Positions 1 through 64,000 of a stretch of DNA of 64,000 nt are shown piece after piece. The DNA comes from Cantharellus purpuraceus (Eukaryota; Basidiomycota; Agaricomycetes; Cantharellales; Hydnaceae). The notes below the pieces were generated by a model. It saw only the letters and a list, made by a program, of their open reading frames with translations. It did not search any database and was not told where the DNA came from. Both the position numbers and the translations under genes were made by a program. The stretch spans positions 310,001-374,000 of the forward strand of contig JALBUN010000001.1 of NCBI GenBank assembly GCA_025174535.1, given 5' to 3'. The number at the start of each line of letters is the position of its first letter. The first letter of the stretch is position 1.

Positions 1-1
1 T

Positions 2-1009
2 GTCTCTCAATTTATGCGCGAGCTCAATAAGCTTTTGGGGATCAAGGTTGCAGCATCCACAGCATATCATCCACAAACCGATGGTCAGACGGAAAGGGTA
101 AATCAAGAAATTGAACAATACTTGAGGCTTTTCGTCAATCAGCGCCAGGATGACTGGATTGAGTGGGTTCCTCTTGCAGAATTCACATACAACAACCGCA
201 TCCACTCCTCCACGCAATCAACCCCCTTCATGCTTGATACAGGCCAACACCCAAGGCTTGGGCTAGAGCCAATCCGAGAGACACGACTTGAAGCACTGGA
301 AGAATTCACTGAGCGTATGGAGACAGCCACCACTGAGGCTCGCTCTGCCCTGGAAAAGGCAGCAGATGATATGGCACGATTCTATGATGCCCATCGGCAA
401 GCAGCCCCAGTATACAAACTTGGTGACAAGGTCTGGCTCAATGCACAAAATATCACCACCACCCGTCCAACCAAGAAACTTGATCACAAATGGTTAGGAC
501 CGTATGTGATTAATAAGGTGGTCTCACGAAATGCCTATGGCCTACGACTTCCCCCAATCTTTGGCCGCACGCATCCAGTGTTCTCTGTTGTCTTACTCCG
601 TCCTTATGAAAAGGATCCCATCCCTGAACGCCAGTCATCTCCTCCACCACCTCCAGTCATTCGAGATGGAGTACAGGAATACGAAGTTGAGAAGATCCTT
701 GACAGCAGAGTTTTCCGAGGAAGACTGGAATACCTGGTGCGTTGGAAGGGCTATGGAGCTGCTGACGACCTCTGGATCCCAGCTAAGGATGCCAGTGGGG
801 CTAGAAGGCGCATTGCAGACTTCCATCAGGAAAATCCTGAAGCCCCAAGGCGTATTTCGGCAGCCACCTATGCGGCTCTTCCCTTCAGACGCTTTGAGAA
901 CTTCACAGAACCTCCCAAACAGGTCCTCTTTGATTGGACAGCTGGCAGGAACCCAACACGTGGTATTGGACACATTTCAGAGCCGCAGAATAGGCACAAT
1001 GAAGCTTAG
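2..1009 (+). CDS. Ty3/gypsy polyprotein, 3' end: integrase plus chromodomain (5' partial)
   Basis: This is the C-terminal part of a chromovirus-type gypsy polyprotein, open from the window edge to a stop at 1007-1009. It begins inside the integrase catalytic core: the AYHPQTDGQTERVNQEIE stretch holds the last Glu of the DDE triad. It then runs through the integrase C-terminal region (GDKVWL, KWLGPYVI, HPVFSVVLLRPY). It ends in a chromodomain (about residues 220-285 of the visible part; YEVEKILDSR, LEYLVRWKGY, DDLWIPA) that would target integration to marked chromatin. The frame is intact, so the element is young. Its 3' LTR lies at 1606-1965, and gag, protease and RT are outside the window. 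Confidence is high because several domain motifs occur in the expected order. Confidence 0.93.
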   Translation, partial: VSQFMRELNKLLGIKVAASTAYHPQTDGQTERVNQEIEQYLRLFVNQRQDDWIEWVPLAEFTYNNRIHSSTQSTPFMLDTGQHPRLGLEPIRETRLEALEEFTERMETATTEARSALEKAADDMARFYDAHRQAAPVYKLGDKVWLNAQNITTTRPTKKLDHKWLGPYVINKVVSRNAYGLRLPPIFGRTHPVFSVVLLRPYEKDPIPERQSSPPPPPVIRDGVQEYEVEKILDSRVFRGRLEYLVRWKGYGAADDLWIPAKDASGARRRIADFHQENPEAPRRISAATYAALPFRRFENFTEPPKQVLFDWTAGRNPTRGIGHISEPQNRHNEA

Positions 1010-1115
1010 CGCTCACCAAATTCATCCATGCCGAAATTCCACTAACTGTATATAAGCCAGTGAATCCACTTCCCCTTCCTCAGTAAAACCATCATCGTTC
1101 ACTACCCAACCCACC

Positions 1116-1511
1116 ATGCCTTACCAGTCTGAATCCACCCCTCTACGCTCACTCCGTTCCTACCCCTCAATCACTTGGTCAGTTGACTCAAGGGATACTG
1201 CACGTGCTGTAGAGGATTATAACCTCCCATCTCCACCTCCACAAGTTCATTTCCCCTTCTGGCATCGTAATCCATCCAGACGCCAGACATACTACATCGG
1301 GGACCCTCTATTCATCGGCAACTATGACATACCATATGCCTTCCAAGGGCTCGCCGGTAAAGTCACCTATGAGGGAGGGAGATGATACTTGGGGCAGTTT
1401 TCAGCACGAACAATCCCATATACCCTGGAGAGTTCACCATCCCACTTTACCCCAAGGCAGAGAAGAGTCACCATCAACACTCGTCATGGGCTCTACTTTG
1501 GCAGAGAGTGA
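1116..1511 (+). CDS. Accessory ORF downstream of gypsy integrase, in-frame TGA
   Basis: A small reading frame starts at ATG 1116, 107 bp after the polyprotein, and reads 89 residues to a TGA at 1383-1385. The same frame then stays open for about 42 more codons to a stop near 1511, so the TGA may be a recent nonsense change. The product is Pro/Ser-rich with a core YYIGDPLFIGNYDIPYAFQG. A related core (YAIGDP..F....EPYTFLG) is encoded at the 3' end of the minus-strand gypsy remnant near 9.2 kb. This supports a conserved 3' accessory ORF of this gypsy clade rather than chance. I do not recognise a known domain. Confidence 0.55.
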
Positions 1512-1592
1512 GAAGGGACCTTGCAGAGTGCTTCAGGGTGTGTCTCTCTTGAGATGGATGGGACGATAGTGCATATCGAGACGACATGCATT

Positions 1593-1605
1593 AAGAGGGA
1601 GGTGA
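1593..1605 (+). promoter_or_regulatory. Polypurine tract of gypsy element A
   Basis: The purine run aagagggaggtga abuts the TGTCAGGG start of the LTR at 1606. This is the expected plus-strand primer site and it fixes the LTR at 1606-1965 as the 3' LTR of the element whose polyprotein ends at 1009. Confidence 0.8.
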
Positions 1606-1965
1606 TGTCAGGGTTCAAATAAGTCATATTCTATTTTTAGTATTTTCTCTTGACACCCCTATCAGCGCAGCCTGTCAGGGTGCGTCTCCCCTATTTCATT
1701 GCCTATCACTTCCCCTATCTTTCCTCCCCTATCTTGGTTCTCCTATCCGTCTCCATCATTTAGTATAAAGACTCACCTTGGTGCAGTGTGATCCCCTCAG
1801 CTTGATCTCTGAGGATATCCGCTGTACCAGGTAAGTCCCATGTATTTATCAGAAACAGCTGTATAGACTGAGGATATCCGCTGTACCAGCTGGCATTATT
1901 TCTTATCAGCTCTCACTTATTGAGTATCTTGTTGTTGTGGCCTCGTCATCAGCGTCGCCCTCACA
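1606..1965 (+). repeat. 3' LTR of gypsy element A (360 bp)
   Basis: It starts TGTCAGGG and ends CCCTCACA, nearly inverted termini as expected of an LTR. It contains a TATA-like agtataaagac near 1762 and a duplicated gaggatatccgctgtaccag motif at about 1812 and 1872. A second copy with only a few differences (a 2-bp indel and about three substitutions) is the solo LTR at 8645-9006. Sequence of a different gypsy element begins immediately afterwards, so element A appears to have inserted into, or next to, the older element B. Confidence 0.9.
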
Positions 1966-2034
1966 GTGTTCCCACCACTGCTCCACTTTCTATTCGACTT
2001 CTGCTCGTCACTACACCCCAGCAAAGCAATTATT

Positions 2035-2940
2035 TACATTATTCAAATAACAGTACAGACTTCTCTGGGTCTGTACTTGCCAAGGTGGGCATTAAAGTAT
2101 CACCTCCTGAGCAATACACAGGAGGTGCAGATCTCGAAGAGTTCAAGATCTTTGTAGCAAGCATGCTACGTTGGCTGAAGATGAATAATCTCCTAGGGCC
2201 ATCAAGTACAAAGTTTCAGCTATTGTACTTAGGCACTCGCCTTAAAGGTGAGGCCCAGGAATGGTTCTACAGGAATGTAGAACACTATGACAGGGCAGTC
2301 AAGACTGGACCCTGGAAACTGCAATCCTTGGATTGCAGTGTAGATTCCTACACACCCTGACACATCATCATGTGTCAAATAAATTTGACTCTGTAATACA
2401 GGGTCAAAGGACCATTCATGAATTGATGAATGACCTAGATAAGTATGCAGGTCGCATGATAATGCTGCCGGACACGTACACATACAGGAAGAGGTTTGTA
2501 ACCACAATGCATGAACCTCTGAGACAAGAAGTCCTCAAGAAGGGCTTCAATGCTGAATTCAGCAGTATTGAGCAGTTGTACGAAACTGCTCAAATGATAG
2601 AGGAAGCAATGCAATACCACCACAGTACGTGATGCCTGGAGAATGCAACTAATATGTCCTCCTCAACCCATAGACCAGTAGTCAATAGAACTACTGGTAT
2701 GATGAATATGGGGAGTTGACCCATGCCCCAAGGACATGTGTATATGGCTCCCAACACATACTCACAACAAGCAAGTGCATCAAGGTTGGAAGCTCCAGGT
2801 CCAATTCCAATAATTACCTTTTCAAGGGTAATTATCAATCAAAACCACCAGCACACGCAAGTGGTGATCGATCAAACAACATTACTAGTAAGATTGTGTG
2901 CTACAAATGTGGCCAGACAGGTCACATGTGACCTAGCTGC
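2035..2940 (+). pseudogene. Gypsy element B: decayed gag with zinc knuckle
   Basis: Gag of an old Ty3/gypsy element. The first frame encodes a retrotransposon gag core (VSPPEQYTGG, FVASMLRWL, YLGTRLKGEAQEWFY) to a stop at 2360. The frame shifts near 2335-2345 and the gag continues to a stop at 2630-2632 (TIHELMNDLDKYAGRM, FNAEFSSIEQLYETAQMIEEAM). A third frame holds the zinc knuckle CYKCGQTGHM near 2901-2931, which normally packages RNA; the following residues are stopped. Several frameshifts and stops make this non-functional. The sequence is packed with short inverted repeats (see findings). Confidence 0.85.
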
Positions 2941-3345
2941 CCCAAATTAAAGGGCAATGTAAGGTCAGCTGTGGTCCAAAAGGACGTGTCCTCACACATA
3001 GTGGAGGATAAGGTAGATGGATTCTCCCTGATAGAGGGAGAACATAAAGAAGCAATGGATGATCCCAAGGACCATCTAGATGAAAAAATATCAGTTATAG
3101 AAGTGGCTGACAAATGGGATGAAGAGGTCATCCCATATGAATGGGACAACCAAGATGATGCCCCTGAAAGGGAGGCTACACCAATGTATTGCTCTAATGC
3201 GATATGAATTCAACCCAATGATCAAATTCCACCGAGACACACCTATGCAGTGCGTTTCTGTAGTGCAACAAGATTCCTGAGAAGCAGGGAATCACAACAG
3301 CTGCATATAGCTGCTGTCAGTGTCAACAGATTGGCTGAACCTATG

Positions 3346-3908
3346 ACGCTTGTTTGGAATCATGTCAGTATACAATATTCTGATGTATATGAGATATACA
3401 TCAGAATTTCAATGATACATAAAGCCAGGGAGTTACAATTTGGATATCTTGAAAGATTTCGGATGTGTGAAATTTTCATAAATATAAACATATATTCTAT
3501 ATTTTAATAAACTTTAAAAGATGAGATATTTGGTTGAGATGAACATAATCATTTACATGGATATAATAGGAATGTATGTATTAATATAATTGGTATTATA
3601 TAGAGTATTTAGATATACAAATACCAGGTGGGGATTAAAGATAGTTCAAATTATGTTACAAGTATTGTATAAGAAAGAATCAATGATATTTGGATGTTCC
3701 CTCAAGAGAGTTGCCACCACTAAATGGGGAAAAAACAGTTATTTTTGAGAATTATGCCAAAATATCAAAATATGTTTTAATCTAGTATACTGTGTAAAAT
3801 TTGAGAATCATGTTGAAATATGAAAATAAGTTTGAATTGAAGTGTATTGTGTAAAATTTGAGGAAAATAGGTTGTATATATGTATTTGTTGTATTTCTGA
3901 ACAAGCGT
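3346..3908 (+). mobile_element. MITE-like element, copy 1 (563 bp)
   Basis: AT-rich, non-coding element with terminal inverted repeats ACGCTTGTT at 3346 and AACAAGCGT ending at 3908. It is flanked by a direct repeat ctatg (3341-3345 and 3909-3913), read as a target-site duplication. It sits between the gag and protease parts of gypsy element B. An inverted copy of identical length is at 5739-6301. It encodes no protein, so it would be non-autonomous. The transposase superfamily cannot be named from termini this short. Confidence 0.75.
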
Positions 3909-3984
3909 CTATGTATAATCATAGGAGCTGACAGAAGTCAACAGCACAACCAGATAGACTGCACATAGACAATAAAACAATCTC

Positions 3985-4865
3985 TGAATATTGGGAGATT
4001 GGTGGAACACTAGCCCACTGTCTATTAGACAGTGGAAGCGAGGGGATAATGATATCCCCTGAATTCACACATGTGACAGGTATGAAACTTTGCACTAGAG
4101 CAACCCATCACACTGCAATTAGTGTGCATTGGGAGCAGGAGTACCATAAATTATGGTACTCACACTACCATAAAATTTGGTAGTCAGGACATTGAAGAAT
4201 ATTTCGATGTCACCAACATTGAGTATTATGATGTAATACTCGGTACCCCATTCCTACAAAAGCTAGGAATATGCCTGGACTTTAATGGCCCAGGCCAAAT
4301 CATGATAGGAACTGAAGAAGTCCCCACCAACAAAGAGCAGAATACTGATGCTCTTCATACCCCATCATGGGGTATAAACTCAATGTGAAGAAGCAGTATT
4401 GGTGTGAATAAATGACACCAAGGGGGTAACTCTAAACACAAGCTACCCACAACACAGTCCTTCCTAAAAGACAGACTAGAGTCAGTAAAGGACCCCCCAA
4501 TGGAGAATCCAAATAAGAGCACAATGTGAATAGCTTCATCTCATGAAGGATCAACCACTTACACGGCTGGTCAGATCCCTCAGTTGAGGGATCAATGGAA
4601 AGAAAAGTATGCTGACCTATTTGGCAGCATACCCTTAGAACTTCCCCCATTTAGGGAAGTCAACCGCAAGATTAATCTCATGGATCCTGACAAGCAAATA
4701 CATCATTGCTTGCCTAAGTGTCCAGAGCACTACCAAGCAGAACTTTCAGAGAAAGTTCTGTGATACACCACTGCTAAGACTGTATGGGAACCACCTTTTC
4801 CCTATCAAATTCCATTTATGCAGCACCAATGTGCTATTCTTTGCTTTTCCATTCCTAAATATCAG
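3985..4865 (+). pseudogene. Gypsy element B: protease and start of reverse transcriptase
   Basis: Continuation of element B after the MITE. Near 4012-4085 one frame encodes the aspartic protease active site (HCLLDSGSEGIMISPEF). After a frameshift, 4122-4388 encodes the rest (TTIKFGSQDIEEYFDV, YYDVILGTPFLQKLGICLDF), the usual retropepsin DVILGTPFL block. Fragments of the RT N-terminus follow near 4655-4760 (LMDPDKQIHHCLPKCPEHY) with a stop at about 4760. The RT is interrupted near 4865, and its palm catalytic region is absent from the window. Confidence 0.8.
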
Positions 4866-5738
4866 CATATATTTGGTGCTTGTACCTGGAATGGACTTAT
4901 TCAAATATTCTCTATTTTTCCATATTTTTCCGGGAATATTCCATGCAGAACTCGGCCCAGAAGCATTTATTTTTGCTGTGCTACAGTTGTGCACCCATAG
5001 GCGCCCACAAACCTTCGCACAGCCGGCTATCCACCTTTGGACCAGGCATTCGGCCTGAATTCCAGCTCAGATGTCTCTGATCAATAAATATTCTCTAACT
5101 TGACAACCACAGCCTCTCAGGGCACTATTTTCCATGCAGATCATCACATGAGATGTGGCTATCCATGGCTGTCCAAACCAGTGCAGAAAACAGGGTGGAC
5201 ACCCTTCTTTTTGTCTGATCAGTGCCTAGTTCAGGGATCAAATCAGGTGATTGCCTTGGAATATTCTTAGCTGTTTCCTTCTATTATTAGATAGAACTTT
5301 CCAGAACCATTATTCAGCTCCTGATCAGTGTTAGTCCAGTGATCAGAACCTGTGATTGGCTTGGAATATTCTACCCCTTTCTTCCACCTTCCACAACCTT
5401 CCAGTAGCTTCCATCTATTAATAGTAGAATATTCCAGAAGCATTAGTCAGCCCCTGTAAATACAATATATAAGGAGGCCATTCTGCCTCTGAAATAGGAA
5501 CATATCCATCATATTCTACCCATCTTCTGCACACCAGTGTGACTAGAGTGACATACAGTGTCATCCTCTATCTCAGTAACTGTTGATTACCAGTTCAAGC
5601 AACCAAAGTACAAATGTTAAATCGTTTCTGGAGTTGTGCTGCAGCAGGGTTTGATATTCTTCTCAGCTGTTCATTCACAGAATTGTGGTGATTTAGAGTT
5701 TGCCCTAACACCATAATTTTGCAGGTTCCAAAACAAAG
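4866..5738. other. Non-coding, LTR-like insertion between RT fragments
   Basis: No convincing gene. The stretch has an imperfect tandem repeat of roughly 110-125 bp (about 5217-5318 and 5323-5450). The repeats share gatcagt..gtccagtgatca and ttggaatattc motifs and runs of ttccag. A TATA-like box (tatataagg, about 5467) and a CA-rich tail resemble the promoter half of an LTR. It replaces the reverse-transcriptase core of element B and abuts MITE copy 2. I could not fix its ends. Confidence 0.4.
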
Positions 5739-6301
5739 ACACTTGTTCAGAAATACAACAAATATGTATATACAACCTATTTTCCTCAAATTTTACACAA
5801 CACACTTAGATTAAAACTTATTTTCATATTTCAACATGACTCTCAAATTTTACACAATATACTAGATTAAAACATATTTTGATATTTTGGCATAATTCTC
5901 AAAAATAATTCTTTTTTCTCCATTTAGTGGTGGCAACTCTCTTGAGGGAACATCCAAATATCATTGATTCTTTCTTATACAATACTTGTAACATAATTTG
6001 AACTATCTTTAATCCCCACCTGGTATTTGTATATCTAAATACTCTATATAATACCAATTATATTAATACATACATTCCTATTATATCCATGTAAATAATT
6101 GTGTTCATCTCAACCAAATATCTTATCTTTTAAAGTTTATTAAAATATAGAATATATGTTTATATTTATGAAAATTTCACACATCCGAAATCTTTTAAGA
6201 TATCCAAATTGTAACTCCCTGGCTTTATGTATCATTGAAATTCTGATGTATATCTCATATACATCAGAATATTGTATACTGACATGATTCCGAACGAGTG
6301 T
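5739..6301 (-). mobile_element. MITE-like element, copy 2 (563 bp, inverted)
   Basis: Reverse-complement copy of 3346-3908 with the same length and matching termini (ACACTTGTT at 5739; reverse complement ACACTCGTT at 6301). Matches run along the whole length with scattered substitutions and small indels. The flanking bases (caaag and ccttg) are not a direct repeat, so this copy may have reached its place by rearrangement rather than simple insertion. The pair brackets 1.8 kb in opposite orientation and could fold into a long stem. Confidence 0.75.
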
Positions 6302-6369
6302 CCTTGGTCACCTAATAGATGACCAAGGTGTGCATGCAGACACTGATAAAATGCAGTGAATACAAGAGT

Positions 6370-8071
6370 GGAGACGACCTAGGTCATACCACAAAGTCCA
6401 ATGTTTTCTTGGACTAGTGCAGTATCTGGTGCACTATATGCCAGACATAACTGCATACACAACCCCTTTATCGGGTTGTGCTCATAATAATCGTCCATTC
6501 TTATGGATGCCATTGCTAGAGAAATGCTTCAAAAGCATCAAGCTCCTAGCATGTAGGGCTCCAATATTGAAGCCCATCAATGTCAATAACCCCAATACTA
6601 TTTGGGTTATTACTGACAGCTCCAAAACTGGAGTCGGAGCCTCTATGGACAAGGAAAAGATTGGCAGACCTGTCAGCCTGCTGGATTCCTATCCAAGAAA
6701 TTTAGTGCTGCACAACAGCACTATAAGACCCACGAGCACGAGACTATAGCTGTGCTCGAAGCTCTAATGAGATGGGAAGATAAGCTACTAGGACAAAAGT
6801 TCATCCTAGTAACTGACCACAAAGGTCTTGAATACTTCAAGACCCAAAAGAACCTGTCTCCTAGATAGATTAGGTGGTGGGAGTTCTTATCCCATTTCAA
6901 CGTTACTACCCTGCATATAGATGGGGTAGAGAACAAAGTAGCGGATTGTCTATCACACTACTATGCTGATGACTCCCCAACAGAGAGTCATCCCAACTAC
7001 ATCTACATAAACGCAGATGAACGTCTTGACCCTGAAGGAGAACTGCTCTCCATAAAACAATTTGTCAAGATCAGGACAGCAGCAGTCACCTGAAGGTGAC
7101 TGCTTGAGAAAAAGGAAAACAGAGCGCTAGAAGCTGAAGCACTCAATATTCAAACAGAATCATTGAATGATGATTCTAATTCCTCTAAAGAAATAGAGGA
7201 TGTTGGAGTGATGTCATCAGATGATGACAGAACACCATTGTGATCCCATGTTGAGCATGGGATCAACCTTGTGCAGATTGTATGAGGTACATATAGAAAG
7301 GATACTGTCCTTTCTAAGGTGCTGGAAGCACCTAAAGAACACACACGATTTGGTGTGCATGATGGTCTAATATGGACCAAAAAGATATACAAATGTGATA
7401 TTGTCTGTATACCCTGCTCAGCGTTCCTGAAGGGGAGGAGGGGCACACAAGTGTCCAATGGTGGAGTTCACACTAAACTCCAACATAAGCTCAAAACAGG
7501 GTTTACTCCATTTGAGCTTAACCACAGGTATATGCCTAGAATAGGCATGCCCATTAACAATGACACCAAGTTCAAGGGTGTCAAACAATTCACACAGCAG
7601 GCTCAAACAAACCTGCTAGCAGCACATGACACAATTATAGAAAGTTGCATCATTCAGACATTTCATGCCAATAAGAAACATCGGGAAGGTCCAACCTTCC
7701 AGAGAGGTGACAAAGTCTACCTCTCAACAAAAAACTTGACTCTACCTAAGGGTAGAACCAGCAAACTAGTGCCCAGGTATATTGGGCCCTATAAAATAAT
7801 CGAAGCCCATAATAAAGCTTCAACAGTGACACTGGAACTGCCACCAGAACTGACTAGTAGGCACATTACACCTACATTCCACGTCAGCCTCATTCGACCA
7901 TATGTGCCAAATGATGAGGTGAGATTCCTGAAACAGGAAGCAAAGTCATTTTATGACTTTGGGAACGATGACGAGCAGGAGTGGCTTGTCAATGAAATCA
8001 ACAAGATGACCATATGGACACCAACTCATTGGAACAGCTTCATAAGGAGCTGTATGATTGAAAAGTACTGA
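6370..8071 (+). pseudogene. Gypsy element B: RT end, RNase H and integrase C-terminus
   Basis: The remaining pol of element B. It holds the end of the RT connection (QYLVHYMPDITAYTTPLSGC) and then RNase H motifs split between two frames. These are VITDSSKTGVGASM near 6604 and, in another frame, the region around 6700-6950 (HETIAVLEALMRWEDKLLGQ, LVTDHKGLEYFKTQ, then a stop). The ORF at 7319-8071 encodes an integrase remnant from the zinc-finger side (IVCIPCSAFLKGRRG) joined directly to the C-terminal region (TGFTPFELNHRY, GPYKIIEAHNKAS, FHVSLIRPY). Most of the integrase catalytic core is therefore deleted. The product would be inactive. Confidence 0.85.
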
Positions 8072-8088
8072 ATGAGATCATGTCTCAT

Positions 8089-8644
8089 TCAAAAAGAGGA
8101 GGGTGTAAGTACCCAAGGTACTTACTTACTATAACATATAAGTGCAATTAATGTATGCAGTATTCCCTTAAGGAATGCTGCCCTCTTGGTAGATATATGC
8201 ACCCATAGGGTGTATATGTATAGTTATTATGTAAGCCAGTGGACCCAGTACATGTGTGGGTCCACATGTAGTAGACAGAACTTAGACACTACCACACTGT
8301 ACAACACATCGTCCAACCAATACACTTGGTTGAGTTCTGTGCAATGGTGTGAACTAAGACACCCATTAACAAGCCAGCTGATGAAGCATGTGAAGTTGCA
8401 CTACTAATGGGGAAATCATGGAGAAACAAAATGACAGATAGGGGTAATCTTGGTAAGAATAGGAGACAATGAGTAATAAAAGAACCAGAAATAGAACAAG
8501 GATGAGTAAATCATGTATGAATGAATTAAAAGATGAAACAGGGGTGAGTCATATAAAAGAACAATAGAAATGTCCACCAATACCATCTTCCCTATGACTC
8601 TGAAGGTAAGTTGACCCTGAGTCACATGAGGACTTCAGTCAGTG
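8089..8644 (+). repeat. Polypurine tract and probable degenerate 3' LTR of element B
   Basis: A purine run (aaaaagaggaggg, about 8091-8103) ends at a TGTAAGTACCC start at 8104, the arrangement expected where a 3' LTR begins. The LTR end is not recognisable. The stretch ends at the solo LTR inserted at 8645. No gene is seen here. Confidence 0.5.
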
Positions 8645-9006
8645 TGTCAGGGTTCAAATAAGTCATATTCTATTTTTAGTATTTTCTCTTGACACCCCTA
8701 TCAGTGCAGCCTGTCAGGGTGCGTCTCCCCTATTTCATTGCCCCTATCACTTCCCCTATCTTTCCTCCCCTATCTTGGTTCTCCTATCCATCTCCATCAT
8801 TTAGTATAAAGACTCACCTTGGTGCAGTGTGATCCCCTCAGCTTGATCTCTGAGGATATCCGCTGTACCAGGTAAGTCCCATGTATTTATCAGAAACAGC
8901 TGTATAGACTGAGGATATCCGCTGTACCAGCTGGCATTATTTCTTATCGGCTCTCACTTATTGAGTATCTTGTTGTTGTGGCCTCGTCATCAGCGTCGCC
9001 CTCACA
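8645..9006 (+). repeat. Solo LTR of the element-A family, TSD cagtg
   Basis: A 362-bp copy of the 1606-1965 LTR (TGTCAGGG...CCCTCACA) is flanked by the perfect 5-bp direct repeat cagtg (8640-8644 and 9007-9011). There is no polypurine tract before it and no internal region after it. It is therefore a solo LTR left by recombination between the two LTRs of a full insertion. Confidence 0.92.
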
Positions 9007-9077
9007 CAGTGACCACAACAAATACTCCTTATTGTCTTGGTGATCCGTCTCCATATGGTATCCCATTCCAAGGGTAT

Positions 9078-9460
9078 TCAGTCCCTTTGCCTGACATGAT
9101 GTAACCTGAGTTGGATTGAAGTGGGAGGATAGGTCAGCGATGGCAACTGAAACTCTACCTCACATTTGACTCTTTTATCTGTGTTACAATATAGAGGTGA
9201 AATGCCAAGGAAGGTATATGGTTCAATGGAATCATGAAAGAATATGGGATCACCAATGGCATAAGAGAGACATGGTGGGGATCTTGGACATTGAAAGAAT
9301 TTTGGAAGTATTTTGGCACATGGAGGTGGCTTAACATGCCCATGGAGCTCAGCATATTTTTGATAGTCCTCCATGTCCAGAGACCAGTGTGATGTATTAT
9401 TAGAAGAGATGTTGGAGAGAGGAATAGAATTGAAAGCCATGTGATAATGAAAGGATTGGT
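9078..9460 (-). pseudogene. 3' accessory ORF of minus-strand gypsy remnant
   Basis: On the minus strand a frame that is continuous through the minisatellite encodes ELHGHVKPPPCAKILPKFF, then YAIGDPIFFHDSIEPYTFLG. The IGDP..F......PY.F.G core matches the accessory ORF at 1116-1511. I read this as the 3' end of a related gypsy element in minus orientation; its integrase fragment lies upstream (on the minus strand) near 9.93-10.33 kb. Its N-terminus is fused to minisatellite-encoded repeats and is not meaningful. Confidence 0.5.
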
Positions 9461-9540
9461 GTGGTGTTACACCCTGTAACACCAAGTCCAAACTCCAGAC
9501 CTCCATCTCCTTCATCTCCATCCCCATCAACTCCACCTCC

Positions 9541-9795
9541 ATCATCTCCACCTCCATCATCTCCACCTCCATCATCTCCACCTCCATCATCTCCACCTCC
9601 ATCATCTCCACCTCCATCATCTCCACCTCCATCATCTCCACCTCCATCATCTCCACCTCCATCATCTCCACCTCCATCATCTCCACCTCCATCATCTCCA
9701 CCTCCATCATCTCCACCTCCATCATCTCCACCTCCATCATCTCCACCTCCATCATCTCCACCTCCATCATCTCCACCTCCATCATCTCCACCTCC
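9541..9795. repeat. Perfect 15-bp minisatellite, 17 copies
   Basis: The unit atcatctccacctcc is repeated 17 times without a single mismatch, with degenerate copies on the left from about 9505. Because the unit is 15 bp and lacks stops in several frames, both strands stay open: SSPPP on plus, GGGDD and MMEVE on minus. These ORFs are products of the repeat, not evidence of genes. Perfect identity points to very recent expansion. Confidence 0.95.
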
Positions 9796-9929
9796 ATCAA
9801 CCCTGATTTGACTGACGATCCGAGAGGGCACAACACACAAGTTGAAGCCAAGTCCACTCAATCTGACTCGATAGTATTGCTCCCACCCTGTCTTCGGTTG
9901 AACTGGAACAGTAAAGTCCCATCTCCCTC

Positions 9930-10335
9930 TTTACTAGCAGCCAAACTCTGGCCCTTTCCCATTGAACCCTGAGTTGTCCCAGACCTTAACATGTACCTGT
10001 GATGTGAAGCAATCTATGACTACCAGTAGATAGCCATGGTCATTTGATTTCAGTAATGGACCCATAAAGTCCATTCCTATTGATTGCCAAGGCTGGCCTG
10101 GCACTGGCAGACTGTGAAGAAGCCTCGTGGGTTTCTTTGTACTGTCTTTATTCATTTGGCACTTTGCACACAAAGTGCAGAATGATTGACATTGGTGGCT
10201 ATGCCTGGCCACCAATACAACCTTCAAATGTTAGTTCAAGGTCTTTAGTTGACCAAAGTGGCCAACTACCCGGTGTGCATAGTTGATTATTATTTCAACC
10301 AGCCTCCTCCCCTTCAGAAACACTGAATGGGGTAT
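9930..10335 (-). pseudogene. Minus-strand gypsy integrase zinc-finger fragment
   Basis: Reading minus from 10335: CIPHSVFLKGRRL, then INYAHRVVGHFGQ, then (after stops) CQSFCTLCAKCQMNKDSTKK and LLHSLPVPGQPWQSIGMDFMGPL. This is the H-H-C-C zinc-binding domain of a gypsy integrase and the start of its catalytic core, including the first Asp (MDFMGP). In-frame stops and truncation after about 9934 make it a remnant. The sequence up to about 10.76 kb is of similar character but has no clear motif. Confidence 0.8.
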
Positions 10336-10769
10336 ACAGATTTTCATATCTGCTATCAATGGCACAAGTGAGTGGTGACTCACTTGCTTTGATTAGATTA
10401 GGGAATAGCTTGTGGATGAGCATGTCAAATCTCATTGGGAACCGATCCCTACAAGGTGAAGTGGTCAGTGGTCATGGGTAGGACTGATGCACACTCTGGA
10501 GAAATTTACAATGATGTCATGACACTGATGCTTGAAGCATCTCATGAACAAGTCCACTGAAGAGCTGAAGAAAAAAGTGATGGTATACTGCATACACCAT
10601 ATAATCTGATCAGTTGCAGATCTTTGTTGAGGATTGAACTCTCAGTATTTGGAATAATCATCTCTCCCCTACATCATCTATCACTCAGTTCCCATAAGCC
10701 ATCTTGAGTTCTGAAGTTCAGGACTATCATATCCTCAATCATATCGAACTGAATTTGTAGATAAAGCCG

Positions 10770-11057
10770 GTTCCTGACCCTTCAAATGGACCGTGACGTC
10801 TATTGTTTACTGTAAAAATGATCTCCCTCTTCCATTGGCATAAGCTTCATTCGTAGACTATCTAGTCAGGACTTGCATTGCAAGAAGGCCAACCCTATCA
10901 TTTTACCAAAAGCAACAAGGTGTCTCAATAACGTTGGACTATCTGCAATCGGAAAGTATATCTGGCTACAAAATACTGTACAGCGTTTCCTGCTTGTACG
11001 TATTACGGTAGCAGGCTACTGGCCCCAACATAAAAATCGAGCACTTGTGCAGGACGA
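10770..11057. other. Intergenic, nothing recognised
   Basis: The border between the transposon block and the gene island. No reading frame, repeat or RNA gene was recognised. The 3' untranslated region of the F-box gene probably ends here. Confidence 0.4.
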
Positions 11058-12608
11058 TCACACCGCAAGGGAAATGTTCCTATCTTGAGCAATCGTACGG
11101 GCGGTCTTTCCCAATTCCGCACACTCTCTCTCATTGTAGAGTATGTGCCTTGCCCTGATCTGCGTCCACTCAGTTGTCCTCAAAGCATTCACAAACGCAC
11201 GCCCGTTCACCTGCGGCGCATTGCTGATTGTGAGTTTTCGCCGGGAGGGCTGTTGCATCGTGCCGTACGGAGCGTAACGCACGAGGACCGCGTCGCTGAA
11301 AATGTCCCCCTCGAGCTCCAAGTGACGCAAATGGGTCATTTTAGGCACCGCCATATCCACAGCATACTCTTCTTCGTCCGATCGACGCCTCAGGGGTGAA
11401 CGTTTGATCGTGAGATGCGTCAATGCTGTGCAAACGTCGATAAGCCACGCACGGAGGTCCTCGTTGGTGAGGCCAAAGATTTGCTCTATCTTCACATCTT
11501 GTAGGGTGGAACATGAAGATATTGTGAACATGCGAAGCTGCTGTATCTTGAGAGATCCATTTACCAATGTCAATTTTTCAAGTGAGCAGATGGGCGTAGG
11601 TGAATCATGCACGTCACTTGTTGAAGCAAAGCCGTGGACTGTGAGCGAACAAAGACGTGGCCAATGTGAGACACATTGGAGGATATCGTCGATACTCAAG
11701 GTATGGAAGTGCGAAGAGCCGGAAGCCGGTATGAAGCTGCCAAAGCCGGACCGGAATCGCTTCACATTGGCTAAACTACACAACGCGCGAACCAAGTCAT
11801 GTGCACACGACCGGTGTGTGTAGCCAAGATGCAGATCAGTGAGCGTCGTGGCATGCTGGAGAATTGTGACTACCGCCTTTCCAAATTCCCAGACGTCCTC
11901 TCGGGTACTTGGAAAGTGTCTAGAGTCAAACACCTTAATCTTCTTTCCCAGCTGAGGATTTGATTCTATCGCTCTCGCAACTCGCATCGGAGTTGGACAA
12001 TTGCGGCCACCATTGTAATGAGCGAAGTCTCGGACCAGGTGTTCCAAAGCGGGGATCCAAGCGTGGCATACGAGCGCAAAGGATATCAGTGTTCTCCGCC
12101 AGCAGGATCGGAACTCTTGGATTGCTTCTCGAAAGATCATATGAAGCAATTCGACTGGGAGATTGTTGAATGGCAGACGAGAACTGGAAGGAGGCAAGAT
12201 CCTTACTCCATGCGCAAGAATACCCATGGATGCAAGGGTAAATCCATACTTGTCCTGTCTGGGCGACCCTCGAAATGTATGGTTGACTTTTAGAAAAAGC
12301 ACGCATGATCTCAATCTTGGGGTGCAAAGTTGGACACAGTCGTACAGCGTGCGTAGAGACAGAGATTCCGTGGTTTGTGGCGGATGTAAAGTAAGATGAG
12401 CTAATGCCCATGTACTGGTGCTTTTGTCGACAACTTCAAAGACCAGGGTGCAGAGCGGAAGATCTGCGGTAGTATTGGAGTCGCTCTTGGTCCATTGCTT
12501 TGCAAGCCTGCAACCCCTTTGCTGTGCTTCGAGCATGCTCGACGTGGTCTCGTCTGCTTTCGCACGACCAGCCCCGAGAGGGAGGCGATGCTGAGCTCTC
12601 GAACCCAC
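11058..12608 (-). CDS. F-box protein with leucine-rich C-terminal region
   Basis: A single-exon 516-residue frame. The F-box lies near residues 144-190 (RLPFNNLPVELLHMIFREAI, LVCHAWIPAL), the Skp1-binding motif of SCF ubiquitin ligases. The C-terminal 300 residues contain irregular LRR-like segments (LTDLHLGYTH, FHTLSIDDIL, LEKLTLVNGS, LRHLELEGD) that would bind substrate. The arrangement, an N-terminal stretch and then an F-box with LRR-like repeats, is typical of the large and variable basidiomycete F-box families. The start is the first ATG after an upstream stop; a later start before the F-box is possible. The substrate is unknown. Confidence 0.8.
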   Translation of the reverse strand: MGSRAQHRLPLGAGRAKADETTSSMLEAQQRGCRLAKQWTKSDSNTTADLPLCTLVFEVVDKSTSTWALAHLTLHPPQTTESLSLRTLYDCVQLCTPRLRSCVLFLKVNHTFRGSPRQDKYGFTLASMGILAHGVRILPPSSSRLPFNNLPVELLHMIFREAIQEFRSCWRRTLISFALVCHAWIPALEHLVRDFAHYNGGRNCPTPMRVARAIESNPQLGKKIKVFDSRHFPSTREDVWEFGKAVVTILQHATTLTDLHLGYTHRSCAHDLVRALCSLANVKRFRSGFGSFIPASGSSHFHTLSIDDILQCVSHWPRLCSLTVHGFASTSDVHDSPTPICSLEKLTLVNGSLKIQQLRMFTISSCSTLQDVKIEQIFGLTNEDLRAWLIDVCTALTHLTIKRSPLRRRSDEEEYAVDMAVPKMTHLRHLELEGDIFSDAVLVRYAPYGTMQQPSRRKLTISNAPQVNGRAFVNALRTTEWTQIRARHILYNERECAELGKTARTIAQDRNISLAV

Positions 12609-13102
12609 ATTATCATTTATTTCCTAAACCAGGTCTTAACGTTCATAATCAACAGTCATTACCAACCATGCGCACCAAGACGGCAAGTTCCTGCGTATTC
12701 TTGCATCCAATGATAACTCGGATCCCCGAAAAGTACTGTTCCGCTCCAGGCTCAAGAGTTGCATGGACCATGAACTCGTTACCGTGCGGGGTGGTGCCTG
12801 GCCCTTCATATTGGTAGTCACTTATCCAACATCCTGATGCATATTCTTGAAAATCTTGTAAGGACATATGAAGAGATGTAGAGAAGAGTCGATTGAAGCC
12901 CTGTCCTAAACACCAGCATTACCCATATAGCGTTAGTGTGATGGATTACTGATCGCCGGTCCCTGGCCTCATTGCCAGTGTGAGTTGTAGCGCTTCACGA
13001 TGCCTCGTCACGCGTCACGGCGCTCTAGGAGTAGCATGTCGCCGCGTCCACATGGCCAAACAATGTTGAGAATTTAAGTGGCGGGCGTTTACCCTGCTCG
13101 AC
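12609..13102. other. Intergenic between divergent F-box and mL40 genes
   Basis: It holds the promoters of two divergently transcribed genes. A 72-codon minus ORF (12649-12867) lies here but shows no known motif. No RNA gene was seen. Confidence 0.4.
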
Positions 13103-13675
13103 ATGAGCTGGCTTTTTCGTTCTCGGCTATCCTTACTTCCCCAACGGCCTCTGATAGACACTTCCAGAACACCCGTACGCAATGCCAGCAGTCGGCGCAC
13201 CTCAGTCGACCCAAAACTGGAGACAATCCGTCGCGCTCTGTATCCCCCCAACGTCCGAAATAAACCAACCCCGACAGGCGCATGGCGTCCGAACACATTA
13301 CGAGCATTGCGAAAAGCTATTCCATCCATCCAGGCGCACGAAATAATAGAGCGTGCTTTTAAGCTGTATATACGGCACAAGCGTCAGCGTCGCCAAACTG
13401 AACTGGAGCGGAAATTCGAGAGCATGCGGAATGCAATGATCGAGCTCGACAACGTCAACCCCAGGCTCGCGCGTGAGGCGAATGTGCAGGATGACCCGCG
13501 GTCTCGGTCAGAGGAGGAGATGACGTTGTTGAAAACCCTACGCGGGACGGAGAAGTTGGCGGCGGAAGGACGGATTCGTGGGCTTTTCCCGCGAGAAATG
13601 AGAATACCAGCGGATACCCCTCCAAGAGATGGATGGAATCATGATTGGAAGCCTCCCACTGCGCGGCGAATATAA
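13103..13675 (+). CDS. MRPL40: Mitochondrial large ribosomal subunit protein mL40
   Basis: A single-exon 190-residue protein. The first 35 residues are Arg/Ser-rich and lack acids (MSWLFRSRLSLLPQRP), like a mitochondrial import presequence. The body has the basic helical segment IERAFKLYIRHKRQRRQ, a conserved MRNAM..L...NPRLAREANV region and a C-terminal RIPADTPPRDGWNHDWKPP motif. I recognise this as the mL40 family (yeast Mrpl28, also called MRP-L28), a component of the mitoribosomal large subunit. Length is normal for the fungal family. It is transcribed away from the F-box gene. The assignment rests on remembered family motifs. Confidence 0.75.
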   Translation: MSWLFRSRLSLLPQRPLIDTSRTPVRNASSRRTSVDPKLETIRRALYPPNVRNKPTPTGAWRPNTLRALRKAIPSIQAHEIIERAFKLYIRHKRQRRQTELERKFESMRNAMIELDNVNPRLAREANVQDDPRSRSEEEMTLLKTLRGTEKLAAEGRIRGLFPREMRIPADTPPRDGWNHDWKPPTARRI

Positions 13676-14543
13676 GGTGAATAATAAGCAGAGATTAGAA
13701 GCGATAGCCTCACAAGGTGTATAGGGAAGAGGATCGCGACAGGAATCTGGATATGATGTAGTTCCGACTATCAATATCTTTGATAATTGGTGTGCTTCTG
13801 ACTCGATCTCAAATTCATCGCAACACTTGTTTGCGATATGACGCTCTGATTATACTATCTAATTGTTATGTCCTTCGCGAGTCAAAACGAGCAGAAGCTA
13901 ACATGTTCATGAACAGCTGTTAGATTCTGTCTGAACGCGACTGGAGGTGCAACACGCGTAGGCAGCTGTCCAGATGTATGTTCGACTGTCTGAACACCAC
14001 TAGATCTTGTCGTCGCCGTTTATGCAAGCCGTGTTTTTTATCCCCTTGTTGGATCCACTGAATTGTGCCTGATGAATGTTTTAATTACGGCAGTGAAGTC
14101 AGGCAGCGATTTGACTTGAAATTAGGCTCACGGAATCCACAATAAATAGGTAACTCGACTTAATATCGAAACAATCATATCCCTCGAGTTGTCATCTCCA
14201 CGAGTTTAGTATCTGCAATTGGTCTAAACAGACGATACGGCAACTTGTTTCACAGCCGTTGATGCCGGCAAGATCTAACAGAGGCTGTTCAATGACTAAC
14301 TCGTTCCACCATAGCATTGGACAACCGGCACTCCATGACATTTGATTTGGGCACTGTGGGAAATGCCTTGATATACCACCTACACATAGCTTTCAACTAG
14401 CTAGGTGATATCATCCCCTGCTTTCTACTTCCACATCGATCTGACTGCCATATTACTTGTAAGCCTTACAAAAAACGATACTTATTGTCTCAATCCATGG
14501 ACTCATTACGCCTTTCCTATAGTAGTTCCACCCGGTAAAGACC
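13676..14543. other. Intergenic, nothing recognised
   Basis: About 870 bp with no long open frame and no recognisable repeat. It contains the mL40 3' flank and the BTB gene 1 promoter. Confidence 0.4.
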
Positions 14544-15681
14544 ATGGCATCATCCTCTGATCCTGAGCCAGCAAAGAAGAGGGCCCGTGCTGATACCACA
14601 GTGTACGATTCCAAGGAGTGGAAACGACACCCCGATCTGTACATGTCAGACGGAACAATGGTCCTGCTAACGGATAGCACCCTCTTCCGTGTATATCCCG
14701 GCCTCTTATCAAAGCACTCTGAAGTCTTCAGGGGTATGGCCTCGTTTTCTGAATGCCAGCCACCCAACGCCGAAGATTATGATGGATGTCCCCTCGTTCG
14801 TGTGACGGATGATCCTGATGACCTTGCATATTTCTTAGAAATGACAATGGGTTTACAGTGAGCTTCGTATCTTCTACTATTGCGGTCTCGTGGTCACATC
14901 CACCTCGCACCTCTCCTTCCATATTTAACCAATATGAAGTCATTTCCACATCGACCAGCCAACCTCCTTCTCACGTGCCGCTGCCATTCTGAGGCTCTCC
15001 ACGAAATACATGGTAGCCCCACTCCGTCGATTGGCGGTCGAGCATTTTCGTCGCATTATTCCCCAAACGCAGGACGGCATTGGGAAGCAAGAAGCCTACA
15101 GTCAAATTTTCGGGGACGATTTCCCACATCCTTTTGAGCTTGTTTCACTCTTCCGCGAGTGTCAGCTCACGTGGTTCTTGCCTTGGGCATTTTACGTGGC
15201 ATGCAAGGAAGGGTTCGATGCGCTCCTTGGCGGCGGTGTGTCACGTCATAAAGGGCAGGGACACACCATCCATATGTCTGAGGGGGATACCCGTATCGCT
15301 CTGCGTGGTTGGAAGGAACTCCGTGACAACACCCTTGACATTCGACACACTACAGTCATCTCCCGTGCGCCGAAATGCGAGTCCGGACCCTGCAATGATA
15401 CGTTACGCATGTCGTGGCTGGATACCGTATTCTACCATGTCAAAAGTGACGCCTTGGAGCAGTGGAAACCTTTCCAACTACTCGTGTGCTACCAGGAAAC
15501 TACCAATGGGCCCCCGTCTCTGACGCCGGTGGGCGGTATAACACCATGTCCGAAGTGCGTGGCTTTCTGGTTGAAAGCGGAAGGCCTCCGTAGGCGCAAG
15601 GTGTGGGACAACCTCCCACTTACTTTCGGATTACCACCTTGGGAGGTGCTTCTGCAAGAGGAGAACACGCGGACAGCCTGA
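14544..15681 (+). CDS. BTB/POZ domain protein, tandem copy 1
   Basis: Two exons, 14544-14857 and 14940-15681, joined across an 82-bp intron (GTGAGC...AAG) that restores the frame; about 351 residues. The N-terminal KKRAR cluster could be nuclear targeting. The BTB fold follows (WKRHPDLYMSDGTMVLLTDS, LFRVYPGLLSKHSEVFRGM), then a C-terminal helical region (STKYMVAPLRRLAVEHF, PFELVSLFRECQLTWFLPWA). A CPKC motif lies near the end. This is the common basidiomycete BTB family of unknown partner, probably a protein-protein adaptor. A second copy follows at 15943, so the pair arose by tandem duplication. Confidence 0.85.
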
Positions 15682-15942
15682 GCATAATGACGAGACCCAA
15701 AATTGCATAAATATGGACTATTGGCAATTAGCTGATCTGGGAACTGTACATTCTGGAAAATCATTACAACAGCTAGTTTCTGATGATCACAGACAAGAAA
15801 AAAAACCAAGGCAACCGTACATACCCAACTGGAGCACTACACCCACCATAACCAATACTTTAGGTGGCAATACCAAGTCGCCGCCTACTTGATTAGTCAT
15901 GGAGGGCCCAGCAACGCTTTTTTTTTTCCTCCTAGGGAAAGC

Positions 15943-17014
15943 ATGGAGTCACCCTCTGATCCTTCCCCAGCAAAGAAGAGAGCCCGTACTGATTCCAAGG
16001 TGAATGACTCCGAAGAGTGGAAGAGACACCCCAATCTGTACATGCCAGACGGAACATTGGTTCTATTAACGAAGGATACCCTCTTCCGCGTATATCCCAG
16101 CCTCCTGTCCAAGCACTCTGAAGTATTCAGTGGTATGGCCTCTCTTTCTCAGTGTCAGCCACCTAATGCGGAGGCTTATGACGGATGTCTCCTTGTTCGT
16201 TTGACGGACAATACTTCGGACCTCGCGCATGTCTTAAAGATGACAATGGGCTTATAGTGAGATTTTCGCATCTGTTTCTTCTGCGTATTTTTTAATCAAA
16301 GACTCCATTATAAAGTCATTTCCACAACCAACCTCCTTCTCATGTGCTGCCGCCATTCTCCGACTCTCCACGAAATACAAGGTTGACCCACCGCGCCAGC
16401 AGGCTATCGAGCACTTCAGTTGTGTCAATCCCCAGGGATTTGATGAGATTATTACGCAAAACGATTATAAGCAGGTTTTCGGAGACAATCCCCCACATCC
16501 TTTCGAGCTCGTTTCACTCTTCCGCGAGTGCCAGCTCACATGGTTCTTGCCTTGGGCATTTTACACAGCGTGCAAGCAAGGATTCAACGAGCTCATCAGT
16601 GGTGGCATGTCATATGAAGGGCAGGGCAAGGTCATTAAGATGGTTGAGGCGGACACCCGTATCGCCCTCCATGGTTGGCAAAAGCTGTGTGATGAGACCC
16701 GTGAAATTCGACGTGCTGCAATCATGTCACGCTCACCAAATTGCGAGGCGTGCCGCTGCAACGATAAGCTGATCGTGGTTTGGCTAAACTTCGCCTTTCA
16801 TCATGATGATGTTAATAGCAACTCATTCGAGAGGTGGAACCGTTTCAATGCACGCAACTACAAGACCACGAATGACAAACCATCTAAGACACTCCAAAGT
16901 CCATGTCCGATATGTGCAGATTTATGGCGGAAAGTGGAAGGACAACGTAGGCGCATGGTATGGGACAAACTCCCACAGATTTTTGCATTGTCGCCTTGGG
17001 CAGAATTAAAGTAG
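15943..17014 (+). pseudogene. BTB/POZ domain protein, tandem copy 2, frame broken at splice junction
   Basis: A paralogue of the upstream BTB gene with the same layout: KKRAR cluster, BTB region 15943-16256, intron GTGAGA...AAG (16257-16315), then the C-terminal region to 17014 (KQGFNELISGG, CPICADLW). Just after the acceptor it lacks 7 nt that copy 1 has (atcgaccag region). The conserved splice sites therefore put exon 2 out of frame (an early switch to another frame). Downstream codons remain well conserved, so the break looks recent, or an unseen alternative splice site is used. It is called a pseudogene with moderate confidence. Confidence 0.65.
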
Positions 17015-17646
17015 GAGGACAAGGACAAGCGGTTAACATACCTATAAGTGATGGGACATTGAATAATCGACAGGTTACTGGTGAGCTAGGAGTAGTGGAC
17101 AACCACATGTTAGATCTATGGCATTGAAATATTGACCGTCGACCGCCAATTAGTATGCAGTACTGCAGTACTAAGTGGAAATGACTCATGCATCCTCCAA
17201 ACGCACTAGCATTAATGTAAGCCTTTGTTTTTACCAGGTTGCCAGGTTCATAATCAATCTGTAATATACGCGGCCTCGGCATGGGGTGTGAGGGGAATGC
17301 ATATATATTGGATGGAAATCGAACAGCTTTCCCCAGTTAAAGCGTAGCACCTTCTGCAAGAGGAGAAGAAGAACAGCCAGACAGCTAGTGACGAGGCATA
17401 ATTCTGGGTAGCGGGTGAGCAGCTATTCGCGGAACAGAGCATTGTGTACATTCATCAATACATAGGAAAGTATCAATCTACTACAAACAACCAGGGCGTT
17501 AGGGACTAACTGAATGAAAATAGTGTGCAGTGCACGCTTTACGAAGATGAGATATCCCGTGCGTCTTTCAAATACAAAAAAAGGGTGGCAATTCAAGAGT
17601 CCTCATATTCAGTCAGCCATAGTCAATAACACACATCAAACGTCGT
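17015..17646. other. Intergenic, convergent gene ends
   Basis: 3' flanks of BTB copy 2 and of the DNA ligase gene, which face each other. No further gene was seen. Confidence 0.4.
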
Positions 17647-19643
17647 TCAGACATCGTTTGGTCCTGTGGCACCAGCCTTGCGATGTTCAGGCACTTCTGC
17701 ATCCTTTGGCTCTGTCTTGTCCGCTGCCTCACCTATGAAACTTGGAAATCTGAAGCACAATGAGTGAACACATTGCCATGCACGACTTCGAGGAAAGAGA
17801 GTGTTCCATAGTGAGAGGCGTCACCTACCTGGGTACCCCGTCCCTGGTAAGCTCCTGGAAACGGTACACGATGATAGACCCAATTTTCGGAGGGTTCTGC
17901 CGTTGCTTGTCCGAAAGCCCCGTTCCAACATTGAATTTCTTTGGGGTGAGAATCAGCTGATGCAATGAGATCCGAGAAAAGTATCTACCTTTCCAGACTC
18001 CATGATGCACTTGAGAGCACCGGTCATGCCCTTGTTTTTACCCTTTCCAGGTTCATAACCCGTAACACGGGCCTCAGCATCGTAAAAGGACTTGAAAAAA
18101 ATATCGAGGGGAAGAGAGTGGGAATGGTATTATCAGCGAATGCTTATCAGTCGAGAAATATAACGCCTCACCTTGACCTTGAGTAAGGTGGCACTTCGTC
18201 TCCCTTCGTATTCCGACTTTGGCTTCCTGAGCATGAGGCCCTCACCTCCTTTTGACTCGACGTCTTTCAGCAGCTTCAAAATATGCTCATGGCTTTCCGC
18301 TTGTGTATGTTCGACAAGGTGTACTTCAGGACATGCATGTGACCCCGAAGGGCCGAAGAGGGTTTTGAGGAATGCCATGCGGTCTTCAAAGGGTAGTTCA
18401 CCTTTTGAGGGTATATCAAATACCTATAGGAGGGGAGGAAAGTTAATGAGAATCTTAGACATTGATATCACGGGATCGTACTTGAAATGTAATAGTTTTC
18501 CAATGTGGCGAGTTCATAGTCTTGACTATAGAGACCGTGTCTTGAAATTTTCCACGCCCTCCGAATAGCTGGAATATATGATTAGTAGGAACCTCCTCCC
18601 GATAGAACCTGTGTCACCTCTCCATCCAAATTGACATCTCTGGGCAGTTCTGGTATTAGTTAAGTGAGACGAACTCCATAAGCTCAGGAGTTATACGCGG
18701 AACTCACTGTCCAGAAGTTCTTTGGGAGGCGTGAATAGATTCCCAAGGCGGCTCACCATTTGCTTTCCATCATAAAATACACTGAAGGGGAATATTTTAG
18801 TGTAGGTGTCTCTACACGATGAAGAGGTCACTTACCGAACACCATCAAGTTTCTCAGATATCCACCATCCGGTGATATCTTGCCCTCCATCGATTTTCCA
18901 CGAGTTTGCAAGCAATAGGGGTGGCGCCTTCTTTGTTTCCTCTTCTTCGTCCTCATCCTCGTCCTCCTCTTCGTCCCCCTCTTCACCCTTTTTCTTCTTT
19001 GAACCTTTAGTACCATGGCTACTCATAGGTCTCTTTTTCCTCGGTTTCTCGTCATCATCATCGTCACTAAATTCATCACCATCGGGTTTCTTCCTCTTAG
19101 CAGATTTTGACGTCGGTTTCTTGGCTTTGGAGGCAGGGGATTTCTTCTTCTTGGCGTTCACACCAGCAGGGTTCTTGAGAGCGAGACGCGCATCCTCATA
19201 GGCGTCGCCCAAAATCGAGCGAAGGTGCTTACATGACCGAGCATTGACGGGCACTTTAGACTACAATATATGCAAGTTGTCAATAACGGTAAGCTACTAA
19301 TATTGTACAGTGACCTGATTTCTCCATGCCTAGAGAGTATTAAATACGTGAACCGTCAGACAAGAGATGCTGCACTAACCGGGCAAGTGCAATAATAATG
19401 ATCCTGCGTTCTTTTGATCTTGTATATCTTGAGATATGAATGTTATTCACACAAGTACCTCAATTAGAATTCGACATACGGAATTGCTAGTGCGAGTCCG
19501 CCGAGTGTGAATCACCGAGGCCTATCACACATCATAGCTGCAAAAATTCACCTGGTCAACGATGGTGCCTCCACGTCTTCACCATCAGCAATGACTTTCT
19601 TAGGCTTGATGCCACTTATTTCGGCAAGCTCATCTTCAGACAT
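17647..19643 (-). CDS. ATP-dependent DNA ligase with SWIM zinc finger
   Basis: A multi-exon gene. It starts at ATG 19643 (MSEDELAEISGIKPKK; exon to 19552) and stops at 17647-17649. Exons fixed by splicing logic include a 15-nt micro-exon 19315-19329 (AWRNQ), 18836-19260, 17829-17938 and 17647-17749. The N-terminal CTCPAWRNQ...CKHL gives a CxC...CxH SWIM zinc finger. A Lys/Asp/Glu-rich linker follows. The catalytic core has motif I EKLDGVR with the nucleotidyl Lys, a LDGE motif, VFDIPS, motif IV EGLMLRKP and motif V LLKVK. A short OB-fold (VGTGLSDKQRQNPPKIGSI) closes the protein. It would seal DNA nicks using ATP, and the acidic/basic linker suggests a nuclear role. One or more small exons between 19440 and 19550 are unresolved. 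Confidence 0.85.
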
Positions 19644-20160
19644 GGTTCAATGGAACGTATTGGCGAAGAGTGGAAGATCAGACTCACGTAAGAGCGAGTC
19701 GGACTTCGAAGTGGCTTAGAGATTTAACCAATAAACTGGTCACTAAGTCGAATTGAGGTCCAAGAAGTAAGTATTCTTCCGTACATGTATCTATATGTGA
19801 AATCAGGGTTTATCCTATATCTCAAATTGTTTTGTTCTCGTTGAGTTGGAGTGTGTACATAGTTAGGTTCCGTACTCCCTTGACGGACGGGCTCCTTACA
19901 CACGCTCACATCACAGCTCATATAGGTCAGAAAATATCGTGATCTAGTCTCTAATAGATCTAACTGTATGGATAGAGCATAAGTGCTTGGCTAGAATTTA
20001 GCGCTGCCATGCGATGCCGTCACGCGCTCTAGTGCTGTACAACTACAGACCAAGCAGAATTCGCGGGTAATAGAAAGCTGTGTCTACCATCCCAATTTGG
20101 ACAGAAAGTCTAACGCGGTGTCCTCCCTTGCGCGTCTCACTATCTTAGCATTCGACGTCC
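19644..20160. other. Divergent promoter region of ligase and DUF6535-HEAT genes
   Basis: About 500 bp between two divergent start codons; no other feature recognised. Confidence 0.4.
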
Positions 20161-23100
20161 ATGTCGGAACAAGTGAACGTATGTAGTCCTGCAGTACACA
20201 TCCTATCGCTGATTCTCAGACGCAGTTTAGCTCGCCTCTGACTTGCCAGAGGCCGAATCCCAGCACCGTAACTCTGAACGTCAACGGTACCGATCACGCT
20301 TTCATCCCCTTACGTTAGGCACGGGCTTTGCTCCGTCCGCTTCTGATCAAGAAAAGGTTCGTGACCTTGCAGTACACATCTGATGGCTTATACCAAATCA
20401 TGTTTATCGTTAGGCTGAGTCCCAGAATCATAACTTCGAAGGTCTGTGCGATCAGGATTCGAGCTCATGTCGTCGTTAAATGCATCCTGTGTTTATAGAC
20501 ACCCATACACCTCCGTCCGATGAGATCATTACCGAATCTGATAAAGTCGAAATCAACGACAGCCCGTATGCGTTACATTATCGCCCTGACGCACCCATCT
20601 GGTCCCTCTACTTGAAGGAAACGGAGGCTGAGGACAGGGAATTGGTGATGCAATGGCAGAATGGTCTTGACACTCTTCTCGTATTCGTCAGTTCGGATTT
20701 TTCTCGATACCGGGTCCAGGTCTGACATGCCTCAGGCCGGCCTGTTCGCTGCAATTCTGACAGCTTTCCTCATCGAAAGCCGCAAGGGATTGCAGGCAGA
20801 TCCGCAAAGCGTATTATTGCAAGAGATCCTCTGTACTCTTCGGAACGAAATGAATGCGTCTACACCTTCCTTCTCTCCGCCCGCGTTGTCTTTGCATGTG
20901 AATTATCTATGGTTTATCAGCCTGACGTTCACCCTGATCGGTGCACTGGGTGGCGTTCTCGCCAAAGGTTGGCTTGCAAAGTATGCGCCGGCATCTCCTG
21001 GAGTGTCTTCGAGCGATGCGTGTGAACGTCATCTTCGCGCGATTGGGGCTTACAAGTGGCACTTCAGTGGGGTCATCAGTGGGATCCCATTCCTGATCCA
21101 GCTTGCCCTCTTCCTCTTCTTCGCAGGACTAGTCCTGTTCATCCTGGACAACAGCAGTGGAATTGGATATGCCATTCTCGTCTTGGTTGTCTTCACTGCT
21201 GTGATGTATATTTTGGGGACGGTCTCACCATGGTTCTCTCCAGGATGCCCGCTTCAGACAACAATGTCTGATTTTATACCGGGGATGGCAGCAATCACGC
21301 GATACAAGAAGGACCGTGCTTCGTCTTACGGAGTGGTAAACTCCGCTTCCAGCCAGCCTGTGTCATTCTGGGGCGCACTTGCGGATCTGCGTCGTAAGCC
21401 AGGGAAAACGGAACTCGAGATGACCATCCTTTCCTGGATCATTGCAAACTCCACTGTAGAGGATAACATCAAAGAGGCTGTCAGGGCTGTAGCCGGCATT
21501 CCTTCGACACACTTAAACGCATTGCGGGATGCGATGACCAAGTCGGGAGCTGTGCCAGTACTTTGCGAGAAGTTCTCGCGATGCTTCAAGTTGTCGCCGG
21601 GCCTCACGATGACTGCAGATGATGTGAATCTAGCCGAGGCTTATCTATACGCTCTGCTCCCTGTTGTGAACAATGACCGATGCCTGGAATTGTTGGGGAC
21701 GGGAGGACCGTTGCACAGGTGGGATCATTTGCAACCGTGCCTACAGTCGCTCGCGTTTTGTGTGCGAACTGAGATCTTACTGGGGGCCGGAAAAGACGAT
21801 CATCTAGAGGACTGGGAGGCAACGAAGAGGAGCTTGAGGAGTATGTGTCGGATGGGGTCACCTGGAAATTTGGTGAAGAGGATGATGGATGCGGCGACTC
21901 GGAGTATCGAGAGAGGGGGGAATCGCTTACAAAGAACGGGCACAATTTTACTGTCTTTACTCGCGAAAGTGGGCAAGCCCTCGCAGCAATTCGGATCACT
22001 AGTTCCTGGCAGCAACATGGACGGCCCGACAGGTTGGTCAGCGACGAATGAAGGGAATGCCATAGCCAAGCTTTGTGCGCTGCTGAAAGACAGGGATGCT
22101 GACGTTCGTGGTGCGGCTTCACTCGGACTTACCAAATTGGGGTATTATGGTGAGCGGTGGAAAAGATGTGTTAAGTGAGAATGACAAAACTGACAACCAA
22201 TCCAGGTGTATTCCATGATGCTATGAAAAGTGCTGGCCCTGACATCTGCGAGGTGTTGCAGGAGAGTGATCTTGATGTCCAATTGGATGGTGCACACACG
22301 ATTGTTAAAATGGCTGAGCAGCGTATGTGACTATGCTTACGAGGCTCGTTCTTTGAAGAGACTGATGTTGATTTCTAGCTATGTTCCATGACGCAGTGAA
22401 GGATGCTGTGCCTCACATCGTCGAGTTGCTCAAGGACAGTGACTGGAAAGTCCAAACTGCTGGTGAAGATGCGATTGAACAACTGGCTGAGCAACGTGTG
22501 TGATGACCTCACCACGATCCTCGGAGAAACTGATGTCCGTGTCTAGCTCCCTTTCATGATACGATTGTGGATGTCTTTCCTCAAATCATCTCGTTGCTCA
22601 AGGACAGTGACGAGGACATCCGATGTGCTGGTGCTCGTACAATCAGCAAACTGGCTCAGCAACGTATGTGATGGCCTTACCACTTTGTTTGACAAGACTT
22701 ATGTCTGTTTCTAGCGGCATTCCATGACATGATCAAGGGAACTGTTCCTCAGATCGTCGAGTTACTCAAGGACAAGGAGACAAGTGTCCAATGGGCCGGT
22801 TCAGATGCAATTGAGCAGCTAGCTGAGAAACGTATGGGATGGCGTTCACCACGTTCTTTGATGGGACTGATACTTTTTTCTAGCCTCACTTCATGGCACC
22901 ATCCAAGGTACTGTACCTCAGATCGTCGGGTTGCTCGAGGATAGTGAAGGGGGTGTCCGATCTGCTGGCTTACGTGCGATTGGCAAGCTGGCCAAGCAAC
23001 GTATGTGACGGCGGTCACCACGCTCTTTGATGAGACTGATGTCACTGTCTAGCCACATTCCATGACATGATCAGGGGTGCCATTTCTCAGATCGTCCAAT

Positions 23101-26100
23101 TACTCAAGGACAGCGACAGCGATGTCCGATGGGCTGGTGCCCATGCAATCGGGGTTCTTGCTGAGCAACGTATGTAGCAATACTCATCTGCTCTTTGACG
23201 AGACTCATGTCCGCTTCTAGCCTCATTCCATGACACGATCGCGGGTGTCGTTCCTCAGATCATTCATTTGCTCAAGGACAGTGACGGGCTTGTGCGGTCA
23301 GCTGGTGCACGTGCAGTTAGCGAACTGGCTCAGCAACGTATGTAATGGCCTTACCACACATCTTGACGAGACTTACCTCTAGTACTAGCCGGATTCCATG
23401 ACATGGTGAAGGGTGCCGTTCATCAGGTCCTCGAGTGGCTCAACAGTCACGCGTCTGACCGATCAAATGGTGTAGATGTAATTGTGAGACTGGCCAAACA
23501 ATGTTTGTGATGACTCACCACGCTCTCGACGAGACTGATGCCTCTATACAGCCACTTTCTCCAACGCATTCAAGTATGCTGTGCCTCGCCTCGTGGAGTT
23601 GCTCAAGGATAACTATCCACCTGTCCGATCGGCTGGTGCATGTGCAGTTGGTGAACTGGCTCGGCATTGTAAATATTTATAGTTACCATACTCTTTGACG
23701 AGACTGATGTTTGTTTCTAGCCCTTTTCCACGACACGATCATGGATGCTGTTCCCCAGATCGTCGAGTTGCTCAAGGACAGTGCAACCTATGTGCGAACG
23801 GCTGCTGCAAATGCAATTGGGAAATTAGCTGAGCAATGTGTGTGACGGCGCTCACCATGCTCGTCAACAAGACTAATGTTTGTTTCCAGCTCCATTCCAT
23901 GACATGGTCAAGGGTGCTGTTCCTCGGATCATCGAGTTGCTCCGGGATGATAATTCATATGTCCGCTCAGCTGCTAAAGATGCGATGGACATCCTTACCA
24001 GCCAAGGTAAGCGATACTTTTTCTATCCTAGATTAGTGTCACTTTGGTAGAATTTCAGTTGACATTTACTCGCAACTTGAGACACACATAGTCAATTTAC
24101 CTGCAAAGATCGTTGATGAAAACACTATTATCGCAAATGCAGCCACGACTGTATGTCAAGCAATTGCTCGACGATGTAGGCTTTACCTGTTCATTGAATA
24201 CTTATTCCCTTGCTCATGCACAATTTAGCCGATCCAGTCGCTTCGCTGCGGCGTGGCCTCTCGGTATTTCTTGTTCGATCCTCTTCTCAACTAGCGATTC
24301 CCCACCTGTCACAATCACATACAGAAGTCGTTCATGGTACGTTGCATTAATTGATCCATTGAACACCTGACGGCAATGTTCGCAAGAGAGTTTGCCTAGT
24401 AATCCTATACTGGCTGCGTGTTTAAATGTCATCAGTAATAACTGCGAACTTCGTTACAATGGTGTCCGATGCCTCTCCTTATTTGTTCGGTACGGTATGT
24501 AGCGCACAATTTGATCTCACACCAGCACATATCACCCTCTTTGAAGTGAGCAAAAACCCCGCCAATCTTCCCCACTTCTCGAAAAAGGTCATCGCCCAGC
24601 TCAAGTGCAACGTGTCAAGGGTACAAATGATTGCTACATTAGCTATGGGTGCATGGGCCCAATGCGGTTGAGTGACGGTGCTTATTGTTGTCGTTGTGCC
24701 ATAATACTGATGTCTGTTTACAGCCCCATTCCACAATACGATCAAGAGCGCTGTTTCTCTGATCATTCAGTTGCTCGTGCACCGAGACTGGGATGTCCAC
24801 CAAGCTGCTGTAGATGCAATCATCAAACTGGCTGAGCAACGTATTAGGTGACACTCACGATGCTCTGTTGCGAGACTAATGTCCATTTCTAGCCACGTTT
24901 GATGATACGATCAAGGATGCCATTCCTCTGATGGTCGACTTGCTCGAGGACTCTAACATCTACTCAGTCTTAGGTGCAATGGGGAGACTCGCTGAGCAAC
25001 GTGTGTAATAGTGCTCGCTACGCTCTTCGACGAGACTGATGTCTGTTTCTTTCCAGCCATATTCCATGACGCAATCATGGATGCTGTGCCTCGCATCGTG
25101 GAGTGGACCAAGGGTAGGGCCTCAGGTGTTCGATTGGCTGGTGCACGTGCAATTGGCGGAATGGCTAGTCAATGTATGTGATGACACGCACGGTCTATGA
25201 TGAGACCCATGTCCGTTTCTAGCCATGTTCCACGACACGATCCAGGGCGTCGTTCCTCGGATTATCGAGTTACTCGAGGACAGTGACTCACACGTGCGAT
25301 TTGTTGGCGCAGAGGCAATTGGTCAACTGGCTCAGGAAGGTATGTGATGGCATTCACCACGCTCTTTGGCAAGATTTATATCAGTTTGTAGACACATTCC
25401 ATGACACCATCAACGGTGCCGTTCCTCGGATCTTCGAATGTCTCAAGGACAGTGACAGCTTGGTCCAAGAGGCTGGTGCATGTGCAATTCGCATACTGGC
25501 TTGGCACCGTGTGTGATGGTGTTCACCACACTCTTTGACAAGACTTATGTCGTTTTCTAGCCATATTCCATCTTACGATCATGGATGCCTTCCCTCAGAT
25601 CATCGAGGCATTGCAGAACAGTCAGTTGAATGTCCGATGGGCCTCTGTAAATGCAATTAACGCACTGGTTGGGAAACGTATGCGACGACACTCAGGACGT
25701 TCTGTGACGAGACTGATATGCGTGTCTAGCCATGTTCCATGACATGATAAAGCAGGCTGTTCCTCAGATCGTCGAGTTACTCAAGGATAAGGAGAGCTTT
25801 GTCCGATCAAGTTGTGTACGTGTAATCGGTGAACTGGCTCAGCAGCGTATGTGATGACGCTCATCACGGTCTTTGACGAAATTGATGTTCATTTCTAGCC
25901 TCATTCCATGACACGATGAAGGGTGTTGTGCTTCAGCTCATAACGTGGCTCGAGAACAGTGAGGCAGATGTCCGATCGGCTGGGGCAGATACAATTGTGA
26001 AGCTGGCCGAGCAAGGCATATATTGTTGCTCACCACGCTCTTTGATGAACCTGATGTCGATTTCTAGACACATGGCATGACATGATCAAGGATGCCATTC

Positions 26101-27370
26101 CTCAGATCATCGAGTGGCTCAAGGACGGTGATAAGCTTGTCCGATTGGCTGGTGCACGTGCAATCAGGAAACTGGCTGATCAACGTATGTGATAGCGTTC
26201 GCGACACACTTTGACCAGACTGATATCCTCGTATAGCTACATGGCATGACATGATGAAGGCTACCGTTCCTCAGACCATCATATTGCTCAAAGACAGTAA
26301 TTCGGATATCCGATCAGCTTGTGCAGGTATAATTGATGCACTAGCACGACAGCGTATGTGATAGAGCCTGTCAATGCTCTTTCACCAGGTTGATGTCCAT
26401 ACCTAGCCCTATTCCATGACGTCATCGAGAGTGCTATTGATCCGATCCTCGAGTTGCCAAAGGACAGTGAGTCAGCTGTCCGATGGGCGGGTGGACAAGC
26501 AATCAAGACACTGGCTGAGCAACGTAAGTGGTGGCCATTCGCACTCTGTGACACGACTGATGCTTGTGTCTAGCCCTGTTCTATGACATGATGAAGGGCG
26601 CCGTTCCTCAGATCATCGAATTGTTCCGGGACAGTGATCCAGATGTCCGAGATGCTGGTACAGGCGTGATCCTCACATTGGCGGAGCGGAGCGGGGATGC
26701 TGGCCCATTCCTTGATACACTGCTTTTGTCTCTAATATCACTAATCAAGACCGGTCCTCCATTTGCCCAATCGAGTGCCATGGACTTACTTTTGGAACTG
26801 CCTGGTGATGGTAAGGGACTTCTCACTTATCGCACTATTGCTAATATGTTTGCCTTTAGCACTTGCCATCCTGATTAATAGCTTTACGGCCTCCGAACTT
26901 CTGACTGTTCTGAAATGCAAAGATCACATTGTGTCTGCCGCCGCCGCTCGCCTGTTTTGTGCGCTTACCACCCAGTGCCGCAGCAATCACTCGTTTTCCA
27001 CGTTTTCTGAAGCTATCTTGAGTGTCGTTTTGTATGCCTTCTCCTGTTTAGATCATGCGGACGTTGAATTTCAAGCATGTGGAACATCCATCCTCCATGT
27101 TTTGGTAGATCATGACGGTGTGCTGGCATTTCTGCATCTGTTTGTCGAATATTTACTTCTTTCCTAGGTTCTTTAGGGATATTGTTTCGGAAGTTGGTGC
27201 CATCCATGGATTTGTTCGAATGTTTGCGAATGATCTTTCTGCTGGTCAGCAGGAAAACTTGGTATATTGCTTACAGCAAGTCGGTCTTTTGGAGACCTTG
27301 TAAAGTTGGTCACATTTCTGTACATAGTTTCAAGAGCCGGGAACTCGTTGCCAATGTCCTTTTTTACTGA
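20161..27370 (+). CDS. DUF6535 membrane protein with about 27 single-exon HEAT-like repeats
   Basis: The gene starts at ATG 20161; exons 20161-20178, 20252-20356, 20414-20441, 20499-20686 and 20736-22149 encode the N-terminus. This has the DUF6535 signature (WSLYLKETEAEDRELVMQWQ, LLVF then AGLFAAILTAFLIESRKGLQ) and hydrophobic membrane segments (YLWFISLTFTLIGALGG, FLIQLALFLFFAGLVLFIL, AILVLVVFTAVMYILG). From 22206 every exon is one HEAT/armadillo-like repeat, consensus FHD.I...VP.IVELLKDSD..VR.AGA.AI..LAEQ. Most are exactly 117 nt and all end in phase 1. Four diverged exons (24059-24175, 24229-24336, 24387-24494, 24547-24666) join the two halves. All repeats are open, so the gene is probably functional, about 1,800 residues. 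The last exon's frame is uncertain (stop at 27303 or 27370). A membrane-anchored scaffold or sensor is my inference. Confidence 0.8.
22206..26810 (+). repeat. Tandem exon-plus-intron repeat array, period about 168 bp
   Basis: Exon starts in the first block are 22206, 22379, 22547, 22715, 22884, 23053, 23221, 23389, 23552, 23721 and 23890. In the second block they are 24724, 24893, 25057, 25223, 25392, 25561, 25730, 25899, 26068, 26237, 26407 and 26574. Steps are 163-170 bp, apart from the first step (173). Introns (about 48-56 nt) resemble each other: gtatgtgatgg..., caccacgctctttgacgaga, ctgatgtctgtttctag. So the duplicated unit is exon plus intron, not exon alone. One donor (26016) reads GC instead of GT. 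Confidence 0.9.
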
Positions 27371-27765
27371 GCATGGCGACGGAAATACGAGGAGAATACA
27401 CATCGCAATGGATACACCATGAATGACGACACGCCTGAGCGGTGGGCGTGCCGTCATTACCAGATAGGGGAATCAGGTACTGAGAGTGGGGTGCAGGACA
27501 CCTACTAGAACAGCCGGGGCGAAGACGCGAACTGGGAAAACGTGCACCGACGATTAATCCGAGGGGTGGTGGAGGCTAAAAAGGTGCTGGCAATGCAGAG
27601 GAAGGGATTTCATGGAATCACCACCTCCCTGTGCTGGTGGTGCTAGAGCACCACATAGACCTATGATCATCGCTACATCAACACACGTCTGGTCCGCCTC
27701 CCAGGGACTCCTCTCTGGCTCCTGCGGGACACTTATCCTCGAGAAAATCGCCCCTTCAGGAAGCT
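27371..27765. other. Intergenic with one long hairpin
   Basis: Just after the HEAT gene, an imperfect inverted repeat of about 12 bp per arm with an 8-nt loop lies at about 27423-27455 (gacgacacgcc / gggcgtgccgtc). It could act in 3'-end formation, but nothing proves it. No gene is visible. Confidence 0.35.
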
Positions 27766-28290
27766 GACATTGAGGTACAACTGTCCCACCCCGAGGCCGC
27801 CCCTAGCCAGGTGCGTTCATCCACACATCACTCGCTGCACTTACTCTAGCTGATGTCACATCGGGCCTGTACCACAAAGTCATGATGGGCCTGCTTCCGC
27901 CGCTGCAGACCGCCAACGTGCTCGTCCACAGGTTCTTGGCCATCGTCAACATCGTTGCCCAACACGGCCTACGCGCCACTTTTGCACCACGCGTGTTCAT
28001 GGACAGCCGTGGCGCACACACATGTATCCATATACACCACCTCTGCACATGGCGTACACAGCACTGCCCTCGTCCTTGGTGGACCTATCTCTATCGGAAG
28101 CATCCTTCCTCACGAGATTACTCGCTGCACTTCCCGCCCTCATGCTGCTCACCCTCCTCCCTACTCACGATGGATGGCATCTGGACCGGTGACACGCACA
28201 TCTACTGGGACATGGAGGTCAGTGAGACGCTCATACTACTCGTGCGGCATGCGGTGGGTAGTCCGTCTGGGGATCATACACCTTAAAAGG
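27766..28290 (+). pseudogene. Glutamine-synthetase-domain fragment (FluG-like), frameshifted
   Basis: Three frames together encode a C-terminal glutamine synthetase domain. KVMMGLLPPLQTANVLVHRF and HGLRATFAPRV match the region before the ATP-binding PR motif. AHTHVSIYTTS in a second frame matches the metal-binding H.H.S motif. SFLTRLLAALPALMLLTL and MDGIWTGDTHIYW follow in other frames. An intron-like gtgcgt...ctctag precedes it near 27811. The layout is closer to fungal fluG/GlnA-like proteins than to housekeeping GS. Frameshifts and the missing N-terminus make it a pseudogene. Confidence 0.7.
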
Positions 28291-28520
28291 CATGTCTTGA
28301 AGACTTTCGCAGGCGGTTCAGGAGGCCTGCCGAGGACTTTGAGTGTCCTTTCCACTTCTTTTGGGCCAGATTCGAAAGGCAGCAGTCAAACGACAGACTG
28401 AAAAACGATTGACATGGGGTCTGGATTGAATGATCAGGCAATTCCAATGATGACACTACTGTGAAGAATATAAAGTATCTCCGGATGCGTTGTCGCCATA
28501 ATCACACTGGCAACAGTGTG

Positions 28521-29085
28521 CTATTGAGCCCATGTGTTTTCTGCAAGAGCGATGCCAAAGAATCGCAGTAAAGGCTGAAGCAGGATCAGCAGAATAGCAA
28601 TTGAGGTACTGAAATGGCAAGCTTCCAGTCTTCCCAGCTTCTGCTGCCTGCGCTGGTAGCGTTCATGCAAGGCACCCCTCCAAAAGCATGATGTCATAAA
28701 GTGCCCTAGACATTGCTTTCCTAACACGGCACCAAATCTAGCCAAAAGACTGCTTGTGTATGCACCTCCCTGGATCCATATGAATATAGAGCTCGGCGCT
28801 TTCCAGACGGGAAGAGAACCTTTGTGAGGGGAGCATCACATTGTCGATTCTGGACATTTGGAAATGAATGTGTGGTGTCGCTTTCGCTCGGGCTTAAACC
28901 CGACTGCATATCCACGATGAAGGCTGAGCTGACAGCCGAGAACAGAACAGACCAGCCTGAATAATATGTTCATGATGCAAGAATATAGCACATACGAATA
29001 TAAGGTACCCATATCACCGTTCTGCCTTGCTAGAAAGTTGTCAGTGTCGTTTAGCCACGCGTTCATGACCAGAAATGCGAGAGCG
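28521..29085 (-). pseudogene. DUF6535 protein fragment
   Basis: Minus-strand remnants of a DUF6535 gene. WLNDTDNFLARQNGDMG occurs near 29055. After an intron-like gap, the AGLF...AFIVDMQSGLSPSESD segment (28880-28970) is split by a few inserted bases. Then LLARFGAVLGKQCLGHFMTS and the block containing RYQRRQQKLGRLEACHF run to a stop at 28521. The latter matches the intact motif in the DUF6535 gene at 45.3-46.4 kb (RCQRRQQKLDGLDTWHF). It is truncated and frameshifted, hence a pseudogene. Confidence 0.75.
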
Positions 29086-29090
29086 CATTC

Positions 29091-30009
29091 GTTTTAATGC
29101 AATGGATATCCTGGTCATGAATAGTGTCTAATAATGAAGGAAAGCTTCTGGCCTGAACATAGACTTTTCAACATCGTTGCTCACATGTCAAGTCAGGATG
29201 CGTGCACTTACTAAGTTGGCTCTGGGACTGCAATCAGAGGTGAGTTAGTTACTTGCATATCATTAGTCATGCTTGAGTGAAAAGAATGTTAGGAGAATTC
29301 CCGGCAGTTGGGAGACCGCAAAGGTCGGACGCCTAAGCCTCGTGTTCAACTAGTGAGGGCTTGCCTTCTTCGTTCTCACGCTTGAACATGCGATGCTTTC
29401 TCAGTGCCACATCAATGAATACTTCACATTGCCTGGCGTTTCCTTAGCTCAAGCAGTCGCCAGCCCGAGTGGAATTTGTTCAGCTAAACCGCCTTGCCGT
29501 GGCCACAAGCAACATTGTTTCCGGTACCCGGTCGCGCGGATGCTGTGGGCGCCAGCTAGCCCATTTCAATTGTAAACTATTCGTTCAGCGCGCTCTCAAG
29601 GTTGTGGAGGGGTGAAATAGTTCCTGAATCAGATAGCTCTGCACACCTCGGTCCTGGCAAGTGGCGTACTTACAGCATCGCCACGTCGGGCCACCAACTG
29701 GAACCAGCTGCAGAAATCGCTCAGATACTCTCCAGACTGGTGATGTCTCCAAGACCCGTTGCATATTTTGGCAGTTCTCATGTGCCTCATCGGAGAGGAG
29801 TCGGGGACTGGCTACGGGATCGTTATCTGAAGATGCCTATCAATAGCTGACGCGTATATGATCTCGTGACGCCAGGAAAAAAGGGGATAGTTGATTTTTA
29901 TGTTCCTCTGAGACACGGATATTAATTTCTCTCCAAGCTCTTGAGATATTTGTAACACGGCTATTGTCTGAAAAGGACTGGAGCAGCGGAGATCTAGAAA
30001 GAGGCGCTT
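29091..30009. other. Intergenic, nothing recognised
   Basis: About 900 bp containing only short frames without known motifs. It probably includes the promoter of the next gene. Confidence 0.4.
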
Positions 30010-31594
30010 GTGGTGAGAGCAGCGGTAACTGCCGACAGCAATGGTGGAAGCATGCCCGTCAATTCCTTGGGTTTCGTTTGTTCTTCCACTACCATCGACC
30101 ACGATATGCTCGAATCAAATTCGAACGAGCAGCGACCATCGCTGCCCACGTCGCTCTCCGACTTTGCGCTGATTCCCACCTCCTCGTCGGCGCCACCGTC
30201 TCCGTCGTCTCTCACAGCCCTCGACGATGGTCTGAATCCTTTCTTTCGCCGTCTACGGCGCTCCAGTCTTCTGGCAAGCAATCCCATCACCGCCGCCCTT
30301 GCCGAGAGCAAACCCAATAGTCCTCTTGCAATATCGTTTACCCCACGAGCGCGACAGATTCAAGGCTCTGACTCTGAGAAGATGGCCGACGACACTCCTG
30401 CTGAGACGCCATCAGCGACACAGTCCGAACTATCCACTAATAGTGGACCCGCAATACCCGATGACATCTTGAAAATGCCCTCCACCTCTCCTCGTCCTTC
30501 ATCTCCCTCGTCCGTACACGTCGATACTCCCGAACTTCCACGGCGCCCAAGTTCAAGCCGCCTCGCTCCTCTGTTAAAACCTTCTCGACTGCTTGACCTG
30601 CGCACCGAGATTAGCTCTCCAATCGAATCCGAGCTCAAGTCCGAAGCACAGTTCCAGCGCCTTATTGCGTCGTACTCTTACAATGATTTCCCACCTAACA
30701 AGCATATCCCTCGCACGCCGCGCTCGTGGTCTGATCGTGGACGCTATCCAGAAGAAGTCGGGGGCGACGACGATGTGGGTCACGACAGTGCAAGCGACGA
30801 TGGCGACGAGGCGAACGGAGCAAACAGCGTGCACAGCGTGAGCGCGACACCATCTGGGTCAGGCGAGGAACAGGCCATGACAATTGACACGAGTGTTATG
30901 GGCGGATTTATGATGGATGTCGATATGGCGAGTGATTTTACATTGCGTCCCACGGACGCATATCTCATGCGTACCACGTCTTAGGCTTCAGCACATTCAG
31001 CCATCAGTTCTCCTACACACCCACAACAATGGCGGCAAACACCACCGCCAACGACCGGTGCAGTTCGAGCCAACAAACGAAAGTGTAAGTCTGAAGTGGT
31101 ATTCTTGTCAGCTGTGGCTTATAGATTATTTTCCAGTCGATGACCGGTATGACCCGTATCCAACAGCAGCCAAGCGTCGGGCTGTTTCGCCGTCCGTGAA
31201 CACCCTCCATCATCCACATCCACATTCGCATCAATCGCATTCACATTCGCACGCGCACTCGCACTCTCACTCGCATTCGCATCACAGTTCACGCTCCAGC
31301 TCCAGCTCACATCAGCATGCGACCGTATCGGCCATCTCGATTCCCGTCCCGCGCTCGACGCGTTCCGTTACGTCCTCGCCAGTCCTGCGACCTACTTCGT
31401 CTCCCGTTATGCGACCCACCTCCTTTCCCGCGCAATCACCCATTCTCAAAGGAACATCCAGTCCCACTATGCGGCCTATTGCGCGGCTTCCGCCGTTGGT
31501 GACACTGCGCGGTGGATCGGACGGCGAGCGCGAGAAGAGCCGGAAGTATGTTGATGGGGCTGAAGAGGCTGTTGGGAGTTTGAGTTTGGCTTGA
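30010..31594 (+). CDS. Ser/Pro-rich conserved fungal-type protein of unknown function
   Basis: The first part (30010-30984) encodes a low-complexity Ser/Pro protein with PFFRRLRRSSLLASNPITAA, FQRLIASYSYNDFPPNKHIP and an acidic GGDDDVGHDSASDDGDE stretch. It reaches a TAG at 30982-30984. The same frame continues past the TAG to a GTAAGT donor at about 31085. It then joins across an intron ending ttttccag (31136) to an exon with DDRYDPYPTAAKRRAVSPSV, a His/Ser repeat (HSHSHAHSHSHSHSHH) and PVLRPTSSPVMRPTS repeats, ending at 31594. Joined, the junction reads ANKRKF before DDRYDPYP, a nuclear-localisation-like cluster. The TAG is either a nonsense change or the end of a 66-nt intron (see findings). 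I do not recognise the family. Confidence 0.6.
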
Positions 31595-32185
31595 TCTGGT
31601 TTCGTGCTGTATTTTCGGCTTTGGCTGGGCTGGTGGATTCTTTGATTGGGCCAAGGGTTAATTTGCTTCAAAGGTAATCGATTTCACCTGTCCAAACGGC
31701 CGTCGTGTTGCTCATTACCTTGGCAGCGTGCAGCGATTGTAGCCTCAGACAATCATAGGATTGGCGCTGTAAATGCGGCCACCTCAGTCAGGCTCACTAC
31801 TGTGAGTAGGAGCAAATTGCCCTCTAACATTCAAGTATCGCCGCAGCGATGGCCTATGCGGAGGTTTCTAAAACGCCTTGTCGCGTTGGTTTCTTTTGAC
31901 CCATGAGCATCGGGTACGGATACGTGGCGTTGTCTCCAACGCATGACCGCGTGTTCATACTGGTTCGAGCGTCGTGTTCAATTTATAGTCTTTGTATGCG
32001 GTGGTTCGTTGGTACTGCATCAATTAGCATGGGTGGTTAATTTGATTATTGATAATAAACTTCCAAAGCAAAGTCAGGCGCTTGTCAGCATTGCATTGAA
32101 GAGACGCGAAACTGCGTGTCATGTGACCTGTCGCGTCGCACCTCCTGCATCGTCCCTCCCGCGATTATCTCCGTTTTTCACGGCA
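31595..32185. other. Intergenic, nothing recognised
   Basis: No motif-bearing frame. 5' flank of the sirtuin gene. Confidence 0.4.
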
Positions 32186-33883
32186 ATGACAGTGACTCTG
32201 GATCCGAGCATTGCGTCGGCGGACTCCTCTACGCGTCGCACGCTGAGCTCGTTGTCCACAGCACTGGCGAGGAGCAAACGCATCGTGGTTGTCACTGGTG
32301 CTGGTATCTCCTGCTCGTGTGGTATACCAGTAGGATTTTCTTTTCGTGTGTACCCTCTATACGATGTCTAATGTTTCTCAGGATTTTCGGTCGTCAGATG
32401 GCCTCTATGCGCTTGTGAAGTCAAAGTACCCAGATACGGTCATGAAGGGGAGGGACCTCTTCGACGCGTCTCTATTCCGCGACCCGACGTCGACAGCTCT
32501 CTTTTACACGTTCACGGCAGAGCTGAAAACATCTATCGACAAAACGGCACCGTCGCCTACACATCATTTTATCAAGACTCTCGACACCAAGGGCAAATTA
32601 CTCCGCTCATACACGCAAAATATTGATGGCCTTGAAGAAAAGGCAGGACTTGTAGGGAGCTCGTCTGAGTGCGTGAAGAGCAACGGCAAGGGGAAGAGCA
32701 AAATCAAGACAAGAGAGGTTCGCAACGTACAGCTCCATGGCGACATTCACCGTCTCCGATGTCTCCTATGTGCCGCGGAATTCAAATGCGCCGTTGAGCA
32801 TCTTGAATGCTTTCGAGAGGGAGAGCCACCCGAGTGTCCAGAATGCCGCACACGCTGTGCGTTTCTTCTCACTGAACCAGCTTCCTACGCAGGGAACTAA
32901 TATGCGTATTACCAGCTGAGGCACGTGTGGCTCGTTCCGCGCGTCCGCTCAGAATTGGGACGCTACGCCCGTGCATCGTGTTGTACGACGAGCCACACCC
33001 GCTTGGTGAAGAGATTGGGGCCATCGAGACCGCAGATCTGGCAAGGCGGCCGGATATGCTGATCATCATGGGTACGTCGCTAAAGGTCCACGGCTTGAAA
33101 AAGCTAGTAAAGGAATTTGCGCGCGTTGTACACGAGCACACGTCAAGCGGCGGGGGTGGTGGAGGGGGGAGGGTGGTGTTTGTGAACAAGACGCCGCCAG
33201 CGAGTGAATGGGCGAATGTAATTGATTTCCATGTGGCAGGAGAGACAGATGCGTGGACGGCTAGAGTGGTTGAAGATTGGAAGAAGGCACGGCCGCAGGA
33301 TTGGGAGGTGCAAAAGACGCTGCTGGATGCGGACGAGTTGACGGGCGATCAGCAGGGAGGTTTCAAGGTTGTCAAGCAGCCTGCCAGGAAATCAAAAGGT
33401 GTGTTGGTCGGTTGCTTTGTTTCCTTTCGCTTTCGACGCTCAAGTTTGATGCAAGGTACCAAAAGCAAGAAGGACTCCAAGAAAGACTCCAATGCGGAGA
33501 ATATTCCTCCTCCTACAGCTTCTACCATGCCTCCTCGCGTGACGGCTCTCCCCACCGCACCCCTGTCGCCCAGCAAACGCAACACCCATGCGTCACATTA
33601 CGACAGACTCGAGAGCAGTCCGTCCAAACGACGCAGCCCCGTGCTTCGGCCCTCGGTCCCTTCCACCGAGCGTGGCATGCTCTTTTCCAAGCCAGCACCA
33701 CCGCCTTCTCAGGCCACCATCAGTACTACATTAAAAAATCCCCAGCGGAAGGCGATGTCTTCCATTCAGAATACGACAAAGGCAGCAGAACGCGCGGTGC
33801 GGAAACGGAGAGACCATTTACGGGATGTGTTATTTATTGATAATGATTTGTCGTTGGAGCTTCCTATTATTGTCGTGGACTAG
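32186..33883 (+). CDS. hst4: NAD-dependent protein deacetylase, sirtuin (Hst3/Hst4-like)
   Basis: Four exons: 32186-32329, 32382-32856, 32916-33398, 33456-33883. They sum to 1530 nt, or 509 residues. NAD-binding motifs are VVVTGAGISCSCGIPDFRSS (about residue 34), TQNIDGLEEKAG and the catalytic-His QLHGDIHRLRC. Two CxxC pairs (CLLC, CPEC) bind zinc. The GTLRPCIVLYDEPHP, IIMGTSLKVHGL and VFVNKTPP blocks complete the sirtuin fold. The long variable insert after the NID motif and the Ser/Pro/basic C-terminal tail fit the class I Hst3/Hst4 group, which in yeasts removes acetyl from histone H3 K56. The last intron is 57 nt and stop-free, so intron retention would still give an open protein. Confidence 0.9.
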
Positions 33884-34029
33884 CCACTTGCTCCCATGTT
33901 GTTCTTGTTGTTGTTTTTCTTTTTGTAGACTGTATGCGTGTGTTTCGTTGTTTCACCAAGTGTTGCATCGGTAATAGTGAGTAGCAATGTTGATTTTTTA
34001 TTTGCTGCATGGCCTTAAGCATACAATTG

Positions 34030-34290
34030 AATTGTACCCGGTGATTTTGTTGATGCACAAGTACCTGAGGTGGCACCCTGTAGTGAAACCGTGTGGTTAA
34101 AGGTAACATCGTTCAAATCCCTATCTCCGATGAAGTGCTCACCACCACGCCAAAAGCACGTTCATTAGCATAATCGTCGTCCTCTGGCAGTTTTGGGTAC
34201 TCTTCTTCGGATTCAGCACCAGGCGAAGATAGAAATGGAGGATAGAAATTAAGCTATAATAGTACTCTCGAGATTCAAGCTGCAGGTACT
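34030..34290 (-). pseudogene. Partial duplicate of the IWR1-like gene 3' end
   Basis: The minus strand encodes PGAESEEEYPKLPEDDDYANERAF, which parallels ELDSEEEYPELPENGDDEEQ at about 36120-36200 in the IWR1-like gene. The flanking plus-strand bases also match (gattttgttgatgcacaagtacctgag at 34040 versus gattttgtttatgtacagctatctgag near 36022). The copy is short, diverged and lacks the upstream domain. Confidence 0.6.
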
Positions 34291-36029
34291 TACCCTCGGC
34301 CATCACCCAAGGTTCTAGCGCAGGAAGTAAAACGGCCACCGTATGTCTAGATCCCGGCCACGTCGCATCAGCTGTCTCTTCCCCAAGAATTGCCTATACT
34401 CCTGGGGGGGCCCATCAACTGACATATCACGTGCGTACCCGGTCCTCAAGCGCAACTAGGAACGCCAGCGGTGCGCCTTGTGTGGAGGAATAGGGCCGCG
34501 GAACTGCGTGTGAGCTATAGGCCTTTCTTTCATATTGCCACTTGCTCAGCGTTGCGGGTTAGGACGCCGTCTTCAAGGTCATGCGAAATGAAGGGCGCGT
34601 AGGTTCATTCGGCCGACTAGGATCGATCAATTCATCGAAACCAGTGACAGAGTGGATGCAGACATTGCGGATAAAATCAACAAGGATGCGGAGCAGGCAA
34701 GGCAGGGAGAAAGAGGGAACAGCAGTATTAGAAGGTACAGGAGAAGGAGAAGCAGCAGCAGCAGAAAGCAAAGAAAAAGGAATAGAAGCAGCAGCAGCAG
34801 AAGGAGAAGCCAAAGAAGCAACAGCAGCAGGCGAAGCAGAAAAGGAAGGCAAAGCAGAAATAGACTTTTCAGACAACCGAAATGAACCGACGGGAGCAAT
34901 ACAACCATTCCAAGTGTGCGACAGAACAAATCAGCTTTCAAAGGGTGTGCAAAGTCTGAGTGACGCAAAGTTTGCTGTGGTAAGCGAAAACCGCGTTACT
35001 AGTGAAAGGCTCTCTGTGGCCACTCCTCAATGATGAGACCGATGCTGACCTGGAGGACCCGTCGCTACAGCCAAAGACCAAGCCCAAGGGCTACCCAATA
35101 GATGTCGCTGGTATCGAGGAGACGCTGCAGAAATTCATCTACGCAGCGGGGGTTGGCCACAGTTAACGTGAATTTCAATAGCCATATAGCAGGTTGGTTT
35201 GAATAGGCAGTGACAGGACGCTTAGGCTGTCTTTGAGCGTAAGATGTGTCTCCAGAATAACAATACCTATACTAGGCTCTCAGGAATTCAACAGGATCAG
35301 CGCATCCAAGACAAGAAAACGTGGAACGGTAAGCCGAATCGGTCACCAGCAGTGCAAAAGAGACAGCGGCTGTTGCTGTAGCCCACGAAGCCAAGCTCCG
35401 TGAATAACATGTTGTTGTACCTGTCGATTAGGAAAAGTCGACCCAGTGTCCAAAGAGACATTGAAATGCGAATTTCTGGAAGATGATGAGGATTGGGTGT
35501 GGTTGAATGCCGTGCGAGCGCCCGCCCTACAAAGTGCTGACCAATCTTCAAGTTATTGCATCTCAGATTGCATCTCAGATCTACATGACGTCAACACTAG
35601 TACCGAAGTGAAAGTAAAACCAAAGGAGACTACAATGAAAGTCACCTCCAAATGGGGGTTTAGTGGGTAGTAGACTCCTCCATGGAGCCCAAGTAAGCGT
35701 CTGTATAGCGGACTCCCCTGCTTGGCCAAAAAAAACAAAAAAGCTGCCTCCAAACCAACTTCAACTATAACGCCTAGAACGACCATTACGACCCGCCTAT
35801 GGAGGACGACATCATGAAGAGGGTAAATCACTTGAGCAACAGATGACAGCGGTGGAGGAGGAATGGAACTGGCAGATAGAGATCCTGACCTGGCTCAGGA
35901 TTAGCGGCTGCTAGAGTTGCTACAGAAGATAAGGATGGCAATTTAAGCTTAGCAATATCGGCATTAGAATATAGAATCCACTTGGTTGGACTCATAGAAA
36001 GGATTAGATTGCACCCTTACTGATTTTGT
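34291..36029. other. Unassigned, low-complexity region
   Basis: Contains an A/G-rich agcag/aagga microsatellite-like stretch (about 34730-34860) that keeps frames open on both strands (Ala/Glu- and Leu-rich translations). Short frames such as FLEDDEDWVWLNAVRAPAL near 35475-35530 and ETDADLEDPSLQPKTKPKGY near 35035-35095 look protein-like. I cannot link them into a gene or name a family, and a decayed gene or transposon is possible. Confidence 0.35.
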
Positions 36030-37320
36030 TTATGTACAGCTATCTGAGAAAGCTATGATTAAAACGCATGGTAAGTGGCCTTGTCCAGGACCTTTTTCAA
36101 CGATGCGCGCGCCAAGCCAGGAACGCGTCCAGATCCTGCTCTTCATCGTCACCATTCTCAGGTAGTTCTGGATATTCCTCTTCGGAGTCTAATTCGTCAC
36201 TCTCCTGATCAGGATCTTCATCTGGGTAATCATTGCGGTAAAAGTCTTCCGCTTAAAGACAGGACAACGTTAAACAGTAGCAAGTGGAGCTGAGGATGAA
36301 ATCATTGTGCGTACTGTTCGAGTCTTCGTCATCTTCATCACCTGCTGAGTCTTCATCTGATTCTGAATCATACCCCGAGATAGGGGGAAGACCAGATCTA
36401 AAACACGAAATATATTACCAAATTAGAATGAGAAGGAACAACACCACGCACATTGTAGCGAGGTTGGCGACTGAGACTAGCCCAGTGATAGCAGGGCGGT
36501 GGTAAAAGACATCCCACACATATTCTCCGTCCGCTTTTGCAGGAGTGGCAGCGACATTCGAAGGCTCGTTATTCACTAGAGATAGAAAATTCATATATTC
36601 AAGACGCATCCGCGAGAATATGGTCATACTTCGCAAGTATTCCTGTAACATGGGGAGAAAGTTGTCCATTTCGGGATCGATAGGGGAAATATTTTTCTTA
36701 GAAGACGGTTTAGACTCCGGGATCGCGTCGTACACCGTCATGTCACCTTCCTTTAAACCCTTAGGTTTATTGGCGGTATGCACAACCGGTCTGTTGAAAG
36801 ATAGTCAGAAGGAAACATTATGAAACGAGTAACTGGTCGGAGTACGGTGATTTTTTTTCTGGGCCACTTTTAACAATAGTGTAACGGCGACTCGGGGTAA
36901 CCTGTGGGGAGCTCGATCTCCGCTCCGATTCGTTAGCCTTGAACTCTCCACTTGCAAGCGTCGATATGCGGGTCTGTAAGTGGCTTGGACATTGACTCGT
37001 TTAATATCATATTCTAGGTCCACTGACCCGTAAATCCTTTGTAAGGCTAGGATCTTGCCAGAATGTCTCTTCCTCGACCGTTTCAGCAAACTGAAAGAAA
37101 CCAGAACCTCCACGAGACTTCTTTCGTCGCGTCTTTGATTCAACGACTTTGTTAGTACAACTGGTCAGATTTTCAACCCAATGACATCAGTGGCACGAAG
37201 GTTACCCAGCGCGTCAAGAGGTTCATCTGTGCGCTTCCGCTTGATTCTGAGAATGGTGGGCGGCGACTGCATGGCCACTGTGGAAAAGTCGTCCATCTCG
37301 GATGTTGAGGGTAAAGACAT
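36030..37320 (-). CDS. IWR1: IWR1-like RNA polymerase II nuclear import factor
   Basis: A multi-exon minus gene. ATG 37320 starts MSLPSTSEMDDFSTVAMQ, then ILRIKRKRTDEPLDAL. A GTAACC...CTAACAAAG intron joins in frame to VVESKTRRKKSRGGSGFFQF. Later exons encode MTVYDAIPES, EYVWDVFYHRPA, then YDSESDEDSAGDEDDEDSN, EDFYRNDYPDEDPDQESDE and LDAFLAWRARIVEK. Basic KRKR...LDALVVES at the N-terminus plus the VWDVFY and acidic FYRNDYPDED blocks match the Iwr1/SLC7A6OS family, which assembles with RNA polymerase II and guides its nuclear import. The exact C-terminus is unsure; the open frame ends at 36030-36032. It looks intact. A partial 3' duplicate lies at 34.0-34.3 kb. Confidence 0.75.
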
Positions 37321-38421
37321 GCTATGTTGTACGTACCGTGCAGACGCGGTATAAAGGAGAAAGCGATGTGTTACATGTGTCACAGTCACAATGCACCACT
37401 TGTGGTGACCAGAAGGGACCGCAGAGGTTGGGGCAGTGTTAGGCTGGTAGAGCTTCAGTTGATGTGAGTGCTCAAACAACTGAGAAGTAATACTGATAGT
37501 GCAAACTAACACCAAGTTAATCCTAAACAGCATAACAGGACTGTACTACTTGAGTGCGCAGCTGAAGTATTGTTCTACGAAGGTGGACGGTCGAAGTGTC
37601 TCTGAGAGATGGTGAAAGAAGTAATTTTACGTCGTGTTTCCCGGTGAAGCATGGTGGGAGGTTTATGCTGGCGTGTCCGTGGCCGTTTAGGCATGTGATA
37701 TCGGTAAACGTCCCTAATTTGAAGCAATGTCACATTGGAAGGCAGCCAGATACGTCGGCCAACTTGATGCTCCAACAGGTGACTCTTTACAGCTTCTTTA
37801 CGCTGAAGTGAGGCCGGAGTTGAAGATACTCAGATCTCGGCCCCGAGATGCCCACGTCGCTAACTGTTCGAGCTGCTCGCCAATCTCTCCTCTACCCGAG
37901 CCTTTTTGTAGACATCGTTGGGATGAGGTAGCTTGAACCTGTGAAGAGAACATCTCCATCTCAGCTGCTCTCGGAAGTGATACGACAAGCCAGACCACAC
38001 ACTGTTGCTCAACCTGCATCTCTGATCCTTTCAAGCCACCTGGTATACATGTTCATGGATCGAACTCTTCAGACATGCAATGGATACCGTTTCGTCCCCG
38101 ACGGATGATCATCCACAATTGGACACATCCTGAAATAACTACCATGCAGCTATTCCGCGGGATGCCTTAGCTTCTCTTCCGTACATGCTCATGCTATGGC
38201 ATGGCACCCATCTGATGGATTGTATCAGGAATAGCTTTTTTTTCACTAGCTCGTCACACGACAGATAAGTATTCCTATTGTATATATACTATTTAGAGGG
38301 CACATGAGCAGTATGTCTTTCATGCCTCCGCCGCCCCTAGAAATAACATTCACGGAATTTGTAAAGAGCTCCATGGTGTCTATTCCACACCGATCACGAT
38401 CTGCACGCGTCATGAATGTAA
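37321..38421. other. Intergenic, nothing recognised
   Basis: Several frames of 60-80 codons on both strands overlap here without known motifs. It contains the promoter of the IWR1-like gene and the 3' flank of the proteasome-activator gene. Confidence 0.4.
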
Positions 38422-39799
38422 TCATGTCGCGAAGCGGATTTCAATTCCACGAGGGGCCCGTATCTTCATATACGTCGTTAGTAACAAGAACATAAATCTA
38501 TTTGAATCATATATAAACCCACTTTCTGAATGTTCTTATGGATGAGATCTGTCAGAATCGAGTAGATATTCTTGATGTCAACGAGATGCTGACGGGCCAT
38601 GTACAACTGCTTTGCATCGTGCTCCTCGAGAGCCAACTGCGTAGCCATTTTGAATAGTCAGCAGTCATATATATGTGTGAGTATGATGCAGTCGACATAC
38701 AGCATAATCCTCTATGTTTGGATATTTAATGAGTTTGGAACAAATCTTGGCACGGGCGAGATGGCTGGTCCGTGATTCATCACGCAAATTATAGCCGCTC
38801 TCTTGAGATCTATGCAGCTCAGAGAGCACCTCTTGTGTCCCAACAGATTAACGAGGATATAGCAAAGTGCTAAGAATTGCACTAACCCTCTTGAACTTGT
38901 ACTCCTGTTATCATAATTATTGAGTTATTTGTTCCCTTGACAGGTGGACAAAACATACCAAAATTATTGCCACTTCAAGAAATAAGTCAATGAGTCACTA
39001 ATTGTGCTGGCACACCAAATACACGTACGCTTCGAGTCTTGAAAGTGTAGAGGGACCGTTAGTGGGTGCTTCAAAAGGTACAGTGAGCCGTCACCCACTT
39101 TGGCATTGTCAGGCTGACCCATAATTTAACACTGTCCTGTATACAAATTGCTCATTAAAGGCCCCAAATAAATATGAAAACAGATCAACTCACGCATAGT
39201 TCGACCAATTCTTCACATTCCTTCCTCACGGTATCATGTGCCTTCACGAAGCATGGCATCAACATTTCTTAATACCGTAACCAATGCGTACCTTCTTGAC
39301 TTGCTTATTGGCCACAACTAAATTGGGAAGTCTTTCTGCAGAACTGTCGCTTCTCACAGGAATACCATCGTGGTCGTCTTCTGAGCGCTTCCGTTTCTTT
39401 GACTCGGGCGGAGATGGAGGAGGATGAGCCGTGGTATCAGTTGTCGCCTTCAAACTAGATGGGTGAGACGGTGAAGATGCTTCCTGCGCGGCCTCAAGCA
39501 ATCCCTTTAGTTGCCTGTGAAGTGGGGCTCAATGAATAATGCGACAAGACAGATAGCGTCAGACAAACAGGATCTATAAAATATGAGCAGGATGTAAGAA
39601 GAAATGCCGCATATACTCACCTTCTGAGGGAATTTATTGAAGATAATGTCCTCTGCAGCGGATGCCACTTCCTTGTTTAACGTCTGAATTCTAGTCAGCG
39701 CCTATATCGATGTGTAAGGCCATGCGCTAAGTTGATAACTCTCACCGCTAGGTCTTTCGCGATCTCAGGCTTGATAGACGGGGGCTTTGGAATTGTCAT
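38422..39799 (-). CDS. PSME3: Proteasome activator PA28/REG family (PSME3-like)
   Basis: A multi-exon minus gene, ATG 39799 (MTIPKPPSIKPEIAKDLA) to TGA 38422-38424. Exons encode TRIQTLNKEVASAAEDIIFN followed by KFPQK. The homologue-specific insert (39259-39501) has PPESKKRKRSEDD. Then come DTVRKECEELVELC, QEVLSELHRSQESGYNLRDE, SHLARAKICSKLIKYPNIED and LEEHDAKQLYMARQHLVDIK, with NIQK plus IRAPRG at the end. The LIKYPNIEDY and KNIQKIRAPRG blocks align with KIAKYPHVEDY and KNIEKIKRPRS of animal PSME3. It would form the heptameric cap that opens the 20S proteasome; the KKRKR cluster suggests a nuclear location. A branch-site TACTAAC precedes the last acceptor. PA28 is absent from Saccharomyces but occurs in filamentous fungi. 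Confidence 0.85.
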
Positions 39800-41279
39800 C
39801 GTGGCAGTAGTGCAAGTGGGTAGTGGCGAAGTGGCTCTTAACGAACAGAATAAATACAATTGCAACGATTACGTAATAGCTACTGTTGAACCAGCAGTAA
39901 TTCGGCGGAATCGGCGCAGCGTCAAAGGGACAAGGGGACTGCTTATTTGAGACAAAAAGGGGTTAAAGGGGTTATATTTCTCTCAAAGGGTTTGTGGTGG
40001 AACTAAGACAGCGACGTTCATCATCAATTATACCAACTTCTCTTCTATTCCTTACGACTTTGATCAATAGCCACCACTGTTTTTTTTTTTTTTGTTCCCA
40101 TATAGAACACTACTTCCTAGGGTGCAGTGGAACAAGCCACGAGCCACACCAAATGGTTAGCATCTGGATTTATGCGACTTTAGGCTGTGCGCGGTGTCCA
40201 AACAGAAGACCCATCTCTTACTGCTAAAATCTATACAGTAAAACTCAGTGTGCGTACCCGTTGTGTTTGGTAAGCACACTGAGGTGAGGAGTTTTGAAAC
40301 ATTTCTCAGTCATAACATCCATCTATCTTTATTGTAGTTTACTTGTATAGGTATTTGACAATAGATTTATTGCAGCTGTGAGCGTCTTATATAAGGACAC
40401 AACTGTGGAACAAATATTAGTAGAGTGGAGAATAATAGAATGATTAACGTTGACGCGTGACGGGTTACCATGTGGAGCGGATGAATGAGATCCAAGTTCC
40501 AGATTCCAACATCTACATGAAGTCGCCTCTTACCCTTGTTTCTCCTAACCTGATCACCTTTGTCCCACAGTGTTTTCTTTGGAGGTATCCGATTTTGATG
40601 CCACCTCGCGCGTCGTCCTAAGCTATGCAGACCATTTGAGAACCTACAAAGTTCATGCCCTCGACGACGCATTTTAGTAGGTGAACAGCTACATGAAGGA
40701 GGACGCAAACGCTGAGCTATGCCAGGGAATTGTCTTCGGGTTCTCGACATGAGCCAGGATATGCATTTTAGAGATACAAAGCTCCTGGTGTAGAAGATTC
40801 ACAGTACTGTAAGTCCTGACTTTCACTTCCACCAACTAATTAGCGCCAATGGTGCGTTTATGTGGCTCGAAATAGGGTTTCTTCATACTTTGATTGTGTT
40901 TGTCTACCTTCAGGTTGATCAAGCTTTCAGCAAAGCGAAATCCGTGGTGCATTGTGTCAGGTGGCCGACTAATGAACAAGAGCTCTGACTGAAGAACATG
41001 TAGGGCGCTCATCAATTATACCTGTCCTATATGATGTTACTATCACCGGGGACTAGTATTTGGTCTCTTCTTGAATAAATGACCTTGCGGAGCATTCTGT
41101 GCTAAATTGCACTTTAAAAACGAGTTGGCGCTTGCATTCCAATGGGCTCCGAGTCTCCAACCTAGTAGAACTCTTTAAACATCAAATAACATATAGATTC
41201 AGTATGTAACTTGTACATTCATATTCCTTGACCACCCAAGCTTATGATGGCGGTGTTCTACTTCATACAGACAGTGTCC
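39800..41279. other. Intergenic; poly-T run and one hairpin
   Basis: A T13 run lies at about 40081. At about 40246-40290 there is an inverted repeat (ctcagtgt ... acactgag). A 127-codon minus frame (40367-40750) has no motif and unremarkable composition. I see no supportable gene. Confidence 0.35.
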
Positions 41280-41636
41280 TTAGCCGCCATCGCAGCTACC
41301 TTGGACGCCACCGCTGGACGTGCATATGGCTACATAGCGCAAAACGGGATTGTAAGCAGTGATTTCCCAAGAACTATTTTCGAGAGAACTAACAGTTGAC
41401 GCAAGTGTCCTGGTCAATGCACTCCCCAGCTTCTCCTTCCCCAGGCTGTTTGATGTATCAATTGAGCTACTGCCATGCTGGTCGACAAGGCATCAAGCAC
41501 ATACCAGGAACACGCAGCACACCTGGCTGCCAGGGCAGGCAGCATCCCGTCCTATGAGGCATCCTTGGCCAGCAACGAAGGTGGCACTTATGAGGGCAAA
41601 TAGCAAAGATTTGTAGAGCATTATGATTTCTGTCAT
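41280..41636 (-). CDS. Small secreted eight-cysteine protein, copy SSP-a (intact)
   Basis: Three exons on minus: exon 1 41505-41636, donor GTATGTG; exon 2 after ...tcaaacag; exon 3 after ...tatgtag, stopping at 41280-41282. A signal peptide MTEIIMLYKSLLFALISATF (cleavage probably after VAGQ) precedes a mature chain of about 50 residues. It has eight Cys spaced C-x7-C-x5-CC-x11-C-x5-C-x4-C-x9-C. The C...C...CC...C...C part is the cystine-knot (knottin) pattern, with two extra Cys. It does not fit hydrophobins, which need two CC doublets. Role unknown; an extracellular effector or antimicrobial peptide is inference. All splice sites are canonical and the frame is intact. Confidence 0.75.
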
Positions 41637-43000
41637 TGTGAGAGGATGTGAGGGTCGATAACGAAGAGCTCTGGCTTTCGTTAATGCAACTCACGAATGT
41701 TTCGAATGCAGAATTCTGAGGGAGCTCCATCCAAATGTACACCGTATTTATATGGTTTCTACACCCTTACCTGCCACCACGACTATGTGTCAGGTAAAGG
41801 GTGCCTGTTTATAGCCGACTGCGGACTCGCAAGGGATTCGGCATATTTCAACGACATAGGGTCTCAGGGATTGTGTATGTACGTTGACGGGTGTCCTAGA
41901 AGGTGCTGAACCGATAAGATACATTTCCTGACAGGAATCCTTTTACTACCATTGAGATCTCTACGCCCTCGACAAACTTTCATCTTCAGCAACAAGACGA
42001 CCAATCCACTTGCCTGTAACTTTTGAGATTGTTTATAAGTGAATCTAACATCGTTTGGCATGCCTACATCTTTCGACACCGAATTCTTGGTCCCCGAGAA
42101 ACAAATAAGCACAACTTGCTACATCGCTGCATCGGTGCATCGCGGTCATGGCTGGCCTTGATCGGCATGCCCCCATATTTCAGCACCGAACCTTAGTCGC
42201 CCGACAACAACGAATTATAGTTTTTCGCATCATCACATCACGGCCATGTTGGGATACTACACTCTGAGCACTCCTATACTAAGAATATTACTATTCTATA
42301 GAGACAACAGTGTGCACACCTTGCGGTGTACTCTGCCCTCCTGACCCGATGACGGCTTTCCTGACCCTAGAACGGTTCTGCCACACCTCTAGTCGACCCA
42401 GATACGGGGTTCATGCATGCTGACCATAAAACATTGCAAGAGAAACATTTACATAATGGATGCTTCCAAAGAGACCTACGCAGTTCGCATCCCGCTCGTG
42501 GAAGCACTAGTTTGCTGCCCGGATCCAGGTCTCACTGGTCAATTCAGTCACGGCATGTGACAACTCCTCCAACTGACCCGTGATGCTTGTTGAGGCAACG
42601 GCTAGAACGCACGTGACTCACGCCAGCTAGACAGGCGTGACCGATTCACGTAACACCTCAGTGTTCTTACCAGACACTGAGGTGAGCATCCGTTCTTGAT
42701 TTGTTTCGCTTTTACTTACAGTAGCGCAGTATCTCCATAGGTACTGCATAATATTATCTCTGAGTGTTCTTACCAGACACTGAGTATCTCCATAGCCATG
42801 TGATTACATTTACAATGCTTTCACGTGATTTTGGACCGCCGAAGCTGTCGCATCAATTGATGCATCATGGCGGCCAGGTCGGTGAAGTTGTTTGCCGCTA
42901 GTTTACCTTGTTGACTTCTTCCATGTCCTACACCAGCCAATTTCTACTGCATTTATGTCATCCGGGCACTCAATATTTTAGTCTCCGTCTCCGGCATCAT
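41637..43000. other. Intergenic with two hairpin copies
   Basis: No gene recognised. The sequence cctcagtgttcttaccagac followed by actgagg (about 42656-42684) forms a hairpin with 9-bp arms. Its core recurs at about 42763-42785, and a related hairpin is at 40246. Confidence 0.35.
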
Positions 43001-43277
43001 TCTAGTGGTGGCAATGATGTCTGCCTGTAGCGCCTGGAGAATCTACTGGACCACGCTGGGCTACACTAAGTGCGCATGGGCTGACGCAAAGCCTACGATT
43101 GCATAAAATATAAAAAAGCAATTTGGTACAAATACACTTTGTTTCTCCAGCTTCTGAATCTAACTGTATCCTTGTGGTGACTCCTGACAACCTCGACCTT
43201 CGGCCGAGTAAAATATGCCCGCAAAACTTGTGAAGGCCTTCCAATCCTATGCTATAGCAGCTCAGACACGATGACAC
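43001..43277 (-). pseudogene. Small DUF6535-gene remnant
   Basis: The minus strand near 43010-43080 encodes VVQ.ILQALQADIIATT, resembling QFSAVQWIVDTSTDADIIAAV in the adjacent DUF6535 gene (about 45060-45130). The plus-strand words gcaatgatgtctgc and ctactggac/ccactggac match too. It is too short and interrupted to be a gene. Confidence 0.45.
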
Positions 43278-43313
43278 ATACGTACTCGGGGCGGGTGTGA
43301 ATACGTCCGTGTA

Positions 43314-46300
43314 CTACATGTCTCTCCGGGAAGCATCCAGCAATTCACGATTTTGCTTGCATAGTGCAGGGATCCCCTGGTACACCCGTGACTTGCCTTC
43401 TGGGTGGTGGGCATCGTCCTGTTCGTGAGCGCACTTTTCTTCATCAAGTATACGGCAAACTTGTTCGACCAGCGCGATTAAGGACTCTTCCCTACCATTG
43501 AATCGCCTCCTTGCATATGCAGTGAGAGACTGAAGGGCGCCAAGGTAACATACACCAGAAACTTTCACCCAATTGTCCTCCATCATTCTTTCGACCTGAA
43601 AGAACGGGCGATCGTCGCCCGAAGCATCAATGAGTGCAAAGATATGCGCAACATGCAAAGCATATTCATCTAAGTTCTCATTTCTCAAAGATGACGGCGT
43701 GTCTGCAATAACAAGACAGTTCTTAAAATGGCCACTGTGACAGAGCTGAAATTGCCAGACAGCCTCTTGTGAAAGGGTGGAGAGCAACTCCAGGTAGGGG
43801 ATAACCTGAAGCCAAGAGGAGAATGAGATAGCCTCGAACGAGTTGTTGTCAAGTAAATCCTGCCGTGTAGCAGGAGCTCGACTCAGAACCGCTGATGCAA
43901 GCGCTCTTGAGAAGCGTTCTCGGAATGATTCGTCATCCTGGCCCATTGAAGCCACTACTGTGGGAATTGCGCAAGCCGCACGCAAGGCTATATCGTATGT
44001 GATTTCCTGGCCCATGAAACGAATCGTCATTTCAATGTAGCGGCGCTTCAGATCCTGGGTGTTAGGTGAGCCATGCAGCCGCTCCAACACTTCAAATGAA
44101 TTTTCAATCGCGTCATACTATGTGCTGTTACAGAGCCGCACGTAGTAATCCACCAGCCAGTCAAACTGCGCCTGTGAGTAGCAATGGCTTACGTCCCAAA
44201 TCGTGTCACAGTTAGAATTCATGAGACGGAGCAGGATGGAAACACTTTTGGATCGGACTTGTTCTTCGTCTTTGGTGCCAGGATGTTCCTCAAGAAGACG
44301 GAAACAGACTTTGAGAAACATTTCGCATGTGCAACGATCCCCGAAATAAGCACCGCATTTGTCAAACCATTGGAGTAATGGGTGGATGAGCTGCAACGCA
44401 TTCTGGTGCCATTCAGGGCTTAAAAAATCCCCAAAAAGCACAGCTAGTGTGCGATTCATCACTGATCCTCGCAGTGTTCCGATGGCTCCACTGCAGAATT
44501 ATGAAGTCAATAAGCCATGGATAGTAAGGGGGACTTACCTTTTGTCAAGCCTGGCCAAATGCTGTTGATTGATTGGCAGGCCAGTTAGCTGGCCTGCTAG
44601 TAGCAGACAGTCCGCCACTAGACGGGCGGGGGACTCTGGCTTAAGACATATGCCGATGAAACAAATCACAAAGGTGACAAATTTTGGGTCAAGATCATCC
44701 CGTAGCAGAAGGTACGTGAACATATGTGCCATCCACATACAGTCAGAAGATCCAAGGGAAGGGAGGTGTAGACTGACAGGGTGACCGAGCGCAGAGCAAG
44801 TGACGAGAAAGTCGTGATCTGGGCCATGTGGTACTTGCAATGACGATGCCGGGACCATATATCCCCGTTTGTGTATATATAGAACGAGTTGCCCATGTCT
44901 CGTTTAGCATAAAAGTGGGACATTGCTTTCAAATTTGCCACCGCCCGTGGTCGTGCGAAGGGAAGAATCTGTTGGGTAGGATCGAAGCACGCATAGAAGC
45001 GACCGGTGAATCGGTCATGTCAGTTACGCCCTCCACAGCTGGCCACTCAATTGCTGGTATCATTCCTGCTACAGCAGCAATGATGTCTGCATCCGTAGAT
45101 GTGTCGACAATCCACTGGACGGCACTGAATTGGACCGCATATACTTGAGACAGCTGCACGTCTGACTCCAGAAACCCCAAATCCAACTCTTCTAGACATG
45201 CTGGTTGTTCCACAGCAGGTCCTAAAGCTAAATCTCCTAAGCTGGCAGTGACTCCAAGCTTCCGGCAGCTTTTGGGTCATTGGTCGACGACCCAACTGTG
45301 TGCTATCCGCGAGAAATACGCGACAAAGAGCGTAATCGAATTGGCGATCAGTGCCTGTGTAGCATATAAGGCACGTCCAAAGACTCGCGCATGCGATCCA
45401 GGAAGCCCGCCCAGAACCATGTCTTTCGTAGCACCTTCCCGAAGGCAGTCATGTCTTCGAGGGCATTCTTAATCATGGTGGACACAGTTAGCATGACTCG
45501 TTGAGGGACGGTGGAGATAGGGGTCTGAAATGGATAGTCAGGTGATTTTAACGACGCGACAAAGGTGCAAAAAAAGAAGATAACTCCAAATGCTGTAGTT
45601 CCCATAGTGAGACTTGCGATGGTATGATGTTGAATCCAGACGTTTGCGGACACCGAGATGCCAAGAAACAACAGTGATAGCTGGAGAAAAACCCGCAAGA
45701 TAGTGATAACGGCGCTAAAATGCCACGTGTCCAGTCCGTCCAACTTCTGCTGCCTTCTCTGACAGCGTTCATGCAAAGTGCCCTGGCCGAACCGTGAGAT
45801 TCGGAAGTGACCTAGCCACTGCTTTACCATCACTGCACCAAAGGTAGCGAGTAGACTAGTAGACAAGCTCGTGTAAGCAAGTGTCTGGATCCACATTTCT
45901 TTATTGCTTGGTCCTGTACTGGGGAAAAGAGTGGGCCCTTGCTCCGGGAACGTGCCGTTGTGCAATGTGTTAACCAGTATCATGAGAATGGTGTTTGTCG
46001 TGCCGCTTTTATTGGGACTCAAGATCGACTCCATGTTGATAATGAATGCGGTACTGATAGAAGAGAAAAGACCAGCCTAGATATCCAACAAATACCTTCC
46101 GTTGAGCCCAGGGCAAAGGAGGTGCAAAGGGAATAATGCAGTACATACGGCTATAAGGAGGGCGTCCATATCACCATTATACTTCCTGACGAATTCATCA
46201 TCGAATTGCTTTGCCACACGCTCATATATTGACCAGAAGGCGGGGCTAATGTTCTTACCAGACTGTGGAGAAATGTCCGAATCTTTCCTGGTGTTCGCGA

Positions 46301-46411
46301 TATCTTGAGTTTGTTTCTGAATGGACGGAGCAAGAAGTATCCATGCACTTACTGAATGGTTTGTTTGTTCTGGAACCCTGAGGTGGGAGGCGGAAAATTG
46401 GGTTCAGCCAT
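43314..46411 (-). pseudogene. DUF6535 membrane protein gene with in-frame stop
   Basis: A multi-exon minus gene. MAEPNFPPPTSGFQNKQT starts at 46411. A next exon has ISPAFWSIYERVAKQFDDEF and NGDMDALLIA. After a GTATGT intron, exon 46076-about 45385 has AGLFSSISTAFIINMESILS, TFGAVMVKQWLGHFRISRFG, RRQQKLDGLDTWHFSAVITI and ISVSANVWIQHHTIASLTMG, the DUF6535 core with membrane segments. Downstream exons (45213-44929, 44858-44535, 44462-44118, 44090-43314) encode a long helical C-terminal region. The last two lie in one frame separated by TAG at 44118-44120 (RLCNST stop YDAIENSFEVLE). The exon 1/2 junction also does not join cleanly in phase. It is either a recent pseudogene or a gene with unresolved splicing. 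Function unknown. Confidence 0.7.
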
Positions 46412-46944
46412 GCTTGAGCAAAGGAGAACTGCGACGACTGTATAGACTGTACTGATCAGACGCCGAACCTCGTGATCAAATCTTTCGCTTCTGATGAAGT
46501 AGACATCCACGGCGTTACATAAAGAGTCTGAAACCGGTTTCACCACGGTTTGAACCCCGTCCAGAGTCATTCCAAGTGCGACACGGTCTCAGCTCAGCCC
46601 AATCGCTCCAAGTACAACGTAGCCTCAACTCAGCCTCAAATTACAGCAACTAGACTCAAACATCACAGAGTAGCAGAGCTTCAGGGCGTCAGATTGTGTG
46701 GTCTCGTTCCTCTGCGTATCGAATCCCGTTTGTTCGCGCTGCGGAGCCTCCGTGGACTACCACCATGACAGCTTGCAGTGCTTGGAAATGCTTTGCAGAT
46801 GCCTATATCCCATGGATGTGGTTGAGTGTGGTTGGTGGGGAAGAACATAAACGCAGTGAGTGAGTGGGTCCGTTGGGATCTTAGGTTTCGGAAAAACGCC
46901 GTTATGTAACTTGTCCCCCATTTGTACTCCGCTGGCCAACACGA
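46412..46944. other. Intergenic, nothing recognised
   Basis: 5' flank of the DUF6535 gene up to the start of the segmental duplication; no gene. Confidence 0.35.
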
Positions 46945-47201
46945 CGACAAGTGATGACTCATGTCATGCCCGAATCGTGTTGATTCACACAACAAAATCG
47001 CCTTGCTCGTCAAAAGATCGTCGGGAGCACCTGATGATATTGATGCTGTGATTGGCCAATCGATACTTTCGCGGGCTGCACCACAGGTTTCAATGGCTCT
47101 GCGCCTCCTATGCAATGAATTGTCAAAAGAAATTGTTTGTTACAGCAGCCACTCGAGCAATGACTCGAATGTTCTACTTCATACGTATAGAGCTTCAGGT
47201 C

Positions 47202-47558
47202 TTAGCCGCCATCGCATCTGCCACTCATACCACGGCTGGACTGGCACTGGCCTACATAGCACAAAACAGGATTATAAGTAGTGCTTTCCCAAGAACTATT
47301 TTCGAGAGAACTAACCATTGACGCAAGTGTTCTGGTCAATGCACAGCCCAACTTCTCCTTCCCAAGGCTGTTTAATGTATCAATTGAGCCACTGGCATGC
47401 TGGTCGACAAGACATCAAGCACATACCAAGAACACGCAGCACACCTGGCTTCCAGGGCAGCCAGCATCACCCTGTTGAAGGCAACCTTGGCCAGCAACAA
47501 AGGCGGCACTTATGAGGGCAAATAGTAAAGATTTGTAGAGCATTATGGTTTCTGTCAT
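47202..47558 (-). CDS. Small secreted eight-cysteine protein, copy SSP-b1 (intact)
   Basis: Three exons on minus, with ATG 47558, donor GTATGTG after CCVFL, acceptor ttaaacag, second donor gttagt and second acceptor ctatgtag; stop 47202-47204. Signal peptide MTETIMLYKSLLFALISAAF, then mature sequence beginning near GCLQQGDAGCPGSQVCC and ending MSGRCDGG. The Cys spacing is the same as the 41.3-kb copy. All splice sites are canonical and no frame break is seen. It is transcribed away from SSP-c1, so the two form a divergent pair sharing about 1.4 kb of upstream DNA. Confidence 0.75.
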
Positions 47559-48933
47559 GGTGAGAGGATGTGACGATCAGTATGGAACTCTGGCTTTCGT
47601 TGACTGCAACTCACGAACAAGTCGAATGCAGAATTCTGAGGGAGCTCCATCCAAATGGGCACTGTATTTATATGATTTTGACACTCTTCTTCGCAACGTC
47701 GTCCGTATATGCCACTGAAGGGGTGCTTTCTCACATCCGAAAGACTTCGGGTTGAATGGGGTTCAGCACACTTGCAAGCGTCATAGGGTCTCAGGGATGG
47801 TGTATTTCAATTTAATCTACCAAAGGATGCTGCGCTGATAGGGTCAAATCTCGACAAGTGATAATTCACCAACTCATACCGACAACCCATTAACCTTCAG
47901 CAGCTAGATCACCAAATTTCGTGAACACCTCGTTGCCGGCTATCCACACCATTACACTGGATTTCGCAGACTGCTAAGGGTTATCACTGCTGTACAGGGT
48001 ACCAATTGAATGTGGACACACCGTCTTAGAAAGAGGGTCTTGAGAGGGCTCTGTAACAGGGATAATAAATCTGAGACAACAAAAATATGTCAACTCGTCG
48101 GTTGCGATTCTTCGTTTGCCAATGCTTCTAAGACACGTACACTATTCACAACATCCATCACGCGCCATGTTACATCAGGCTGACGGCGCTACTGGTAACG
48201 GGTATTGACCGACTTTTGTATTCGAAGTTTGCACTGCCACCCGGTTTTCTGCGGTGCACTGATCCACGTAGGTTAGAATGGTCACCACATACATGGCTCG
48301 AGCAGCCCCTACGGAGTAGCTTATCCCCAATTGTTCAATGTCTGTAGCGGTATGACAATGGAGTGCACTTGATGGTCAGTCATGGTTTGAATAGCCCTAC
48401 GTTGATACTACGCCCTGATTACAGTGACTTAACCCAATTGTCCAATGTCTGGCGATATGACAATGGACGGCACCTGATGGTGAATCCAAGCAATATCCCC
48501 TTTTCTCTATTCCAGCGCCATTGGCTTAGAAACACTTAACATGCCCTAGTGCACTGTCTTTTAGTAGACTCGCCTTTTTCAATTCATAGGCGTTCAGTGA
48601 CACAGTCGAATGCGTCCTACCCTGCCAGTGGACCTCCGAAAGGCTTCCGATGTTCACGCTCACAGGATTATGCTCTGCTGGACAACGTAATGACCATGTA
48701 GTTATGGACAGTGGTTGCCTGCTTTCGTGCAGTCCTGACCCGGAGCTTGACCACCAGGAGCTCCACATTGTAGCAGATGTGGCCGTGATGGAAAGTAGAG
48801 AATTCAAGTGCATAAAGAGGGCAAGCTTGACCTCTGACATACCTCAACTTTCTTCACTCAAAGCATTTGTGAGTCCTATTCAATGTAGAAAATTTCGCTT
48901 CCTCTGACAATCATACTTGCCGTAGAAGAAATC
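47559..48933. other. Shared non-coding spacer between divergent SSP genes
   Basis: About 1.37 kb upstream of both genes, largely repeated at 57087-58825. The part 48556-48760 (gaatgcgtcctaccctgccag, gttcacgctcacag, gtcctgacccggagcttga) occurs a third time at 55810-56000. It probably holds the promoters. No gene was seen. Confidence 0.5.
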
Positions 48934-49263
48934 ATGATATTCAGCAAGTCTTTGCTATTGCGCTCATGAGCGCCGCCTTTGTTGCTGGCCAAAGTTGTCT
49001 CGTACAAGGAGATGCAGGATGTCCTGGCAGCCAAGTATGCTGCACTATTTTAGAGGTATGCATCCTCGCATCACTCTCCCTTGTGTTATTAGTACTGCTT
49101 ACGCTCTACACTATGTCAGACTTCCCAAACGGAAACTGGAGTATGCATCGATCAAAGTGCTTGTGTAAATGGTCAGTTTTCTCGGCTGCTCATTGGGACA
49201 GTCGTTAACTGTGAACACTGTTTTGCATCACGCAGGCCAGTGCGTGCAAGGAGGAATGTGCGA
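48934..49263 (+). pseudogene. Small secreted eight-cysteine protein, copy SSP-c1 (signal-peptide frameshift)
   Basis: Homologue of SSP-c2. After ATG 48934 the sequence reads ctattgcgctcatg where SSP-c2 reads ctatttgcgctcatg. The missing T shifts the signal peptide into a stop after about 11 codons. The rest is preserved: GQSCLVQGDAGCPGSQVCC, a good donor gag|gtatgc, acceptor gtcag, second donor gtcagt, acceptor cgcag, and CVNGQCVQGG ending in CDGG. Translation could only start at 48966 (MSAAFVAGQ), giving a product without a full signal peptide. Confidence 0.75.
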
Positions 49264-49680
49264 CGGTGGCTAAGAGTAAAGACAGCTGAAGTAGCACAAC
49301 ATGGATACAGTCAACGGGGGACAATATAAATTGAATACAGTTGCCTTTGATCCCCCACATGTTCGATTTTACTGAGAGAGGGTCCCTCAAGTCAAGGAAG
49401 GAAAACTATATTTTTGAGTTCCCTCCCCTGAGAACCTCATCAATCAGAACTCGAAGTAACTCTAACTTTTCCGGTCGACACTAATGTGTAGCTGCACACT
49501 CTTCCTTGCCGAAGGTTTAACAGGTCTCGCATATACATGAAGGCCGTAAACCGTGATACAATCCATTCGGCGGCGATACTCGTCATATGAAGGATAACAG
49601 TATGAGAGCCAGTATCCATTCAGACGTTATAAATGTGGATTATTTAGAAGATAACGAGAACCGTTGTTTCGTCACAAATA

Positions 49681-49947
49681 GACAATGTGGCGCTTTAAAG
49701 CTTAATTAAAACTGGTGGTAACTGGAACGCCCTTCAATTATCCAAGACCACAAGAAACTGCCTTCACGCTCAGGCTTTGAGCGACTTCTTGATAATATCC
49801 GAGGCATTCTCCCCTAAGGCGGAGCCTGTCCCAACCCCAAGGTTCATAAGTTTCCGATGTAACGGACATCAAAGGTAGGAAATCCCAGGTATCTCCGCAG
49901 TGATGTGTTTTAACGCAACGACCAACGCACCGTGTGACCGGCAGCTA
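49681..49947 (-). pseudogene. GMC oxidoreductase 3' fragment, left side of copia insertion
   Basis: It matches the last exon and intron of the GMC gene at 59681-59845 (plus-strand landmarks: cttcacgctcaggctttgagcgacttcttg, gataatatccgaggc, caccgtgtgaccggcag). Part of the intron is replaced by other sequence near 49862-49920. The reading frame is disrupted. The fragment resumes at 55735 after the copia element. Confidence 0.7.
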
Positions 49948-49952
49948 GGAAT

Positions 49953-50093
49953 TGTTGAGCAACTTATTGTAGTGGTGGTCGGGGTGAAAACTGTATATTT
50001 CATATTTGTATGCGGCCCTTGGGCAACTATACATGACCTGACTAATACTAAGCGTGCACTATGTATGGCAGAGAGCGTACTAGCGCTTCTACA
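49953..50093 (-). repeat. Copia 3' LTR (141 bp)
   Basis: Left LTR, which is the 3' LTR because coding is on minus. Starts TGTTGAGC, ends GCTTCTACA on the plus strand, and is preceded by ggaat. Confidence 0.93.
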
Positions 50094-50120
50094 CTCCCTC
50101 TCGCTCTTTACCATATATGT

Positions 50121-51450
50121 CTAGACCAAGTTTGGTGCAGTGCACGCCATGCGATGCAAGCGGTAATCCTTTTGTAAGTGCGTCCGCCACCATATCCTTT
50201 GTCGGTATGTACTCAATTTGAAGTTCGCCCGTAGCGACCTTCTCGCAAACATAGTGGTGTTGGGCGTCTGTGTGCTTTGAGCGGTTATGGAATACCGGGT
50301 TCTCGGTGAGTGATATTGCTCCCTGATTGTCTGTGAAAATTCTGATGAATTGTATGTTTGCACCCAGTTCCTTTAGGATTCAAAGGATCCATGTTGCCTC
50401 CCTTGCTGCCTGCGACATAGCCATGTACTCCACTTCTAAGGTAGAGAGCGCCATAACCTTCTGTTTCTTTGCTGACCATGAAACTGCACCAGTGCTGATC
50501 ATGAATGCATAGGCACCCATTGACTTTCTATCATCTCGATCACTGGCATAGTCAGCGTCTGAGTATGCACAGAGCATGAGGTTGCCTCCTAGCCTCAAAG
50601 GTACATCCTTTGTCCCTTTCAGGTAACGTAACACTTGTTTAGCTGCCTGCCAGTGTGCCTGCCCTGGGTTTGCCATATACTTGCATAGCATGCTGAGTGC
50701 AAATGCAATGTCTGGTCGAGTTGCTACCATGATGTATAGCAGTGCTCCTACCAGCTCCCTGTAAGGTACGCGTGCCATTTCCTCATGTTCAGCGTCACTT
50801 TGTGGACTCATCTCAGCTGTCAGGTACGTTCCTGGGGCAAATGGCATTGCGATCGGCATGGCATCTTCAAGCGAGAACCTGTGCAGCAGACCGTTGACAA
50901 ATGACGTCTGTGACAGCGCTATCGTTCGGCTCGCATGATTGCATTTGAAAGCGATCCCCAGCGTCCAGGTAAGCTCCCCCTCGCTTGATATGCCATACCT
51001 CTCAGAGAACTGACGTTTGAGCTCTAGGAGCTTGTCCTTGGGTCCCGCGCAAGTTGCATTGTCAACCCAGAAGACTGCAACAGCAGATGAGCCATCCTCC
51101 CATGTCTTTCGGAATGCACTCAGATCTGAAGTGAGTTTCTTCCAGCCAATCTTTGCCATAAATTCTGACTTCTCCTCCTCCCAATAGTGCCCTCCCTGAA
51201 CCGTTCCATACAGTGGCTTCAACAGCTGCCATACCAGCATTGGGTCCGTTGGGTGTTCAAAACCTGGCGGGGGCTTCATGTAGATGGTCTCATGAAGTGG
51301 GCGGTGCAGGTAAGTGGAAGTAACGTCAAACTGACGTATCGCCGTGTTCTGACTTGCCACTGCTGCTAGAACAATCTGCAGCATCTCAAAACGCATTACC
51401 GTCGCACAACTCTGTGCAGGGTCAAAATGAAGGCCAGGAATCTGTGTAAA
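50121..51450 (-). pseudogene. Copia reverse transcriptase and RNase H
   Basis: RT from about 51450: VVLAAVA..., IRQFDVTSTYLHRPLHETIY with the first catalytic Asp, then MKPPPGFEHP and LLKPLYGTVQGG. The second catalytic site reads VFWVDNATCAG, where copia RTs have VDD. RNase H has ADYASDRDDRKSMGAYAF, then TLEVEYMAMSQAAREATWIL, an in-frame TGA at 50378-50380, and IRIFTDNQGAISLTENPVFH and DMVADALTKGLP to the end at 50121. A frameshift separates it from the integrase frame near 51400-51454. It would not make active enzyme. Confidence 0.9.
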
Positions 51451-51453
51451 TCC

Positions 51454-52869
51454 TCATGCACAACACCTTGCCTTGAATCCCATGATTGTGCCTTCGGTGT
51501 CACGCTTTGTCCTCAAGACAGTCTTGGAATCCATTACTGGTGAGTCTCCACTATGTGCCCACTCATAAACACCATGCTTCACAAGGTTCTGATGCTCCTT
51601 GTCTAGTGCTTTATTCCAGTATGGCACGTTTGGGCCTGCAAGTGCCTCCTTGATGGTGAGTGGGTCATCTGGTGACAGTATGTTTGTTGACTTGACATTA
51701 TCTGTCAGTGGCTCTCCTGCCATCGCCGACATTGTGAACTCTAATGTGATGCCTGCCTGTGGCTCGTGCATCCAGCCTGATTGTGTCGTATGGGCTGGGT
51801 AATCTGGTACCGTACTCACAAGCGTGTCCGTATTTGTTGCACTGGCTGCAGCAGCTGGCTGGGGTCGCATGGGAAAAATTCTTATGGTAAACTTTTCACT
51901 CTGGGTCTGTGCAGCTGGCACCGATAGCTGACTTGGTGCCTCATCTAGTTCCCTGCTTGTAGCCAGCTCCTGTGCATCAATGATTGGTGCTGGGATTATC
52001 GGTCCCAAGGACGCTTCGTGGAATATCAGGTTGCGTGCTCTGTGTACCTTACCCATTTTGGGTTCCAGGACCAGGTAACCACCATCCCACGGCTTATAGC
52101 CCACCATATAGCCTCTCCATGATCGTGAGTCTAATTTCTGCATCTTCTCCCTTGCAGCATGCATGCTAACTTGACATCCGAACGGTTGAAGGTTACCTAT
52201 ATTGGGCACTTCACCATAGAAAACCTCATATGGTGTCTTCCCATCGTCGGCATGAGTTGGTGACCTGTTCTGTAAGTACACCATCATTCTGAAATCCAGT
52301 GTCCAGTAGTGCTTAGGCAGCTTTGCCTCCAACAGCATCGCCCGTGCTCCCTCCACAATCTTCTGGTTCATCCACTCTGCAACGCCATTCATTTGTGGTG
52401 AGTGCAGGACTGATGTGTGCAGCTGTATGCCCTCTGCATCAAGGTAAGCCTTGAATCTTCCCTGCACAAACTCCTTCACATTGTTGCACATGACAGCGTG
52501 GATCTTGCGCTGACAACTATTCTCTACCTTTGCCTTCCAGCCCTTGAACACCTCAAGCACTTGGTCACAGCTGACCATCAGTTCCATCATGCAGATGTGG
52601 GATTTGTCATCAACTAAGGTGAGTGTGTACTGCTTTCCATCATATGACTGAGTTTCCATAGGACCAACAGTGTCCATATGAACCAGGTCAAGTAGCCCCT
52701 CCACGCGGTGCCTTTCAGGGGGGAATGGTAAGTGTGTCTGCTTCCCCTCTATGCAGGCTAGGCAATTCATCTGTGTGGGGATAGGAGCGGCAGCATTTGT
52801 GATCCTGACGTTCTTGGCAGCACCTTCAGTGAGTTTCTTGCAGTCCCACATATTTAGATGACCCATCAT
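51454..52869 (-). pseudogene. Copia integrase
   Basis: The frame begins right after an in-frame TGA at 52870. It has the pre-integrase zinc region (GHLNMWDCKKL, CLACIEGKQTHLPF), then the core: VHMDTVGPMETQSYDGKQY (first Asp), FVQGRFKAYLDAEGIQLH, SVLHSPQMNGVAEWMNQKIV (catalytic Glu). Downstream are PYEVFYGEVPNIGNLQPFGC and the variable linker to RT (HEASLGPIIPAP). The core is intact, but it is cut off from gag by the stop. Confidence 0.9.
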
Positions 52870-53544
52870 TCAATGTAGGTCCATCCATGTGATCTCAGTG
52901 GGTGCCGTGGCTGCCAGTAGCCACTCACTATTCAGCCACTTCGCTAGTTGGGAGTTGTCAGACTCAGTGAATGCCAGGTTTGCAGTCCCATTGGTCTGTG
53001 GCTTCATGACTCTCAGCCGCACCGGGTAGACCTGCTCCATTACTGGTATGTCAATAGTGTTTCCTCCCGGTCCGCACAGCTTGCAGCTTGACTGATTGAA
53101 TGCCACAGTATATCCCTTCTGTGTCAGCTGGCATACAGACAGCAATCTCGCCATGATGTCGGATACCCAGGACACATTGTGCAGCTCACCAAATGCCTCA
53201 CCGCCATCCTTCAGCTGGATCGCATAGCGTATGGTTCCAGATCCCATCGCCTGCACCTGACCCTTTGCGGTGGTGATTTGGTGCGGCACACTAAATGGTG
53301 CGTAGTCTTGGAGATCCTCTTGGCATGGTGTGTAGTGACCTGATGCCCCTGAGTCCAGGTAGTACATGGTATTGCCATCGCTTCCACTTGCCTTTCCGTT
53401 CAGCACCGTAAACATGCGTCCGACTGGCGCTTGTGTGCCTGCTTTGGCATTCGCATTGTTCTTCTTTGGCTTCATGCAATCACGCACCCAGTGCCCAGCT
53501 ACTCCGCAGTTATGGCATTTCCCTTTTCTCTTTGTATCCACACC
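52870..53544 (-). pseudogene. Copia zinc knuckle and protease
   Basis: Starts with KRKGKCHNCGVAGHWVRDC (a CCHC knuckle) and continues into the aspartic protease, MYYLDSGASGHYTP with the DSGA active site. It ends at a TGA just before the integrase frame. The upstream continuation into gag is interrupted by the solo LTR at 53550. Confidence 0.9.
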
Positions 53545-53549
53545 TTTTC

Positions 53550-54293
53550 TGTTGAAAAAATTTTGCCTTGCTGGGAGTGTGTGGAGAGTAGATTTCGAAT
53601 AGAGACAGAGGGAGTGATGGGAGCTGGATGTATGCGTAGTCGAATTGAAGATATACTTGAGTAGTATCTTCCTACGAAGTTTGATGGGATTTGGTGTGAT
53701 CTTCGTCTAGATATCGACAATTTAAGCAGGGATCAGGAGCAGATGACTCGAACGAGAGTAAATGCTTAATAGAAAAATAGCCAGTTATTGTATGGCTTCG
53801 TAATTCGAGATTCGAGTTGGATATGCAATATTCTAATAGAATATGCAAAAGCTAATAGAAATACGCGTTCGTTCTGGAGATATTCCAGATACGAATAGAT
53901 TCAGACACACAGACAGAAACAGGTGAGAGGAAATTCTCTAGTCCATTGCATATCTATCTAGGCGTGTTTTATACAAGATATGCATGCTAATAACTCGTGA
54001 TAAAGGTTCTGTGTCATTTGAAACATGGGAAAGAAACCTGTGATAAAAATGAAATGGGGGGTGGAGCCAATAGGGAAAAAAAAATGACGAAATAAAATAT
54101 AAAAGAAATATAGGAGAATGTTCTGATGTCTGTGGAGCTTACAGGGGCTTCTCCTCTTCCCTCCTAACCATTTCCCTTCGCTTTCCTACCTCCCCCTCAA
54201 CCTCCTGAGCCTCCTATGTGCTCCTATTCCTCCTATCCCCTCTGTTCCCCCTCTGTTCCCCTCTCCCCTAGAAGTCCGGTCTTCCAAATAACA
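53550..54293. repeat. Solo LTR nested in copia gag (744 bp), TSD ttttc
   Basis: It begins TGTTGAAAAA and ends CCAAATAACA, giving TGTT...AACA termini. Direct repeats ttttc flank it (53545-53549 and 54294-54298). Removing it brings the zinc-knuckle codons next to the basic gag tail (KGKGKAGGGK), which supports the boundaries. Its content is AT-rich and non-coding. The family differs from the other LTRs in the window. Confidence 0.85.
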
Positions 54294-54298
54294 TTTTC

Positions 54299-54442
54299 CG
54301 CCCCCTGCTTTCCCTTTCCCTTTAGCTAGTAATCCTGTACTGTCTTTGCCATGCAGTTCACAGCAGAGCTCCATTTGTCTGAGTCTCTGTGTGACACTTG
54401 CAATGGTTTCTGTAGCATGATTGACTGTAGTAGTGAATTGGT
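54299..54442 (-). pseudogene. Copia gag, middle fragment between two solo LTRs
   Basis: The minus strand encodes DQFTTTVNHATETIASVTQR, then LRQMELCCELHGKDSTG and a Lys/Gly-rich tail, the C-terminal half of copia gag. It is in register with the N-terminal gag frame once the LTR at 54448-55012 and one target copy are discounted. Confidence 0.8.
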
Positions 54443-54447
54443 CAAGC

Positions 54448-55012
54448 TGTTATGACTATATTCATTAACATCCAGATCCCTGTCCGATCCACTCAGATCC
54501 CTGCGCACATGAAATCTATACTCCATTTAGAAACCACTACGTCTCCATTTACCTGTCTGATTGTCACCGCCGATTCCGCCCATCCGTCTCCGGTTCTGAT
54601 TGATGCATCAGCATCACCATAGGAACCCAGACATCCATCCCCATCAGACTCAGACATACTCACGTAAGGCTGTCGGCCTCGGAGACTCATCACCAGAGTA
54701 ATTATTATTAGATTTCAAAATATGTATTTAAGTTGCCCGACTGGGGACTTCATTCCCCAGTTCGAATATCGAATCACGCCTAGTTCCTAAGTCCGATCCT
54801 AACTCTCTAAGTCATACTCCGTCTCCGAAATCTCGGACACCGGTATTAGTGAGGGCACAGCACATAAGCTGAAGCCAAGTCCGTTCCGACTCCCACGACG
54901 TACTCCGACTCTGACCCAACCTCCAACCCAACCTCCAACCCAACCTCCAACCTAACCTCCAACCCAACCTCCAACCCAATCTCCAACCCCCAATCGGACC
55001 TAGTGCGTAACA
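54448..55012 (-). repeat. Solo LTR nested in copia gag (565 bp), TSD caagc
   Basis: On plus it runs TGTTATGAC...GTGCGTAACA, so the termini are TGTTA/TAACA. It is flanked by caagc on both sides (54443-54447 and 55013-55017). Near its right end it carries a degenerate aacccaacctcc minisatellite (about 54919-54985) and the word gagggcacagcacataagctgaagccaagtcc, which also occurs near 9828. Its outer sequence on minus (TGTTACGCACTAGGTCCGATT) recurs at 63389 with few changes. Orientation is tentative. Confidence 0.85.
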
Positions 55013-55017
55013 CAAGC

Positions 55018-55544
55018 TCAGCAGGTAAGGAGTTTAAGAAGTATGAAAGGAATTGTGAATCAGGTACGCTCTGCCCAGCTGCTGTGAGCTTCTGCCGGAC
55101 CTCTTCCATTTTAAGCTGGTGCGTCTGGATTGGCATCCCAGCCGTGTACTTTATGGTTGTTATCTGTGTGAACAGCACTGCATGGATGCCATCCATGCTC
55201 ACTCCATACGTGTCCTCCAAGGCTTTCCAGGCCTTCACCGGATCACAGTTACCCATTATGGGTTGCTTCCACTCGTCTTCAATGCGCAGGGCAATTTCCA
55301 TATATGCCCTTCCAGCGTGGAGGTCCCATGCAGCCATGGCTGCCATCTCAGCTGCTTTTGGTGCCATCGCATCCATTGGCTCTGGCCTGGGAACTGTACC
55401 TTGAACCATCACCATTTGGTTCAGCCCATACAGCACTGTCTCCATATTGTTCTTCCATGAATAGAAGTTCGTTGAGTTGAGTTTTGGGAACGTCAAGAAC
55501 TCATTCCCAGTAGTTGTGATATAGTCGAGTTGCATAGTGGTCAT
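55018..55544 (-). pseudogene. Copia gag, N-terminal fragment
   Basis: ATG 55544. MTTMQLDYITTTGNEFLTFP and KLNSTNFYSWKNNMETVLYG are the N-terminal gag domain of copia elements (UBN2/DUF4219-like). CDPVKAWKALEDTYGVSMDG and FLSYFLNSLPAEL follow. The ORF appears to run on to 54846, but residues after LPAEL come from the inserted LTR and its minisatellite (repeated GLEV). Confidence 0.88.
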
Positions 55545-55593
55545 TATGGGTAAATAATTCTGTTGGAATTATGCGGCAATGGGGCCCATAACC

Positions 55594-55734
55594 TGTTGAG
55601 CAACTTATTGTAGTGGTAGTCGGAGTGAAAACTGTATATTTCATATTTGTACACGGCCCTTGGGCAACTATACATGACCTGACTAATACTAAGCGTGCAC
55701 TATGTATGGCAGAGAGCGTACTAGCGCTTCTACA
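55594..55734 (-). repeat. Copia 5' LTR (141 bp)
   Basis: Right LTR, the 5' LTR for minus-strand transcription; 137 of 141 positions equal the left LTR. It is followed by the target-site copy ggaat. Confidence 0.93.
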
Positions 55735-56000
55735 GGAATCCGCGTGGACACCGGATTATATCGGTAATTCTCAAATTCTCAACCCCGGTGCACCCTGGGA
55801 TACGCATCTACCACGACTCGCCTTTGTCAATTCATACGCGTTCGGTCGCATCGTCGAATGCGTCCTACCCTGCCAGTGGAAAGGCTTCCGATGTTCACGC
55901 TCACAGAACCATGCTCCTGCTAGACAACGTAATGACCATGTAGTCATGGACGGCGTGGTTCCCTGCTTCATGCAGTCCTGACCCGGAGCTTGATCAGGAG
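55735..56000. pseudogene. GMC 3' fragment (right side) joined to SSP upstream segment
   Basis: 55735-55800 matches 59841-59905 of the GMC gene (ggaatccgcgtg.acaccg, ctcaaattctcaacccc.gtgcaccctg), continuing the fragment cut at 49947. From about 55810 the sequence switches abruptly to a copy of the SSP upstream region (as 48556-48760 and 58455-58650). This is a rearrangement breakpoint. Confidence 0.65.
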
Positions 56001-56454
56001 CTCCATACTCTCTTGGCGGAGATTCGCCTAAGTCGAAACTGCGTCTCATAGGCTGAAGCTTCCTTTGTCTCCCGAGGTTAGACAATAGGACGTCATGTAT
56101 ACTTGAAATCATATAGACACGTTGAGAGACATTGCTTAGCAAAGTTTATATCAGCTTATGCCGCCAGGTGCCATAAACTCGTCGGCTCTAATTCCCCCGA
56201 CGGTTTCTTGAGTAAACGAGAGCAATCGATGCTGCGACCAAACGGACAATTTTTCTCGAATATACCCGTTAATATGTTTAGAATAAAACCTAGTCTGTGT
56301 GTTATTGGAAGCAGTACAGGTGCGAGTTAAACAATCATCAATTCTAATGCCCCCGACAGTAATTGAGGGATGTTGGACGAATCATCGATACTGTGACCAA
56401 ACGGACAATGTTCCTGGAACCTACTTATTGATACACCACTGGCCAAACCTACGA
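56001..56454. other. Intergenic, nothing recognised
   Basis: Contains two similar short stretches (gacggtttcttgag..cgagagcaatcgatgctgcgacca near 56200 and gacagtaattgagggatgttggacgaatcatcgatactgtgacca near 56355), suggesting a local duplication. No gene. Confidence 0.35.
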
Positions 56455-56734
56455 CAAGTGATGACTCATGTCATGTCCGAATCGTGTTGATTCACACAAC
56501 AAAATCGCCTTGCTCGTCAAAAGATCGTCGGGAGCACCTGAAATCCAGTGACGCTTTTACTGGATGCTGTGATTGGCCCATCGATATTTTGGCGGGATGC
56601 ACCACAGGTTTCAATGGCTTTCCGCTCTCCTATGCAATGAATTATCGGAATTGCTTTCAAAGAAAATTGTTTGTTACAGCAGCCAACCGAGCCAGTAACT
56701 CGTGTTCTACTTCATGCGTATAGAACTTCTGGTC

Positions 56735-57086
56735 TTAGCCGCCATCGCACTTGCCACCGCTGATGTTGATGCACTGACCTGATGATGAAGGAAAAACGGT
56801 TGTCAGTGGTATCTTCCCAAGAACTACTTTCGAGAGAACTAACCATTGACGCAAGTGTTCTGGTCAATGCACTGCCCAACTTCTCCTTCCCCAGGCTGTT
56901 TAATGTATCAATTGAGCCACTGGCATGCTGGTCGACAAGGCATCAAGCACATACCAGGAACACGCAGCACACCTGGCTTCCAGGGCAGCCAGCATCACCC
57001 TGTTGAAGGCAACCTTGGCCAGCAACAAAGGCGGCACTTATGAGGGCAAATAGTAAAGATTTGTAGAGCATTATGATTTCTGTCAT
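56735..57086 (-). CDS. Small secreted eight-cysteine protein, copy SSP-b2 (intact)
   Basis: Three exons on minus, ATG 57086, stop 56735-56737. Exon 1 encodes the signal peptide and GDAGCPGSQVCC-type core up to the GTATGTG donor; exon 2 has LCIDQNTCVN; exon 3 after ttcatcatcag has QCINISGGKCDGG. The third exon and the end of the second intron differ from SSP-b1 (47.2 kb), while the first two exons are nearly identical. All splice sites are canonical, with eight Cys. Confidence 0.75.
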
Positions 57087-58825
57087 GGTGAGAGGATGTG
57101 ACGATCAGTATGGAACTCTGGCTTTCGTTGACTGCAACTCACGAACAAGTCGAATGCAGAATTCTGAGGGAGCTCCATCCAAATGGGCACTGTATTTATA
57201 TGATTTTGACACTCTTCTTCGCAACGTCGTCCGTATATGCCACTGAAGGGGTGCTTTCTCACATCCGAAAGACTTCGGGTTGAATGGGGTTCAGCACACT
57301 TGCAAGCGTCATAGGGTCTCAGGGATGGTGTATTTCAATTTAATCTACCAAAGGATGCGCTGACAGGGGTCAAATCTCGACGAGTGCCGACTCATACCTT
57401 CAACCTATTAACCTTTAGCAATCAGGTGACAAAATTCCGTGAACACTTCGTTGCCGGCTATCCACACCATTACACCGGACTTCGCAGACTGCTAAGGGTT
57501 ATTATGGTCTTGATTAGTGTACAGGGTACCAATTGGATGTGGGCACACCGTGTCAGAAAGAGGGTCTTGAGACGGCACTGTAACAGGGACAATACATCTG
57601 AGACGACAAAAATATGTCGACTCCGGTCGGAGTACACAGTTACGATTTTTCGATTGCCAATGCTTCCAAAGATACGTACACTGTTCACACCGTCACGCGT
57701 CAATCAGAAGACCCATCATACATCATGACCAAAGTCAAATTCAAAGCTATATGCTTATGAACAGAGTTGGATTTCAAGGACGTTGATGCCGGTGAGTCCT
57801 GGATCCGACCAGAAAGCGATAGTTCCGTGTAATGTGGACCGTAGAAGCAGGGCTTCAGAGCGCCATGAAGGTCAGTTGTAGCGGACTAAATGCAGGACTT
57901 GAATATACTCAGACCTTCAGGCAATAGGTCGGTCCGAGCGAGCACGTGTTTAGTCCCAAGAATGCTGCTTTACATGTGGACGGTACTACTTTATACTAAT
58001 TACCCTTGTCTCAGTCCAATCCAGTGGACTGCCATCCTGTATTGCTTGGGTACGAAGTTCGAAAGAAGTCCGATGGAGTCGGGCTCCTTTCATCAGGTTA
58101 CGTACAAGTGTTTACATTAGGCTGATGGCTCGGTCGACCTCTGTATTCGAAATCTGCACTGCCAGCCGATTTTCTGCGATGCATTAATCCACGTAAGTTA
58201 CGTCGTTGCGAAATTGGTATGTTCCTGCTCACGTGAATCTGCTCGTGAAAGTCAACACGGTCACCAGGTATATGGCTCGAGTAGCCCCTACGGTGGTACT
58301 ATGCCCTGATTACAGCAACTCAACTCCAATTGTTCAATGTCGGCAGTGACAATGGACGGCACCTGATGGTGAGTCCAAGCAATATCCCTTTGGTCCATTC
58401 CAGTGTCATTGGCTTAGAATCACTTAACATGTCCTCGTGCACTGATGTCTGTTAGTAGACTCGCCTTTGTCAATTCATACGCGTTCGGTGACACAGTCGA
58501 ATGCGTCCTACCCTGCCAGTGGACCTCCGAAAGGCTTCCGATGTTGTTCACGTTCATAGAATTATGCTCCTGCTAGATAACGTAATGACCATGTAGTTAT
58601 GGGCAGCGTGGTTCCCTGCTTCACGCAGTCCTGACCCAGAGCCTGACCCATTGTAGTGTGGCCGTGATGGAAAGTAGAGACTTCAAGTGCATAAAGAGGA
58701 TAAACTTGGCCTCTGACCTCTAACATACCACAACGTTATCCACTTGAAGCATTTGCGAGTCCTATTCAATGAAAATGTAGAAAATTTCACTCCCTCTGAC
58801 AATCACACTTCCCATAGAAGAAATC
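57087..58825. other. Shared non-coding spacer, right unit
   Basis: Counterpart of 47559-48933 with an extra few hundred bases (about 57700-58130) that have no match in the left unit. Short frames only. Confidence 0.45.
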
Positions 58826-59163
58826 ATGATATTCAGCAAGTCTTTGCTATTTGCGCTCATGAGCGCCGCCTTTGTTGCTGGCCAAAGTTGTCTCGTACAA
58901 GGAGATGCAGGATGTCCTGGAAGCCAAGTATGCTGCACTATTTTAGGGATATGCATCCTCGCATCACTCTCCCTTGTGTTATTAGTACTTGCTTACCCCA
59001 CTATGTCAGACTTCCAACACGGGAACTGGAGTATGCATCGATCAAAGTGCTTGTGTAAATGGTCAGTTTTCTCGGCTGCTCATTGGGACAGTCGTTAACT
59101 GTGAACACTATTTTGCATCACGCAGGCCAATGCATGCAAGGAGGAATGTGCGACGGTGGCTAA
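58826..59163 (+). pseudogene. Small secreted eight-cysteine protein, copy SSP-c2 (splice donor lost)
   Basis: ATG 58826 opens an intact signal peptide (MIFSKSLLFALMSAAFVAGQ) and GDAGCPGSQVCC. At the end of exon 1, SSP-c1 has ttagag|gtatgc; here it is ttagggatatgc, so the GT donor is AT. Reading on gives an intron-encoded hydrophobic tail (ICILASLSLVLLVLA) and only part of the Cys pattern. Later exons (CIDQSACVNG, then CMQGG ending CDGG) and their splice sites remain. Called a pseudogene unless an alternative donor is used. Confidence 0.65.
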
Positions 59164-59680
59164 GTACAGCTCTGTATTTAAAGACAGCTGAAGTGGCACA
59201 ACATGGGCACGAGCTTATACAGTCAACGGGGGACAATATAAATTGAATACAGTTGCCTTTGATCCCCCACATGGTCGATTTTACTGAGAGAGGGTCCCTC
59301 AAGTCAAGGAAGGAAAACTATATTTTTGAGTTCCCTCCCCTGAGAACCTCATCAATCAGAACTCGAAGTAACTCTAACTTTTCCGGTCGACACCAATGTG
59401 TAGCTGCACACTCTTCCTTGCCGAAGGTTTAACAGGTCTCGCATATACATGAAGGCCGTAAACCGTGATACAATCCATTCGGCGGCGATACTCGTCATAT
59501 GAAGGATAACAGTATGAGAGCCAGTATCCATTCAGACGTTATAAATGTGGATTATTTAGAAGATAACGAGAACCGTTGTTTCGTCACAAATAGACAATGT
59601 GGCGCTTTAAAGCTTAATTAAAACTGGTGGTAACTGGGACGCCTTTCAATTAGCTAAGATCACAAGAACTACCTTCACGC
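59164..59680. other. Intergenic, conserved in both duplication units
   Basis: About 500 bp almost identical to 49264-49740 (for example ctgagagagggtccctcaag and ctaacttttccggtcgacac). It has no open frame and is probably the joint 3' flank of SSP-c and the GMC gene. Confidence 0.5.
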
Positions 59681-62336
59681 TCAGACTTTGAGCGACTTCT
59701 TGATAATATCCGAGGCCTTCTCCCCTACGGCAATCGAAGGCGCAGCCTGTCCCAACCCCAAGGTCCATAAGCTTCCGATGTATCATAACGCGAGCAAAGA
59801 AGCCACAAAAGACGAAAAGCTGACGCACCGTATGACCGGCAGGAATCCGCGTGAACACCGACGCATCGGCAATCCTCAGATTCTCAATCCCGTGCACCCT
59901 GAGGTACGCGTCAACCACGCCACCGTCCTCGATCCTTGCCATGCGACACGACACGGTGGGGTGGCACAGCGTCTCGGGACGCTTGCGCACCTCGCTCTCC
60001 AGCTCGGCGTCGCTGAGGCGGTCCAGATTGTGATCCAGCAGCGGGTCATCGTCGTGCTGAATCACCGAGGCGAAGGGCTCGGTCTTGATGAGGCGCAACG
60101 CGAACTTGAGACCGCGGACAAGGACGGCAACGTCGTTCTGAGTGCTTAGGTATCTGCCAAATTTGACCATGTATGAGCTACTTCATCAGCGGTATGGGTA
60201 TTGTTACAGTGCGCGAACCTTGGGTCAATGATAGGAGGATCAAAGGGATCATTGGATTTCAGGGTTACAGTTCCTGCGCTTTGTGGCCTTGGACAATACT
60301 TTAGCATTCTGGGCGATAAACAAACCAGGATATACCTTAATAGGACCGTTCCCATGGACATCAGCTCACCCGAGGGGATTTTACGGTCAGCAATTTGGTA
60401 TGCGAGGGGCAGCATAATGTGCTCAAGATCCGGTGCATTTGGGGCCGACGACTCATCCTTGATCTGGTACGAGTCTGGGGACACCAGATGCGTATCATCA
60501 GATCGTGTAAACGCCACCACTTCCGAAAGCTATTCCCACAAGGACATGTCAGGACAGTAGGGACTCGCTAGAAGACACGTATGGGATCTGACATTACTCG
60601 TAAACGGACCGGAACCGAAAAGTTTCCATCTACCGAGAGCTACGAGCGCTCTCAGAGGATTGAGCCCATTCTGAGAGAGTGCAAACTGGAGCGAATAGCC
60701 AGGTTTCACCCGGAAACGGGTGTTGATGACGACATGGTCCTGGAGATTTTGTCCCACGCCTGGAAGGTCATGGACAACGGGTATCCCTTTCTCAGCGAGA
60801 TGCTCTTTGGGGCCTACACCTGAGAGCAGGAGGATATGGGGAGAGTGTATGGCTCCAGCACTATGTTGTCAAGAAGATCAGTTATTGTATAAAAGCACGA
60901 CAAAACGTTTCGTACGCGAGTATGACTTGCTGTTTTGCGTGCACACGATACCGAGGGCCACCCTTCTCCCGTGCAAACTCGACGCCTACAGCCCTCTTCG
61001 AGCCTCCCGTGGTCTCGAATAGTATCCGGGTGACTTGCGCGTGTACGGCAACCTTGAGATTCGGTCGCTTCAGAACCTCCGGAGTGAGATATGCGGTTTC
61101 AGTGGTAACCCGTTTTCCCGATGAATCTATGTATGTCACTGGATAATAAGGGAGGGGCAGAAAATAATTCAATTGGAATGTGTGTGGAAATCGCATCTAG
61201 ATTGTAGTCTCACTGGTCTATGAATCAATGAGCCAAATATAAGCAGGCACAGAAGTGAAGGAGACAAACTTTTGTGACACCAAGAGTCCCGGCCTTGACA
61301 TTGTTAATGTCGGGACTAAAGGGAACACCCAACGCGAGGCACGATTCCATCCATTTGGTGCTTGCGGTATGTAAATACCCAAAGTAGCCCACCTTTACAG
61401 GACCACTTGCCCCCTTGCCGTAGAATGTGACTGAGTAAAAGGAAGGGCGATGGGAAGCAATACCATACATACCCTCATAGAAGAGTCAACTTTGGGATAT
61501 TTTGGGCTGGGTATAAACTTTTCGAATTTATGGAAGAAACTGGAGAAATGGCGTCACTCTGTGTTCGGATGGACCATTTAAAAACGCACGGCGAAAATTT
61601 TTCCGAAGACCATTGCTCAGCGCCTTCGAGGCCGGTCTGCGCCCATTCGTCATAATCACTGGGTGCGCCTGCGTGGAACCTGCGAAGAAAGAGACAGAGT
61701 CTAAGGAGAGACTACAACAGTGGAAGTGCGCCGCACAGCATGGCATTCGAAGCGGAACCTAGCGGGTAATTAGACTCATGAGGGATTTATTAAAGCTGAA
61801 TAACAACGTACATCCACCCAGCATTTTTCCTGCCCGTTGGGAAGTCGTTTGGAATTCGTCTAAAGGCTTTAGAACGTGCGAGCGTGCGTACCTCTTGGCC
61901 AGGACTTCTTCAAATTGTCTGCGTAAACTTGCGGTTCGGTCACAAGTGCGTAATCCTTGTCGGACCCCAGCAGTTGACCATAGCCTGCTGGCATCTGACT
62001 GATCAAAACATTGCGAGAACTAAACACAGTCCACATTAGCGGGCGTTTACATATGGTATTCGTGGTACGTCTCCCATACCTGTCGCCCGCCTCCAGTACC
62101 AACACGCGCACCCTCGGATCCTCAGAGAGACGGGCGGCGAGCACACATCCGGCGGTTCCACCGCCTATGATCACAATGTCGTACTCAGTCTCATCCTTTT
62201 CACTCGCTACGACCTGTGACCCGTCAATCAAAGAACCCTTGTCTTGACGGAAGGCTATGCGACCCAACGCGATTACAGCAGAGGCCGCGAAAAGACCTTT
62301 GGAGATAACTTTGGCGGACAGCGAAGATGTTGACAT
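59681..62336 (-). CDS. GMC oxidoreductase (FAD-dependent; choline/alcohol dehydrogenase-like)
   Basis: A multi-exon minus gene, ATG 62336 ([14 protein letters not shown]; an upstream in-frame ATG is at 62360), stop 59681-59683. It has an N-terminal hydrophobic segment ([15 protein letters not shown]), then the FAD dinucleotide-binding motif [20 protein letters not shown] and VLVLEAGD. A micro-exon of about 19 nt encodes GKMLGG. Then come [70 protein letters not shown] and [12 protein letters not shown]. The catalytic region has [10 protein letters not shown] and [25 protein letters not shown], with a last exon [20 protein letters not shown]. It would oxidise an alcohol with transfer to O2 or another acceptor; the substrate is unknown. 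The N-terminal segment suggests membrane or mitochondrial targeting. It appears intact; the exact ends of the middle exons were not all resolved. Confidence 0.87.
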
Positions 62337-62360
62337 GGTAGAGGCAAGGTTATGTAGCAA

Positions 62361-63146
62361 TGTCGACTAGGTCCTTTATAAGTGTGGACCGACAATAGCC
62401 AGGGTCCTCGGGGACTACTGTGCCCGCAAATTGAACTTCGCCTGGGCACCTAGTTAGCCAATTTGCTACGCTTGGTGCACTCGCTGCGCTCGCGTGCTTA
62501 AAGCCACGTCTCTACCTGTCTTGTCTTGCTGCAATGTGCGCGGCGGCGACTCTAGGCAAGTCACTTGACTTGGTTTCGCTGAGACATCCGTTAGCAGTTA
62601 CAAGTGGAAGGTGCCGATGGAAGAAGCCCGACCCGAAAGAGGCTGAAGCTTTGAGAGCACACTATTATGAAAGGGGGGATGGCCGACTGCAGCGGCGGTT
62701 ACCAAAGCTTTAATAAATATTTTGTAATGTATGGTTTGTCATTACACGAACTCATTTCACGGCAACGCATGACCGCAAAGCAAGAGAAGGTCTTTAAATT
62801 CATGGTTGTGGGTAGCTATGTATCTTCATTGCACCCTGAATTACACAATCTCAGGAGCAAAGCACACTTTGCAAACTGCTGAAAAAAATGGACTCATATA
62901 TGAAACCAAAGCTAAAGCTTTGATCAGCAAGAAAATCCCAGGTGCTGGGAAACAACACTGCAGGAACTCTCAAAAACAGTGCTTTTTGCCCTTGTAAATT
63001 CAGTACAAAAAGCACTCAATTCTGGAAAACTGAAATTCAGTACCATCATCGGATTGCGACCCACTGCATCATGGACTTACAGCGGTAAGGACAGCGCTTG
63101 TTTGAAGCGTGAGCGAAGCCTCAAACTTGCGAACGCAGTATCTCAT
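62361..63146. other. Unassigned, transposon-like
   Basis: AT-rich sequence with short frames (for example LQTAEKNGLIYETKAKALIS near 62880-62930) that look like a decayed mobile element, but no family motif is certain. The GMC promoter lies at the left end. Confidence 0.35.
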
Positions 63147-63358
63147 TGTAACGGCCGCGCCAGAGCCACATGACATTAGTTAGCCAGTTTCTAGAAGCCA
63201 CGTGTCATCAGCAGATTACTAGAAGTTTTGACGTGTACTTATAAACCAGGGCTGCAAGTCCCATTTTCCCTGCTCAATCAACACCAGTAATAGACCCTAC
63301 TGTTCACTTGTTTTATTAGTCCTTCTGCTCTCATTCTGATTCCACCAGGTCCATTACA
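63147..63358 (+). repeat. LTR-like repeat (212 bp)
   Basis: Starts TGTAACGGCC and ends GTCCATTACA, giving TGTAA/TTACA termini. It contains a TATA-like acttataaacc near 63239. The flanking 5-mers (ctcat, gtttg) differ, so it is not a solo LTR with an intact duplication. It may be the 5' LTR of an element disrupted just downstream. Confidence 0.55.
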
Positions 63359-63385
63359 GTTTGATTGAGCCACCCATCTGTCATA

Positions 63386-63416
63386 CTGTTATGCACTAGG
63401 TCTGATTGGGGGTCAG
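63386..63416 (+). repeat. Short fragment of the 54448-55012 LTR family
   Basis: ctgttatgcactaggtctga followed by ttggggg matches the minus-strand start of the solo LTR in copia gag (TGTTACGCACTAGGTCCGATTGGGGG) with two substitutions. It is cut off by the next repeat at 63417. Confidence 0.6.
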
Positions 63417-64000
63417 TGTTGGGGTATATGCAGTTCTAAACTACTTCAAATAAGGACTATTATTTAGTAGTTCAAAGGTATTTCAAATGTTCTATTGAAT
63501 GTACTTATATTTCGCTTTTTTGTGTATTTGAGCCCACAAGTGTACACAAGGGGTCGGTTGCTGATATAATCTGTCATTCAACTCCGACGAGCACTCGCGC
63601 GCGAGCGAACGACGCGCGCATTACATAATCATCGGAGTTCGCGCACTTCAGCCAAAAGCGGCCACAGAAGGTTCTGACACCTTCCTGGACCTTCCACAAG
63701 GTTCCCCGGCCTTCTCTTTCCTTCCAGGGGCTTCCCTAAGTGCCAGGAATGTTCTCTGATTAGTTACATAAGCTAGATAGTCCATGTATATAAAAAGGGC
63801 TGCAACAGCAGTGCAATAAATAAGACCTTTTTACCACACACATACAGCAGTGTCTACTCAAGCATTGAGTAATCATCACATAAGCATCACGCTTATATCA
63901 GCTACTCTTAGTGTATATTAACTTTGATTGACTCTTGGAGAAGCCAGAAGTTATTATATTACAAGTGCAGCAGGCTCTAATATTAATCAAACTTGGAGAA
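63417..64000 (+). repeat. LTR-like sequence running off the window
   Basis: Starts TGTTGGGGTATATGCAG. It carries runs of ccttcc/ttcca motifs, a TATA box (gtatataaaaagg, about 63785) and aataaataag, the usual layout of an LTR promoter and poly(A) signal. Its 3' end is not visible. Confidence 0.55.

What the first reader, a model, noticed from the sequence alone, without database searches (positions are those of the whole stretch)
22206..26810. HEAT-repeat gene built from about 27 one-repeat exons, nearly all exactly 117 nt and phase 1
Seen: 20 of 22 regular repeat exons are exactly 117 nt (others 114 and 108). Four diverged middle exons are 117, 108, 108 and 120 nt. Every intron is phase 1, no exon has a stop, and the introns resemble each other, so the unit copied is exon plus intron (about 168 bp). 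Symmetric 1-1 exons can be lost or gained without frameshift. Inference: a modular repeat domain able to change length between strains, fused to a DUF6535 membrane domain. That layout resembles expandable recognition receptors, although no immune function is shown.
Basis: partly seen in the sequence, partly recalled or inferred. Interest (0 to 1): 0.88.

Follow-up and report, generated by a model that had tools for sequence, protein, structure and literature searches.

The report
Mushroom gene with swappable HEAT-repeat exons
A mushroom-type fungus carries a family of membrane-anchored proteins whose long repeat arrays are built from one tiny exon per repeat and vary most on the face that grips partners in related repeat proteins, which makes them candidates for the poorly understood self/non-self recognition of mushrooms.

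Summary
From 22206 to 26523 there are 22 regular one-repeat exons, 20 of them exactly 117 nt, plus four diverged middle exons and a 23rd unit in a longer exon, all in one phase-1, stop-free frame fused to a DUF6535 membrane domain. The gene belongs to a family in its own genome: 13 distinct array loci with 9 to 39 units. Paralogs about 96% alike differ by whole exon+intron blocks; between strains this is untested. The DUF6535 exon is conserved (dN/dS 0.19-0.26 in 5 of 7 gene pairs) while the repeats of L014-L023 evolve at about 1. The most variable repeat positions include 5 of the 6 randomised in the HEAT-like binder library alphaRep. There, amino-acid change outruns synonymous change in two between-gene comparisons and within L010, but not within L009 or L016 nor in the pooled intact set. 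Best reading: a NOD-less, membrane-anchored recognition receptor family that works like fungal NLRs but is not one. No expression, ligand or phenotype was seen. The window's own array is old and shows no recent unit copying.

The parts
20499..20686 (+). N-terminal coding exon (start of DUF6535); upstream first exon(s) not settled
   Evidence: open frame joined by a 49-nt GTCAGT..CAG intron
20736..22149 (+). large exon: DUF6535 transmembrane domain plus helical linker
   Evidence: PF20153 E 1.7e-34; hydrophobic peaks; dN/dS 0.19 against L009
22206..24006 (+). array A: 11 one-repeat HEAT exons (10 of 117 nt, one of 114) with introns of 49-56 nt
   Evidence: Pfam HEAT E 2.2e-43 on 1063 aa of the spliced protein
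24059..24666 (+). spacer: four diverged exons (117, 108, 108, 120 nt)
   Evidence: open spliced frame; related spacer in 9 of the other 12 analysed array loci
24724..26523 (+). array B: 11 one-repeat HEAT exons (10 of 117 nt, one of 108); GC donor at 26016
26574..26810 (+). exon with the last HEAT unit (26574-26690) and the start of the C-terminal cap
26860..27303 (+). C-terminal cap, about two exons; last exon 1 nt shorter than in L009, L010, L023; exact splice sites not settled
   Evidence: 75%, 76% and 70% DNA identity to L009, L010 and L023

Best explanation
The gene encodes a membrane-anchored receptor-like protein: a conserved DUF6535 transmembrane domain and helical linker (anchor and probable output part), then two HEAT solenoid arrays separated by a spacer, then a cap. 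Each regular HEAT unit is one 117-nt phase 1-1 exon with its own short intron, so unequal exchange between units adds or removes whole repeats in frame. The inner face of the arrays diverges while fold and membrane domain are conserved, giving a family of binders of different reach and specificity. Shown: gene anatomy by sequence, family, whole-unit differences and array exchange between paralogs, stronger constraint on DUF6535 than on the repeats, variation on the alphaRep-equivalent face. Inferred: that this face binds a variable ligand (non-self or pathogen-derived) and that binding signals through DUF6535, for example as a cell-death or incompatibility response.
For: Family in its own genome (66 DNA matches; 132 exon-level DUF6535 matches). 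Thirteen distinct array loci of 9-39 units, six of them with every unit open. L010 versus L013: array A 12 of 12 units colinear; array B 12 versus 6 units, five of the extra ones best matching L013 units 15-17 again; within L010 units 15/18/21 and 16/19/22 are 92-97% alike. L009 units 6-7 (array A) are 94 and 96% alike to units 15-16 (array B). DUF6535 exon dN/dS 0.26 (L026-L023), 0.22 (L009-L010), 0.19 (WIN-L009), 0.19 (WIN-L010), 0.24 (WIN-L023) against 1.00 for the units of L014-L023 (L014 is a near-identical copy of L026). The eight most variable positions in 101 training units (1, 12, 22, 23, 26, 30, 34, 37) hold 5 of 6 alphaRep randomised positions, hypergeometric P 6e-4. At the six alphaRep positions pN/pS is 2.04 (CI 1.45-2.83) for L014-L023, 13 pairs, and 2.27 against introns; 1.60 (1.05-2.55) for L010-L013, 22 pairs; 1.64 (1.09-2.45) within L010, 11 pairs. 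At the eight training positions the ratio is 1.46-1.66 in four between-gene comparisons, lower CI bound 0.99 to 1.24. P0001 of Mycena albidolilacea has DUF6535, two regular arrays of about 39-aa units and a spacer.
Against: Selection is not uniform: the alphaRep-position ratio is 0.54 within L009, 1.00 within L016, and 1.11 (CI 0.91-1.35) in the pooled intact set. DUF6535 dN/dS is 0.45 for L010-L013 and 0.75 for L022-L023, where L022 has a stop. Window units average 46% amino-acid identity, far below the 85% used for high internal conservation in fungal NLRs. L013 has two units without an open model, so part of L010-L013 may be decay. No expression, ligand, topology or phenotype. The DUF6535 model is poor (pLDDT 68) with no PDB match at E 0.001 or better. 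Relaxed constraint would also bring dN/dS near 1, though the conserved core positions stay at 0.36-0.71 of pS.
Confidence: 0.5

Rival explanations
1. A scaffold or transport protein (like PP2A-A, importin-alpha or Vac8) anchored by DUF6535, in which unit number drifts neutrally by unequal exchange and the surface is under relaxed constraint; no recognition of non-self.
For: Among the 60 of 122 solved sequences shown, designed alphaReps, PP2A-A and importin-alpha prevail; pooled intact pN/pS at the binding face is 1.11 with a CI that includes 1.
Against: Many paralogs with 9-39 units; ratio 1.6-2.0 in two between-gene comparisons; of 8 relatives examined only P0001 keeps regular, similar units, unlike a conserved housekeeping scaffold.
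Confidence: 0.27
2. Mostly a decaying, self-duplicating repeat family: one or a few functional members and many dying copies, whose diversity reflects loss of constraint.
For: L012 lacks residues 64-378 of the DUF6535 exon, and L011, whose array is a near-identical copy of L010's, matches only residues 379-472; L017, L018, L019, L020 show no DUF6535 exon in the fetched stretch; 7 of 13 loci have at least two units without an open model.
Against: Six loci (WIN, L009, L010, L014, L016, L023) have every unit open and DUF6535 dN/dS is 0.19-0.26 in 5 of 7 gene pairs.
Confidence: 0.15
3. The exon modularity serves alternative splicing: skipping symmetric exons gives many array lengths from one gene.
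For: The array exons join in phase 1 and 144 of 169 introns carry an in-frame stop within the first four codons, so only whole-exon choices keep the frame.
Against: No transcript data; most donors follow one pattern (201 of 254 open models begin GTAT).
Confidence: 0.08

Closest known systems
Fungal NLRs with variable repeats (HET-D/HET-E HNWD genes; N-NACHT/HEAT NLRs)
   Same: gene family, modular superstructure repeats, repeat exchange, number change, variation on the binding face (PMC4986451, PMC12222747, PMC12258605: passages seen)
   Different: no NACHT or NB-ARC found; transmembrane DUF6535 instead; repeats much less alike than 85%; one intron per repeat
DUF6535 proteins (PF20153)
   Same: N-terminal domain over the Pfam cut-off
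   Different: 25 of 27 hits and 8 of 15 list DUF6535 without a HEAT domain
Mycena albidolilacea armadillo-type protein P0001
   Same: DUF6535, linker, array A, spacer, array B, cap; units of about 39 aa; 34% identity over 92%
   Different: its own unit consensus and unit numbers (14 and 10); genomic exons not seen
alphaRep artificial HEAT-like binders
   Same: hypervariable positions fall on the equivalent of the randomised positions (PMC3754942, passages)
   Different: designed, shorter repeat, soluble
One-exon-per-repeat receptors of animals (LRR exons of NLRP genes; recalled, from no call)
   Same: equal-length symmetric exons, number varies among paralogs
   Different: different repeat fold, kingdom and anchor

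Membership tests
Fungal NLR (STAND receptor) | NACHT or NB-ARC nucleotide-binding domain | tested here: not met
   none among the 25 of 29 Pfam families shown for 1063 aa of the spliced protein (DUF6535 to spacer), nor among the 25 of 43 shown for P0001; array B and cap of the window protein were not scanned
Fungal NLR (STAND receptor) | C-terminal superstructure-forming repeats | tested here: met
   HEAT E 2.2e-43
Fungal NLR with high internal conservation | repeats over 85% identical within a gene | tested here: not met
   mean unit identity 0.42-0.59 in six genes, 0.46 in the window gene; threshold from PMC4986451 (passage)
Fungal NLR with diversifying repeats | excess amino-acid change at binding-face positions | tested here: inconclusive
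   CI above 1 in 3 of 5 comparisons, 0.54 and 1.00 in the other two, pooled intact set 1.11 with CI 0.91-1.35
DUF6535 (PF20153) | score over the curated cut-off 23.9 | tested here: met
   119.7 bits
HEAT repeat protein | Pfam HEAT over cut-off | tested here: met
   142.5 bits against 23.5
Basidiomycete somatic incompatibility gene | allelic difference triggers rejection | not testable with these tools
   needs strains and fusion assays
Alternatively spliced diversity gene | isoforms with different exon sets | not testable with these tools
   no RNA data

The most novel reading that the evidence does not exclude
DUF6535-HEAT genes are a NOD-less, membrane-anchored class of polymorphic non-self receptors of mushrooms, in which one-exon repeats are shuffled between arrays and genes (and perhaps skipped in splicing) to make new binding faces; they include genes behind somatic incompatibility or antiviral or antibacterial recognition in Agaricomycetes.
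Probability: 0.27. Interest if true: 0.87.

Novelty: new variant of a known kind. Interest (0 to 1): 0.62.

Why it matters
A 2021 paper on somatic incompatibility in basidiomycetes says that its genetics remains unclear and its mechanisms completely unknown (PMC8229728, passage seen). A family with a conserved membrane part and a recognition-like part that gains, loses and exchanges units is a concrete, testable candidate set. It would also show that fungi built expandable recognition proteins without the nucleotide-binding switch of NLRs. DUF6535 itself has almost no literature in the held library: one paper for 'DUF6535' and the same one for 'PF20153', where it is a line in an expression table.

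Tried and rejected
DUF6535 fold: an AlphaFold2 model of the large exon (26-row alignment A1) reached pLDDT 68. Of 830 PDB matches at E up to 10, none had E of 0.001 or better by the tool's count; the 50 shown are mostly designed armadillo proteins, importins and catenins with query TM-scores of 0.18-0.30 and probably reflect the helical linker. No fold-based function is claimed.

Pfam on ten other window ORFs gave only DUF6535 and retroelement domains; six of the ten gave nothing. In the listings I saw no title or abstract start about DUF6535-HEAT genes or one exon per repeat in fungi; those papers were not read apart from the passages cited, and most subscription papers are not in that library. 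A sharp selection claim for all genes was rejected because L009 and L016 do not show it. The first counts of broken units (19 with a stop and 7 without a model of 280) named the wrong units in part, because exons such as 105 or 150 nt were missed; one search replaced them (19 of 280 without an open model). Its exon lengths are multiples of 3 by construction, so they are no independent test of phase. It chose a 126-nt model for window exon 25899-26015 to avoid the GC donor; I keep 117 nt. L022 joins an L014-like stretch to an L023-like one; this may be real or a misassembly. L019's 18 units lie in two groups and may be two genes. Repeat number between strains could not be tested: I found no other strain of this fungus in the collections used.
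Full report
Where it is. The window is bases 310001-374000 of contig C1 of a 40.15-Mb, 50-contig genome. The named protein hits to its DUF6535 part come from Agaricomycetes such as Mycena, Marasmius, Coprinopsis and Rhizoctonia, with one filed under Acaulospora. The organism itself was not identified.

Observation. The array is as described. Between 22206 and 26523 lie 22 regular repeat exons in two runs of 11, 20 of them 117 nt, one 114 and one 108. Four middle exons are 117, 108, 108 and 120 nt. A 23rd unit sits inside a 237-nt exon. The joined frame is open with each array junction in phase 1. The 21 introns between regular units average 0.679 pairwise identity and the 23 unit exons 0.639; codon positions 1, 2 and 3 of the 117-nt units agree at 0.64, 0.69 and 0.60, the order expected for coding sequence. 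If retained, 18 of 20 introns tested in this gene, and 151 of 169 over eight loci, give an in-frame stop, 144 of 169 within four codons. One donor is GC (26016) and two acceptors read AAG (before 24387 and 24547); these are the weak spots.

The whole gene. A large exon (20736-22149) encodes DUF6535 (E 1.7e-34) with strong hydrophobic segments, then a helical linker. The array follows, then a C-terminal cap that aligns to L009, L010 and L023 at 75, 76 and 70% DNA identity. At the start of the last exon the window gene is 1 nt shorter than those three, which shifts about 45 residues; this may be real or an assembly error and was left as it is. The first exon(s) upstream of 20499 were not settled.

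Family in the same genome. The array DNA matches 66 places and the DUF6535 profile 132 places at E up to 0.001, with 150 of 184 candidates scored; both are exon-level counts and lower bounds. I fetched 20 stretches. With the window that makes 21. Six were set aside because their arrays are near-identical copies of others (L011, L015, L021, L024, L026, L027; L011 differs from L010 upstream, in the DUF6535 exon). L025 is degenerate and L028 has no unit hit. Thirteen array loci remain, with 9, 11, 11, 18, 18, 18, 23, 23, 24, 25, 26, 35 and 39 units, 280 in all. 261 of 280 have an open unit model, of which 224 are 117 nt. A related spacer is found in 9 of the other 12 loci; L018, L019 and L020 gave no match.

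Whole-unit change. L010 and L013 are 96% alike over their longest aligned stretch (5978 columns). Their A arrays are colinear, 12 of 12 units. Array B has 12 units in L010 and 6 in L013; L010 units 18 and 19 best match L013 units 15 and 16, units 21, 22 and 23 match 15, 16 and 17, and unit 20 has no close partner (0.82). Within L010 units 15/18/21 and 16/19/22 are 92-97% alike. L009 units 6-7 in array A and 15-16 in array B are 94 and 96% alike: exchange across the spacer. L018 passes from a unit like A11 of L010 straight to units like B16 onwards, with no spacer match; 4 of its 11 units have no open model. In the window gene no pair of units reaches 90%, and its units are as close to those of L009 (0.73) as to each other (0.72). 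So the window gene shows the layout but not recent turnover; L014, L019, L020 and L023 also have no pair at 90%.

Constraint differs by domain. DUF6535 exon dN/dS is 0.26 for L026-L023, 0.22 for L009-L010, 0.19 for WIN-L009, 0.19 for WIN-L010 and 0.24 for WIN-L023, but 0.45 for L010-L013 and 0.75 for L022-L023, where L022 has one stop and the linker part aligns badly. Unit exons give 1.00 for L014-L023 (18 pairs; L014 is a near-identical copy of L026), 0.93 for L010-L013 (22 pairs), and 0.76 to 1.04 in the six other between-gene comparisons; closest units within one gene give 0.44-0.78 in eight genes. In these counts only 117-nt units without a stop were used, and best matches outside 78-99.9% identity (60-99.9% within genes) were dropped.

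Which positions vary. In 101 units of WIN, L009, L016, L019 and L020, none of them used in the tests, the eight most variable of 38 positions are 1, 12, 22, 23, 26, 30, 34 and 37. At these, pN over pS of all positions is 1.46 (CI 0.99-2.22) for L010-L013, 1.48 (1.00-2.45) for L010-L012, 1.58 (1.24-1.97) for L014-L023 and 1.66 (1.11-2.41) for L022-L023. Aligning the array to alphaRep chains in the PDB places the six randomised alphaRep positions (18, 19, 22, 23, 26, 30; PMC3754942, passages) at unit positions 22, 23, 26, 27, 30 and 34; I read this mapping by eye from the printed alignments. Five of six coincide (P 6e-4). In the alphaRep complex described there, all 19 interface residues of A3 are at randomised positions, and 11 of 22 of its binder bA3-2.

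At the six alphaRep positions (identical pairs and pairs over 20% apart dropped) pN/pS is 2.04 (CI 1.45-2.83; 2.27 against introns) for L014-L023, 1.60 (1.05-2.55; 1.58 against introns) for L010-L013, and 1.64 (1.09-2.45; 1.33 against introns, CI 0.95-1.75) within L010. Against: 0.54 within L009, 1.00 within L016, and 1.11 (0.91-1.35) in the pooled intact set of 62 pairs. In that pooled set the six positions still change faster than random sets of six (permutation P 0.006) and the conserved positions are at 0.49. Counting methods on related pairs are not site models, and the bootstrap treats pairs as independent.

Relatives. Three protein searches (each scored about 7,990 candidates, the most it passes on) gave 27, 9 and 15 hits. 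P0001 (Mycena albidolilacea, 1679 aa) matches over 92% at 34% and has two arrays of about 39-aa units (spacing 36-40) separated by a spacer, 14 and 10 units; one of its 25 profile hits, near residue 23, is not part of an array; mean unit identity 0.51 with that hit included. P0029, filed as Acaulospora colombiana, has a similar two-array plan with irregular units and may be a contaminant contig. DUF6535 with irregular HEAT solenoids occurs in Mycena venus, M. olivaceomarginata, Coprinopsis sp. (two) and Candolleomyces aberdarensis. HEAT is also joined to a Tle1-like phospholipase domain in Mycena pura P0030. So the domain pair is wider than the regular array; of 8 relatives examined, only P0001 has regular, mutually similar units.

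Reading. I take the protein as a membrane-anchored binder whose recognition part is renewed by exchange of exon-sized modules. The symmetric exon is not needed for frame keeping as such, since an intronless repeat whose length is a multiple of three would do the same; the paper on the WD-repeat NLR genes of Podospora does not hold the word intron (PMC12222747). What the introns add is open: more length for recombination, or exon skipping. Known fungal recognition genes with modular repeats are NLRs; here no nucleotide-binding domain was found, so it works like them but is not filed with them. HEAT repeats are described as a major C-terminal type of fungal NLRs (PMC12258605, passages).

Limits. 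No RNA, no strains, no ligand, no topology, no phenotype. Near-identical copies on small contigs and inverted copies on C20 and C37 may be assembly effects; they were set aside before counting.

None of these required a change of odds.

Noticed in passing
window 45351-46235, minus strand: A second DUF6535 gene (Pfam E 3e-31 on ORF 45351-46076; profile match 45639-46235), 18 kb from the array gene.
   Followed up: partly
window 28530-28805, minus strand: Weak DUF6535 match (E 1.7e-6), possibly a gene remnant just downstream on the other strand.
   Followed up: no
window 1606-9019: Direct repeats (1606-1978 and 8645-9019, 97-99% alike, 7.04 kb apart) with a Tf2-1-like SH3 domain between them: probably a young LTR retrotransposon.
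   Followed up: partly
window 50383-53706, minus strand: Copia-type retroelement pieces (RVT_2, integrase core, Pol_BBD, zinc knuckle) in three adjoining ORFs.
   Followed up: no
window 9501-9799: About 20 copies of a 15-bp tandem repeat (97% matches) beside the LTR element.
   Followed up: no
L023 and L024 (C20), L014 and L027 (C37): Array genes present as near-identical inverted copies on one contig, and as further near-identical copies on C35 and near the end of C1; palindromes, haplotypes or assembly effects.
   Followed up: partly
L011 (C25) against L010 (C36): Arrays 99.98% alike over 7.9 kb, but L011 matches only residues 379-472 of the DUF6535 exon.
   Followed up: no
L019 and L020 (contig C10): HEAT-unit arrays with no DUF6535 exon found in the fetched stretch; L020 has a simple tandem repeat upstream.
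   Followed up: partly
P0030: In Mycena pura a HEAT array is joined to a Tle1-like phospholipase domain, hinting at exchange of the N-terminal part.
   Followed up: partly
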